Shown: piece after piece, positions 1 to 64,000 of the stretch
Numbering within the stretch: position 1 is the stretch's first letter
How the letters are laid out: each line of letters opens with the position of its first letter
Source of the DNA: Diatrype stigma
Taxonomy: Eukaryota; Ascomycota; Sordariomycetes; Xylariales; Diatrypaceae
DNA: 64,000 nt
Reading direction: 5' to 3'
NCBI GenBank assembly: GCA_022225965.2
Contig: JAKJXP020000085.1
Coordinates: 124,001-188,000 of the forward strand
Notes under the pieces: model-generated
Seen by the model: only the letters and a program-made list of their open reading frames with translations
What the model was told of the DNA's origin: nothing
Databases searched by the model: none
Program-made: the position numbers and the translations under genes

Positions 1-953
1 GTGCCCGTGTCGACAATCGCCCGCATATTGTGGGTGGTAGGCTGTACCTCGCCGCCATCCACCGAGAAGCTTCCACTAGAGAGCTCCCAATATCCTCGAG
101 ATGTGTTGACGGGTACCCATTGCAACTGATCCACGAACTTGTTCTCGTCGATCCGACCGAACTCGTAAGCCCCGGCCTCGTGCGCGTTTAGGTCGGCGGT
201 GAATACAGGTTCCAGAAGGGTTTCTATGACGTTCTCAAAGAAGGTGTTCTGACGCTCTGGCTTGATCGTGCTCAAGTGGTGAAATCCAAGTCCGAGTATG
301 CCGCTACTCGTATCGCTCTCGAAGAATGCATCGGAGACGGCAGTGGCCATCGAAACCGCTTGGCGGGTCACTGTTGCACCCCCTACGTCGACCGTATCGG
401 TGCCGACCGTTCCCTCAGCAGAAGATCCATCTCCGTACATAATCCGGAACGACGCGTCTTGCATGAAGGAAAATGTCTCGGACTGCGTATGGTCAAACAC
501 AGTACGACCATCGGTCTGATCGGAAGGCAGTTGGCTATTGAACACCCAAAGATCGGACGATCCGGTGTCGAAGTCCAGGTTCACCGTCTGTCCGCCGATG
601 TTGACCGGACATAGATACTCGACATCGTTGACGGTTGGCGTGGCTATGACAAATCCTGTTCCTGTCGATTCACCTCCGATGCCACCTTTGACATCGCGTC
701 TCTTGCTCGACCCGGACAACCCCCTCTTCTTGACTACCGCTTCGAGTTCTATCCCCGTGGTCTCTGACAGCAAACTCTCTTCCGGTACGCGATACTTCGA
801 GAGAGCTTTTGCTAACGATCGAGGACCATTACGGGCAGTGAATCCTGGGTTTCGCACTCGGTGGACTTTGTAACTACCTCGCTTCTGCACAGGTGTACCC
901 GAGACCAAGGCTAGGATGTCTACGAAGAAAAGTAGGCTGGCAAGTAGTTGCAT
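1..953 (-). CDS. Secreted pepsin-like aspartic protease, 3' part cut by window edge
   Basis: An uninterrupted 317-codon reading frame starts at the ATG at 953 and runs off the left edge. Residues 1-20 form a hydrophobic signal peptide. A basic propeptide follows, with Lys-Arg or Lys-Lys-Arg sites near residues 24-25, 75-77 and 84-86, which fits removal by a kexin or by autocatalysis. The first catalytic motif FDTGSSDLW is at residues 128-136 and the flap-type motif YGDGSSAEGT follows later. The second catalytic motif (VDTGT) is the very last thing visible at the window edge. These are the hallmarks of peptidase family A1 (penicillopepsin/aspergillopepsin-like secreted proteases). About 100 C-terminal residues are expected to lie outside the window. 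No intron is seen. It is transcribed in the same direction as the UstYa-like gene and next to it. A role in processing the nearby repeat peptide is possible but only suggested by position. Confidence 0.93.
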   Translation of the reverse strand, partial: MQLLASLLFFVDILALVSGTPVQKRGSYKVHRVRNPGFTARNGPRSLAKALSKYRVPEESLLSETTGIELEAVVKKRGLSGSSKRRDVKGGIGGESTGTGFVIATPTVNDVEYLCPVNIGGQTVNLDFDTGSSDLWVFNSQLPSDQTDGRTVFDHTQSETFSFMQDASFRIMYGDGSSAEGTVGTDTVDVGGATVTRQAVSMATAVSDAFFESDTSSGILGLGFHHLSTIKPERQNTFFENVIETLLEPVFTADLNAHEAGAYEFGRIDENKFVDQLQWVPVNTSRGYWELSSGSFSVDGGEVQPTTHNMRAIVDTG

Positions 954-2728
954 GACGCTGTTGCAACGAGCAGGTGTTTATTTGCGTGATTGGCCTCTGG
1001 AGAAGTTGTAAACGAGCGTGATCGAGTAGGCTTTGACGAAATCCAATAGTTCAATCATTGGGTTTCTGAGCACTACGCAGAAAGGGAAAAGCGATACAAA
1101 CGAGTGAACGCTTCGATATTACAGCTCGAAGACAGTAGCCAAGCGAGGGTGAGTACCTAGGTAGGTAAAATTGGGAGAAGACGAGAGATGCAGCAACGGC
1201 AAACGAGTGACAAGAGCTTCGCTATCGATGCTCCAGGTGACCGTGAAACGACAACAGCTCTCAGATTGTACTATGTAAGGGCTACAATCGCACAGAAAGA
1301 GGCGTTAGTAACAGACCCGAATCTATCGTAGAAGACCAACGGCTACTATTTTACATAAGTGTGTGTATAGTGGAACCCCTTTCCACGCAAAATGCCATCA
1401 GAGCGTGTCTAATGGATCATCGCCAACGGCGGAGTAGCCGTAGCGGTTGACTACATAGGAGGCGTTGGGGTGGTAGGTTGGGCCATCTCGAACGAGGAGA
1501 CCTAGCATCCCTTGGCTGAACATAATCTGCCAATAATAAGAAGCAAATCGGGATCTGCTTAAGTACGTGCAGAATCATTTACGTAGGTAGCAAGTCTCTG
1601 TCGATTTGATTCGTGGAAGCTACAGGTAGTGGGTGTGAACGGAAGGGCCATCGAGCTTCAGATTAACATAATGTGGCGTTTGGATGAGCTACGAAACGCA
1701 CTGATCACCATAGACCCGAAGTTTAAGGTTCGGGTGGATGGTACCATAGCTGCGGAACCTCAGAGGCCAAGAAGCTACTGCAGAGCACACGACTCGTACT
1801 ACATAGTATGGCATCGTGGCCCTGCTATTCGATGGGAGAGCCATTAAGATGGAGTTCCATGTGGCTTTGCCGTGCGGTTGAAGACCTAGGGCGGACAGGC
1901 AGAGAGGCTGGTCTGGCGGTCCTGGATCGATCTCGGATCCGATGCCTCCCCTTTAGCGGACTATATCTGTGGATAAATGGGCTAATAAGACGGTCACGAC
2001 TCGTGCATACTCCGCAGCCTCCGCATTTATACTCCACAGGTTCGTAAGACTGAAGCCACAGAGCCATTACCAACCCGTGGTGTGACCACCGTCTTATATT
2101 AGCAGCCTATCAGCCTGTGCCACAACGACTGAAGGATTGGCAAATCCGTAGCGGTCTGAGTGCTGAGGACCTATTACGTAGTATGAGAAGTCAAAATTGA
2201 CCTCTACAAGGTCAGCGGTTAGCCTGCCGTCTGTGCCACGTGGATCGACTTCCGTAAAAACATGATCTGCGTGGCTGCTTTGGGAGGTCGGGAGGCTCTG
2301 AGGTTCGTGACCCTCTTAACCCGACCTCCCTCATAAGGATAGAGAAACAGAGAGGTCCTGGGTTAGATTAGCCACTTCACATTGACCTACATAGTAGGCC
2401 GCCTACCGTCACGACGAACCTTACTTTGTACACCCAGACTGCAGTATCTTCGTACTGACGTATTCGAATAGCGCCTACCTGTGAGGTTCTCCCAAGTAGA
2501 AAGTGCTTAGCCCGATGCTTCATTCAACTGGTCATGGATCTCATGACGGGAAGGCGACACTATCCTCTGCTGACATGATGGTGTCCCGGCTACTGTTATA
2601 ACTATTGAAGAAGTCTTCGAGCTATCGTGTACGCAGGACTAGGTTTGGTCACCCATTGTTAGGAGAAGTGAATGTCGTCTTATGGTCACGATATCATTAA
2701 ATATCAATTGCTATCATGGTACCTGTCC
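954..2728. other. Intergenic region without a recognisable gene
   Basis: This holds the 5' flank of the aspartic protease and the 3' flank of the UstYa-like gene. Only short random-looking frames (under 85 codons) without domain signals or splice support are present. No RNA gene or repeat was recognised. Confidence 0.6.
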
Positions 2729-3812
2729 TCAATCATGGGGATGAGGGTTATCGTGTTGGCCACGATGCTGCCAGGCCTCCTCAATCTCCTTGAGCTCAAG
2801 GACGCCATCTGGTTTCTTCCACTCGATATATTTCGTGAGGTTGACCCCGTGTTCGTCGCGATACTTCTCTAGCTGCCGCCAGTCCCTGCATTGCTTGTGC
2901 ACGCTCATGTCTGGGAACGGGTAGTTTGCGTGTTCCAACCAATTGTACGTCAAGAAGCCCGCATCAGCATGGCATAGCAAGTTCTGCATCAACATATCGG
3001 TGCAGTGCCGCAGATGGAGCCAATGGATATCATCCCACGACGGCCTCTTCTCGCCCGCGCGACCCCAGTCACCGAAAGCCTCCTGTCGGAGTGCGTCTAA
3101 GCAGTGGGCTTGATGGAATATATCCAATGCGCCGACATACGCGTCGTCGCCTAGATGCCAATAGTCGTCATTGAACTTGGAGACCATTTCGGGATCCTTG
3201 CCCATGGCGAGAACCTGGGCCTTCGTCAGAGCAATGGGCCTCACTGGCTCGAAGCTTCCCCAGGCCGTCTCTGTCTCGTCCGTTCCCGGCGCGCCTCTCC
3301 AGGGAGAGGGGTGATCCCCGAGCCAGAGGCTTCCGTTCAACAGTGTGTCGGTCAATGGCATGTCGATCTCGTCGAGAACGGGGGCTGTTCGTAATTCGTG
3401 TTAGCGCTCATTAGCTATACGATGCAATGCCCTCGCCATGCAATGCTCTTGCTATGCAATGCTTTCGCTATAGCTCTCGCTCTGCGATGCTCCCACAAAC
3501 AACCCCGAGACTTCCGCAACGCAGAAACTCACTATATGCTGAAGTCGCTTTGAGACAATAGTTCCGGCCCGAGAACTTCATCCATGTGATGGCATACATA
3601 AGTATGGCGCCCGTAAACAACAATGCGTTGCATATCGTGAGGACCAGCCAACCTCTCTTTCCCTGTTGACCTCTGCGTAATGACACGCGGCTATGCCCAT
3701 TTCCATCTTCATCATCGAGCAAAGCTGCTTTGGAATCGACTGTCTCCTCGGCTCCCCATGAGACTGGTCGGTCATGGAACCACCCGGTGAACATCTGAAC
3801 CATACCACCCAT
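2729..3812 (-). CDS. UstYa-like (DUF3328) RiPP oxidative cyclisation protein
   Basis: Two exons (3812-3533 and 3384-2729) joined by a 148-nt intron (donor GTGAGT, branch GCTAAC, acceptor ACAG) give 311 residues. A cytosolic tail is followed by one membrane helix at about 54-77. Next comes the family signature TSAYTPVLDEID across the splice junction and an NGSLW motif. Two copper-site-type HxxHC motifs follow: HQAHC (184-188) and HLRHC (217-221). A Cys/His-rich tail (HKQCRDW) matches the family C-terminus. In ustiloxin, phomopsin, asperipin-2a, cyclochlorotine and victorin biosynthesis, such proteins catalyse oxidative C-O/C-C crosslinking or hydroxylation of peptide precursors. The ATG at 3812 was chosen because homologues begin shortly before the helix; a longer frame reaches 3989. 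It is divergent from the Kex-repeat precursor gene, an arrangement typical of dikaritin-type clusters. Confidence 0.92.
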
Positions 3813-5148
3813 GATCGTTTCGGTTTGGAGAGAGAACTTAGAACATGATCCTACTTGGAGAATAGCATCGAATGTGAATCGTGGTCGACACAAATCCAGG
3901 AAAGGCGGCAAGACTTTCTTGTTCCGAACCACGCGGAGATAAGATACGGAAACTAGCAGTGGCGGAAATGTCTCGCTTTCCGGAGGCATTGCCTGTCAAG
4001 ATACTAATCCTAGTTATCCCCTACACAGAATCCTTCAGGTGGAATCACTCCTCCCATACAAGGCCTGGTCCGGCAGAAGGAACCGAGATAACTAGAAGCT
4101 TGCTTACGATACAAACTGATAGACTGACCTGAACGGAACAGAACGGAACGGAACTGATGAGGTCTACCTGGTCCGCGTCGGCCCCGCTGCAGCGCCGCAG
4201 CTTCTCATGTGCTGTGCCTCACGCACTAACACGGATATCGTCTTACCCCAAGGTCTCAACGGTCTAGGCGTTTTACTGCTGTTCGATTTCAACGATGATT
4301 GGATGCAGGATCGTGAGATGGCACGCGTGAGATGGACTGGACGTTAATGGTCTTGGAGTTAGTTTACGTCGTTTAACCGTCTTTCCTTTGAGGCCCTGGA
4401 AGAAGGTGGGGCTCGCCGACCCCTTGCGAGCCCGTCAGGATGGCCCGGCAGCCGAGACCGACTTGCGTCCTAGGGATCGGGTGTGACAACCACGTCGGTC
4501 CTAACCTGGGCTCTCTGGATACAACGGATCTCTCCTCCTTCCTGTTTCTTTCTGGCGCCGGTCCACAGGATCTGTTAGTCTGTGGCGAGTATACGATACG
4601 ATACGATCGAATCATGTCGGTTTGGCTGCCTAGAGTACAATCGTGAGCAACCGAGCCGGATTGTGTGCTTTGAAGGATCGAGAACATGCCTCGAGTGCCT
4701 CGAGATAGACACGAAGGATCGATTGAGCATGCAAGCCAATGTAGGTTGCATGTGTAGTGATAGTATCACGGGGGTAGTTATCCGCCAACACCAGGGTCTT
4801 ATCGCAGGCCATATGGTCTCCATGCGAGTATCTTCATGCTATGTGGTTGCCACGCGACTGATGCATTGTCGTTCCGATCTGTCGGTCTCATCTATCCGCG
4901 GACAGTACTGGTCGGCCAGATCTATCGTTTTGCCGTGCATTATATGAGTATGCGTACGAAGTAGATCATCTATAAATAGTTGACGGTGTTTCCTCGTCTT
5001 CCATATCCCCATTGCTGTGTGCTTTGATATATTACCCGCCAATCTTGACTCTGAGCAGATCGATCAGATTCGTTGCCAGCTATTACATCACTTGCCCTTC
5101 CTACGTTTCCGCTGCCCTCGGAGCCTTGAGAAAAGACGAACCGTCAAA
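3813..5148. promoter_or_regulatory. Shared divergent promoter region of the UstYa-like gene and the RiPP precursor
   Basis: This 1.3 kb stretch separates two divergently transcribed genes and should carry the promoters of both. It contains a TATA-like element on the precursor side (4971-4978) and a pyrimidine-rich leader just before the precursor ATG. Open frames within it are short and unsupported. No transcription-factor site is confidently assignable, and no pathway regulator is visible beside it. Confidence 0.6.
4971..4978 (+). promoter_or_regulatory. TATA-box-like element of the precursor gene
   Basis: The sequence tataaata lies 171 nt upstream of the precursor start codon, which would leave a 5' leader of roughly 140 nt. 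This is a sequence match only. Confidence 0.4.
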
Positions 5149-5666
5149 ATGCTCTTAACTAAGCTGTCCTTTGCCGCCAGCCTCCTTGTCGGCGCCATTG
5201 CTGCGCCCGTAGAGAACCGTACGTTAGCTTGTTGATGGTACCGAAACAATACTTTACGATGATGTACTCGTCCGCTCACACAAGGCTTATATTATTCGTA
5301 GTCAAGCGTGAGACCGAGGGGCTCGCTGCCCGGGTAGACGATACCGTGCCCTACAGCCCTCTTGTGTTCCGCCCCAAGAGCGAAAGGGCAGAGATGTCCG
5401 CCCGGGGTGACGACGCGGTTGCTTACAATCCCGCCGTGTACGTCATGGAGAAGAGGGAGGAGGAAGTCGCTGCCCGAGGTGACGACGCGGTCGCCTATAA
5501 CCCCGCCGTATACGTCATGGAGAAGAGGCAAAATGACGTCGAGGCCCGGGGTGACGACGCAGTCGCCTATAACCCACTCGTATACGTCGCTGAAAAGAGG
5601 GAGGAAGTCGCTGCCCGGGGTGACGACGCAGTCGCCTATAACCCTGCCGTATACGTCGTTGAGTAG
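5149..5666 (+). CDS. Kexin-processed repeat precursor peptide of a putative dikaritin-type RiPP
   Basis: Two exons (5149-5218, 5302-5666; 83-nt intron with donor GTACGT and acceptor GTAG) encode 144 residues. Residues 1 to about 19 are a classic signal peptide ending in AIAAP, followed by a Lys-Lys-Arg-type start of the mature part (KR at 25-26). Five blocks follow. Block 1 (27-52) is diverged, with YSPLVF and an SER end. Blocks 2-5 share ARGDDAVAYNPxVYVxEKR; x is Ala, Ala, Leu and Ala in order, and the last block ends at the stop without KR. Dibasic Lys-Arg sites at 74-75, 98-99 and 122-123 fit Kex2/KexB cleavage. This architecture (secretion signal, tandem near-identical blocks, KR linkers, adjacent UstYa-like gene) matches UstA/PhomA-type precursors. 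The likely core is the hexapeptide YNPAVY or YNPLVY, with aromatic residues at both ends suited to oxidative crosslinking; the core assignment is inference. Confidence 0.88.
5388..5663 (+). repeat. Four tandem core-peptide repeats of 72, 72, 72 and 63 nt
   Basis: Units start at 5388, 5457, 5529 and 5601. Units one to three encode 23, 24 and 24 residues ending in EKR; the last is 21 residues long and ends at the stop codon. The conserved DNA centre encodes GDDAVAYNP. The spacer after each KR is the only fast-changing part at protein level (AEMS, EEEVA, QNDVE, EEVA). Confidence 0.9.
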
Positions 5667-6985
5667 AGGGAGAAGAACATCGTCGAGCAGGAGAGCGAAA
5701 CCCCTTAATATAGTGTCGTCGCAAACTCTATCGACAAGAGTAATTGAGCTGAGCTTCTGATGGAACACTGTATCATGGAAAACCTTACTTCAACGACAGT
5801 GGGAAGTAGTGGGTGACGTTTCCTGAGGGAGCACGTTGCCGTTGGCGGAGGTTTGGTAATCAGTGATGTGAAAGACCTAGTGACAGAAAGCCAAAATGAA
5901 ATGGAATGAACAAAAATGTAGTATGGATAAAATGCTTATTTACTGGTGCCTTCGAACCCTGTAGGCTTGTCGGCTTGTGCCTATTCACCTGTCGAAGCAT
6001 CCATGAGCCAGTATTAGCCAGCAATGCAGAAATACAACCTCTGACAGCTTACTCGCTCTTAACGCCTACCCGTAGAAATCCCATGAGGGTGGGCTTGAGG
6101 AAGGTTTTTCTTGTAGCCAACTATGGAGGGCAAGCCATGTGAATGCATCCATGGTCTAACAGAAACGTAGTTCGTACATCAATCACATCCCATCTCCTGG
6201 AACTGTTTGCCCAGGTGGGGGTATTAAGCGAACCTACAAAGCGTAGAACATACCGTAATCGTAATGTATAGCTCATCGTCTAGCCTATACTGGGCGATGC
6301 TCTGCTTGCCTTAAGGATACAAGAAGATCTAGCCTCTATCCGCTGACCACAGGCACAGCATATCCATAGCTCTGTCGGCCATAGCTCTGTCGGCCATCGC
6401 TCTGTCTTCATGATGCTGGCGATGTTAGTCGCATACATCTACGAACACCCATGGAAGCATTCCAAGCATTAATGCTCTAGGCGCTCTTTGTTACACAGCG
6501 ATGGATAGGTAAACGACAGCAAACTCTGTACATAATATTCATTATATATCAGAACACTTCCACGCTGAACCACTGTAGCGAAACAAATTTATTGGGCTGA
6601 ACAGGTAGGGTGGGATGTGACTGACAAGCCATCAAACACTTTCAAGTGAGTCACGTAGCAGCAACTTGTCGGTTTGGGAACATCACCTGGTGTTACGTCT
6701 CTACGTACTGGTGTTCTCAGATGTAGCTCATCAGTCGTTGCTGGTAGATATCTCGATATCTGGCACCCAGGTATTGATCAATAGGTATTTATTCATCTTG
6801 GTTTTAGGGGCTTTCGATGCGATTCGCCGATTCTCTTTACAAAATTCAAGCTACTGGCCATTGCTACGATCGGAGGTTCGCCTTTTTGAATCAAAAGCAG
6901 ACAGCCTACAACCAGTCAGCCGAACCTACAATACCTCTGACTTCAGATTAACATCACTAATCTAATACCAGGTTCAGATCCCAGC
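5667..6985. other. Intergenic region, no gene recognised
   Basis: It includes the 3' flank of the precursor gene and the promoter side of the membrane-protein gene. Frames here (up to about 99 codons at 6666-6965) show no signal peptide, domain or splice support. AGCTCTGTCGGCCAT occurs as a short tandem near 6370. Confidence 0.55.
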
Positions 6986-7942
6986 ATGACTACTCCAGGA
7001 TCTACCCTAGGAGACATTGAGGGCTTCCAGTATGTTGCTGTCACTGTCGCGAGCCGCTCTAAACTAGAGACGCTTCAGAATGACGGGCTATCGGACCTGC
7101 TGCCCTGGTCGGCTTTCATATTCAGTGTATGCGCCATCTGGATCGTCGGCACCTGCTATTTGAGTGAGAGGGTTCTATTCGACGCTGTCTACAGAGACAC
7201 GTACCGCAAGCTCGTTGATGTAGCGCGAGTGGATGGCCACGATCGCCGCCGCCGTAGCTTCGTCTATCATCACGTAGCCTTCGCATTTAAGATGTTGCTC
7301 CTCTGCGTCCTTGCCTACCCGACGCTTCGGCTCATCTGCCCGGGACCTGCTGGGTTTCACACCCCACTTGGTACAGGGGTAAGAATGGGAGTGGGAGTCG
7401 GGGAAGCAGAGCACCGGCCTACCATCGGCGACATACTACTCGTGGGCAGCCAACTCTACTGCGCATACTACACATGGGAGCTATGCTACCGCGCTGGCCT
7501 TGCGAGTTACATCAGCATACTGCACCACGTCGTGCTTCTCATCATCGCCCAGCTCGGCATGGCACTATCGGCGCGTCCGGAAGCGCATCGAGACGCGACC
7601 ATCGAGTTCTACATGTGCCTCATCTGGGGCGTGTTCGACCTCGTAGCCGAGCTTCCCGTGCACTTGGCCCTGATCCTCTACCGAGCGTTGCCCGAGAGCC
7701 GCTGTCGGATGGTGTCCCAGCTCTTGTTTTTTTGTTCTGGATGGTGCCTGTGCTGCACGGTGGCCGAGATGAGCATCAGCGCCTACTTGCTGCGGCGCTC
7801 GTGGGGCTTGTGGGAACCCAGTTTCCAGGTCGCGACGCCCGTCGTCTTGGTAGTCTGGGGCACCGCGCAGTGCATCGGATCATGGCAGATATTTGGTCTC
7901 GCCATGGTGGGATGGAGGAAAGTGGCCAAGAGAGGGTTATGA
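6986..7942 (+). CDS. Seven-helix membrane protein, TLC-domain-like
   Basis: A single exon of 318 residues begins with ATG in a reasonable context (ccagcATG). Hydrophobic segments lie near residues 41-59, 95-117, 148-166, 176-194, 206-232, 243-267 and 281-306. The central YYTWEL...ILHH segment (about 161-181), with its His-His pair at the start of a helix, resembles the TLC (TRAM/LAG1/CLN8) domain of lipid-handling membrane proteins. The match is by pattern only and no substrate can be named. It lies 1.3 kb downstream of the RiPP precursor on the same strand. It might be a neighbour of the cluster rather than a member, since known dikaritin clusters usually use an MFS transporter. Confidence 0.7.
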   Translation: MTTPGSTLGDIEGFQYVAVTVASRSKLETLQNDGLSDLLPWSAFIFSVCAIWIVGTCYLSERVLFDAVYRDTYRKLVDVARVDGHDRRRRSFVYHHVAFAFKMLLLCVLAYPTLRLICPGPAGFHTPLGTGVRMGVGVGEAEHRPTIGDILLVGSQLYCAYYTWELCYRAGLASYISILHHVVLLIIAQLGMALSARPEAHRDATIEFYMCLIWGVFDLVAELPVHLALILYRALPESRCRMVSQLLFFCSGWCLCCTVAEMSISAYLLRRSWGLWEPSFQVATPVVLVVWGTAQCIGSWQIFGLAMVGWRKVAKRGL

Positions 7943-8794
7943 CGATGCGATTGTTCGTGAACTTGAAGTCAAGGGACAGTGTGGGGTTGGAGGGTGCGGG
8001 TGAGGCGGGAGAGGGGGAAAGTGGGGGAAGAGCAAAATAGGGAAAAGGAGAAGGGGATAGAAAACCTTTGCTTTTGAAGTATGTTGCGTTCCAAGTATGT
8101 TGCATACCTACGAAGTAATTAAACCAAGTGAGGTGTAGACTTGACGGGGTAGACGGAGATTAATATGTCCATGGCTGTCTGACCATAGAATGGATGTTAA
8201 TGGAGGGTGTGGTCGTTGATACCTATGATCGTTCATATTACCTACCTGAGTAAGCACTTATTAGGGATCCTTAGAGTTTCTCGGTTAAAGGATGACGTTG
8301 AGTCCGTGTAACAGAAAGGGGTCGCATAGGGATTGGGTCACGTGGAAGCCATGTTGTGTAACACCCTTAGTGCACTATAGGTAAGTATTGTACGTATATT
8401 AGGTAATATGTACGTACCTAAGCATTTGCACCGTTTGAAACTCTCTGGAGACCACCAGCCACCGTCTGCGAAATCTGCCTGTGCAAAGCGATTTCTTGCT
8501 TTCTCTTGCAGTCTTGGAACCCCGCTCATATCCCGTCATCCTCCCATCTGCCAATATTTCATTCCATCCTACCACCGTCATTATCATCACCGTCATCACC
8601 GTCATCGCATCACGTTTCGGTCTGATATCGGTTTGTTACGTTTTAACAGATCATCCTTACGTACGTCGGCCTTACGTACGTTGGATCCCTAGGTAGGTAT
8701 GCTGTATGTATGCTGTGTGCTGTATGTAGGGCTGTAGCTATCGCCAATACGACTTTTGGCTGTTTACCACTTACCTACATACCTACATACACAC

Positions 8795-8826
<32 letters not shown>

Positions 8827-9376
8827 CTAATCGCCCATCACCACCTGTAGGATTTTTCCATCATCAAGCTGATGAGCCTGCAAGCCCAACCTTTCACCGG
8901 CCTGTCACTACGCTGCGATAAGCGACAAATGTGGATCTCGTGTATTTCCATCTCCAGATCTGCAGAAGAATCGAACGTTCAATACCCAAAATACGTGTAG
9001 CCAGACAGGTACATACCCCAGATATCATCTAGCACCGTTACTGTCACCGTCGCACTCCATTACCATTTACCATTTACCATCCACCATCCACCATCCACCT
9101 TTGACCATTGAGGGCACGATTCATCGTCCACTTCGCTACTAGGTATTGACTATTCCATTGATGCGCCGGTAAAGCCCCCCGCAGTGCTGGCAGCCCGGGT
9201 ACTTCCCTGGTTATTGCTCCCGGCAGCCTAAGGTACTAGGTGGGTAGCAAAGAAGAACTCGGAACTAAACCCAGAACTAAACCCCGAGAACATCACGAGT
9301 CGGACGGGGGATATCGAAGTCTGAAGTCTGACGTCTGAAGTCTGAAGTCTGAAGTCTGGAGGAGGAAGCAAGCAAC
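7943..9376. other. Intergenic region with short simple repeats
   Basis: No gene is recognised. It contains cctaccg tandem copies near 8790-8830, an ATCACCGTC-type repeat near 8580-8610 and repeated ccatttacc/ccatccacc runs near 9060-9100. Confidence 0.6.
9316..9360. repeat. Heptanucleotide tandem repeat (GAAGTCT)n
   Basis: Six copies of gaagtct, one altered to gacgtct, end 17 nt before the start codon of the Myb/SANT-like gene and are therefore probably in its 5' UTR. Confidence 0.85.
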
Positions 9377-10846
9377 ATGTCGGACGAGGATGTCGAGCTG
9401 ACGGGCTCTACGTTGCTTTCGCAGCGCAACCTGGATCGACGCACCCCGCGCTTCAGCTGGAATTTGGCCTACGAAGAGACCTTTTTCGGATCCCTGTGCG
9501 AGTCGATGCAGCTGGGATACAAGGAGAACCACAGTTTCAAAGCAGGCGCCTGGGAGAGAGCAGCTATTGCTCTGCGGGACAAGCATGGCGCCTACCCGGA
9601 GAAGAGCCACCTCATCAACAAGGCCGACAATGCGCGCAAGAAGTTTCGCATGTGGAGGGGTTTGCGGGAGGATCCCGACTTCTTATATAACCCGGCGACG
9701 AGGACCGTGACAGCATCGGAGGAGGCGTGGAGGAAGCACTTTGATGTAGGTCCCTATAAGCTCTGGCTTCTTTAGTCTTTAGTCGCGGTGATGGCCATGG
9801 TATTAGTCACGGTATAACTGACATGTGCAACATTGTAGAAAGAGCCCCTGTCCAAAGCCCTCAGAGGGCGCCCTTTTGAACACGAAGAATTCCTGGAAAT
9901 CCTGTTTCCCGATGTCATAGGATCTGGCGGCGCACCTAAGCGAATCATGAAACCGAGACGGAGGAACCCGGATGGAACTCCCGTAACAAGCAGTGGAAGG
10001 CAAAGCATAGGGAATGCCTCCAGCTTAGGGTCTGCGCCGCCGTCTACGTCGCAATCCTCGCAAGCGCCCATCGATCCGTTGTTAGAGTCGAATTCCAATC
10101 CTTATGCAGATACACCTTCGCGACAGCCACAACTAGCAAATGCCCAGTCTACAGCCTTCCACGGCAGCAGCAACAGTACCAGCACTGTACCAGCCTCAAC
10201 GACCATCCCGCCTCTATCCTCTATAACTCCTGGCTCTACCCATAACGCCCTGACACCACCCGATGAACACGCGCCGTCGAACTCTACTGCGTCGCGCAAG
10301 CGAAACCATCCCGATCCCAGCTCCAGCGCACGCGCCGAGAAACGTCGAGGTCGACCGTCCCGATTCTCCGTCAACTTCTACGACAACCAATCCAACCTCG
10401 CCAACACTGCATCACCGTCACAGTCGCAAGCGCAGTCGCAGTCCCATACGTCATCATCCTATACCACATCCGGGTTCGTTCCTCCTTCCCGCAACCCCAA
10501 CAACGGAAACAACAACGCCGCATCCTCGCGCAATCTACATCCCTCCTTTCAGCCAAACGCCCTGTCGGTCGAAGACGGCCTCCTGTCCCTCGCGGATGCG
10601 CTCCGAGCACGTGCCCCGCCGAAGTGGCAGGAGCAGGCCGTCGAGATCCTATTTCGCGACTTCGAGAGCGAGGATGCGGACCTGCAGCTGAAGATCGCCG
10701 AGAAAGCGCTCACCGACGAGAATAAGGCGATGGTGTTCGTCAAGATGACCCCGGCACTGCGAAAGCATTGGGTGGGCCGGTTGAGAGAGGTACATCAACG
10801 GAACTTGGGCGGCGGGTTAGGAAGGGTAGGCGATGAGGCTTCGTGA
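9377..10846 (+). CDS. Myb/SANT-like DNA-binding domain protein
   Basis: Two exons (9377-9745 and 9839-10846), with a 93-nt intron (donor GTAGGT, branch CTGAC, acceptor GTAG), give 458 residues. Residues about 24-160 follow the pattern of the fungal Myb/SANT-like domain (Myb_DNA-bind_3 type). It opens with a Trp (SWN), then has a spaced helix with GAWERAAIAL, a KKFRMWRGL helix with Trp, a FLYNP/TVTASEEAW segment and, after the intron, the FEHEEFLEILFPD end. The middle (about 180-340) is a Ser/Pro/Gln-rich disordered region with a basic RKRNH...EKRRGRPSR patch that could act as an AT-hook or nuclear signal. The C-terminal 90 residues are helical and unassigned. Such proteins are probable transcription or chromatin factors. 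It is the only candidate regulator near the RiPP genes, but the link is positional. Confidence 0.82.
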
Positions 10847-13800
10847 TGGGATATTCCGGGTTTATACGGATATGGATATAGGTTCGCATGGTTATGCACG
10901 GTTATGGATGGAGCCGTATGGACAGATGTACAAGTGGGCAGGCGGGAGGTGGGCAGACGGACAGAGGGACAAGCGGATTTTTTTAGATGGGTTGGTACTC
11001 TAGGAGAGCGTGACATTGGGCTTGACTGTTTGCTGCCTCAGGTCGTTATACCCGCAGAACAGGACCGGGAAAAGCAGGCGTTATTATTGGGTGCTCATGC
11101 CCAAGGTTTTTATGCTTCTGGTCATGATGGTTGTGTACTTTGTCGGGTTTGGCCCAACCAGTAGCATCTTATCCGGGCTGGTCTGACCTAAGCTGATCTG
11201 ATCTGCTCGTGTTCACGCAGTGGACGAGTTATCGGCCTATAATAATGAAACCATTGCATTCTACAGACTACTACCACTCCGTCGACATGACCCATGAATT
11301 TTTCCAAGGTGCCGCTCGGCCATGCAGTTGCTGGAGGGAACCTGACTGACCTCGTCCATCGATATTCGTTTTGGTCGTCGGCTAAGCAGTAACTATATGA
11401 CTTGGATTCAGTATTTGGCGTGAAGGCGTATTTTCGTACGCTCATATGTAATCGTGTTCGTGGAGCAGCCTCGGCAGAGGGAGGAGCTGAAAAAGGGGCG
11501 GGCCGAGTGAGACCAAGCTGTTAAGGGATAGGTGCCGATCTACTTTGCCGAATATGTACGTGTCGATGAGGTCTTGCTCATGTTTCGTAAATTTGAAGTA
11601 CGGAGTAGTAGGCTATCGACACGACGTTCCTGCAGCACCATAGCCTGCAGGTAGCCTCGGAACCCGAAAGAACCAGACCTACCACTAGAGTCGAAATACC
11701 GAAGATAATACCGTTGAATGCAGAATCGGAATATTTCCGTCTACGGAGTGACTATACGATACGCTACGCTAGCAGGTATCATCCACCGATACCATTACAA
11801 GACACGTACTCACCACACTCCTTACACATCATAAAAGGACTGTGCATGCACCTGCATACATAGACTTCAAGATACCTGATGCCTATGTAGTCCTAGCCCC
11901 CTCGGCATACTCGGAGATCTTCACTCATGATGTGATAACTATCTCCATTCGGGCACTTCACCCCACTCTGGCGGGAATAAGCCGCTAGGCTACGGAATCC
12001 ACGTGCTACTAACTACCCGCTACTACTGAAACAGTAGGTGCAGTGAACTGAGTGAAGAGGACCATCTCGATACGGTTACCTCTTCTTTGCTAGGTTCTCG
12101 TACCCATATTTGGCCGTCAACGGTCATCCCATGTGGGCAAGATAGGCAAGTTGGCACGGCATCTGAGAAGCTTGTTCGGGGCCCTACTACATAGTAATTG
12201 CTACTAGTAGGGCCGTTGCTATGCTCGGCGCTTCGGGTCATGCGTTACGAAGCTTGTTACGGAGCCTGTAGTCATCAAAGGACTGGTAAGTTAATAGATG
12301 GAACCGACCGATGTCATAGCCGAGGCCTATCGATTCTTGTCGGAATGGGCGGTGTATCTTCAGACATTTTCGAGGTTTGATCGGCCAATAGACTGGCAAA
12401 CTGATAGCGTACCAGACAAGTGAATGGCGAACTTAAAGAGCGAGCGATATTAACCGAAAGCGAGACTTGTCGCCGAGGATAGCGGGCAAGGGCAAAGGAA
12501 ATCAGTACCGTGTGGCAGAGTATATCCCAATGCCGATCTACTGAGATCTATGCGAGCCGGCATCGGAAATCTTGAGCTAGTCAAGCTCACGGCGAAGAGG
12601 CGAGCGCTTATTACTCAGTTGGTGGGGGGAGGGGAAGCCCTGGTCGAAGTCGTGGTCGAGGTCCACAATGTCGATATTAACGTCGCGACGCGAGGCTAGT
12701 TACAGCGCTGGAGTACCTAGTTCGAGTTGCCGTCGTTTTCCGAACTGGCTATATTACAGTACGTAGCATTAAGTGGCTCGGAATCCGTTCATATCAACCC
12801 TAATGATCGTTGAGGCTCGCACTTGTGACCTGCGTAATCTATGAAGTAACAGACTAACATATCAAATGCTGAATTAGCTTCCAAGGTTTGTTATAACTAT
12901 ACGAAGTAGTCGCGATACATAGTTAGTACAAATTGTATGCGGGGAGACAGAAGAAGCAAGCGATAGTTATTCCCGATACCCTGTAAGCTACTTTGTGCGT
13001 ACTACTGGACGTAGGTCATAATACTACCAACCTAGTACCTATATGATATTGTACTGCATATTATAGATGCGCTATGCATGCGCTATAGCCCCTTATGCAC
13101 AGAAAAACAAACCCCTGCGCCCCTGCCTCCTGCCCTCTGCCCCCTGCCCCTATCTGCCCGACACAAATACCGGACTCCACAAGTACTGATCGATGTACAT
13201 GCCTACCAAGACTGTAAGCCCTACCCTTCACCTACCATTCGTATGACGTTGTATGCTTACTCTGCGTAAAGTCAAGACATTCGTGAGAGGGCCTATAAAG
13301 CTTATTTCAATGCCGAGCGGTCCGCCCTGTCCGCCACGCGAGAAGGACCCGTGACCCCGTAACTCCGGCCCCATCTTAAGTCCGGTCGTTTCGACTGCCT
13401 GGCGCTGAGTGTGTATACTAGACACGGTCCCAGTTGGACTATAACGGAGGCGGTAGTTATGGAGGCTACATGCAATCCTAAGTACCTGGGTAGCCACATT
13501 GCGGGTCTATGCCCCAAAACCTCGGTACTATAGCATTGGGCCGGGCGACTATTCGCCGTATGGATTAGGTGCCATCACCGGACATGCACAATACACCTAA
13601 TCTATACCAGTCCATACCGCGTCACGATGGAGCTTACTATGTACTATGCCGACTAGATTGATCTGCTGCGGCACGTACAATCTCTATAAGGTTGTGGTGC
13701 TCGATGTTACAATACCTTTTCATTTGAGTGGGCGGAAGTAGACACCGTCGTCGCAACTACGCTCGATCGATCCCCGTCTTATCATTGCGATCAGGTACAC

Positions 13801-14149
13801 AGGTAGACATAGCATAGCAAATATAAGCTCGCCTTCGCGAGCAGTTCCGAGCTGTCTTGCAGTGTCTGAAGCCCGGGCTCACCAAGTAAATATAATACGC
13901 ATCGCTCTGCCATGAATACCGTTCTTGCTTGGTGGTTTATCTCTAGACAACTCGACGACTATCAAACTCCCTAGACGGCGATCAGACTATCTCTAGACAG
14001 CTATCAGACTATCTCTGGATAACCATTTAACGGCAGTCTCGAGGCATAGACAAGTTGCCAGCAGACAAACTTCACGGAAGACACCAGAGAACGCATCAGC
14101 AGCACACAACAGCACACAACAGCACAACACACAGCATAAAGTAGCTTCA
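10847..14149. other. 3.3 kb gene-free stretch
   Basis: Only short frames without domain or splice support occur on both strands. Short ctatcagactatctctagac repeats occur near 13960-14010. The last 100 nt form an A/C-rich leader with a tandem agcacacaac run before the NRPS-like gene. Confidence 0.6.
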
Positions 14150-17100
14150 ATGGACGGAGCCTACGCGAATAGTACAGGCAAATCTGAGTATGGGAAACGG
14201 CTCGTGCCACATGTAATCGACACGAAGGCACAGGAAGTCCCCAACGATGAAGCCTTCACTATTCCACGCTCCGACGACCCTAAAGATGGATGGAAACCAA
14301 TTTCTTGGAAGGAATACGCCAACGCGATTAATTACTTAGCCCACAAGATCACGGAAGAATGTGGCGAGCCGTCCCCTAATACGTTTCCCACGATCGCCTA
14401 TATTGGCCCCAATGATGCTCGATACGTCGTCATCATGGTTGCCGCCGTGAAGGCTGGTTACAAGGTTCTGCTCCTCACATCCGGCCAGTAAGCACACAGA
14501 GCGAGATTTACTAACATTTGCAAACCAAGGCCTTGTTCATCTCTCCTCGCAACGCGCACGAAGGGCAGCTCAGTCTTTTTGCGAACACCGACTGCCGCTT
14601 CATCTTCGCCCCCAAGTCGCACAACTCCATGATCCAGCCTTGGCTACAGGAGCGGGACATGAAGGCGGTCGAACTAAGTCCGCTCGATGCGCTGTTCTCT
14701 CATTCTGAGGTGCAGCCGTTTCCCTACCACAAGTCGTTCGCCGAAGCCGAGTGGGACCCGTTCGTGGTGCTGCATACGAGCGGCAGCACGGGGATTCCCA
14801 AGCCCATTGTCTGCAAGGTCGGAATGATGGCAATCAACGATGCCTTTCATAACCTTCCCGAATGGCAAGGGACGAAAGTCTTCTTCCGCCACTGGGCGGA
14901 GAACTCCAAAAGACATTTCATCCCTAGTGAGTAGGCTTCGAGCCTAACCGTCGCGTTGAATTAGTACTGATACGGTCCGTTTTTTAGTGCCCCTTTTCCA
15001 CGCAGCAGCGGCCTACATGTTCGTGAACTCGGCCATATATTGGGAAACCCCTGTTGCATTCGGGATAGCGGAGAGGCCCTTGTCAGCCGATCTGGTCATA
15101 CAGTGCATCGAGAATGTCGAAGTCGAAAGTACGCTTCTGCCTCCGGTGTTGCTGGCAGAAATCAGTCACGATCTCGAGCATACCAAGCAACTAGCCAAGC
15201 TTAAGGTTGTTGCTTTCGGAGGTGGTAAGTGAAACTACGCCTTGCCCTCTTGGCCCTCGTCTCCCATCTATACACTAGAGCTTGTAGCAACAGTCCTAAC
15301 AAAACCAGGAAACCTCGACAAAATCGCCGGAGACAAACTAGTGGAAAATGGTGTCAAACTGAATAATGTCATCGGCTCGACAGAGTAAGCATAGGCATCA
15401 TCGCGATATACACAGTGTGATTGGTTGGCTAATATTGAAACAGGTGCTTCCCCTTTCCTCTGTACCATCAACCACCAGAGTTATGGCAGTATTTTAAGTT
15501 ACATTCAGATATCCTCGGATGCGACTGGCGTCGAGATGAGGGTACCGGTGCCTTCAATCTTGTGGTGAAACGCAAGAGCGAGACCCCAGGGATGCAAGGA
15601 ATTTTCTATACCTTTCCTGAGAGTAAGATCCAACCTCTCTTTTTTCTTCTTCTTTCCTTCTTTCTCTCTCTCTCTATGTCATGCTAGGAGCCCTCGCATT
15701 TGCCTGATCAACGACTCAAGCCCCATCAGGTCATTAGGTCCGGTACTAACATCGAATCCTTTCTAGTCGACGAGTACGATACGCATGACTACTACCGACC
15801 ACATCCGGAATTTCCCGACAACTGGATCTACTACGGTCGCTCTGACAACATCATCGTGTTCTCCAATGGTGAGAAACTGAACCCTGTCACAATCGAAGAG
15901 ATCACGCAGGGCCACCCGGAGGTACAAGGCACTCTGGTGGTCGGTGCCAACCGCTTCCAGCCCGCCCTATTCCTGGAACCCAAGAAGTACCCCCAAAATG
16001 ACAAAGAAGCCGAGGAGCTGATCGAGCGAGTTTGGCCCCGAATCGTTCTGGCCAACAAGGAGACCGTTGCCCACGGACAGATCGCCAAGGAGTTCGTCGT
16101 ATTGACGAAGCCGGAGAAACCGTTCCCTCGCGCTGGAAAGGGTACCATCCAGAGGGCTGCCGCCATCAAACTCTATGAGGAAGAGATCGATAAGTTCTAC
16201 GACGAGCAAGAACAAGGAACGCATACCGAGGTGCCTCAAGTCAATATAGATTCGGAAGAAGCTCTGGTAGGCTCGATACAGGATATCTTCCAGTCCAGGC
16301 TAGGAGCGAAGGGACTACAGCCGGATAACGACTTCTTCTCAAGCGGTGTCGACTCGCTTCAGGTCATCAATGCAGCTCGGTTGTTAAAAGCAGGCATTGC
16401 GGCTGCCGGCCACCAACTCGACTCGTCTGTGTTGGCCACTCGCGTCATCTACAGCAACCCGACCCCACGCCGACTAGCGCAATACCTACTTTCGGCTTTG
16501 CGGAGCGGAGGCAAGACCACGCCAGAAAGTGAGGAGGAGCACGAAGTCCAAGCTATGGAGTCGTTCTGGAAGAAGTATACGAGCGACTTGCAGCCACCAG
16601 CAGAGAAGAGACCCGACCCCGCGGATGAGGACCAGACTGTGATTATCACCGGTTCCACCGGCATGCTAGGGTCCTACATGCTCGACCAGCTGGTTAAGAG
16701 CCCCTCTGTGAAGAAGATCATCTGTCTGAACCGGGGCGAAGACGGGGGCGCCAAACAACAAGAAAAGGCGATGCGGGAGCGCGGCCTTGCGAGCCACTAC
16801 ATCGAGAAGACGGAGCTGTACTGCGCGGACATGTCGCGCCCGGACTTTGGTCTACCCCCAGCAGTCTTCAGCCGGCTCCTGAAGGATGCAGACCGCCTGA
16901 TCCACAACGCCTGGCCCGTCAATTTCAACATCCCGACCGAATCGTTCGAGCCCCACATCCGAAGCGTCCGTATGATAGCCGACTTCGCCACGCAAGCGAC
17001 CAAGCGCGTAGCTGTGGCCTTCATTGCGTCGATCGGCACGGCGGACCGTTGGGACACGACCAAGGGGCCCGTCCCTGAGACGCGATTAGAGTATGTGCGT

Positions 17101-17754
17101 CTCCCAGGTGGTGGATACGGACGTAGCAAGTTTGTCGGAAGCCTCATCCTTGAGGATGCTGCGAAGGTTGGGGACTTTCCTGCCGCCGTCATCCGGGTCG
17201 GCCAAATCGGCGGCCCTGAGGGTGAAGCGGGCGCCTGGAACCGCCACGAATGGCTGCCGTCGATCGTTGCCAGCAGCGTTCATCTTGGTGTTTTGCCCAA
17301 CCACCTCGGCGTCATGGATAGGGTCGATTGGACGCCCTGCGAACGGATCGCGAGCCTAGTCCTCGAGGTTACAGGCATTTTACAGAAGCGTCAGCCTGAT
17401 CAGATCAAGGGGTACTACCACGGCGTGAACCCCGATGCGATCGCGTGGCGTGAGCTTGTGCCGGCGATCCAGCAGTACTATGGAGAAGACCGCGTCCCAA
17501 AGCGGGTTGACACCTTTACGGAATGGGTCGACATTCTGGAGAAGAGTCAGACGGACGATACGCAGTCCCTGGACAAGAACCCGGGGGTCAAGCTCTTGAA
17601 CTTCTACCGCGGCCTAGCGCAAGCCTACGAGGCCGGCAATAGGCCCGTCGTTTTCGATATGACCCGAACGCAAGAGAGCAGTCCTACGATGAAGTCCGTG
17701 AAGGCCATAACCCCCGAGTTGATGCTGCATTGGTGCCGACAGTGGGGGTTTTAG
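14150..17754 (+). CDS. NRPS-like adenylate-forming reductase (A-T-R)
   Basis: Six exons (14150-14464, 14530-14926, 14988-15224, 15309-15384, 15444-15622, 15767-17754) sum to 3192 nt, or 1063 residues, a usual length for the family. The adenylation domain shows the P-loop motif TSGSTGIPKP (about 188-197), FGGG, YYGRSDNIIVFSNGEKL and a PRAGKGT motif with the probable catalytic Lys near 526. The thiolation site is GVDSL (Ser near 598). The reductase domain begins with the NAD(P) motif TGSTGMLGS (about 696) and has the SDR Tyr-Lys pair in YGRSK (852-856). The enzyme should activate a carboxylic acid, load it on its phosphopantetheine arm and release it as an aldehyde or alcohol. The substrate cannot be read from the sequence. 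The first intron uses an atypical AAG|GTTCTG donor. It was chosen because it restores the conserved GYKALFISPRN junction and the overall frame. Confidence 0.93.
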
Positions 17755-18308
17755 TGGATGGATGTGGTGGCGGTGGTGTGGATGTGGTGGCAGTGGCTTT
17801 CGAACTATATGTTAACCAAGAGGGAGTCTTAGAGCAACACCCTATCTAGATATGGACAGATTACTCCTGATATGTTGGTATACAACTAGAAATAGAGCTA
17901 GATATAGATATTTAGATTTTATTCTTTACGTTCAGGTCTTGTGACATGGATTTGTTTGCCACTTTGGCAGTGCTGCTCATATGAAGGATCTGATGATGAC
18001 AAGGTTGATTGAAAGGATGACGACATTGATACTGCTATACGAGAGTCTAACGGCCCTTGATCAGGAGCGCATCGAGCTTGCGGATCTCTACATTTTGGTG
18101 CCCTCTTAGGCTTATATCTACGTCTTGTTGTTTTGGTATCCAAGTCCATGCCCTTTCGTTCACGGCCCCTCTTATTTAAGCTCCTTTTGTCGACGCCCTC
18201 TTGTCGACGCCCTCTTGTACATGCCCCTCTTGTACACGCCCCTTAGTCTTGACAACCTTAGCTACTATAGCTTGTACCCCTAAAGTCCAAGGCCGCCACT
18301 CTTCAATA
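17755..18308. other. Convergent intergenic region with small tandem repeats
   Basis: This is the shared 3' region of the NRPS-like gene (+) and the aldo-keto reductase gene (-). A short tandem of gtcgacgccctctt / gtacatgcccctctt units lies at about 18185-18240. No gene is seen. Confidence 0.6.
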
Positions 18309-19562
18309 TTAGATGGACTTTGGTTTGGACGCAGTCGGAAACGCGAGGGCAGATGTTCGGGATAGACGTGTGGACCTCCCCGTGATATTGGGATCGGGGC
18401 CGATGAAGTCGTGGGGAAAGCCAATAGCGAACGGTTTCACACTTTCCAAATACTCGATCTGGGCGTCTGTAAGCTTGATGCTGAGCGCCTGTATATTCGC
18501 CTTCAAGTGCTCGATCTTTCGACCGCCCACGATGGGGAAGACGCGGGGTGCCTTGGATAGGACGTAAGAAAGCGCGATAGCCGTCACGGATTCAGTTCCG
18601 TGCTCCGAGGCCACCTTCTCGAGAGCCTCACTCATCCTGGCTTCATCCTCTGTTTGTGTAGTGGCGCTCGAGACCAAGGTGCGCAGACCTTCCCCTGCGT
18701 TCTTGCGCCTCTCGAGCTCCGCCTTCGTCTGGAACTTGCCCCCACCAAGGACATCCCACCTAGTTGGAATCCTATGTTAGTATGCAGGTACGCTCGTGGC
18801 TGCACTCGCCTGTACGAGTTTCTGCCTTCCGGGGGGTTAAGTGTCTATTGCTACTTACGGTGCAAGCGCCATGCCGAAATGACGCGCCATCGGGATTATG
18901 TCTCGCTCGAAATCGCGTTTCAATACATTCCACTGACCCTGATATATGCTGAACGGCGTCTTCCCGTGGTCGATGGCGTACGTGTTGGCAGTCGCTACAA
19001 TCCAGGCCGGCGTATCGGAAATGCCGAGGTATAACACCTTGCCCTGTTCCACGAGGATATGCAGACTGTCCATGATCTCCTTGACGGAAGTGGTATGATC
19101 CCACCAGTGCAGATACAAGATATCGATGTAATCAGTCTGCAATTTGGCCAAGGATTCACGGACACTTATATGAATGCTGCGTCGGTGGTTCCCTGTAAAG
19201 TTGGCAGATTGGTGTCCCTTGCCCAAGGCATGCGTCTTGTATTCGCCGGTAAATTTGGTTGCCAGGACGAGCGAGTTCCGGTTATTTCGAGCTGCCATCC
19301 ACTCGCCGATCCATGTTTCTGATTGCTCGTTGTGATAATTGTTGGCAGTATCAATGAAGTTCCCACCGAGTTCGAAAAAGGTGTCCAAGAGCTGGAAAGC
19401 TTGTTCTTTGTTCATGGAGCCCATGTTCTCCGACCATTTCTCTCCAATAGACATACCGCCGAGCTGCAATGGAGACACCCGGATGCCGGCCGTGGACGAA
19501 AGAATCCGGAGTCGACCCAACTCCGTGGGAGGCTCTGGAGCATCTTGAAAAAGGGTTGCCAT
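18309..19562 (-). CDS. Aldo-keto reductase, norsolorinic-acid-reductase/aryl-alcohol-dehydrogenase type
   Basis: Exons 19562-18859 and 18759-18309 (99-nt intron, donor GTAAGT, branch CTAAC, acceptor CTAG) give 384 residues, the normal size for this fungal AKR branch. Catalytic tetrad residues are visible: Asp71 and Tyr76 in DTANNY, Lys103 in ATKF and His152 in YLHWWDH. The C-terminal half carries a [13 protein letters not shown] segment and the [11 protein letters not shown] tail typical of NorA/StcV-like and AAD proteins. It is an NADPH-dependent reductase of aldehydes or ketones. It converges with the NRPS-like reductase, with about 550 bp between the stops. This makes the aldehyde released by that enzyme a plausible substrate, although this is inference from position and chemistry. 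Confidence 0.92.
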
Positions 19563-20267
19563 CTCGTCTGGTCGTGGGATCGCGCCGGTTCTATTCCCGT
19601 CGTATGAGTTCTATGATTCTGATGGTGTGCAGGTAGGGAAGTATGGGGTTTGAGTATTACTTATATAGTCAGGACAGTGTTGTGATCTATGGTTATCTTA
19701 GTTGCTTGGGCTATCAACGCCTTCTTGGGGGGTGGGGGATCCTGGCGACTATGTTGGTATGTATAGTTGATATACCACAATATCTAGCACTCCCCAGATA
19801 GGTCTCTTGCAACTGACACGAGCAGGGCATGGTTCTTATATTTGATTGCAATCCTACATTTGTTTCGGCGCTTTCGGCGTTGTCTAGAACTCAAAGCTTG
19901 TTGCCGACGGCGTTAGGACAATGGTGCGGGGTTATACGGGACATACCGTGAAAATAGGGGTATGTTGTTGCATTGCTCCATTATATCTTGCTTGAATGAG
20001 CCAACGTTGACTTGCAACACATAATCCGCAGGAGCTCCTGCCAACCTGCTGCTGCAATTACCGCGTCCGCTGTCGTCATCGACGTCATCGTCGTCACCGC
20101 TGCCATTGTAAGCACGGCATTATGGAACTCACGATCGAAACAACAAACTGCTTATTGCCGGTATCTCCTTCCATTAATTATCATCCGATGATCGGAATCG
20201 AAGAGTCCCGATCAAAGGTTCTATTGATTGACAGACGCGGACGTAGCTGGGTTTGGACTTCTTGTCT

Positions 20268-20299
<32 letters not shown>

Positions 20300-21305
20300 A
20301 CCTTCATCTTCGTCTTGGTTCGGTGATCATAAGAAACTGCTTAGGCGATGAGGCTCCGATCAGGCCCAGCTTGTTGAGCTTTGGGCTAACTATACTAGCA
20401 GCGAATGCATTCAGCATACAGTCCTATGCGCATCAAGCCATGGTAGGCATTGTTGAAAGGCAAGAGTCACGAGGCTGACTAGAACCCTTGCGTTGAACAT
20501 CTCATGCGCGTCGTAGCCTACCGTAATACGTCCGGAGCCAGATAGCCCTCGCCGAATAATCCTTGTCCTCGTCCAGGTTTGTCTCATCCTCGCCACTCGC
20601 AGCCCCTTTTATATCGAAATCATTAGTCTTGTTGTCTCCGCGGTTTATCTTGAGGATTACCGCTGAGTGTTAATGGGTGGGTTGGTTCGAGGAATTTCTT
20701 GTACGCAATAGTGTCGTCCTTGGAGTCCAGGTTGTCGGGAAACATCTTCACAATGTCGAAGCAACAGGATGATCAGCTCTCTGACGGGGTCTTCTTTAAG
20801 CATCTCCAGAGACGCGTTTGCTCAAGTGTCGAACTATATCTACATGCCTGTATGTAACCCACGGGGCACACTACAGGACTGGACTACAACGCCCTAGGTA
20901 GGCAGCTCAGAGCCCCAGTTAGGGGTGTTAGGGGCCGTTAGGTACATACATGTAAGTAGGTACATGTACATACATACATACATGTGTATGCATACATACA
21001 TTGTAAGTATGTGTATGAGGGAGGTGGTGGCCAGCGACAACTATCGCCACGTACCACCGCGAAGGGGTATAACATAAAACAAAGAGGATGGGCTACCTAA
21101 GCAACTATTAATCCAGGTTTACGACGCAAAGTGCTGTTGTGACCAGCAACTAGCTCTCCCTTGCTACGACTTTTGAACGCCTTCTCCCTTGCCTTTCTTT
21201 CCCTCCATTCCAGACCAACCATTTCCCGCCACACCATGCCGCCACACCAAACCCCTTCATGCCACACGTAAACGCCTGCTTCCAAGTCGATTTTTCGACT
21301 ACTAG
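19563..21305. other. Intergenic region, no gene recognised
   Basis: This is the promoter side of the aldo-keto reductase and the 3' side of the ThrE-like gene. It has a CGTCCT hexamer run near 20268-20300 and acatacatac runs near 20940-21010. Frames here (the longest about 118 codons, 20122-20478) are driven by these repeats. Confidence 0.55.
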
Positions 21306-24300
21306 CTACAGCGTCCACAGGCCGCTACGACGCTTCCCCATAGGATAAATAACTAGGGCGGATAGGAACAAGCCGACGGTGATGCCTATGGCGATTTGAA
21401 TCATACTGGCTGCTACGCTGAAAACCTGTGAACGCTCGTGTTAGTATAGGTGGGCTTCTTGAGGTAGAAGGGGGGTAGAAGAGGCCTAAAAAAGCCTGGG
21501 AAGGCCTGGGAGGGCCTGGAGGCGGCCTGGAAGGCGGCTCGAAGGGAGGCCTGGGCCTCGGTCTGGGGAAGCGGAAGGGGCATGGAGTTTTTCGTATAGC
21601 GAGGGGGAACCGCCTTAGAGACGGCTTCGAAAGGACTTACCATGGAATTGGTTTGGTAATCGTTGGGCTGCGTACAGTTAGCTACTGCCAAAAACGGAAT
21701 CTGCTGCTATGGAAACTGTGGGCCAAATATCTTGGACGTCATGGGCGTCGTGGCTTAGTGGCATCGTGGCATCATGGCATCATGGCATCGTGGGCATCAT
21801 AGGCATCCGGACACATCCATGGGATTTTCAGAGTGTCGGAGGCGGAGCCGGAGCCAGAGACAGAGTAGAGCCAGAAACAGAGTAGAGCCAGAGCCAGAGC
21901 CAGGGCCAGGGCTGGAGTCGTGATATGCATAGGTAAAATGGGCTTCCACCAAGCCTTCTAGAAAGAAGACTCTTGGTACTACGTGGTGGGATCGATTGGG
22001 AGATGGGGGGTCCAGCAAAATAATGCTGCTAAGATGCTGCTGCTACAGGGACGCCCTTGCGTGCGCACTGTCAGACTAGACGGTCTCTAAATTCTACGGT
22101 AACTTACACCTGCCGACTCCCGAAGCGAAGTGGCTGTTTGCAGGCCGCTCACGATGGCCCCGCTCGCAGCCAGACTGCCGGGAAGTTGGACGTACACGGC
22201 GGGGAGGAGGACAGCGGCGGCGACTCCGTGTCGTACCCTGCTGTACAGGTTGGCCATGCAGCCGATGGTGAAGGCGCCGAAGGTGTAGGCGATCTGGGCG
22301 CTGGCGGCGAACTTCTTGCTGGTATAGAAATTGACGATGTAGCCGATCTGGGCAACTAGAATCATGGCGGGCATCTGCTTCCATTTAGCCTGAATCGTGA
22401 TGGTCGTGAAGAAGACGTAGAGAGGGACGAAAAGGAAGCTCCAGTACGGGCTCATGGGCTCGTGACAAGCGATCTCCGTCGTCGCATTCGGGTCGATCGC
22501 TCCGTACAAGGCGGTCCCGACGGTGATGCCGTATCCTAAAAACAGCGAGTAAATGATGGCGAAGACCATGCGGATCGAGCCGGGAACGATCGCTTTGGAC
22601 TGCAGCTCGAGAGCCGAGGATAACACGAGCCATCCGGGAAGAATCATGACGATGCCGCTCTGCGCTAGGGCCGAAAAGCAGAACAGGTTCCCGCCCCGTA
22701 GACTCGCGATGGCCCGTGCGAGGAAGGTCATCAGGATGGCGGCGCTGACTTCGAAGACAGTGGAGTAGGTCTTGGACAATGGCGAGATCACCAGCTGTAG
22801 GATCCCCAGGATGGAGCCCATGATGAAGACCACGGGCATGTCGACGAGCCGAGCGCTGAAGAAGACGGAGGCGGATGTGCTGGCGAGTCCGTACATGAGG
22901 ACGCAAAGCCAGACGGAGAAGTAGTCCTTGGCCGTGATGACAGCGTCGAGTCGAGTCAGCGCCTCGTTCAGGTCGATGACGTCATGCAGGACTTCCTTGT
23001 AAATCAGGTGGACATCCTTAAGCTTCCCGAGGTTGAGGCCCTGGGAGACGCGCACGATCTTGACCTCGGTCGTGTGGGTGAGGGGATCGTCGAAGGAGAT
23101 GATCATGCAGCCTGGGATGTATAGGTACTGACTGCTGACCTCCAGCATCTTCGCCGTCGTCTCGAGGTACTCCTCCAGCCGGTGCGTGGGGGCGCCGAAC
23201 AGCATGAGCGCCCGGCACATCTTGATGATGTACTTCTGGCGCTGCAGGATATCGGCGATGTGCACCGTGATCTTGGCCTCCTCGTCGGGCACGAGCCCCA
23301 CCATGGACATGATCCGGCCACTTGCCGTCCTCCGATGTTTGTACGCCGATGCTCTCTTACGCTCTCGCATAGCGCCGTTGTCGTTGGGATTGGCCAGCTT
23401 CGCGGAAGCCCCTACCAACCTAGCGAGGGTCTCCTGCGAGCGCATCTCCTTGTCTGGCTGCTCATACCATCTCCGACGGGAGTTGGGCGTGCCCGGCGTC
23501 CTGGTGCTGCCAGCCGAGGTGGGCGTCTCGAATTTGTTGTGCTCCTGGGGCATGTCCATGGTGTTGAGTCGATACGCCTGGAGGATGTTGTAGAAGACAC
23601 CACCACGGCTCTGTCTGTGCGAGGGGTGCACGTTGCCGGTTTCATGGTCCGGCTTTTCCACGATGGCGCTCTCTGTGCGGAGCCAGTCAGCCAATGCTCA
23701 ATCGAATGAGCCTAGAGATGTTTGAGTGCAAGTTGGTGTGCAGAGAGCAACGTGCCCTGAGCCAAGTGCCTATATACAAAAGTCTAAATATCTGGTCGAT
23801 TCGGGTCAATACGGAGAACATACCTGAATCGTCTGCGCCCTGGTTGTTGACCTGGTTCATGAATTGCCAGTGCGCCCGGAGGAGTTCCCTGGCCTCCGAC
23901 GTGTTCTCCGAGTCGCCCGGCGGATGAGTCGAACCCGCAACCTGGGAATGCCGGAAGGAATCCAAGGGGTCGCTGGTGAAGCTGGCTTCCGTCATGGGCT
24001 CCGATTGCGGCGACCACGTTCCACTCGGGTCGTAGATGCCATGTCCGTGCAAAGTTCCAGCCGAGTGCCTTTGCGCATCTGCGGCCAGGGCCTGAGCGCG
24101 CCGAGCAGCATCGGCTGCCGACTTCGCCTTCACCGGGCTGAGAGGGATGCTGTGGACATTGTCCAAGACCGAGTTGTAAGAGCTCGGATTCCTCGAGAGC
24201 GCAGGTCTGGGCATCCGCAAGCCAATCGGAGAAGTGACGCGCTCGTTGGGGTCCCTAGAGGTTGACCTTGCTCTTGGCGGCGACGACCTCTCGACATCCG

Positions 24301-24463
24301 AGCTGTCAAACCGCACCCTTTGCCTTTCATTCCTGACAGCAGAATTCTGCGGTGGTGTGGTGGGTACATTTTCTGTTGAGCTGGCTGGGCTGGGGTCGGT
24401 ATTGGCGTTGGTAGGTGTCATATCACCAAGCTCATAGGGGTGTTCCCGAGGGGGGTCCGCCAT
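21306..24463 (-). CDS. ThrE/Prm10-like multi-pass membrane protein
   Basis: Exons 24463-23824, 23696-22108 and 21425-21306 total 2349 nt, or 782 residues. The first 290 or so residues are charged and disordered. A ThrE domain (PF06738-like) then starts around the segment with ALMLFGAPTHRLEEYL, a conserved helix followed by QYLYIPGCMIISFDD. About ten membrane helices follow, with a second ThrE_2-like half. The last exon supplies SVAASMIQIAIGITVGLFLS and the conserved terminus GKRRSGLW, so including it restores the family's end. Fungal relatives include yeast Prm10; bacterial ThrE exports threonine and serine, but the fungal substrate is unknown. The second exon begins after an unusual TTGAG acceptor, forced by an in-frame stop after the nearer CTAG. 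The last intron (22107-21426) is 682 nt and holds GA-rich repeats. It is exceptional for this window. Confidence 0.88.
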
Positions 24464-26806
24464 GATATGAAAGGATGTTCAGGGGTAGAGGAGTGAGTGA
24501 TGAGTGATGAGTAAGTCGAGTGAGGTGAGTCGACGAGTGAGGTGTCGACGAGTGAGGTGTCGACGAGTGAGGCGTCGACGAGTGAGGCGTTGATGAGTGA
24601 GGCGTTGATGAGTAAGTCGATAAGGGGTGAGTGACGAGTGACGAGTGATGAGTGAGTAGCTTAGTGACCACTGTTCGTGATGAATAGCTTTTGATCGGTT
24701 AGTGAAAGTCCGTATATAAGAACAAGAATCTCTCACCAGGAGAAGACGTAAAGCTACACGCACGTAGACAGGTGGTAGGTGGTAGGTGGTAGGTAGGCGA
24801 ATATATTTATAGGTACCCAGGAGGTAGGTATGTATAATGATGCATGCGACTCGCCAAACACTTAGTTATTGACACGCCCTGAAGGAGAGCTGGGGGGTGT
24901 GGGCGGTGGGCGGTGGGTGGTGGGGTTGCGCAACTCCAGCGGTGGATCACAAGCGTACTGGCGTAAGTTGTAGGGACGATGATGCAAAGACTGCAAAGAC
25001 TTGGGCGAACAATGGATCCTTCTGTGCCCTTCTATGCTAGGATTTTCCTATAACAAACGTCAGTACATACTCCGTACATATAGTAGGGCTATCGAAGCAT
25101 TCCTGTCGTCGATCTGCTGACGGAAACCGGAATTTGGAAGATTCCAAGTTACTGTAGTTAGCCGTTATAAGATAGAATATAGGTACCTACCCCGACAACT
25201 ATGTATGTATGTATGTTTCGTAACCTGGAGCTGAGAGCCAACGTGCCAGCGGTGCAGCCACTAGGTTTTTACGTATGACGCTGAGTGCCTGTCTGAACAC
25301 CGCACAGGGCCGATGACGAGATGACGGGATGGATAATTATAGAAACCAAGATAGCAGATGAAATGGGAAATGTAAAGGAACAGAAGAAAAGCGGAAATAG
25401 AAGCACTAGGTACCCGGGAAGGCGCGGGAAGAGCGGGAATAAAGATCTCAGTTATAAGGGATGATCTCGACAATCAGGGGATGTTGTTGTTGTGGTGGTG
25501 GTTGGATGTTGAGGTTTGATAATTTGATAGTTTGATAGTTTGGTAGTTTGATGGTATGTATAAGAGACTCATGTATAATAAGGCGTGCTACTCCCGTCAA
25601 GCCCGTACGCTGCCCAGGTGTATGCCCGGCGGCGTAGGCGCATCCCCTAGACTACCTGCCCAAGTACTAGGTATGTATGGTACGTACGTACTTGCGAATA
25701 GTCGCCACATTGTAAGTTCACCACCAGCAATACCAGGTTGCCAGGTCGCCAGGTAGCTACACAGTCTCCAGACAGTCCAGACAGTCCAGACAGTCAGACA
25801 GTCAGTCAGTCAGTCAGACACTCTCAGACTCTGTCGCAGTCTCCCAGTCAGGTTATTGCAATCGCCGGCGATCTATGTCCGAAAATCGGATACACGTATG
25901 TTAGTTGGGAGACCGGCAGACTGGCATAAACGCACTGTCGTTATGTCGGCCACCAGATATAGCACCATGACCTGGATCACTTACACACTTTTACGTAAAA
26001 GTAAATCTGCCCAGAGGCTCACCTACCACCTCTCGAAGACCTACCCCCTCAAGTGCTGAGACCGTGCCTCCATCCGTACCAGGCCGTACCTTGGCAGATG
26101 AACGGTCCAGTTCTTGTCTACGATCGAACCAACACGGCACGGGCAGACGAGCAGACGAGTCGCAAACGAGCTGACGAGTACGCAATGTACGCAATGCTTG
26201 TTCCCACTAGTAGGCGAAACAAAATGGCCATGGCGTGGACATTCCGTTCCAGCCTGTAACTTCTAGGCCGGTTTTTCACTTGCACGTCATGTTCAGAGCT
26301 GCTAGGTAGCAATACGAAGCTGAGAAGTATCTGCTTCCTCGTGAGGCATGTCAGGGCATTATCTTCGCAGGAGTATTTGATCTGGGTCCGCTGGATCTAG
26401 CTATAGGTACCTGCCTACTCACTCGTCACTCTGATCACTCCGCCTAGAACTATAGGTACATAGGCTGATAGGTATCTACTACGTACATAGTAGTACGGCT
26501 GCTACGGATGCTGTCTTGTCAATCTGTCTCCAGCTTGTCAATCTGTCTGCAGCTTGTCAGCCTGTCATCTTGTCCGTCGTGTCTCCTTGTAAGCCTATTG
26601 GACAGAAGTTCGTGGAGTCTTATAATACCTTATACCTGGGCCGCTGGGTAAAAGCTACTGCCTACCTTGTAGGTATATATATGTAGTTAAGCCCATGCAC
26701 GGGTTCCATGCACGGGTTCCATGGCAGTCCCGCCAATAGATCTTAACTTTCTTCCCGGCCGCCCGTGTGACCCCACCGGCGGCGATTTTATTACAATGCC
26801 CCAGTG
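24464..26806. other. Upstream flank of the ThrE-like gene and start of a gene desert
   Basis: No gene is recognised. Microsatellite runs include ggtggtag (near 24770), a tandem gtccagaca/gtcagtca run (25765-25830) and gtttgatag repeats (near 25520-25550). Frames are short and unsupported. Confidence 0.6.
24529..24615. repeat. 15-bp tandem repeat upstream of the ThrE-like gene
   Basis: About six units of gtcgacgagtgaggt (later units gttgatgagtgaggc) lie 70-150 nt upstream of the start codon, in the probable 5' UTR or core promoter. Confidence 0.85.
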
Positions 26807-26814
26807 CCCCTAGG

Positions 26815-27373
26815 TAGGGTTCGGAAAAATTAAACGCGGATGGATATAATACCGTATTATACCGTATTATATCGGGATAGTTGCAACTATGCGCGTGGCG
26901 GAACGGAAATACTTTTCCCGGGTCCACTGTTTTCCCTTTTCGGTTAGGAATCTAAGGATACGATGGACACAAAATGAAGCAATTCGCAAATCTTATGATA
27001 GTTTTCTTAACATATATTGTATATACTTTTTTCCTTATCTTTAACGGCATATTTCTTTTCGCAATACAGGCGATGCGCTTTGGCTTATATGCGCCTTAGG
27101 GGCTGTACGCGCCTTAAGAGCTATATGCGCCTTGGAACTGTACGTGCCTTGGAATTATACGCGCCTTAGAAGAAAGGAGGGAAGGGAATTGATAATCGTA
27201 TAAGCTGCGATAGCTTCAAAAAGGTTGCATTATTAACGAATGTTGTTATTATGCTATTATAATTCTGGTATCCCGGTATTATACGGTGCTTAGTATGGGA
27301 ATAATGGGGATAGTGGAGATATCCTGCATTATCCCGGCATAATGGTCAAGTATCCGCGTTTTTCTGAACCCTA
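26815..27373. mobile_element. 559-bp non-autonomous DNA transposon (hAT-like MITE)
   Basis: The element begins TAGGGTTC and ends GAACCCTA. The inverted termini extend to about 22 matching bases: TAGGGTTCGGAAAAA then ACGCGGAT at the left, and the same with one substitution and a 4-base gap at the right (27352-27373). Immediately outside both ends lies the identical octamer CCCCTAGG (26807-26814 and 27374-27381), a perfect 8-bp target site duplication. An 8-bp duplication and a YARNG-type terminus (TAGGG) are features of the hAT superfamily. Subterminal CCGTATTATA-type inverted motifs follow inside each end. The inside is AT-rich and has no coding capacity, so mobilisation would need a transposase from elsewhere. 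The perfect duplication suggests a fairly recent insertion. Confidence 0.85.
27086..27171. repeat. Degenerate ~20-bp tandem repeat inside the transposon
   Basis: Five imperfect units of the form tatacgcgccttagaag-N lie head to tail in the middle of the MITE. Confidence 0.65.
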
Positions 27374-27381
27374 CCCCTAGG

Positions 27382-30300
27382 TAAGTAATAAGTACCTGTC
27401 ATCATCCACCTCGCGATGTTCATGTTTTGGGTGTCTAGATTTTCAAGGAGCGCGAACCAGAGCCCAATCCATATGCCAGGCCTTAAGAGGGAGTATAATC
27501 CGATATTATATTGTTGTATTTGATCCTGGCAACATATATTTATGTCGTGTAAGTAGGCAGGTGTGTAGATATGTCGGTATGTCGGTATGTATGTAGGTAT
27601 GTAGGTATGTAATTTTCAAAGTATCTGACCAGCAGCTACAGTTCGTCTGACTTATCGATAGGGGCTTAAGCAGCCTCAAATCTCATCAAATACACTGATA
27701 ACTTCCCCTAACGCAGGTACCATCCAATTATCCAATCAACTAATAAGCTGCCGGCCCTCTACTTTTCATTTCTCCTATTCTGGAAATTTCTCATTGGTGT
27801 CGCCAATCATCATTCCAAACGGTCCATGGTAGGCAGGCATGCACCACAGCATTGGGCAAGGCTTAACTTAACCCTTTTACTTGCCACACAAAATTTCTCG
27901 GGTTTCTATAATTATGTCTATAATCATGTCTATAATTACCTACTTGCCTACCTATACTTCGTGCTGATTAACCAGCTAACACATTGACTAATAAGTACCT
28001 CCAGCTACCTGTTAGATGACAGCCCTGACAGCTGAGCCCAGGCCCTGATACCTGCTATCTGATGCCTTACTTCGTATCACCTATTAATATAATCACATGC
28101 ATTGACTTCAGACCGGCCCGGACAGTCTTGTGGCGACAGGTACCCAGACGTACAAAAGACGTACGTATAAATTTTGGGTTGATTTGGCTTCACATCGATA
28201 CCTTTCTGTATTTTCTGTATTCATACCATGGATGCCAGATACCACATGTATACCTCTTGTAGTTCATAGCACCTACCTAGGTAGCTCTCCACACCGCGTC
28301 TTAGGATCAAGGAGGATCAAGTGTCCGCCGGGGATTTTATTCGCCTGATCCGGGAGCGTAGTTAGGGGGCCCAGTAGCGTTATAGACGTTGAGCCTTGTT
28401 TTTCTTTCTATGTACTATGTAGTGTCTAGCTGACGGTAGCTCCATCTTCAATATTCCCACGCAGCACCGGTCTATACGCTACGTATCTGCGTAGAGTGCC
28501 TAGTTTCGAAGTATGTTCAGTACCGGTGTAGGTAGCCAGGTAGCCCGGTAGTCAGGTAGCCAGGAAACCAGGTAGCCCGGTAGCCCGGGTAGCGTAAGGA
28601 ATGTCCTGTAGGTACACATGCATAGCGCCAACGTTCGACCTTGATGGCAGCCGAGCTGGGAGTGGCTGAGTGGAAGAGTGGAAGAGCGAAATGGCGAAAA
28701 CCCACGCTCGATAATGCTACAATTACCGGAGTTTGGATTTTAGACATAGTGCTGTCGGGACGTCCGTATAGATCCACTTCGCTCTTCGGTATAGTGCAAA
28801 CAAGCATTCGGTGGCATCACGAGATGTCTTTAAACTAAGGCACCAACTCTAGAAGTACCTACCGAGTAATACACGATGCGCCCACATCGTATTACCTAAA
28901 CCTAGACCGTGTTATGCCCACATCGTGTGATACGGCTGTTCCAGCAGGCTGTTTCCACGTCACCAGCGCTGACGGGTGACTACCTAGGTAAGCTGGTATG
29001 TTGACTGGTAGGCGTGGTCGGTGATAGGTGTGGTAGGCGTGCTCTGTAGTAGTACGGTAGGTATCGTGAATATCATGCCTGCATGGATACTTACAGACAA
29101 AGTTGAAGGAAAAGGGCCCACGTGCACCCGCATCTAACTCTAGTTGCTATATACCCGCTACCTAGCAGTCTGACTAGGCCCGAAGCCGGCAGTGACCCCA
29201 AAGCCTACCGATGTACCTGCCAGGCCCAGCTCGCGACCGCGACCCCATACAGTTGTTAGACCGCTATGTCAGGCGTAATATTCCAGGTCTAAATGCTTCT
29301 AGATCATGCATCATCAAATAGTCTTCATGGGCTTCGGAGAGCAATTTTGTCCCCCGTTCGCAAGTCCCGTTTGCGTCTGCGCATGTATAGAAAACTTGGA
29401 TCCAGGCCTACGAAACTTGGCCGCCCGCTTGGACTATACCGGGTTTATATGCAGGGATTGGGAATAAGTGAGCTCCATATTTTAGCTAACGAAATTTATA
29501 GTCCCCAAGATCACCCCGATCTCGTCATTCCGGCCCCTAACTAAACCTTCACGTTGGCAATAGAGTCTGGTCATGGCATGTACGCACTAACTTATAAGCT
29601 TTTCTCATACCGGCTGGTGCTCAGTGGCACATACTCCTCCCTATGCAGTTATACCCTACAATCCTATAGTAAAAAACCGGGAAACGCAACTCCATCAATG
29701 CCCAACATTCAAAAATAAGGTCTATCACGAGGTCTCCTGTCCTACCACCTTCTCCAATGCTGCAGGTGTAGATAGTCTCACGCATATCTCCATCACCGTC
29801 ACAGTCACAAACATCTCCTGTGGAGCCTTGCATCCGATCCTGGGGAAGCATCATCGAGAAAGAGCCACGTTGGACATGACGTGCTACCAAGGCTCGATTG
29901 CAGTCATTTTGTGGGTGTATGCGGGAGAATGCTCGAGAAGTCCTCGTAGTATCTTGATCTTCAAGGGCAGAAGACAAACAGGCAGGCAGGCAGGCAGGCA
30001 GGTAGGTAGGTAGGCAGGCAGCTCGCTCTGTCCACCCTGCTTACTCCGCCTAGAAGCCCAGCAAAACTTCGACGCGCTCATGGATGACTCCCGAGCCAAG
30101 AGGAAAAGAAGTTGCGGGGACAGCCAAAGTAAAACCCGGGGTTAGCATGATGCAGATGTTGATCTTTAGTCATGACTGTCCGGGGAGTCGATGCGGTCGA
30201 GAAAAGAATTTTCTTACATGTTCCCACGGCTCTTCAGGGCGGTTGCGGATATGTTCGTATAGGGGGGAATTAAGGCCTCGTCCCTGGCTAAGAATAAAGA

Positions 30301-30626
30301 TTTTCTCTCTCCTCCCTCCTATAATTCACCTTGATAAAATCAAGTCCAACGCCAAGGCCTGTGGGCACAGCGCCCAGAATCTCGTGAAACATGACTAAGC
30401 CATTGTTTGGCGGTAGACTATACAATTTGCATCGTCCCGTTATATTCTGTACACCCTGAGGCCTATCTCGAGAAGGCCTATCAGGACCCACGAGCATAAG
30501 GTCAACTTGAGCAGTCAGGGCGTCAAAACTATGCATCCATGATTGAAGGATTTCTCAACCCACTCTGATAGTATCAACTATATCGTGATACCCATAAAGA
30601 TACAAGTCTGTAACAAGACGGATGGA
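27382..30626. other. 3.2 kb gene desert
   Basis: No supported gene. It holds gtaggtatgt runs (27560-27610), a tandem ccaggtagcccggtag run (28525-28595) and a (caggcagg)/(taggtagg) run (29980-30020). The frames at 29621-30013 overlap on both strands and lack any domain or splice evidence. Confidence 0.6.
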
Positions 30627-32255
30627 TCAATCTCTCCCATCTTCATCTTCTAACATCCGACGGCGTTTCCTGCCCATCGTGTTCTCACCAGGCCCGGACC
30701 CAGGTCCACTCCCACCCACTCCATTGACACTCGCGCACGCGCACGCGCTCGCACTCGCACTCGCACCACCGAAGTTGAACTGCTTCTCCAGCTCATCGAC
30801 CTCGTCGACCGGTAGCGTAGCCGCGAAGGCTCTGTCTTTGCTCGCCCTCCGTTGCGCAGATGTAGCCCCCCTCAGAGCTCTGTACGCGTCATACAGCATC
30901 CGAATACTGGCCTCAGTCACAGGTAAGATGAGATGCGCACTCCCACTCTTATCACCATGAGTATTGTCCACATCTACATCTACATCTACATTCACATCCT
31001 GATCCACGATAATCGTATCACCCGTCACGGCTTCTACGAAGGTAGGACTACCATCGCCGTTGCCGTCGGGTGGCATGACCAGGACCAACATGATATCTCC
31101 CGTCGCGTTGCTGTGGTATGTTGAGCTTCGGACGTCGAGCAGATTTCCCACTGTATTGATGTCTGGTTAGTTGACCTTTCGTCTATGTAATGGGGAGTGT
31201 GAGTATGATGAGAATACGATGAGAGTTTGATAGAAAGCGAATAAGAGAGTATGACGGGAGTGTGCTGGGGTGATAGGAGTGTGATAGGGTGATAGGACTG
31301 TGGTGGGAAGTGAGGTCATCAGCATGTGACATTATCTGTGATTTCTGCGAGTTTGACGTAAGGAGGTCCGTTCATCAATGAGGACTCCCTTTAGCATTTG
31401 TATGATTGAAAAAGTCGCTTCGAGATATACCTGCCCCAAGAAGGAAAGAGTAGAGGCAGATACTAACTTGGAATCAGACTCACACTTGTCCTTGGACGGT
31501 AGGTTCGCGAGGCTAGGGACTTCGTAGTACTCGCGCGCGAATTTACGGCTCATCGGCGGCCCGGAGGTAGGTTCTATGGCGCTGGCAAAATACTGCATGA
31601 TGAGTCCCTCCTTGTAGTTCAACAGCTTGGCGTACGCATGCTGGAGTACCCAGACATTACGGAGTGTGGGCTGGAGGACTACCATGTGGCTCTTGTCCTC
31701 TCCGCTACTGGTCCCGTAGTGCGACGGCGGCAGCACCGCAGCTCCGTCATCTGCCACAACGACTTGAGGACTCATGATGATAGAAGATGGAAGACGGGAT
31801 GTGACGATATCCCGGAGCTTGAAGCTCTGCTTGCCGTTGAGCTCCGTGCGACCCAAGGCTCGGTTCAGCTCCGTATTCGGATCGACCCCGGGTAGGTCTT
31901 GCAAGGGGGCGTCCGTGGCGATACTGTGGCGGTGGCTCTGACCGAGCGCTTGGACTTCCGGACCCAGTTTCGTTTCCACCTCGTGCATTGCTTTGGATGC
32001 CTTTCTCTGGACCTCGATCATCCAGTCCCTGAACGTCTTCAGAGCGTTTGCCTGATGAACAGGACGAAACGAGGCATCGTAATTTTCTGTTCCCGAGCCA
32101 AGACTGCTGCTGAGACCCTGCGAAACGGTTCCATTGGATGAAAGCACGGCGTTCACGAGTTGGTCGATGCTCTGGAGGATCAGTGTGATCTGAATTGGTG
32201 GAGCAGGGGCAGCCGTAGTCTGGCTATTGGTAAGTGGTTGTGGTGTTGCCTCCAT
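30627..32255 (-). CDS. Protein of unknown function, probably two exons
   Basis: Not recognised. Exon 32255-31484 (phase 1 end, donor GTGAGT) and exon 31150-30627 (acceptor ATACAG preceded by branch CTAACC) give 1296 nt, or 431 residues, in frame. The N-terminal half looks helical (ILQSIDQLVNAVL, then ALKTFRDWMIEVQRKASKAM). The centre holds VLQPTLRNVWVLQHAYAKL. The second exon contains a beta-like GDIMLVLVMPPDGNG, an Asp/Val repeat (DVNVDVDVDVD) and a basic tail (GRKRRR) that could be a nuclear signal. The implied intron is 333 nt with a CT-rich 3' part, long for this genome. The alternative is an unspliced first frame ending at 31332 (307 residues) plus a separate gene. Function cannot be assigned. 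Confidence 0.55.
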
Positions 32256-33238
32256 AGCTAGATAACAAGAATAATGACCGTGATATGACAGAAGCAATTA
32301 AGCTACTACGTGGTAGATGGGATAAGAGTCTCAACTCTAGTGTTATCATGGATTTACCCACGCTTTGCAGATGTTTAGGCCCAATTGAATGGTTTCTCAG
32401 CAGCTCAGGTACTCTATAAGCCAGCCAGTAGATGGCAAGATGTGAGATGAGGAGAAGCCAACTTCATGTGGGGTAGGTGTGCCTTGGGAGTCTTCTCTAT
32501 AGGTTGCATCAGCACTTGCAGTTGTCTTGCAGTACGTCGGTTACCTGTAGAGGTAGTTTGAGATACGGCTATGCATCGGGCCGCCCCTCCCCCACCGTAG
32601 CATTATTATGGAGTCCCAATTGGAAGATTACTGAGACACAGTAGCCAGCGAACGGATGCTTATAAGGAAAGGCTGAGAATAGATAGTATGGCTACGAATA
32701 GATAGTATGGGTGAGGATAGTAAGTGCTTTATCATGCTTAATGAAGATACATACTTAAATAATAAATCAATGAATACCGTAAACGACTGCTTAAGGTCTC
32801 TATGATCCAACCCCGACAGCTGCCCTGTACGAAGTATGTCATAGGCTGCTATGTTTGTAACCCGGCTAGGAAGACCGATCTTGTTCCGACAGGCTTCCTG
32901 ATTTCCTGAAACGGTATAGATTGACGATCTTAAATATGCTCTATGATACATGATCTTTGTTGAAGGCACCCTGTCATCAAGAGCGTCCGTCCCTGTCTCC
33001 ATGGTAGCGAACCAGGTACTCTACGAGAAGAGCGTCTGCTTATATACTGTACAACCAGATACTTCATCGTTGACCCTTAGTCCAACGCCGACATTGCTCC
33101 TGTCCGCCACCTCCACTGCTCAGAGTGGAAGCGGTATCCTATAATACTTTCTTTTCTTTTCTTCTCTCCTTTTTATTTTTTATTTTATCTTATTTTATTT
33201 TATTTTTCCCACATAGTCAGGCCTTTTTCATACACCCA
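32256..33238. other. Intergenic region, including the 3' end region of the giant gene
   Basis: A 124-codon frame (33002-32628, minus) is the only sizeable frame and has no recognisable feature. A T/TTTTA-rich tract at 33148-33215 follows the giant gene's stop in its transcription direction and may serve in 3'-end formation. Confidence 0.5.
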
Positions 33239-36200
33239 TCACAGCCCTTTGGCGTTGATGCACCTAGCCCCATCATTCGTTGTTGACGTTGGACCATACG
33301 AAATAGGCGACGCCGGAGCCCCGCTCAGCGGCAGCTTCCAGATCTGGCCACTCCCGTTCTCCGATGCGTAGAGCGCCTTGTCATCGGAAGCATACACCGC
33401 GCCCCACGTAGTGCTCGAGAGTAGGCGGGGCACGATGTTGCCGTAGTTGGCTATCGTCTTCCACGCTTTTGTAGCTCGGTTAAATTGCAGAAGGAAGGTG
33501 CTGGCGTTCAACAGGCCTATGATACCGGGGGAATAAGCCACCGCGTAGAGATAGTCGCCACCGCCCGCGACGTACGCCCAGTCATAGATGGGGTAGTCCG
33601 GGGCTACCGCTACCGTGCCGGCCGAGATTGTCTGGCCGTAGGTCGTCGAGCCTGGCCTTAGGTCGATCTGCACCCAGTTGTTGCCGGTGTCTGTGCCCCA
33701 ATAGTAGCCCTTCTCGTCGACATCACCTCCGTTGATGGTGAAGCTCAGAGACCCGAACACTACAGACAACCCGGATGACGAGATACGGATCATATTTGTG
33801 GAGGTTCCCGTTCCAATTGCGCCGTAGATGTATCCGTCAGCCGCGTTGAAGCCAATCCCGTTGATCACGCGAGTCCCGTCGCCCACAGGATTTTTGATTA
33901 CTGTGGGAGTTCCGGTACTAATGTTGACTCTGTACAACACTTGATCTGAAATCAGGTAGGCGTATGGATCACAGCCAAACTTTGGTAAGGACTCTGCCGT
34001 GAAACCACCCGCGGAGCTGGTAGCTGGCGTGGCGGACGAAGTGGCCGAAGTGGCCGAAGTGGTGATTCTCGAAGTGGTGATGGAATTGGCAGGGGCCACA
34101 CTTGATGGAATCATGCTGGACGGGATCACACTTGAGATCACACTGGACGAGATCACACTGGATGAGATCACACTTGACGACATCGCACTTGATGACATCA
34201 CACTTGATGACGTAGGCCTGGTAGAACGTGTGGAGCTGATGGAATCAGAGGCTGATAAGCTCAATGAAAGAGAGCTCGAGCTCGTCGGTGCAACTATGGA
34301 AGCAGGAGTACTGGTCGAAGCCCCAACAAAGCTGGCCGTAGTGGTCGAGCTACCAAATCCTTGTGTGGAGGTACTTCTACTCGAAATGCCGATAGAGGAA
34401 GTGGTCGAGATAGCACTGGAGACGAAGCTACTTGAGCTAGTAGTCAGAGCAAGGGAGCTCGTAGTAGATCTCGTGGGCGATATACTGGCAAGGGTGCTTG
34501 TGGTAGGAGTGTTGGCTAAAGTTGCAGTTGAGGTGGCAATCGTAGAAGGTGGGCTTGTAGAAGTGTTGACAATAGTTGTAGATGTAGTGGTAGGCGTAGG
34601 AAGTGTGGTGGTTGTGGGTGAAAGAGCGGCAGATGAAATAACGCCAGACGAGGTGGCCCCGAGAGTAAAAATGGCAGAAGAACTTGTACTTGCGGGTATA
34701 GCACTCGTTGATATCGATGGTGTATTTATGGAAATAGAGCTAGTCGACGGAGTGAAGGCGGTACTACTTGAGGGTATGCTGGTTGTACTGCTGGTTGGAA
34801 TGACGCTGCTCGATATGATGCCAGTCGAACTTGTAGTAGAAAAGATGGCACTGGAAGAAGGAGAGGAGATGGAGGAGATGGAGGAGATGGAGGAGATGGA
34901 GGAGATGGAGGAGATGGAGGAGATGGAGGAGATGGAGGAGATGGAGGAGATGGAGGAGATGGAGGAGATGGAGGAGATGGTACTAGTTATAGTTGTGCTA
35001 GTTATAGTTGTGCTAGTTAATGCTGGATTGCTCGAAATAGTGGCAATTGACGCTGTACTACTATAGGTAATACTGGTTGGAATTGTAGAAGTAGCAGCAA
35101 TGGTCAGAATAGTGCTGCTTGATATAGCGCCACTCGAGATTATACCACTCAAGCTAAATGTAACGGAAGTAGTACTCGTTGAAGAGGTCGCTGGAGAGGT
35201 CGCTGGAGAGGTTGGTGAAGAGGCGATTGACGAGGAAGAGGAAATCGAAGATAAGAAGGTTGCGGTTAAAGATGTTTCTGATCGCGTCGTCGATGTCGAT
35301 GCTGATGTCTCAGAAGAAACCCCTGTAGTAGAGGTTGACGTAGGGGGTATGTTCAAAGAGGATGGACTTGCACTTGTAGTTGAAGGTATGGTTGGAGATA
35401 TAAGTGAAGAGGAAGAGGCGGTTATAGAAGGTATACGTGAAGAGGAGGTAGTTGAGGTTAAGGCTAAAAGGATAGAACTTGTCGAACTACTAAGTATGAA
35501 GCTTGAAGGGGTAAATGTAGTGAAGCTTGTGGAGGTGGAGGTTGAAGAGTCAGTCACTAGAGAAGTTGAAGAACCTGGCGTTGAAGAAGTGGTTGAAACG
35601 CTGATGAGAGGAGAATCGGTTGACGGGGTCGGGACAGCTGGTGAGATTGAACTAGTCAAATCATTGGAGCTTGTTCCAGCATTCCTCGATGTAGCCAGGC
35701 TTATTGTAGTTGAACTTGTTGCGCTTAGCATGCTGCTTGATGCGATGGCGCTGGTGGTTGCTGAATCTGTAGTTCTGCTCGACAGGGAAGAGCTGGATGA
35801 CTCCGAACTCGTGATAGCCGAGGTTGTTTTAGTTATAGTTGAGGTTGTTGTAGCTATACCTGTTACAGTTGAGCTGGATGATATAGAAATTGTTGGGATG
35901 TTATCCGATGTAGTGCTAATGGAGTCTGCTGTGATGCTAGTTGCAGATGCACTTGTTTTGGTAATGCTCGGTGGGTAAGAAACAGAAATCTCTGAGCTCA
36001 AAGTAGCGGAACGTGTTATCGCGCTCGTCGCAAATGAGCGTGTTTCCATTGCTACAGTGGAACTGGAAGACTCTGAATTTATGACCGACCCCACTCCGTT
36101 CGAGCTGGATAGAGTCGAGCTTGCTGTAGATGAACTTATCGTGGTGAAGTCTGATATCGATAGAAGAGATAATACCGTGCTTGCCGAGACTATGCTGGAA

Positions 36201-39200
36201 ACAGCTGAGCTTGTCAGGCTTGAGGTGAGAACATCTGGACTGAAAAATATCGAACTAAACTGGCTTGAGCTCGAATAAATGAAGGATATCGTGGATGAGG
36301 TGGAAAGCGATGAGTGAGAGATCGAGTTAAATGTCCCTGAGGTAGAATCGGCTGAACTGGAATAAGTCGAAGTGGAACTGATCGGAGACATGATCGAAGA
36401 TGTACTCAAACTAGAGCTATCCGGGCCAGAAAAGACAGTTGGAGCAACTGACGTTGTGATAGACTCGATAGAACTACCGGGAGCCAAAACACCAGACACT
36501 GAAGCATCCGTGGCTGTGCTAGAAACTTCGGTTGTTGTGGACGTCAATGTGGAAGATGAAGACCTTGAACTAGCGATTGTCGAGCTGGATTCAGGGGAAA
36601 TATGCAGAACTGTTATAGAGCTGCTCGAGTCCGATGGTATTGTACTGACTGTGCTCGGGCTAGATTCAGTTGGACCAGAAGAACCTGTCAACCTGGAAGA
36701 AGCTGTAGACGCCATAGAGTAATCGGAAGTTGAACTAGACTCAGTCGAGCTAGATATGTCTGACGAGGTTGACGAGGTTGACGAAGACGAGGAACCTGAA
36801 AAAGAGCTCGAGAAAGATCCAAAGGAAGAGCCTAGAGAAGACTCTGAGAGTGTAGAAGAACTGGGAATGAAAAAGGACGTGCTAGAACCAGATTGACTGG
36901 ATACAAGTGAAGTAGAGCTCGTTAATTTGATGACAGAGCTGCTCGTTAGAGAACTAGATTCGGTCTGAATCGAAGTAGCTGTCGAGCTTAACGATACGGC
37001 CGGTTCGGTGGAAATAGAAATATCCGTTGTCAAACTAGATATAGTGGAGATAGACAGTCCTGTGTTGGATGAACTTGTAGAGCTAACGGCATTACTGGAT
37101 CTGGGGCCAGACAGGCTATCCTCCATGCTTGAGCTGGCGGGGGGTATGGCATTGCTCGATAAGCTTGAACTTGATACAGTAGAAGTGTAAACAGAAGAAC
37201 TAGACAAGCTTGCACTCGATGCAGGACCTGAAGTACTAGAGAGAGTGGATGTAGTGGCTATATTGCTCACAGATCCGTCGAGAATACTCGACGTGCTGAT
37301 ATCAAATGCGCCAGCCACACTTGAATTGCCTGTATCAATAGAGGCGCTTATTGGTTTAGATATGCTGGAACCAGTACCAAGGGGTTGCTCGCCCGAGGAT
37401 GTGCTCATAGTATGTATGCTCATGCTCGCTGTAGCGTCAGTGTCAAGTCCACCACTGATAGAGCTGATGGATGAAGTAATCGGGGTGAGCGTGATAGAGG
37501 AAGTGGTCATGGTAGGGTTAATGGTTTGCAGTTCGGTTGTCGCAGCAGACGTGGTGATGCTGTTTAAAATAGCGGAGGTGGAAGTGCTGATATCAGACAA
37601 GCTCGCAAAGTTGGACAGGGAGGTTGAAGTCGAGGTTGAAGTCGAGGTTGAAGTCGCAGCCGAACTCAAGGCTGAAAGGAAAGAGTCACTCGACATGATG
37701 GAAATTGAACCGGATACGCCCGCCAAACTGAAGTCACTTGTTGCCCTTGAACTACTGCTCGTATCGATTTCACTGGGAGTTGTACTTGAAGTGCCACTTG
37801 TGCTGGACATGATGGCTAAAGAAGCTTCGATCATACTAGACAACGTCGAACCATACGAGTAGCTACCATCAATGCTACTACTCAAGCTTACTTGGACTGG
37901 ATCTGATGGGGATGCACTGGATACACTAGTGACTGTCACTGACGTGCTGCTGACTTGTGAGTAACTAGATGCACTAGATGGGTCGATAAAAGCAGTACTG
38001 AACACAAGTGAACTTGATGTAGTCGTGTCTGTAAAGCTCGAGTCACTGGAGGAGGGAGCGGTCGAAGATTCTGAACTATCCATAGCCGAGATGATGAGGC
38101 TAGTAGAAAGTATTGACCTTGTAGTATCGTCGAGTGTAGTATCTCCGAGTGTAGTGCTAGTTACAATATTATCAGAGCTGGATGGCGTATTTGATGTTTC
38201 GCTGTTTGCATCTGAAGATCGCATCGTATTCTGAGAGGATATAGTCTCACGACTGCTCATTGATGGCATGCTGCTAGTGGACATACTGTCAGCGCTGGAT
38301 ATAGAGCTCGCGACAGTAGATGTAAAAAGCGATCCTGTAATCGATTGTAAAACGCTCAATGAGTCTGTAGTAAGTGATAATCCAGAACTCCCTGAGGTAA
38401 TCCCTTCCGAGGACGGCGAGGATGGTGAGGATGATGGTGAATACAACCCAGTACCATCAGGTCGAGTACTACTTGCGATGCTGTAATCGGTAGGCGTGTT
38501 TGGTGAAGAGTTTCCTATTTCCGATGATGAAGCTATGGCAGGCGATGAAATTGGTATAGAACTGCTAAAGCTCAGAGTAGATAGGCTATCGGGTGGCATG
38601 CTAGTTGTTGACAAAATATCATCACTTGATGAAGGGGATGCTGTAGATGTCGATTGAGGTTCTGTAGCCGATTGCGAAGCTGATGAAGTGGAATTGTCTG
38701 TGCTCGTAGTGATTCCTGTGATTCCAGGGACGAGAGATTCGCTTGAGCTGATCATTGCGCTCAAAGAGATGGAGGTTGTTCCACTGATACTTGAAGTGGA
38801 AAGCTCTAATTTGGGTACAGATGTTGATGAATCAATGGAGCTCGCCAATGGTTCGTCTGTACTTGTCTCCATCGATGAAGATGTAAATATGGTAGACGAT
38901 GCTAGCGCTGTACTGCGACTTTCTGATATCAGGGAAGCCGTTGTTGTAACTGAGGCAGTGGATGTGACCAAGTTGGTGGACATAGCTACGGAAGGAGATG
39001 TCGTAGGAGATGACATAGAAGAAGAGCTTTCTATCAAAGGGGATGAGGACGTCCAGGGGGGTGAGGACGAAGATATAGAGGAAGATGATGTCATGATGAA
39101 AGTGGAGGGGGTTATAATAGTGGACGAAGACACGACAGCTGATGATGAGGCCCCAGTATCTATCGAAAAAAGGCTCCTGCTACTTGACACACGAGTATCA

Positions 39201-42200
39201 GAACTAGGCGTTGAGCTCGCTGTTAAAGTTGATATTGTAATTATCGAGGAAATTGAGGAAGCCGTGTTATCACTCTGTCGACTTTGTGTACTGGAACTCG
39301 ACTTGATGCTCGTGTTAATGCTACTAGACAAAAGAGTTGCTCCATCTTCGTCAGATGTGAGTCTCGTCGTGCTTGATGTCGTGCTCACTGTAGTGGCTTC
39401 TGTCTCTGAATTGTATTCAGAATTTGGAATACTCGTCGCTGATGCCTCAGGACTATGGGAAACCGAGGTAGAGGGGCTTGCAGATGTAGACTCTGTGTCA
39501 ATACTTGTCGTGACCGAGTTCGACTCGCTCAACCCTAATGAGTTTGAGAAGCTTGCGCTCGTACCTTCATCGCTCACTTGACTGCTTGATTCCGATAATT
39601 CTTGGCTGCTGGTTATTACACTTGTCGTGGCCTGGGTAGATGAGGTTTTGTCGATACTCGTTAAGAAGCTTGATCCTGTGCTTCCCACCGGCGTGCGGAT
39701 AGTCTCTGCTGTAGAAGCTGTAGAAGCTGTAGAAGCTGTAGAAGCTGTAGAAGCTGTAGAAGCTGTAGAAGCTGTAGAAGCTGTAGAAGCTGTAGAGAAT
39801 GTCTCCATGTTGGAATCCATCGAACTAGAAGAGCTCATTGATGATGTACTGCTTGTTGGTTGTATATTGTCGAAGCTGCTACTGGATACTTCTGTACCTG
39901 GCTGTGTACTCTCGGAATCTGAGTGTATGACTGATATGGAAGTGGTTGTCGGTGACGAGTAGAGAGCAGTACTGGAAACATCTCCCGTTATCGAGAGAGT
40001 ACTGATACTTCTTGATATGCTTGTCGCTCTAGTATCTGTAGTACCTTTCTGGCTGGATTCTGAAGAGTAGTCCGGTGTAGACTCGGTAGTGTCATTTCCT
40101 TGCAAGTTTCCCGATGTCGCTATTGGTGCGATTGTCGACGTAAATGAAGTTTGTACTGAAAGTATTCCAGAAAGTGAACCTTCCGACATTGAACTTGTAC
40201 TCATTGGTCCCGTAGGTCCCATAGACATGCTAGAAGACGCGCCTAGTGAAATAGGCGATGCTTGCGAAGAGCTCGAGGCTGTTGGAAACAAACCAGACGA
40301 ACCAGACGAACCAGACGAACCAGACGAACCAGACGAACCAGACGAACCAGACGAACCAGACGAACCAGACGAACCAGACGAACCAGACGAACCAGACGAA
40401 CCAGACGAACCAGGAGAACTAGCGGATAACCACGGGCCAGCTGTAGTTGAACTTACTGTACTCTCCGAACCGTCCCAGGATGTAGAAATACTGGTTACGT
40501 TAGCATCTATACTCGACAGGGTACTGGACAGGGGAGATGGAGTTGCTTCTTCCCCAGTATCTTCATCGGTATAGTCTTCTGCACTAAATGCACCAATTGG
40601 CTCATCGTCATCCTCGGTTGTAGTTGTACTCGCGATGCTCATTGTTGTTATACTTAGCGTGTCTTCCGAAGACGCAGGGTCCCTTGTGATGGACATGCTA
40701 GGCCGCTGCTCCGTTACCGTGGACGTCAAGTTCAAAATGGAAATACTCTGGCTGCTTGTCAGATCGACTACAGTGTTGCTGTCTTGTGAGATTTGAAATG
40801 TTTCCGAGAAACTGATAGTGCCGCCAAAAGATGGAGTCGTGGTAGAGGCCCCTGATGTCGTTGCGCTACTGGTGATTGTCACACCACCAATGATACTACT
40901 GGTTGCGGAATCGCTTAGAACACTGTCGGAAAGAGTAGTAGGGTAGACTATGCTGTCGCTATCGATTGATGTGTCTGTCGAGTTTGCTTCGGGTACAATC
41001 TCGCCTGATACACATTGACTAGCTATATTACAGTGAGTTTAGACCATGCGAACTTAGGAAGATTGAGAACGTGGTGTGAGCAATATTCACCTCTGTATAT
41101 ACGAAGGTCTACAGGTATGCAAACCCTCGGTGCACCTGTCTCCTGAAATATAACAAATACATCACCATCTTCCTGTTGGCAGAAGCTGGCTTGGCCGTTG
41201 TGGAATGCTTGATTGGCCCAAACCAATATGTCACCGGATACGAAAAATCTAGTGGTGATGGAACCACCGGGATAATCCAGCAAGCTGATATAGGAGACGT
41301 CTGGGTCTACCGAGATGGGACGGCCATTGAGATGTAACTGCTCTCTGCCTATCCGTTGGAACAACACAGCATCGGAGCAATTGTCGGAAACCACATTATC
41401 ATTATTCGCGATAAAACCAGAGGCCATCTGCCTTCTTCGTAATCTAGAACCTGAAGGATCTAACGACTTTTGATGTATTCTGGCCTCAGGCTTAGGCTGA
41501 ATAGTCAAAATCATAACAGACGGTAAGACACTCGTGGGCAAGGTACTTGTGCTCGTCGATGTGATGGAGGCTGGTAAACTGGCTGTTGTAGAAAAGGGGT
41601 TGGCGCTACCCCCTATTGAGTCTGTGACAGAAGGGAGATCATCGGAACTGGAAGCGGATGACCCATTCGGAGTGGTCCGGGAAGGACTGGAAGCAATAGC
41701 TAAACTTGATCTACTTGTTGTGTCGGGCCCCTGAGAAGGAATGCTTTCTGATCGGATATAACTAGTGGATAGGACGACGATAGTCACAGTTGAAGATTTC
41801 GTGCTACCGGGATCAGATATAGGCTGTTGCGAGGGAAGTCCTATTGATTGAATGTCACTGCTTAGTAGATTGTCGCTTGTGGATATGTCCACGCTGGGAG
41901 GGAGAGATTCGTCCGGGGGTGAAGGATCTATTGTCCCTGTGAAGTCCCCAATCGTGAAATCTTCATCGTCATCGTCTCCAACGGTGTCGGTGGATTGACT
42001 GTCGGTGGAATCACTGTCGGTGGACGTACTGTCTTTGAATTGGGAAATACTCTCTGTCGTCGAGGTGACGGAGATAGATGAAGACCCGGACAATGTAAAC
42101 CCCGGTAGCATACTCCTCGTTCCCGGTAGACTCGTACGAAATGGACTCGTACCGAACGGGCTGGAGATATCTGGTGTAATAGGGAAATAATCTTGAGATA

Positions 42201-42597
42201 TCGTATGGCTAATGAATATATTTGAAGGGGAGTCTGATATGTCGTCGGATTGAATTTTCTGGGAAGACGTATCAAGATTATGAGAGACTGAAATATCGAA
42301 CAATGTAGAAGGAATATCTAGGAATCCAGATGTTTCGACTGCAGTGAGATCCGATGTCGAGCCATTAAATGGAACACCGCCGTTTATTGAGGCACCACCG
42401 TCCATCGAGGCACCGCCATTCAGTGAAGTACCGACATCTAATGAGGCGCCCGGGCTGGCCGGTGGGCTCATCATTATTGTAGTCACATACACATAACATA
42501 TGGAACGGTCCTGGAAAAGGGATCCGTCTTGCCCATGGAAAGGCATCCCATGGGAACATGGTAGCAGATACACGCCTGCGATCAAGGTCAGCCTCAT
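33239..42597 (-). CDS. Giant secreted Ser/Thr-rich (mucin-like) surface protein, 3096 aa
   Basis: Exons 42597-41091 and 41022-33239 (68-nt intron, donor GTGAAT, acceptor ATAG) total 9291 nt. The ATG at 42597 starts a short signal peptide (MRLTLIAGVYLLPCSHG). Residues about 370-500 form a conserved domain with paired cysteines (DNCSDAVLF...FVSGDILVWANQAF...ASFCQQEDGDVFVIF...RVCIPVDL), resembling a fungal secreted DUF7908-type domain. About 2300 residues of Ser/Thr-rich, probably heavily O-glycosylated sequence follow, with perfect SSG, TAS and ISS tracts. The last ~250 residues (from FGCDPYAYLIS) form a propeller-like domain resembling DUF6923 (motifs GIGFNAADGYIYG, GYYWGTD, YLYAVAYS, WGAVYAS). 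No GPI signal is seen. It is probably a wall or matrix protein or adhesin. Family names are from pattern recall and should be checked. Confidence 0.88.
34862..34980. repeat. 9-bp coding minisatellite (ISS tract)
   Basis: About 13 copies of gaggagatg encode Ser-Ile-Ser repeats in the giant protein on the minus strand. Confidence 0.95.
39709..39798. repeat. 9-bp coding minisatellite (TAS tract)
   Basis: About ten copies of gctgtagaa encode Thr-Ala-Ser repeats (minus strand). Confidence 0.95.
40290..40411. repeat. 9-bp coding minisatellite (SSG tract)
   Basis: About 13 copies of ccagacgaa encode Ser-Ser-Gly repeats (minus strand). Near-perfect identity of units suggests recent expansion and likely length polymorphism. 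Confidence 0.95.
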
Positions 42598-43937
42598 AGT
42601 GACGGACACGTTCGGGACACGTTCGGGTCACGTCCGGGGTCACGTCCGGGGTCACTTTCGGGTCACGTTCGGTGCACTGATATACAGTGTTGACCTATCG
42701 ATGCAGAGCAGGAAGAGGTTTAATATGTCATCAGCATTGTAAAAATCCCCTTTTGCGTTCCTGAATTTATCGTTGCCATTGCCATTTCTACATTTCGTAT
42801 CATATGGCTTGGGATTCCGAATGCATTGGGGTCTCAGAGGTAGCTGTGAGTTACATTCCAACGCAACATTTTAAACTCTATCTGGGTATACCTTGCATGC
42901 CTGAGGCTGTAAGCTTTTCGTATTAGCATGTGGTGGTCCTTCTATCCTTATTGTCATGTTGTCAGTATTTTAACCCGGTTGACGTCCTATAGCTATCAAA
43001 AAGTGGTTTCAATATCGACATGATATTCCATGAAAATCTATGAAGTCCATGGTCAAGTTGGTTCGCACGGGTGCCGCTACGGTGGTGGTATATTATGCAA
43101 TGGACAATTTTGAGCGATTCGGCGAGAGTCTCGGACATTTTGAATCAAGAGACGCACTTTGTCTCAGCCCCCCCAATTCCCCAGATCTTCGAAGTGATGA
43201 CAAATAGAGGACGGGGGTTATTCCGACTTGGACAATGGACGAAAACGATTATAGTGGCAGCGTGGCTGAAGATTACAGACTACAAGCTACATGCTACAGC
43301 GTGCCTTCGATGCTGGCTTGGGATGATCATCTCAAACATAGATAGCGCCTTGGTCTCCCACGTGCTATTCACACCAACAAACTAGGAGATACACGAGGAG
43401 CTGAAGGTATACGTGTTTATTCATGAGTCATCAATAGACATGACAGAGACTAGGTGATGCTCAAATCGGAGCATGTTAGACTTCTAAGGTCCTAAGCAGC
43501 CTAAGGTCTTCGCTCCTCGATCGTTCCATCCCAGTACAAACCCGAGTAACAGTGGACTCGGGTTTCCGATTTCGAACGCTGCGTGCCCTCGTAGTATACT
43601 GAGAGATCATGTCCAATAGATGGCACTCGTAAAGCGGCAATTATCAAACTTGGGAGAGAAGCTTGTGTACGATGCGATGTAGCCTACTGTCTCACCTCAA
43701 GAGAGCTTCTAGCCTCGAAGGGCAGAACCATCCAACTTCCTTTAGTTACCTAGCGGATACAAGTGATTCATTTGGGCGACGCAGCATTCCTTCTGCGGCT
43801 GCAACCATCACCACGCTTATTCTGAATCATGATGGACCATTGAGCCCCACGACATGCCATGCGATAGAACATACCGTATTTTCGGTGCGGGCTCCCGTTG
43901 ACCAGAGAACGAAAACTATATGCTTCCGATTCTCCTT
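42598..43937. other. Intergenic region, no gene recognised
   Basis: This is the promoter side of the giant gene and the 3' side of the isochorismatase-like gene. A ggtcacgtccg/gacacgttcggg tandem lies at about 42602-42670, immediately upstream of the giant gene's start. Other frames are unsupported. Confidence 0.55.
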
Positions 43938-44501
43938 TCAATTGATTTCCTTCAGCCACTCTTCTACAGAAAGTGTACGACCCTGGCGAGGGAAAACCTT
44001 TTCCACGAGAACCCGATGCACCTCGTCGTCCGGATCGAGACAGAGATCGCCTAGAATGATCAAATGGAAGTCCAGGTCCGCAGCCTGACACGCCGTAGAG
44101 AGCACCGCTCCGCTTGTGGCCACGCCCGCGAGAATGAGGGTATCGACCTCCAAGCTGCGAAGCACTATGTCCAGGTCGCTGCCGGAAAACGCCGACACGC
44201 GGCGCTTGGTGACCACAATGTCGTGCTCCGCCGGGGTGACCTCCTGCGCGATCGCTACCGTGGCGTCGCCCTCGACAAACACGCCATTCGCAACCACCTG
44301 CGCTAGCATGCGGTTGCGCTTCGATATATCGGGATGGCCGGGTCGGAAGCTCGTCTTGACGTGGATGATGTGAATCCCGACCTGGCGGGCCTTATTGATC
44401 GTGGTAGACGCGCGGGATAAGTAATCGGCCTTTTGATCCTGAAAATGGCTATCAAGAATTCCGTTCTGGAAATCAAGCAGGATCAACGCCGTTTTCTTCA
44501 T
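43938..44501 (-). CDS. Isochorismatase-fold hydrolase-like protein lacking the catalytic Cys
   Basis: Single exon of 187 residues starting at ATG 44501. The fold signature is clear: ALILLDFQNGIL with Asp10, a VKTSFRPGHPDIS loop, VTKRRVSAFSGSDLD with Lys99, and LILAGVATSGAVLSTA, the cis-peptide and nucleophile region. Active cysteine hydrolases of this family read GxxTxxCV here, while this protein has Ala132 at the Cys position. Asp10 and Lys99 of the triad remain. The C-terminus (DEVHRVLVEKVFPRQGRTLSV) is characteristic of a subfamily that I recall as often Cys-less in bacteria and fungi. It is therefore unlikely to act as a standard amidase or isochorismatase. A binding role or different chemistry is possible. 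Confidence 0.9.
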   Translation of the reverse strand: MKKTALILLDFQNGILDSHFQDQKADYLSRASTTINKARQVGIHIIHVKTSFRPGHPDISKRNRMLAQVVANGVFVEGDATVAIAQEVTPAEHDIVVTKRRVSAFSGSDLDIVLRSLEVDTLILAGVATSGAVLSTACQAADLDFHLIILGDLCLDPDDEVHRVLVEKVFPRQGRTLSVEEWLKEIN

Positions 44502-46443
44502 GGTGATTCTTGCGTTCTGGGTTCTGGCTAGACTCGTTCGCTAGTTCAAGGGGTTCAAAGGAATAAGGGCTCAGGGGTAAAAAACGTAGAAGTGTAGCAC
44601 AGTACGAAGTAGTACACTACTCTTGCAGCCTTGGCAGTTGCTTGAATACCTAAGCTGAACGGAGACAATGTTATAAATAGAAGCTATACGGATCTATCGT
44701 GATTTCAATTCAAACAGGTCCTTGAATATGATCATGATCTCACCCGAATACGCGTTCAATACCTATGATCTTGCCTACCTAGGTACATACAATATACGAT
44801 CTAGAACTGCGGGGCTTCGGTGCCGAAACGGCTACGCGTTACCGAACGCGCAATGACCGATTTACGGCCAAGACCCGGCATCATCATCCATTGAGTATCC
44901 AGAACACCGGTTCCTTTCCATGAAGCTCGCACGAGAATACTGACGGTAAGTTCCTAGGCTACGTGAGTAAAAGTGAGGAATGATAGCAATGGCTACATGA
45001 ACCCGCATTGCAAGTTCTTGTGCTTGACGGTCACGACTGTGCCTGAACCAACGAGGGCTCCTCTAAGCGCATCTTGATCAGCATGAATCGCGCATTGTTC
45101 TGCGCATTCTCGAAATTCGAAACCAGCCAATCGGGCATGTAATGCGACTCGAGCGCCGCATTTACCGCTTTACACAACGGCGAGCCGAATGCAATCGGGG
45201 CCTAGGGTATCCCGCCCTTCCCGCGTAGAACGTACATCTAAACCGTATAGGCTGTATACAGCGCATAGCAGGCATGGAACGCTTAGAACGCATGAAGCGC
45301 ATAGCCAAGCACCATTGGCGATGTTTACAAGGTGTTGATAAGGAGAGGCCTTATTACCGTGATAATCTCCTACATATCACAATGGTAGTATCAAATACTC
45401 GCCCACCGCTTTTCTACGCCATCTTATCCGCTTACGAAACACTTACCGAACCGCAGACGATGGTATTAGCCCTAGCCAACCGAAACGATGAGCTGCGATA
45501 CTAATTCACTAGTCCGATACGGACAGAACGGAGTATAGACAGTTAAGACGCTGCAGAAATGTGGCCCAGTTTGCATCCCAGTTCAACTACAGAGCTAAGA
45601 CGATCCTTTATCAGACCTAAAGGATCCCCCATTACATCGCCCCACGCCCCTGAACCGAGGAAAGCTGAACGAAGATATGGCTCCTGATTGGAGGAACCAA
45701 GAGCCCAGGGCGAAGAGAGCTGACACCCCGGCATTTCCGCAATCGACGACTCCTGCTCACTGGGGGTTTTCCATGTCCTTCGAGGTATATGGCAAAATGA
45801 TCAGTTGGATAAGATCCTCCTCACGTTAGCGCACGCGAAACGATTTCTCAGCGGGATTGACAAGCCTATGTACGGTCCTTTCGATATTCAAGTGCTTACT
45901 ACCTATGTAGCTACGTGGTATTATAGCTATGTTTAGCTAAGTGGTAATATAGCTATGTGTACAGTGAGAGCTATATATGTAAGTAAGTATGTCTCGTGTC
46001 TCCATGGGCTTGCTTTATAAAGACTACCCCTCTCCCCATGGCGATTTCGGTTGGCTGAGCATTTGCATATCATCGGTGATAAGTAGGTAGAAGGAAAACC
46101 CTGACAAGGTTGCACTCGCAAGTTGCATTCGTGAATGCCTTTCTTTATCTCCTTATTGCGATTTACGATATGCGCAGCGTGGAACCATGGAACCAGGGTT
46201 TATCTAAACCTCGATATTTGGGATATCAGGTGGTCATCGCTGTCCCCGCCCCCCTCCTATAGGATCTCATTCCCTCCCCCCATGCAATTCAATACTCGTC
46301 TACATATTTCCGCAACCTTCCTGAAAGTCGACTACGCCAATTGTCTTAGTCACAACGTGCCTTCCTTGTCACAACGTGGTCTTGAAGCCCAGCATTTAGG
46401 CCTCAACAGGAAAATCATAGTTAATACAATCCCCAAAAGCCAG
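44502..46443. other. Intergenic region with one short gene remnant
   Basis: Apart from the remnant at 45031-45202, nothing coding is supported. The frame that extends the monooxygenase upstream to 46135 has no family match and is read as leader. Palindromic cctaggta motifs occur near 44778. Confidence 0.55.
45031..45202 (-). pseudogene. Short open fragment, probable gene remnant or lone last exon
   Basis: On the minus strand an open stretch of about 57 codons ends at the TGA at 45033-45031 and is preceded by an in-frame CCCTAG that could also be a splice acceptor. Its composition looks protein-like (LCKAVNAALESHYMPDWLV, then NNARFMLIKMRLEEPS). No upstream exon could be found and the family is not recognised. 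Confidence 0.35.
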
Positions 46444-48373
46444 ATGTCGAGCGATACGACGAAGGCCTTCCGTGTCCTCATTGTGGGCGGCGGACCTGTA
46501 GGTCTCGCGCTAGGCATCATGTTCGCAAAATCAGACATCGACTTCCTGATCCTAGAGCAGCATTCTGCCATTATCAGCGACTCAGGCGCATCTATCACGC
46601 TCTGGCCTCACGGTACACGTATTTTTGATAGTTTGGGGATTCTCGAGAGTGCTCAGGGGCATTATCTACCGTTACGTAATAAGGTAACCAGTATGTCGCA
46701 GCGCAGCTCAATATATTCTCTCTAAGCCTATGCATTTCGTGTCCCGATAGTCTATGTATAGGGGGAAAAAAAAAAAAAAAAAAAAAAAAAAAAACACCAA
46801 ATCCGGGTTGCAACTGTTGGCGGGCTCCAGATGTCCAATCCAAGTGGACCTGCACGGTGCAAATAGGACAAGGGGAGAAAGCCGAATGAAAAAGGGCAAG
46901 CAAATAGGAGCAATGACTAACCCACTTTACTTCAGTAAACGCAGATGGCAGTGTACGGGATGAAAGTGCCATCTTCGAATGGTTGGAGGAGCAGTACGTC
47001 TTTTGACCGGAGTTGATCCCGTCTCGTCTCTACTCACCTCGCCTGTCCATGAGGGACAACGACTCAACACCAGATTACAATCGGGAATGGATGAAGACAA
47101 AATATGCTGACCTTACTTGGGCAGACATGGATACCCCTGCATAGGTTTTCCGCGTCCTCGTCTCATCAGGGTTCTCTACGATGCGCTGGGGCCGGAAAAT
47201 CAGTCCAAAGTCCGGACTGGCGTGGGGCTTCAGGATATTGAGGTGGGTGACAATGATGTCCGCGTGCGGCTATCGGACGGCAGTGTGGAGACGGGGTCTA
47301 TCGTGATCGGATCGGACGGGATCCACAGCGCGACGCGGGAGGTGATGCGGAGGTTAGCAGGCAAAGGCAAGAATGGCAAGAATGGCAAGGACGAGAAGAT
47401 CGACAAGAGTGGCAAGAATGTCAAGGACGGCAAGAACGACAAGATGGACGAAAACAGCAACAACAACAATACCAACAACTACAGCGAATGCAACAGTGAT
47501 GACGACAACGATGACGCGCTTATAACAACCTTCCAGTGCCTCTACGGCACGGTATGGCCACCGCCTGAGGATCTCGACATTCCGGATGGGGGCGTGTTCT
47601 TCGAATCGCGCAGCTCGGGATACACCACACAGCTGATCCGTTGGGAGAACGGTGTGCACATCGGGTTGTTCAAGCGGATCCCAGAACCAACTAGGGCGCG
47701 GCGCACCTTCTTCACGCCCGCCGAGATCGAGGCGTACGAAACCGAGTTCGCCGATATCCACGTGACACCGAAAGTCACGGCGGGCGAGCTGTTGGCCCGA
47801 GCACACGAGTTGGAGCGAAATCAAGCAGAGCAGCGGCAACAACAGAAAATCCAGGAAGGAGGTCAACAAGAACAAGAACAAGCAGACCAGCCCATCCCCC
47901 AGGGAACGTGGCTACGACTCGTGCAGCAGCCCGAGGGCTTTGCGACGCGGTGGCAGCTGGGCGGTCGCATCGTGTTGGTGGGCGACTCCGCGATACAGGT
48001 GACGTCAGCGGCGGGCCTGGGGCTGAACGTGTCGCTACAATCGGCGGTGCTGCTGGTAAATAAACTGCATGCCACGGTATCCGAGGCCAAGGACGGTCAT
48101 CCGGACACGAAGGCCCTGGAGCGTGCGCTGGGCGAGTATGAGGCGACGGGGCGGAGCGAGTCGGCGGCGGCAGCGGCCATGTCGGGGCGTATGATCCGCG
48201 GCAACGTATGGGAGACGTGGAGCTCATGGTTTGCGGCCGAGTGGCTGGTCCCTTGGGTCTTCGGGTATCGCAACGTGATGCGCAAGGCGGGGCGGGATAT
48301 TGCCAGTCGCGGGCGGACGTTGAATTGCGGCCGCAAGACGGAAAGGCAGGGGTCGATCCCTTGGGTTAATTAA
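46444..48373 (+). CDS. FAD-dependent monooxygenase with low-complexity insertions
   Basis: Three exons (46444-46675, 46936-46993, 47125-48373) give 1539 nt, or 512 residues. The FAD-binding GxGxxG is VLIVGGGPVGLALG (about 11-24), the DG motif is IVIGSDGIHSATR (about 156-168) and the GD motif is IVLVGDSAIQVTSAAGLG (about 379-396). This places it among class A flavoprotein hydroxylases (PHBH fold) of secondary metabolism. Two insertions are unusual: a Lys/Gly/Asn-rich then Asn/Asp-rich tract at about 176-228, and a Gln-rich tract at about 332-352. Intron 1 (260 nt) contains a run of 29 A. Its donor C|GTAATA was chosen because it alone keeps the frame into NADGSVRDESAIFEW. The ATG at 46444 puts the usual 10 residues before the FAD motif. 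The substrate is unknown. Confidence 0.86.
46766..46794. repeat. Poly(A) tract of 29 nt within intron 1 of the monooxygenase gene
   Basis: A pure A homopolymer on the sense strand, preceded by ggggg. Its length is likely unstable and may be a sequencing-sensitive site. Confidence 0.95.
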
Positions 48374-49981
48374 TCCTTGCGTTCGTATTCTGCACGCATC
48401 CACGCGTCTATGTATTTATCCATTCGCTTGTCTCGCAAGCGTTAACCGTCCACCTATTCGACCGTCCACCCATCCCGCCATCTGAGGAGGAAGCGAATAC
48501 ATACAACTGCGTCCTTTGAACAGAACGTAGGCACAGCGAGTGGCGAGTAGCTAGTGCTGGGATACACGTGTAGGGAATATATGTTGAGGTCTATAGTAGA
48601 CTGATATATGGCTCATTCTCATAGATCTCATTCCCGCATACGTACACAAACTTGTGGCTGCTGAGGGTACACATAGGACGGCAACTTGCAAGACTTGAGT
48701 ATCGATTGTCACTGGCTTCAGAACGTCGCCTTTCAAGCCTCGTCAAGACCAGACACAGAATCGATATTTAGTTGCAAGATGTCATCGCCATATCCATCAA
48801 GACTTGGATCCTGACACTTGCTTCAGTCCCTAGGGTCTAGGGTCTAGGGCCTAGGGCCTATACTTCAGCACCTGGAGTGTGGATATGTTCATTTTGAGTA
48901 GCTATTCCACACCGAGACACTATAGAAACGTACAGGGACGTTATACCAACATATAGCTCCTTTTCAGTAGCCCTTTCACTGGAAACCTCACCTATACTCA
49001 AGTCTTAGCATTTTGAGCTAGCTAGCACTTGATCCTATTTGCTCCTGGTTACGACAAGCACTACTGCATCACAGCTGGTGCATCGAGTGGAATTCAGAAT
49101 GATTTGAGTTATACACAGCTGGATTACGCTGGATTGCATAGCTCTCCCGTTCGATACGGAAGCTTAAAAATCGATTGGCGTTGCTATTCTATCATCCTGG
49201 TGAACCCCTCAAGTCCCACAAAAGTACGACGATTCTCGATAGAAAGTAGTGAGATACGAGGCCGTACCGAGACAACTACCGCGCGGGCTATGCTTAGGCA
49301 TAGTGTGGACGACGCTCTGATCCTTGCAGGCAGAGAGCGAATAGAGCGAACTATGAACATAAGCAGCCTCCCTCGCATCGGACGCATGCGAGATAGGCAA
49401 TCCGATCAGACAACGCGATCGGTAGCACCCCGACACGAAAGGAGAAGGGTGGGATGGAGATATCCCGAATTCTTATACTCACTACGTAGTGTCGTAACGA
49501 TCTTGCTAGCCGGCGTGGGGTTGCGGAGGAAAACCTTATATCGGCGAATGAACATGCGCATTCGGATGGATTGCGCCATGTCGCATCGAATGACGCAACA
49601 CCTCCTAGACGTACAACTCCTATAAGTCCCGCTATACAGATCTGTATCGTGTGAGTGGGCAGCAGGAACTTCGAAAGCACGACATCGTCCGGGAGAGCTA
49701 TTCGTTCAACACCACAAGGCTTCTCCGCACGAGCATCGTTCCAACCGGCTATAGTGTTAGGGAGTACAGACGATATCGGACTCGTTGAGTCGTTGGGATG
49801 TGATATTAAGCTGCGGGCGGCTCTTTGTCGATTTCGGATTTATCGTTTCCCTTATAATTTGCAATCCATTAACACCTGCCTGTCATCGGTTGCCATCTAC
49901 CGTCATCCATAGCCGTCTACCGTTATCTGTCGCTACTCGTCGTCCTTCAAGGTTCCATACATATCAGCTCGCGCTTCTACC
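48374..49981. other. Intergenic region, no gene recognised
   Basis: It contains a short tagggtc/tagggcc tandem (48835-48860). The 198-codon frame at 49029-49625 has no domain, no signal peptide and an atypical composition; I do not call it a gene. Confidence 0.5.
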
Positions 49982-51579
49982 ATGCCTTCCGCCACTCACC
50001 TATACCAGTATTCTCACGTCCCGGAGACCAAGGAGAACCTGGAATGGGCTGATCGTAAGGGCAGAGCCTTCTTCCTAGTGCGGGAGGATATTGTTGGCTA
50101 ACTTCCGGTGGTAGTCGCAAACATTGATCTGTCCAAGTACGCGACACCGGAGGGCAAAGAGGAGTTGAAGCAGACGCTCATCGATGCCATCCGAACAAAG
50201 GGGTTCTTTTACGTGACCAACTTTGGCATCTCCCAAGAAGATGTCGACAAGCAGTTCGCCCTCGGCCAAGCGTTTTATGAGCTTCCTCTGGAGGAGAAGC
50301 TCAAGTATGTGCCAGACCTAGAAGCGGGCGTGTACAATGGCTACCGTCCTGCCGGTCGACGTACTCTCGAAGGTGGCGTCTCAGACAAGACGGAAGTCTG
50401 GAATATGGCCAGTACGTCCATGTCGTCCATGTGTCCATAGGCGTAGTCCAATGGATTCCTTATATTAATATTTCCTATAGCGAACGACGGCAGAATCACT
50501 CAGCCTCTCCCCAGCTTGCTACAAGACCACAAAGAGGAGATCGAAAATTTCGCCAAGGTCCTATACACTTTCTACTAACCTCCGAAACCTGGGCGACTAT
50601 GTTAACAAGCAACAGGAACTGCATGACAAGGTCCTAGACCCCTTGAACCGGCTTATCGCTCTAGCGTTGGAGCTTCCCGAGGATTTCTTCGTGAACGTGC
50701 ACAGGTGGGATGTTCACGATGAGTCGCATCTGCGGTATATGAAGTACTCGGCCTATACGGACGAGGAGTTTAAGAAGCTCGAAGCTGGCGGTGTCCGATC
50801 ATATGGCCATACCGACCTGGGTACGATCACGCTGCTGTTCCGCCAGCCAGTAGCAGGCCTTCAGATCAAGGATCACGCGACGGGCGATTGGAAATGGGCT
50901 AAGCCGCTCGACGGGAGCTTGACCGTCAACACCTGCGACGCACTCAGCTTTCTGACGGGAGGGTATATCAAATCGACAATTCATCGAGTGAGTGTGCAGT
51001 GCGAGTACTGCGAGTACTGCGAGTAGAGCTGCTTGTCGCCATACATCTCCCACTTCCACACCCTACCCCCCAACTCCCTACTTCTACCTTCTAGACTCTG
51101 GCCCCTATTTTCTACCTCCTACCTCCTAGATACCTATGGCTATAGATAATGCTAACCCAAGTGAAACCAGGTCGCACTCCCACCCAAGGATCAGCGGCAC
51201 GTAGACCGTCTCGGGCTACTGTACTTCGCCCGCCCACAGAACGATCTAGTGCTGAAGACTATCGACTCGCCCGTCCTTAAGAAAGCAGGATACACAAAGA
51301 ACGAGTTCGAGGCAGGCGGATTCCCGGTTCCTGACATGGGAGGTTCGTTTTTTTCTTTTTTTCTTTTCTTTTTTTTTTTTTTTTTTTTTTCTGTTTCTTT
51401 TGACTCGCTCCCATCTCCAGTCCCTCGTCCTGTCCGACCGTCGCAGTCGTTACTGACTTTTCTTCGGTTTAGGATTCACAAAATCGAAACAAATATGGCA
51501 GCAGAAGAGGGGCAAGACCTACCAGGAAAGTCACGGCCAACAGATCCTTCCGGGATTCCAAGGCCAGATCTACGTATAA
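49982..51579 (+). CDS. 2-oxoglutarate/Fe(II)-dependent oxygenase (isopenicillin-N-synthase-like fold)
   Basis: Six exons (49982-50054, 50115-50411, 50481-50557, 50616-50987, 51171-51342, 51473-51579) give 1098 nt, or 365 residues. The N-terminal DIOX_N-like part shows KGFFYVTNFGIS and YELPLEEKLKY. The iron facial triad is His214 and Asp216 in GHTDLGTITLLF and His272 in STIHRV. Arg282, ten residues after the distal His, fits the co-substrate carboxylate contact. The C-terminus ends in a basic helix (SKQIWQQKRGKTYQESHGQQ) seen in fungal relatives. It should hydroxylate, desaturate or cyclise a small molecule. The last two introns are 183 and 130 nt, and the final one carries a T-rich tract (51353-51390). 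It lies on the same strand as, and 1.6 kb downstream of, the FAD monooxygenase. Confidence 0.93.
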
Positions 51580-52943
51580 GAGGGAGTTCGCCTGTAATCT
51601 CATATCTCATGAACAACGCGGGCCATCTCCTGCTAAGCAGCCAAGGTAGATTCGGATTCCGACACGTGATACTACTGTTCGCGTGATTGAATAATAGTTG
51701 TCACGACTCTAGCCTCGGACGGCACGGACGGGAGGTAGGATGTGATTATCTTGAGGCATTATCTTCACCAGGCATTCCATTTACAGTGCCACACGAATGT
51801 AAATTGGTATTGCACTTGTGTACCCATCCAATCTAGTGAACTGTGATTATTTCGGCATTATCTCAGGTTTTCAAGAGGACCGAAGGTGGCGATCGTGTTG
51901 TGTAGTGATGTATGACCTAATTAAGATATCTACATGATAGCTTCTTGTATGTATATATGTTATATGTATACATGCTACATGTATGTATGTATGTCGTCGG
52001 CTAGCTGTAGTGGTCCCCGGGTTGTTAGCTAAACTGCCTAGGTACCCTACCTACCTACCAGTCCCGCCCGACCCCATCCTTGACCCTCAACTTTACCCCA
52101 TGTTCATCACTCCGTCATCGGGTATGTAAAGGAGTCATGCGGTCTTTTAGCATGCGTTTTTGATTTTATTCAATACCGCTGTTTGCGCTTGCCTTCTCGC
52201 AATCCCTCAACTCCTTTCCGAAAGGCCATGGGAAGAACCCGCACTATAACTATTCCTCGCAGGCCTTGTAACCAGAGGATAACTTCGACAAGAAAGCGGA
52301 CAGAGCCAAAGGGTTCCAAAGGCAGGTCTTCTTACCTCCCAGCCTTCCTATGAAACATCGAAATGGACATTGAAAGTCTGACAAGACAAATGGTCATTGT
52401 GATGTGAAACCATAAAATAGTGAATGGAACAATTGATGAAACCACGATCCATTCTACCTGGCCGTCCTGCCCTCTGCCACATGCATGCATATATTGACGT
52501 TGGCTAGCGATACCGTTCCAACTATCGTATCCCTTCCCCACTTTCAGGCTCCCTGGTCCCTAGCTGCTTACCTAGTTGCAGCGTAGGCAGCCTACAGGTA
52601 CTAGATGCGTAGACTCTAACTGCTATAGTCAGCCTAGCTCTTAAGGCCCCTCCCTGTTCCTCTGCTCCTCATCCAATCGATAGTCCCTCATTACTTGATG
52701 CCAATCCTGTTCCAATCCTGTTACTAAAAGCTTCAAAACCATATGTAAGCCTGCGTATCCCTCCTCTACCTCGTCTGGGTCGTACTCACCCTTGCTCTAT
52801 TATTTCGTGCTCATTTCCTGTCAGCTTTTTCGTGCTCGTTTCCTGTCAGCCTGTTATCACTCACGTCGAACGGCCGATGTACCATCGAGCAATGCGCTTG
52901 CTATCCAGGTAGCAAGCCCTCCTACAGTATTTCGACTGCCACC
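51580..52943. other. Intergenic region, no gene recognised
   Basis: This is the 3' flank of the oxygenase and the promoter of the transporter. It contains atgtatgtatgt runs (51940-51995) and a cctaggtaccctacctacc palindromic patch (52040-52062). Nothing coding is supported. Confidence 0.6.
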
Positions 52944-55429
52944 ATGTCGTCGCCACGTCCTCCTGCTTCCTCCCGTGATCGCGATCACGCCCCGACGACT
53001 CCGAGTGCGCTTCGCCAGAGCTTCACCCCTTCCTCGTCTAGAAGAACTGAGAGAGGTCGAAGTGGAAGTCGAGATCGGGCGACAAGCTCCTTTTCCGCAC
53101 CTCGTACGCCTACCGACGACTTCCACGAAACCACGTCGCTGCTTCACCACGAACCCGCTCACGACGGTCCCTGCCACCATGGCACTTTCTCCCCTCGCGC
53201 CAGTAGCCCTCCTGGCAGCAACCGAGAGTCTTTCGAGGGCGAGGGCGAGGGCGAGGGCGATAGCACCTCCGTAGAAGGCTCAGGTTCCCTAACCTCGGAG
53301 GGGTATATGAAGCATCGTCACAGAACGTTCGCGGACCGGTTCCGGAGCAAGAAGATGAAGACCTCAGATGCTTTGGCAGAACAGCACGGGATTCAAACGT
53401 CTACGCTGGGGTATCTGTCGTACTACATACCGTGTCTGATTTGGATGCGCCAGTACAGGTGGTCGTGGTTGAAGGGAGACCTGACGTCCGCCATCACGCT
53501 CGCGTCCATGTACGTCCCGATGGCCTTATCGTATGCCGAGAACCTAGCCCACGTCCCGGCCATCAACGGGTTGTACGCCTTCGTCTTCAATCCGCTCGTG
53601 TACGCCTTGCTGGGAAGCTGCCCGCAGATGGTCGTGGGTCCCGAGGCGGCTGGTTCGCTACTGACCGGCTCCATCGTCAAGACCAGCATCGACTTGGGGA
53701 AGGGCGAGGACGAGGACGCCGTCTTGCAGGCCAAGGTGGCCGGCGTGGCCGTCGGTATGGCGGGCGCTACCGTGTTCATCATGGGCCTCCTGCGGCTGGG
53801 CTTCATCGACAGCGTGCTCAGCCGGCCGTTCCTGCGGGGGTTCATCTCCGCCATCGGCGTGGTGATCTTCATCGACCAGATGATCCCCGTCCTAGGATTG
53901 CACACCCAAGCGAAGCAGACGCCTGGCGTCACTCACGGCAGCACCGTGGAAAAGTTCACCTTCCTTGTGACCCATCTGGGAAATGCCCACGTGCTATCGG
54001 CCATCGTCGGCGTGGTGAGCTTTGTGGTCATTATGCTGCTCCGCGAAGTCAAGAGACGACTCCAGCCCCGATACCCCTCTGTCGCCTACTTCCCCGACCG
54101 GCTCCTCGTCATTGTGATTTCTGCTATCTTGGCTTACAAGCTGGACTGGGAGCCCCAGGGTGTCGAGCTCCTCGGCAAGGTCGAGGCTGCCTCCGGACGG
54201 TTCTTCCAATTTCGCAACCCGTTCCAACTCAGCCACATGAAGCACATTCGGGATGCCATGGGCACGTCTTTTTTGATCGGCATGCTGGGCTTCTTCGAGT
54301 CCTCGGTGGCCGCAAAGAGCCTAGGCGGCGACGAAGTTATTACCGGCATGCAGATCAGTCCGAACCGAGAGCTGATCGCCCTCGGCGTCGCCAACCTCGT
54401 CGGGGCCTGCTTCATGGCCATTCCCGCATTTGGCGGGTATGGTCGGAGCAAGGTCAACAAATCCACGGGCGGCCATAGTCCGATGAGTTCCATTCTGTTG
54501 AGCGTCATTACTGTCATCTGTATTCTGTTCCTTCTGCCGTGGTTTTACTATTTACCTGTAGGTTCTTTCGTTTTCTTTTTTTTCTTTTCTTTTCTTTTTC
54601 TTTTTTTCCCACTCGCCTCTTTCCCGTCTTCTCTGACTAACCAAACCCACAGAACCCCGTACTCTCCGCTCTCATCATGGTCGTGGCCTGGTCTCTCATC
54701 GAAGAGGCACCACACGACGTTGCCTTCTTCCTCCGCATTCGGGGTTGGACCGAGCTTAGCCTTATGGGGGTAATTTTGCTCGTGACAGTCTTCTTCTCTT
54801 TGAACCTGGGAATCGCCATCGGCATCGGCATCTCCCTGCTACAGGTTATCCGACATGCGACGCGGCCGCGTATCCAGATCTTGGGACGCATTCCGCGGAC
54901 GACACGCTTCACCAACGCCGAAGAACACCCCGATGCGCTAGAGTTCGTCGAGGGCTGTTTGATTGTCAAGATCCCCGAACCGTTAACTTTTGCCAACACA
55001 GGCGAGCTCAAAAACCGGTTGCGACGCCTGGAGTTGTACGGCACTAGCCAGGCCCACCCGGCGTTGCCGCGCCTCCGCGATCGTGACGCCAACCGTAATG
55101 TTGTTTTTGACGTGCACGGCGTCACCTCGATTGATGGCTCTGGCGTCCAGGTTCTCGAGGAGATTGTTCGCGGATATCGAGCTCGCGGTGTTCGCGTGTT
55201 CTTCTGCCGCGCCCCTGCCGGCAACTCTCGGTCCCCCATCTGGCGTCTCATGTTGCGCAGCGGTATCGTCGACTTGTGCGGCCGCCACAATTTTGTAGAT
55301 AACGTCGACGAGGCTATTCGTCGGTCCGAGGTTGTCGAGTCCGAGACTAGTCGAGAAGCTAATAGTCGTGAGACGTCAATCTTGAATTCCGCAGTCGTGT
55401 CAGCACCGGCACCAGCGCTCGACGTCTGA
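52944..55429 (+). CDS. SulP/SLC26-family transporter with STAS domain
   Basis: Exons 52944-54557 and 54653-55429 (95-nt intron, T-rich) give 797 codons, 796 residues. A disordered Ser/Arg-rich N-terminus of about 140 residues with a GEGEGEGEG tract precedes the transporter core. The core contains LTSAITLASMYVPMALSYAE, GLYAFVFNPLVYALLGSCPQ and VVGPEAAGSLLTG, then FLRGFISAIGVVIF and GFFESSVAAKSLGG, the standard SulP motifs over 10-14 helices. The C-terminus is a STAS domain (about 650-770) with NVVFDVHGVTSIDGSGVQVLEE. The sequence resembles the fungal YGR125W/Vsb1 branch, which is vacuolar and linked to basic amino acid storage, more than plasma-membrane sulfate permeases. The substrate should therefore not be assumed to be sulfate. 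Confidence 0.93.
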
Positions 55430-55770
55430 GACGTAGTACTGATTCACACATCTGATATGTACCTAGATGATAGAAATAGAATGATAATGACAATGTTTTT
55501 TGGCTGGTCCCTTGGCTTGGATGTGGTCATCTGCTTTTTTGGTGCAGTGCTGTTAAGCTTGATGTCGATAGCATGCTGACATCGATTATAGTTTCGTACT
55601 GATCACTCAAAACGGCATACGACAGACTGTCCGCCCCTCAAACAGTGATGTCTGGTTCTCCAGGAAAGGGCTTCCAAGCGACAAGGAACAAGCAAAACGA
55701 GAAGACACGCTCGATCTTCTGTCTCTAGTTGGCAGGGTTGGTTCGCCCGAAGTACTCGTCCAGGTCGGCA
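55430..55770. other. Convergent intergenic region
   Basis: Shared 3' region of the transporter (+) and the RGG-rich gene (-). No gene or repeat is seen. Confidence 0.6.
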
Positions 55771-56478
55771 TCAAGCTCGGCCCGTGCTATGTCCAGTACT
55801 ACGACCGAGAGCATTATCGCCTCTGCCTCCGCGTCCACCTCGGCCTCCGCGCCCGCCTCGGCCTCCGCGTCCGCCTCGGCCTCCGCGTCCGCCACGTCGA
55901 TCGCCGCCACTGCGACGACCACGACCGCTACGACGACCCCGGCTTTCAAGCTGGTGACCGCGGTCACGCTGGTAACCACGCCCCCATCGATGATCACGAC
56001 CATGTCGATGACCATGGCCGGCTTGGTAACGCCGACCAGCCTGCAGGGCCGGAGCAGCCTGGTTACCAGACGCACTGGATCCCTGATGGATGGAACCTCC
56101 ATCCATATTGAGGGCAGGGCCCGCTCGGCCAGCTGGCTGGAGCTCGTCCTCCTCGTCCTCGTCATCCTCGTCATCTAAGTCCTCGTTGACATAAATGTCA
56201 ATTCGGAGGTGAGGTCTTCCATCCCTCATCTCCCATTGGCGCCTTATGTCAAGTATTCCGCTGGCAACCCAGCCTTCGGTCTCTAACCAAGTCCACATCA
56301 GCGGATCTGTTTCAGACATCCGCGCAGCAAAAGCCATTGACCTTCTGTGTGGTCTGTACTCTTCCGGCTGGTCTCTATGGCGGGGTTGGGCTTGTTGGTC
56401 GAACACACTGAAGTCCACATCTTCATCGCCAGCCGCATCCACCGGCGTGGTGTTATTCGGGACATTTTGGTCGGCCAT
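55771..56478 (-). CDS. Small acidic/RGG-rich protein of unknown function
   Basis: Single frame of 235 residues. The first 110 residues contain a possible compact domain ([20 protein letters not shown], then [19 protein letters not shown]) followed by an acidic run ([14 protein letters not shown]). The C-terminal third is Arg/His/Gly-rich and ends in seven RGG-type repeats, a composition known from RNA-binding proteins. Its [13 protein letters not shown]...GGSIHQG layout parallels the protein at 62866-63999, which suggests distant paralogy. A long hexanucleotide repeat lies directly before its start codon. Confidence 0.6.
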
Positions 56479-56496
56479 TTCGTCGTTGGTTTTCTG

Positions 56497-56731
56497 GTGA
56501 TGGTGCTGGTGCTGGTGCTGGTTCTGGTTCTGGTTCTGGTGCTGGTGCTGGTGCTGGTGCTGGTGCTGGTTCTGGTGCTGGTGCTGGTGCTGGTACTGGT
56601 GCTGGTTCTGGTTCTGGTTCTGGTGCTGGTACTGGTGCTGGTTCTGGTTCTGGTTCTGGTGCTGGTGCTGGTGCTGGTTCCGGTTCTGGTTCTGGTGCTG
56701 GTGCTGGTGCTGGTGCTGGTGCTGGTGCTGT
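56497..56731. repeat. Hexanucleotide microsatellite (TGGTGC/TGGTTC)n, ~235 bp
   Basis: About 39 units of ctggtg or ctggtt are interspersed. On the minus strand these read ccagca/ccagaa and end 19 nt upstream of the RGG-protein ATG, so they probably form its 5' UTR or promoter. The Val-Leu frame on the plus strand is an artefact of the repeat. Confidence 0.95.
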
Positions 56732-57475
56732 TACAATTAAGAGTTGAAAGGAGTAAGAAAGTGTGGATAGATTGGGCGTTGGTACAGCTAAGATCAGGTC
56801 AGTAGCAGACTGGGTGAAGATGCATACATACTAGGTAGGCCCCTAAACGGTAGTGTCCTAATCGCAACAGAACCCTCCCAGTACAGAAACCCAGGTAGGT
56901 ACCTACATGTACTTGTTCTCTCCCTTGAACCGCTGTGAACAGCACGGTCAGTGAGGTATGTACATACATAATGTATCAAACAGGTGGTGAATGGGTATTA
57001 GGAAAGAATATAGATGGAGTACTCAGGTGTACTATGAGCCCCTCAAGAACCAGCCACTCCGGCGCGACTATAGTGATCTTGTATGGCTTCAACACGCAGC
57101 ACGTCCTGATCTCGGTAGTTGAACACTGATGCCTAAAGTATGTATACATACCTAGATGACGAAATGACGGTCGGATAGAATGAGGGCCGATATGCCGCTA
57201 TTCCCACCAGATGGGAAAGAGCGACGTTGAGACCATATGCCTTCACGCGCTCCTTCCATGAACGACCGCATGCTAGCCTTGACGGGAAATTTTACCCGCT
57301 GAACTCGCAAAGTCAAATCAGTTGAGTATCGCATGTTGCCATGTTCCAGGTTTTCATCTCATATTCTTCATCTCGTGTATGATCGTGTTGCCATTGAACT
57401 ATATCGAGAATCTACCTTGAATATCTGCCCTGAATTTCTACTGAACCCCCAACAATATCATATTGCGAGTTCAAG
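56732..57475. other. Divergent intergenic region
   Basis: Lies between the RGG gene (-) and the coiled-coil gene (+). No gene is recognised. It holds taggtaggtacctacatg-type patches near 56895. Confidence 0.55.
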
Positions 57476-58714
57476 ATGGACTCCACCCACGACTTTGATC
57501 AGGACCGCCATGCTTCGCAGGTTGCGAGTATGGAGGCCAGGATCGAGTGTCTCAAAACTGTCCTGGAGAATGTGAGAACCGAGCGGGAGAGCAGGTCTAA
57601 GCAACATGCTTCGCAGGTTGCGAGCATGGAGGCTAAGATCGAGTCCCTCAAAGGGGATGTTGTCGGTCTTGAACAAAAGATCGAGGGACTCGAAAATCGG
57701 ATTGCCCAATACGAGGACACTTCCCGCCATAGCCGAGACACGATTATCGCCCTCGAAGCGGAGGTTTCCGAAAAGCATAGCATGGAACTTAGACTCGCGA
57801 GATTCTTCATGGAGCAAGCCGGCGCAGTGCAGGATGCCACTATGTGGATCCCGTTTGTCAAGGCGGTCAACCAGAGTGAAGACGTGCAGCTCTTTAAGCT
57901 CCTGGACTATGAGCATTTATTTCCGTGGACGATCCTGCCCACATGGGGCACCCAGGTCACGGTTCTAGAAGAACGCCCCGATCGAGATCTGATGGGACAT
58001 TCTGTCCATCTCTACGGGAGAGTCCTGGCCAGCAGGTGGGATGCCGATACGGTAGACCTGATCCGGGTCATGGTGCTAGATCTGAGAACGGCCAGAGAGG
58101 CACCAGTTACTGTCCTGCTGCATCTGCTCGAGAAGTCTCTTGAGCAGTTAAAACACGAGGATCTGGTGGCTGGAGAGCCTCAGAATATCAATACGTACCT
58201 CGTAGCGTTCTCGCTGTGGCAGTGTGCTATCCTCCTGAATAGGAGAGCGCCTACGGTGCATGAGGAGGCGTCTCGGGTAGCTCTTGCGCTGAGGGATTTC
58301 GTGACGAAAGGATGGCAGGGCCTAGCAGCGCTCCTACCAGTACTCGGAAGCGACTCTGGCGCCTATCTGAAGGCCCTGATACGGTCGAAAGGTAGTGCAG
58401 AGGGGGCTGAGCCGGTGGAAAGACAGGGAGCAGTATATGCTGCCTATTGCGAGGCCAAGGTGCAGTACTGTGCCGGTCCGGATATTGGGCTCCTGGTGCT
58501 GTCGGAGCTCGAGAACCACGTGTGGGCTTTCAGCCTGGCAGACAACACCATCAGGCTGATCCACAGAACCACTGGGAGGTTTCCCATCTTCACTTATTAC
58601 AGGTTTGAAGAACCCGGCCGGCCAGATCATGGCATTGATATCCCTCTGGAGGTCAAGGAGGACCTGAAATGGGTCCAGAGTGTCGAGATCTATCCGGAAG
58701 GATGGGACTTTTGA
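57476..58714 (+). CDS. Coiled-coil protein of unknown function
   Basis: Single exon of 412 residues from a well-placed ATG (tcaagATGG). Residues about 12-110 form a long heptad-type coiled coil made partly by an internal duplication: HASQVASMEARIECLK is followed 32 residues later by HASQVASMEAKIESLK, and then EGLENRIAQYE. The remaining 300 residues look globular and alpha/beta (TVLLHLLEKSLEQL, then FSLWQCAILLNRR, and YCAGPDIGLLVLSELENHVW), with a DLKWVQSVEIYPEGWDF end. I do not recognise the family. A similar coiled coil plus globular tail occurs in the divergent gene at 59277-60347, so the two may belong to one locally expanded family. Confidence 0.75.
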   Translation: MDSTHDFDQDRHASQVASMEARIECLKTVLENVRTERESRSKQHASQVASMEAKIESLKGDVVGLEQKIEGLENRIAQYEDTSRHSRDTIIALEAEVSEKHSMELRLARFFMEQAGAVQDATMWIPFVKAVNQSEDVQLFKLLDYEHLFPWTILPTWGTQVTVLEERPDRDLMGHSVHLYGRVLASRWDADTVDLIRVMVLDLRTAREAPVTVLLHLLEKSLEQLKHEDLVAGEPQNINTYLVAFSLWQCAILLNRRAPTVHEEASRVALALRDFVTKGWQGLAALLPVLGSDSGAYLKALIRSKGSAEGAEPVERQGAVYAAYCEAKVQYCAGPDIGLLVLSELENHVWAFSLADNTIRLIHRTTGRFPIFTYYRFEEPGRPDHGIDIPLEVKEDLKWVQSVEIYPEGWDF

Positions 58715-59276
58715 GTGCTACATGGCTACGGAATCTTGGCTGGACACGAGCCAAGGACTTGGCCTGTTGTGAATTGGGACGGGGTGGACGGGCGGAGCGG
58801 GCGTAGGGACGGGGGAACGGGGAACGTGAATGGGGTGGAGGAACAGGGATCTAGGGGCAGTGGGATTGATGGAAAGTACATGGCGAGTGGAAGACTCCCG
58901 TGCATCTCAGTGGTTGCGGTATCTAGGCCATTCTACATCGTATAGATGCCAATACAACCATATGTGCATGAGAGCTTTCAACACCGAAAGCCACGTGATC
59001 TTGGCATTCCTAAAAGGTGACGCAACGGATACTTAGATACTACCATCCATCGTATAGTTGCGGTAAAGGTGGTGAAGGCAGGACAGAAAATATATGGAAG
59101 CTGTATCCCTATACGAACGCGCAAATCTGGGAGGGTAATTATGCATCTTGGATCATGAATAGTCGCATGTCGATTTACTTGGGCGAAGTTACTGAAACAC
59201 TGAGTACGTATCGCGACACGACCCCTGCAGACTTCCATTAATGTACTACTAGTATGCGTCCAAGAACTAACAACAG
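58715..59276. other. Convergent intergenic region, no gene recognised
   Basis: Separates the two coiled-coil genes tail to tail. Short frames only. Confidence 0.6.
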
Positions 59277-60347
59277 CTACTCTGAATCGTTGCGGTGGAA
59301 GACGATGGTGTTTCTTGGCAGGCTGGATACCTTTCGCACTTGGATGCAATCATGCGATTTATGCTGGGGACATCTGCCATTGCAAATGATGCCGTCTCCC
59401 ACCTCCCACCCCCTGCAGAGGATCTCCTCGAAGCAGTACCAATTGTCGTAAGGAGCCTCGTCCACAAAGTCCAAGACCCACTCCCACCGAAACCGCCGGA
59501 GGGAAGCCCACACCAGCGCTAGCGCCGCGAGTTCTATGGTCATACCACCTTCCACTTGAAGAACCGATGGCAGCACGTTGCAGATGGTGTCGACAACGGA
59601 GATGCCTGCTTCCCAGAGTTTGGGGTCGATCTGCTGGATCTGCATCCCGCCAACTTTTGTGACAAGAGTCACATCCCTTGCAGAGCGTGCCAGATCCTCT
59701 CGGGCAATGGTGTCCTCTTCGTCCACCATCGACTCAAACGCCGTGCGCCGGCGCTTCGGCCCCAGCTGCTTTACGGCGGCACCCAGACTTTCTCCGCCCG
59801 AACCAGCCTCGTTTGCCGCATTGTCACCATCCAGTCTAAGGCGTTTCGCCGGGCGCTGCTCCTTCGGTTGATGGCTGAGGCGCTGAGGATCGGCTAGGGC
59901 CTGGTCCCTCTCCTTGATGGCCTCTGCCTTTTCCTTGAGAGCCTGGTCCCTTTCCTTGAGAGCCTGGTTCATGTCCTTGATAGCCTCTTCCTTTTCCTTG
60001 AGAGCCTGGTCCTTTGATCCCACGGCGGTTGAGAGCTGTGTCTGGAGATTGGTGGGGTGGTTGAAGTCATTTTTCCCCGCCACTTGCAACTCCAAGACAT
60101 AATTCTTCTTGAGCAGATCTTCCATTCTGGCGGTCACTGCATCTCTGTCATGGTATAATTGGGTGACAACGGCCTGTAATCTTTCTAGATCACGCTGCAG
60201 CCGGTCAACCTCCCCCCCAATGTTGTCCTGCACCTTTACGGACTCTATCATCTCCCGCACCCGTACCGACATGCTTATAGGGTCGGTAGCCTCTGGCGAG
60301 TCTCGGGCGTCCGCGGATCGTCGCAGTGCAGGGGTATGGTCGGCCAT
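59277..60347 (-). CDS. Coiled-coil protein of unknown function with heptad tandem repeats
   Basis: The ATG at 60347 (MADHTPALRRSADARDS) starts a 356-residue protein. The frame extends further upstream only through a (GT)n/(GGGCGT)n microsatellite, so this inner start is preferred. Residues about 40-150 are coiled coil. They include five to six copies of a 7-residue unit of the type KERDQAL/KEKEEAI encoded by 21-bp DNA repeats (about 59900-60013). Basic patches KRLRLD and KRRRTAF may be nuclear signals. The C-terminal 120 residues look folded (WEAGISVVDTICNVLPSVL, then ALALVWASLRRFRWEWVLDF) and contain CNGRCPQHKSHDC. The family is not recognised. Confidence 0.7.
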   Translation of the reverse strand: MADHTPALRRSADARDSPEATDPISMSVRVREMIESVKVQDNIGGEVDRLQRDLERLQAVVTQLYHDRDAVTARMEDLLKKNYVLELQVAGKNDFNHPTNLQTQLSTAVGSKDQALKEKEEAIKDMNQALKERDQALKEKAEAIKERDQALADPQRLSHQPKEQRPAKRLRLDGDNAANEAGSGGESLGAAVKQLGPKRRRTAFESMVDEEDTIAREDLARSARDVTLVTKVGGMQIQQIDPKLWEAGISVVDTICNVLPSVLQVEGGMTIELAALALVWASLRRFRWEWVLDFVDEAPYDNWYCFEEILCRGWEVGDGIICNGRCPQHKSHDCIQVRKVSSLPRNTIVFHRNDSE

Positions 60348-60413
60348 CTTGAAACTCGGATTCTTGGAATCCTGCGTCGTAGGTTTGAGGGTAGGTGAGC
60401 TTGAGCGTGGAGA

Positions 60414-60448
60414 TGGGCGTGGGCGTGGGCGTGGGCGTGGGCGTGGGC

Positions 60449-60476
<28 letters not shown>
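60414..60476. repeat. Compound microsatellite (GGGCGT)n(GT)n
   Basis: About six gggcgt units are followed by about 13 gt units, 67 nt upstream of the preferred start of the coiled-coil gene. Confidence 0.95.
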
Positions 60477-60479
<3 letters not shown>

Positions 60480-60670
60480 TGATTGCGTATTCAATCAAGT
60501 AAATTTGAAGGTGTTGCTAGCACGCACATGTCCAGTGGACAGTAATACCAAAGTACCAATAACTACTTTAGGTAGGTACGTAGGTAGGCAAGTATGTAGC
60601 TACCTAAGGTAGGAGCTACATCTTATGCCGCGTCGCGTCGCATCGTGTTGAAAATTCAGTCGCCTTCGGA

Positions 60671-61216
60671 CTACCTACATACTACGTACTGCACTGTCAA
60701 CAGATGGAACGAGGCCTCGTTGGAATTCTTCAGGCTGTTCACATTGTTAGCGACATCTGTCACATCCTCATCAACGACCTTTATACTGTTGGCGGCACCA
60801 ATCACATTCTCGCCGACTCCCGTCATATTATCAGTACCGGCTGAAACGGCGTCACCAACTTCCGTCTTTAGGGAGGCGAACGATTCGACAGTGGAGGCCT
60901 TGACGTCGGTGATAACTTTCGTGGTATTCTCGGACATGACCCTGGATCTGCTGCGCGCTGCTCTAAGCGCAAGCATTCTTGTTCCTGCCGCTTTGCCAGC
61001 TCCCTCGCTCTCTTCCTTGACCTCGAGGGCTTTCTGCCTTTCTCGAACATCAACCACGCCTTTGTCCAGCACTTCCCACAACCGCTGGAATTACATCAGC
61101 TTGTCTCGGACGGGTTGTTTCACACTGCCCTCGTCCTGGGGCATTTCATTCAGTAGCCAACCGATCTGGGTGACCAGGGCAGTATGAATGTCAGATACGT
61201 CAATAGATCTGGCCAT
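60671..61216 (-). pseudogene. Coiled-coil gene broken by an in-frame stop
   Basis: From the ATG at 61216 (MARSIDVSDIHTALVTQ) a frame runs 41 codons to a TAA at 61093-61091. It then continues in exactly the same frame for another 140 codons (LWEVLDKGVVDVRERQKALE, then a Thr/Val-rich amphipathic region with repeated NNVNSL/VGENVIG-type heptads) to the stop at 60671. The two parts read as one helical protein, so a single C-to-T change is the simplest explanation. No pair of splice sites removes the stop. Alternatively only the downstream part is expressed, from an internal start. Confidence 0.5.
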
Positions 61217-61842
61217 ATTGAATAAGTATACAGTAATAACAACAAGGATGATGGTATTTACGTGTTTACGTGAGCGTAGACCTGTGAGGTGAAAATTACA
61301 GATTACGCGTGGCCGGTTAACATGGTTGCAGTGTGCACTTGGAAATGTGAAGACGAAGATGGCACGTCGTCGAAATAAGATTTGGATGTTCATGGCTTCG
61401 CAGCCTTGGCAGCATGGGTCTATCGGCTTAGCAAACATGTGGGTGACAATCCAGTGGCGCCAGCCACACCAAACTACCCCTGAAGAATAAAGTGGTCTGC
61501 TCCTGAGATAACTAAGTATATGGTAGGGATCGTCACATTGTGGACATGTGGGTACGACATCATGGCGCTATCCTGCCAATGCATGGTCGCACTCCCGTGG
61601 TCGCGCCGATGGCGGCACTGGAATATGAAGACGAAGCAGACAAGTTTGACAACCCCAATCTAGGCATCATTTGCGGCTTTGGGAGAACCTGATTACGCTC
61701 GAGTCGCTCATCGTAACGTAAGCAAGTGAAGAAAAGAAGACCTCGGGATATAAACACGAAAGAATGTGTTATAATAAACTGCTCCCTATGGGAACAATAA
61801 TACCTAGTGTTAGTGAGCTATTTTTAAATGAAACCTCAAATC

Positions 61843-61960
61843 AGATCTATAGTCAGATCAGATCTACAGTAAGATTAGATCTACTGTAACACCATGTCTA
61901 CGGTAACCAGGTCTACGGTAACCAGGTCTACGGTGACCAGATCTAGAGTGGGATCACTTC
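61843..61960. repeat. Imperfect 15-17-bp tandem array
   Basis: Eight units of the form agatctacagtaagat / aggtctacggtaacc lie head to tail; several contain the palindrome AGATCT. Confidence 0.75.
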
Positions 61961-62052
61961 TACAGCATCATGAACGTTGCGCCATGGCGTACTTTGTAGT
62001 GGGCTTTAGGCTACTCAAAAACCTCCTTACACCCTCTTTAGTGGATTGGATG

Positions 62053-62104
62053 CGCTAAGATCTGACGCTAGCAGCGCTCGCCACCCACTGGATAGATCTT
62101 AGCG
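62053..62104. repeat. 11-bp perfect inverted repeat
   Basis: cgctaagatct (62053-62063) is mirrored by agatcttagcg (62094-62104) around a 30-nt GC-rich loop. The arms share the AGATCT core of the nearby tandem array, which suggests debris of one mobile element. Confidence 0.7.
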
Positions 62105-62865
62105 TATAATGAAGCACACTGAAAACCGCGCGAGATGCACTAACTTCTTAAGTTTAGGCCTAAATACGACATACACGGGGGTTCAAGTGCCCTGATGTGA
62201 ATTCACTAAGCACCTTGGTATGTATAATCATGTAATTACCCCGCATCACTGTGTTGACATGAATTGGTTTCATGGCATAATTGCGCCGCGATTCGACATC
62301 TCACCAGCCTGTCATGCCACCCATGGAGCTGATGCATAGACTTGACTAAGGCAACGACCGGCTCGGTCTCGCATTATATCCCAAGAGTTCCCTAGCGAGC
62401 TCCTTGCTCATTACCTAAGTGCAGTATTGTAGGTGGGGTCTTGGTGGTTAGCATACTCCAAGACTCTGGGTATAGTTGTTATCCCTTCCATGGGCCCTAG
62501 AGTCTGTCATTGCTCAACCATGAGCCACTTGCATGATATTGCAGGTGCAAAGCAGAAAGCAGCTGCAGTAAAGAAACTGATGATGTAGTAATCAGTTTGG
62601 GGATCATACCTAACCGCGTGGGCGACCCCCCTATGATTTTGAATAATGGGCGTGCCAGTGAGGTGGACTTCTGGCCTTACCTACATACATATGTAGCTAT
62701 TTCCTGTAATAACCACTGTTTCTTATCAGTTGAGTAGCTGCGGGCACGAAATTCAACTTTGAATTCTCTTAATGAAACTTCTTACATACACGGTTGTTCC
62801 TACTATTGTTTCCATCTCCGTCACCAGCAGCCACAGCCACAGCCACAGCAGAAGCAACAGCAGAA

Positions 62866-63999
62866 ATGAAGGGCGAATACGATAAAGAGGACCTGGAGAT
62901 GTCGGGTGTGCCAGCTGTGTCTGGCGAGGCGCTAGATACTGCGCCAGAAGAGCCGCAGCCGCAGCAGCAACCGCAGCAGCCGCAGCAGCAACCGCAGCAG
63001 CCGCAGCAGCAACCGCAGCAGCCGCAGCAGCAACCGCAGCAGCCGCAGCAGCCGCAGCAGCCGCAACTCAGCGCGCGGCAGCAGCTCGAACAGGATCTGT
63101 TGGATAATGAGAGGGAAATGCGTCGACTGCGGCAGGAGCATGACCGGATGATGCAGCAGCTGCATGGGGTGCAGCCACAAGGGCCAGTGCCACGACCAGA
63201 GCAGCGACAGCTTGTCTCGATGCGACACGGTGATGCGGGCATGGAATTGCCGCCACTCCAACCGTTCCAGCGACTAGATGGAACTGATGCTCCACGCACG
63301 TTCAATAATGCGGATGCAACGAATGGGCTGTCGAGCCGGAGCCAGCCTGACCAACACAACCCAGCTCCAGGCAGTCTGGAGTTTACCACTCATATTGATA
63401 ACGTATTCAATGTTCTGGAGCCCTTCCTGAGAGACCACGGCGCCGGCGCGAACCCGTTCAATACTATGGTGACCGGTAGGCTAGTGACCGGCGAGTTGCA
63501 CCTGCATGGGAGGCGGCGGATGTACGGGGAGGGAAGAGAAAGCCTCCGAACCCTGCTCGAGAGGGAGATTGCCGCTGGCAATTTGACCTTGAGGCCGATG
63601 GTAAAGCCGAGAGTGATTTCCGACCCGTCGGCGTCGGCGTCGGCGTCGACGACTGGGGGCTTGGATGGATCCATCCATAACCCGGGCCACCAGGCTGGTC
63701 CTCGGAATGAGGCCAGTCGTGGTAATGGCCAGCAGTCTGGCAGTGGCGGGAACCGCGGTGGGGGTCGTCGTCGTTATCGCAGAAGGGGTAATCGTGGCGG
63801 CGGCGTTTTGCCCCATTGGCAAACCAGCGGTGGCAGAGGTCGTGCTGGAGGTGGCCGTGCTGGCGGTGGCGGTGGCGGTAGTGGCCGTGCTGGCGCTGGC
63901 GGCGGTGGCCGTGCTGGCGCTGGCGGCGGTGGCCGTGCTGGCGCTGGCGGCGGTGGCCGTGCTGGACGTGGCGGTGCTGGAGGTGGCGGGGGATCGTAG
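62866..63999 (+). CDS. Gln/Pro-repeat and Gly/Arg-rich protein of unknown function
   Basis: From ATG 62866 a 377-residue frame ends at a TAG one base before the window edge. After an acidic start comes a Q-P repeat (units QQQPQQP, about 31-66), then a short coiled coil (LEQDLLDNEREMRRLRQEHD). A small folded-looking region follows (LEFTTHIDNVFNVLEPFL, then NPFNTMVTGRLVTGELHLHG and MYGEGRESLRTLLEREI). The tail is Gly/Arg-rich with GGRGRAGGG-type repeats. The order short domain, GGLDGSIHNPG, Gly/Arg tail resembles the RGG protein at 55771-56478. An upstream ATG at 62772 is in another frame. RNA or DNA binding is possible from composition only. Confidence 0.65.
   Translation: MKGEYDKEDLEMSGVPAVSGEALDTAPEEPQPQQQPQQPQQQPQQPQQQPQQPQQQPQQPQQPQQPQLSARQQLEQDLLDNEREMRRLRQEHDRMMQQLHGVQPQGPVPRPEQRQLVSMRHGDAGMELPPLQPFQRLDGTDAPRTFNNADATNGLSSRSQPDQHNPAPGSLEFTTHIDNVFNVLEPFLRDHGAGANPFNTMVTGRLVTGELHLHGRRRMYGEGRESLRTLLEREIAAGNLTLRPMVKPRVISDPSASASASTTGGLDGSIHNPGHQAGPRNEASRGNGQQSGSGGNRGGGRRRYRRRGNRGGGVLPHWQTSGGRGRAGGGRAGGGGGGSGRAGAGGGGRAGAGGGGRAGAGGGGRAGRGGAGGGGGS
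62953..63065. repeat. CAG/CCG-rich coding repeat
   Basis: Near-perfect 21-bp units (cagcagccgcagcagcaaccg) encode the Gln/Pro tract of the last gene. Confidence 0.93.
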
Positions 64000-64000
64000 G

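Follow-up and report, generated by a model that had tools for sequence, protein, structure and literature searches.

The DNA analysed here (the window: 64 kb, bases 124001-188000 of the 216-kb contig C85, from a genome of 48.98 Mb in 224 contigs) carries two divergent genes that share an intergenic region of 1,336 bp from start codon to start codon (3813..5148). One of them, on the plus strand (5149-5666), encodes a repeat protein of 144 aa in an intact frame interrupted by one 83-nt intron, and is referred to below as the precursor. The other, on the minus strand, encodes a UstYa/DUF3328 protein of 311 aa, likewise in an intact frame, from exons at 3812-3533 and 3384-2729. A previous sequence-only reading of this DNA had described a secreted 144-residue precursor with four near-identical blocks separated by Lys-Arg, facing a DUF3328 protein with two HxxHC motifs. 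Both descriptions held: the first is borne out by the gene model and the repeat scores, with the signal peptide judged by eye, and the second by a PF11807 match at 140 bits.

The precursor gene and its repeats

Exon 1 of the precursor (5149..5218, plus strand), a region that was re-found in its own genome, encodes a putative signal peptide, MLLTKLSFAASLLVGAIAA, which is clear on by-eye judgement and is followed by PVEN. The intron (5219..5301, plus strand; GTACGT...TTCGTAG) was picked on its donor among six splice options; the block region is identical in all six, and the first Lys-Arg pair, which lies immediately after the intron, is missing in the three options starting at 5209. Exon 2 (5302..5666, plus strand) encodes a degenerate block and four core blocks, and ends with the stop codon TAG. 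Upstream, a TATA box, TATAAATAG, is located at 4971..4979 on the same strand, 178 nt 5′ of the ATG, and the start codon context is TCAAAATG.

The four core blocks, placed by Tandem Repeats Finder and block comparison, start at 5400, 5472, 5544 and 5613 (ARGDDAVAYNPAVYV / ARGDDAVAYNPLVYV). Blocks 1 (5400..5456) and 2 (5472..5528) both read ARGDDAVAYNPAVYVMEKR, block 3 (5544..5600) reads ARGDDAVAYNPLVYVAEKR, and block 4 (5613..5666) reads ARGDDAVAYNPAVYVVE followed by the stop, all on the plus strand. Their consensus is ARGDDAVAYNP(A/A/L/A)VYV, with the ends MEKR, MEKR and AEKR and, in the last block, VE and the stop codon. Four Lys-Arg sites were located by hand (5304-5309, 5451-5456, 5523-5528 and 5595-5600). 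The previous count of four near-identical blocks was correct as far as it went; it missed a fifth, degenerate block, ARVDDTVPYSPLVF (5328..5369, plus strand), after which there is no Lys-Arg. All five blocks share the pattern DDxVxYxPxV(Y/F), and Tyr is retained in all five, the degenerate block keeping the first Tyr and having Phe in place of the second. In every block a single Arg precedes (G/V)DD. The core hexapeptides are YNPAVY and YNPLVY, of the general form YNPxVY. The computed [M+H]+ values are 2398.087 for linear EEEVAARGDDAVAYNPAVYVME, 2408.136 for linear QNDVEARGDDAVAYNPLVYVAE and 2237.072 for linear EEVAARGDDAVAYNPAVYVVE, and 726.346 for the core YNPAVY and 768.393 for YNPLVY, with a change of -2.016 per crosslink.

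Could such an array have arisen by chance? Tandem Repeats Finder gave it scores of 343 and 389, and a comparable repeat appeared in none of 200 shuffles of the precursor protein. Over the 15 codons compared, the four blocks differ by 11 base changes, nine of which are at third positions and silent. Eight codons vary silently, and the only amino-acid change, Ala to Leu, accounts for the two remaining base changes. The random expectation is 7.6-8.0 amino-acid changes, and the probability of two or fewer is 0.0003-0.001, depending on the transition bias, in a test that treats the blocks as an independent star and ignores gene conversion. Because nine of the 11 base changes are silent, the precursor peptide is apparently under selection, and this pattern of codon changes suggests that it is the peptide, rather than the DNA, that has been kept.

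The UstYa gene and its relatives

Exon 1 of the UstYa gene (3533..3812, minus strand) encodes an N-terminal tail and a membrane helix, GWLVLTICNALLFTGAILMYAI, the latter judged by eye. The 148-nt intron (3385..3532, minus strand; GTGAGT...ACAG) was picked among ten splice options. Exon 2 (2729..3384, minus strand) encodes the catalytic domain with the motifs HQAHC and HLRHC; its PF11807 score compares with a curated cut-off of 25. Across an alignment of 39 sequences (the window exon and all 38 of the relatives found), the columns of both HxxHC motifs are invariant. In the structure predicted from this alignment (mean pLDDT 87.9), the motifs lie on consecutive helices (93-108 and 124-144), which fits the arrangement described for the binuclear copper DUF3328 enzyme CctR of cyclochlorotine biosynthesis (PMC12435403).

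The best named relatives (55-59% identical, 92-100% query coverage) belong to Biscogniauxia, Hypoxylon, Annulohypoxylon, Jackrogersella, Hypomontagnella and Daldinia (Hypoxylaceae and kin). Partial relatives reach 82% identity over 68% of the query, with weaker matches in Diaporthe, Pseudocercospora, Zasmidium, Agyrium, Lecanicillium and Aspergillus. Because the top-scoring paralogue fragment within the same genome, on contig C19, is only 34% identical, compared with the values above for relatives elsewhere, the C85 enzyme looks like a member of a distinct, conserved lineage. The gene content of the DNA is that of a fungus, and the taxonomy of these UstYa hits places the host probably within or close to the Xylariales. 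A search for relatives of the precursor, with no known repeat precursor as a positive control, found none.

The neighbourhood of the pair

Under the rough assumption of about 18 UstYa genes in the genome, the chance of a random gene lying this close to one of them is approximately 0.0014. Does the pair belong to a larger cluster? Intron-blind six-frame searches found neither a second UstYa on C85 (23 PF11807 matches genome-wide, one of them on C85; 28 of 28 first-look candidates scored) nor a tyrosinase (22 PF00264 matches genome-wide, none on C85; 20 of 20 first-look candidates scored). Pfam was applied to 18 of the 38 ORFs of at least 130 aa in the window, with the precursor as spliced, and to 14 of the 34 ORFs of at least 110 aa in a 50-kb stretch on the left side; in both sets, introns hide shorter exons. 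Among the ORFs scanned there was no methyltransferase, and neither a transporter nor a tailoring gene was recognised within ~8 kb of the pair.

Three genes identified by Pfam lie within ~10 kb to the left. An aspartyl protease occupies window 3-977 and continues past the window edge; an NRPS ORF at L013:1920-7514 (minus strand), ~5 kb beyond UstYa, comprises one A, two C and two PP stretches; and an esterase is located at L013:495-1079. To the right lie a membrane-like protein with no Pfam match (6941-7939) and, by Pfam, a Myb/SANT protein (9353-9772), a reductase-domain protein that also has AMP-binding_C and PP domains and weak AMP-binding matches (13997-17751, ~8 kb away), an aldo/keto reductase (18312-19610, ~13 kb) and a ThrE-type exporter (22090-23697, ~16 kb). 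The reductases and the exporter could conceivably be partners of the locus.

Two further observations concern the surrounding DNA. L011:6768-7163 (plus strand), ~26 kb from UstYa, appears by eye to be part of an MFS transporter (SDRFRIRGIVMLCTLPIAIIGYAVIA) and has no Pfam match alone. At window 33242-41038 (minus strand), an ORF of 2,599 residues with only a weak collagen match contains perfect 9-base arrays (34863-34980, 39708-39796 and 40291-40413), and is adjoined by a DUF7908 protein (41026-42627).

The previous reading had listed a tyrosinase, a methyltransferase, a second UstYa and an MFS gene as missing, and had left a minimal system and a leftward extension as alternatives. The absence of the second UstYa and of the tyrosinase now extends to the whole contig; for the methyltransferase and the transporter it applies within the Pfam-scanned ORFs, with an exporter 16 kb to the right. 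Because the searches of C85 turned up neither a second UstYa nor a tyrosinase, a minimal locus is favoured over an extension to the left, where 50 kb were partly annotated. Within the limits of these searches, the locus has the appearance of a pair and not of a truncated large cluster.

Repeat precursors at other UstYa loci of the genome

PF11807 matches are spread over 15 contigs of the genome. On the 14 contigs other than C85 we examined stretches of up to 10 kb, covering ~3-5 kb on each side of the match and less at the ends of C77 and C79. In four of them (C19, C119, C34 and C154) a repeat precursor lies at a distance of 1-3 kb from the match, so that, with C85 included, five of 15 UstYa contigs have a precursor in the examined stretch. 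No further repeat precursor was found in 114 kb of C85 scanned in the same way. The YNPxVY core is absent from the four sister loci.

These loci differ from one another. On C19 (L018:3558-3956, minus strand), eight near-identical SEAIPFYP-KR blocks lie 1 kb away from the UstYa match that scores highest in the genome; tyrosinase matches are located ~31 kb away on this contig. On C119 (L021:7022-7516, plus strand; C119:35022-35516), a secreted precursor 1.5 kb from the UstYa match has 16 YAIR units, of which 15 read DYAIR; a single Arg, and not Lys-Arg, divides the units, which recall the YAI of the ustiloxin core YAIG. The C34 precursor (L028:1638-1931, minus strand; 3 kb from the match) is partial, with approximately four TRGGTIYR blocks and GDVEPM linkers, and no signal peptide was seen in the frame examined. 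The C154 protein (L030:1814-2665, minus strand; 2 kb from the match) is secreted and has long two-cysteine blocks (GDLDVGQCGTVDEAGKILARCVGFDASNAATVARR), unlike the dikaritin cores in the extracts of the literature available to us. Rows dropped as low-complexity or other-frame were, from the first repeat scan, window 5338, 5518 and 63467, L020, L021:7113 (the other frame of which is the real precursor) and L030:2032, and, from the second, window 56501, 62936 and 63467, L010, L018:3521, L020, L021:7013 and 7113, L026, and L030:1792 and 2032.

Because five of the 15 UstYa contigs have a precursor and none further was found in the scanned part of C85, these data support the idea that UstYa proteins and repeat precursors work together in this genome.

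Discussion

What might this pair of genes produce? Candidates for ust-RiPS, or dikaritins, are recognised by a Kex2-processed repeat protein encoded next to a UstYa gene (PMC7329392), and the precursor features of this family are present at C85: repeated cores, dibasic sites, an adjacent DUF3328 gene and tyrosines in the core. Because the repeat precursor gene adjoins the gene for a copper-type enzyme of a ring-forming kind, a small ring peptide is probably made. We consider it likely that this is a minimal, single-UstYa dikaritin-type RiPP locus resembling that of asperipin-2a, with the hexapeptide core YNPxVY and a predicted cyclisation. The previous dikaritin-type interpretation is supported to this extent.

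By analogy with its relatives, the precursor would enter the secretory pathway, where Kex2 would cleave behind each Lys-Arg pair and the pair itself would be stripped by a Kex1-like carboxypeptidase, leaving peptides of 21-22 residues such as EEEVAARGDDAVAYNPAVYVME and QNDVEARGDDAVAYNPLVYVAE. The UstYa protein would be anchored in the same membranes, its HxxHC...HxxHC domain facing the lumen. Kex2 is a Golgi protease (PMC7329392), and the membranes that hold CctR are those of the Golgi, endosome and vacuole, a lumenal position being proposed for its catalytic part (PMC12435403); the proposed partnership of UstYa and precursor is thus spatially sensible. CctR requires copper, oxygen and electrons and has two coppers per monomer (PMC12435403). 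With two copper ions and oxygen, the C85 enzyme may oxidise YNPxVY and link a tyrosine there to a second side chain; the most likely ring would be Tyr-to-Tyr or would run from Tyr to a beta-carbon. The flanking residues would be trimmed last, perhaps at the single Arg before (G/V)DD. We speculate further, and with more doubt than assurance, that the one UstYa closes the ring across Asn-Pro-Ala/Leu-Val to give a proline-bent cyclic hexapeptide, a form absent among the known dikaritins in the partial sources at hand, and that a UstYa lineage conserved across the Xylariales is paired here with a precursor changing too fast for homologues to be detectable.

The main rival to the RiPP interpretation is that the UstYa serves another pathway, for example that of the nearby NRPS product, and that the repeat protein is a source of secreted peptides that stay linear. 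The NRPS ORF is the second gene leftward of UstYa, with the aspartyl protease gene between them, and in cyclochlorotine biosynthesis the DUF3328 enzymes CctO, CctP2 and CctR act on an NRPS product (PMC12435403). However, the divergent neighbour at 1.3 kb is a repeat protein with tyrosine cores and not the NRPS, and repeat precursors also lie near UstYa on four other contigs. Moreover, the layout of this NRPS recalls that of the siderophore synthetases NPS6/SidD. We therefore regard this explanation as unlikely.

Far less probable still is that the repeat protein is an alpha-pheromone-like or other signalling peptide precursor with a UstYa neighbour by coincidence. The ascomycete alpha-pheromone core contains W/C, and neither residue is present in the C85 blocks. 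Pheromone precursors likewise have a signal peptide and Kex2 repeats (PMC6339444), but in the available part of the Umemura survey the pheromone-type repeat proteins, with three exceptions, have no DUF3328 neighbour (PMC7329392), whereas the C85 precursor adjoins one. Slimmest of all is the chance that the locus is decaying or unexpressed, as the degenerate fifth block, with its lost Lys-Arg and its Phe for Tyr, might hint, since both frames are intact, the splice sites are plausible, a TATA box is present and silent changes are in strong excess in the core.

How does the dikaritin-type locus preferred here compare with known systems? The C85 enzyme resembles CctR in its apparent membrane anchor and in its HxxHC(x)nHxxHC motif, CctR having been shown to be copper-dependent, and differs in that CctR hydroxylates an NRPS product (PMC12435403). 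Hypomontagnella, H. rubiginosum and H. pulicicidum are reported to carry an ustiloxin-like RiPP cluster (PMC8403587), and clan R2 of lichens has one UstYa homologue, with no repeat precursor found there according to the extract available (PMC12048977). The ustiloxin and phomopsin systems share with C85 a Lys-Arg repeat precursor, secreted in those systems and apparently so here, and UstYa-type proteins. In contrast, their cores are YAIG, YVIG and YVIP, and they include a tyrosinase and a methyltransferase besides two or five UstYa genes (PMC7329392, PMC6514808), whereas C85 has one UstYa, with no tyrosinase found on the contig and no methyltransferase among the scanned ORFs.

The closest parallel is the asperipin-2a locus of Aspergillus flavus, which comprises aprA, aprY, aprR and aprT and whose core, FYYTGY, is bridged by Tyr ethers (PMC6514808). 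It shares with C85 a single UstYa homologue, a Tyr-rich hexapeptide core and the lack of a tyrosinase among its four genes. It differs in its core sequence, and in having a reductase and a transporter in the cluster, while at C85 such genes were recognised only 8-16 kb away and none within ~8 kb. YNPxVY is thus unlike the cores of these known pathways, as had been claimed. The prior publication of the same core, named in advance as one finding that would overturn the earlier interpretation, did not come to light: neither core nor repeat was found printed in the full-text literature searched, a body of text that excludes the supplementary tables of the survey.

The claim of novelty accordingly holds for the core sequence and not for the type of locus. 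Umemura 2020 recorded 7,878 Kex2-processed repeat proteins, 1,758 of which had a DUF3328 gene at most 15 genes away, most often as the immediate neighbour, and Tyr occurred in 65.6% of those repeats (PMC7329392); the C85 pair fits the survey's description. If the ring forms, this pair would lend itself to studies of tyrosine selection by a UstYa enzyme, and the locus offers the dikaritin family a compact two-gene test case, with one oxidase, one precursor and a simple two-Tyr hexapeptide. The five differing precursor-UstYa loci of this genome also illustrate the diversification of such peptides within a single fungus. Set against the known systems, the core YNPxVY seems to be new, while the pair itself seems to belong to a known and abundant type.
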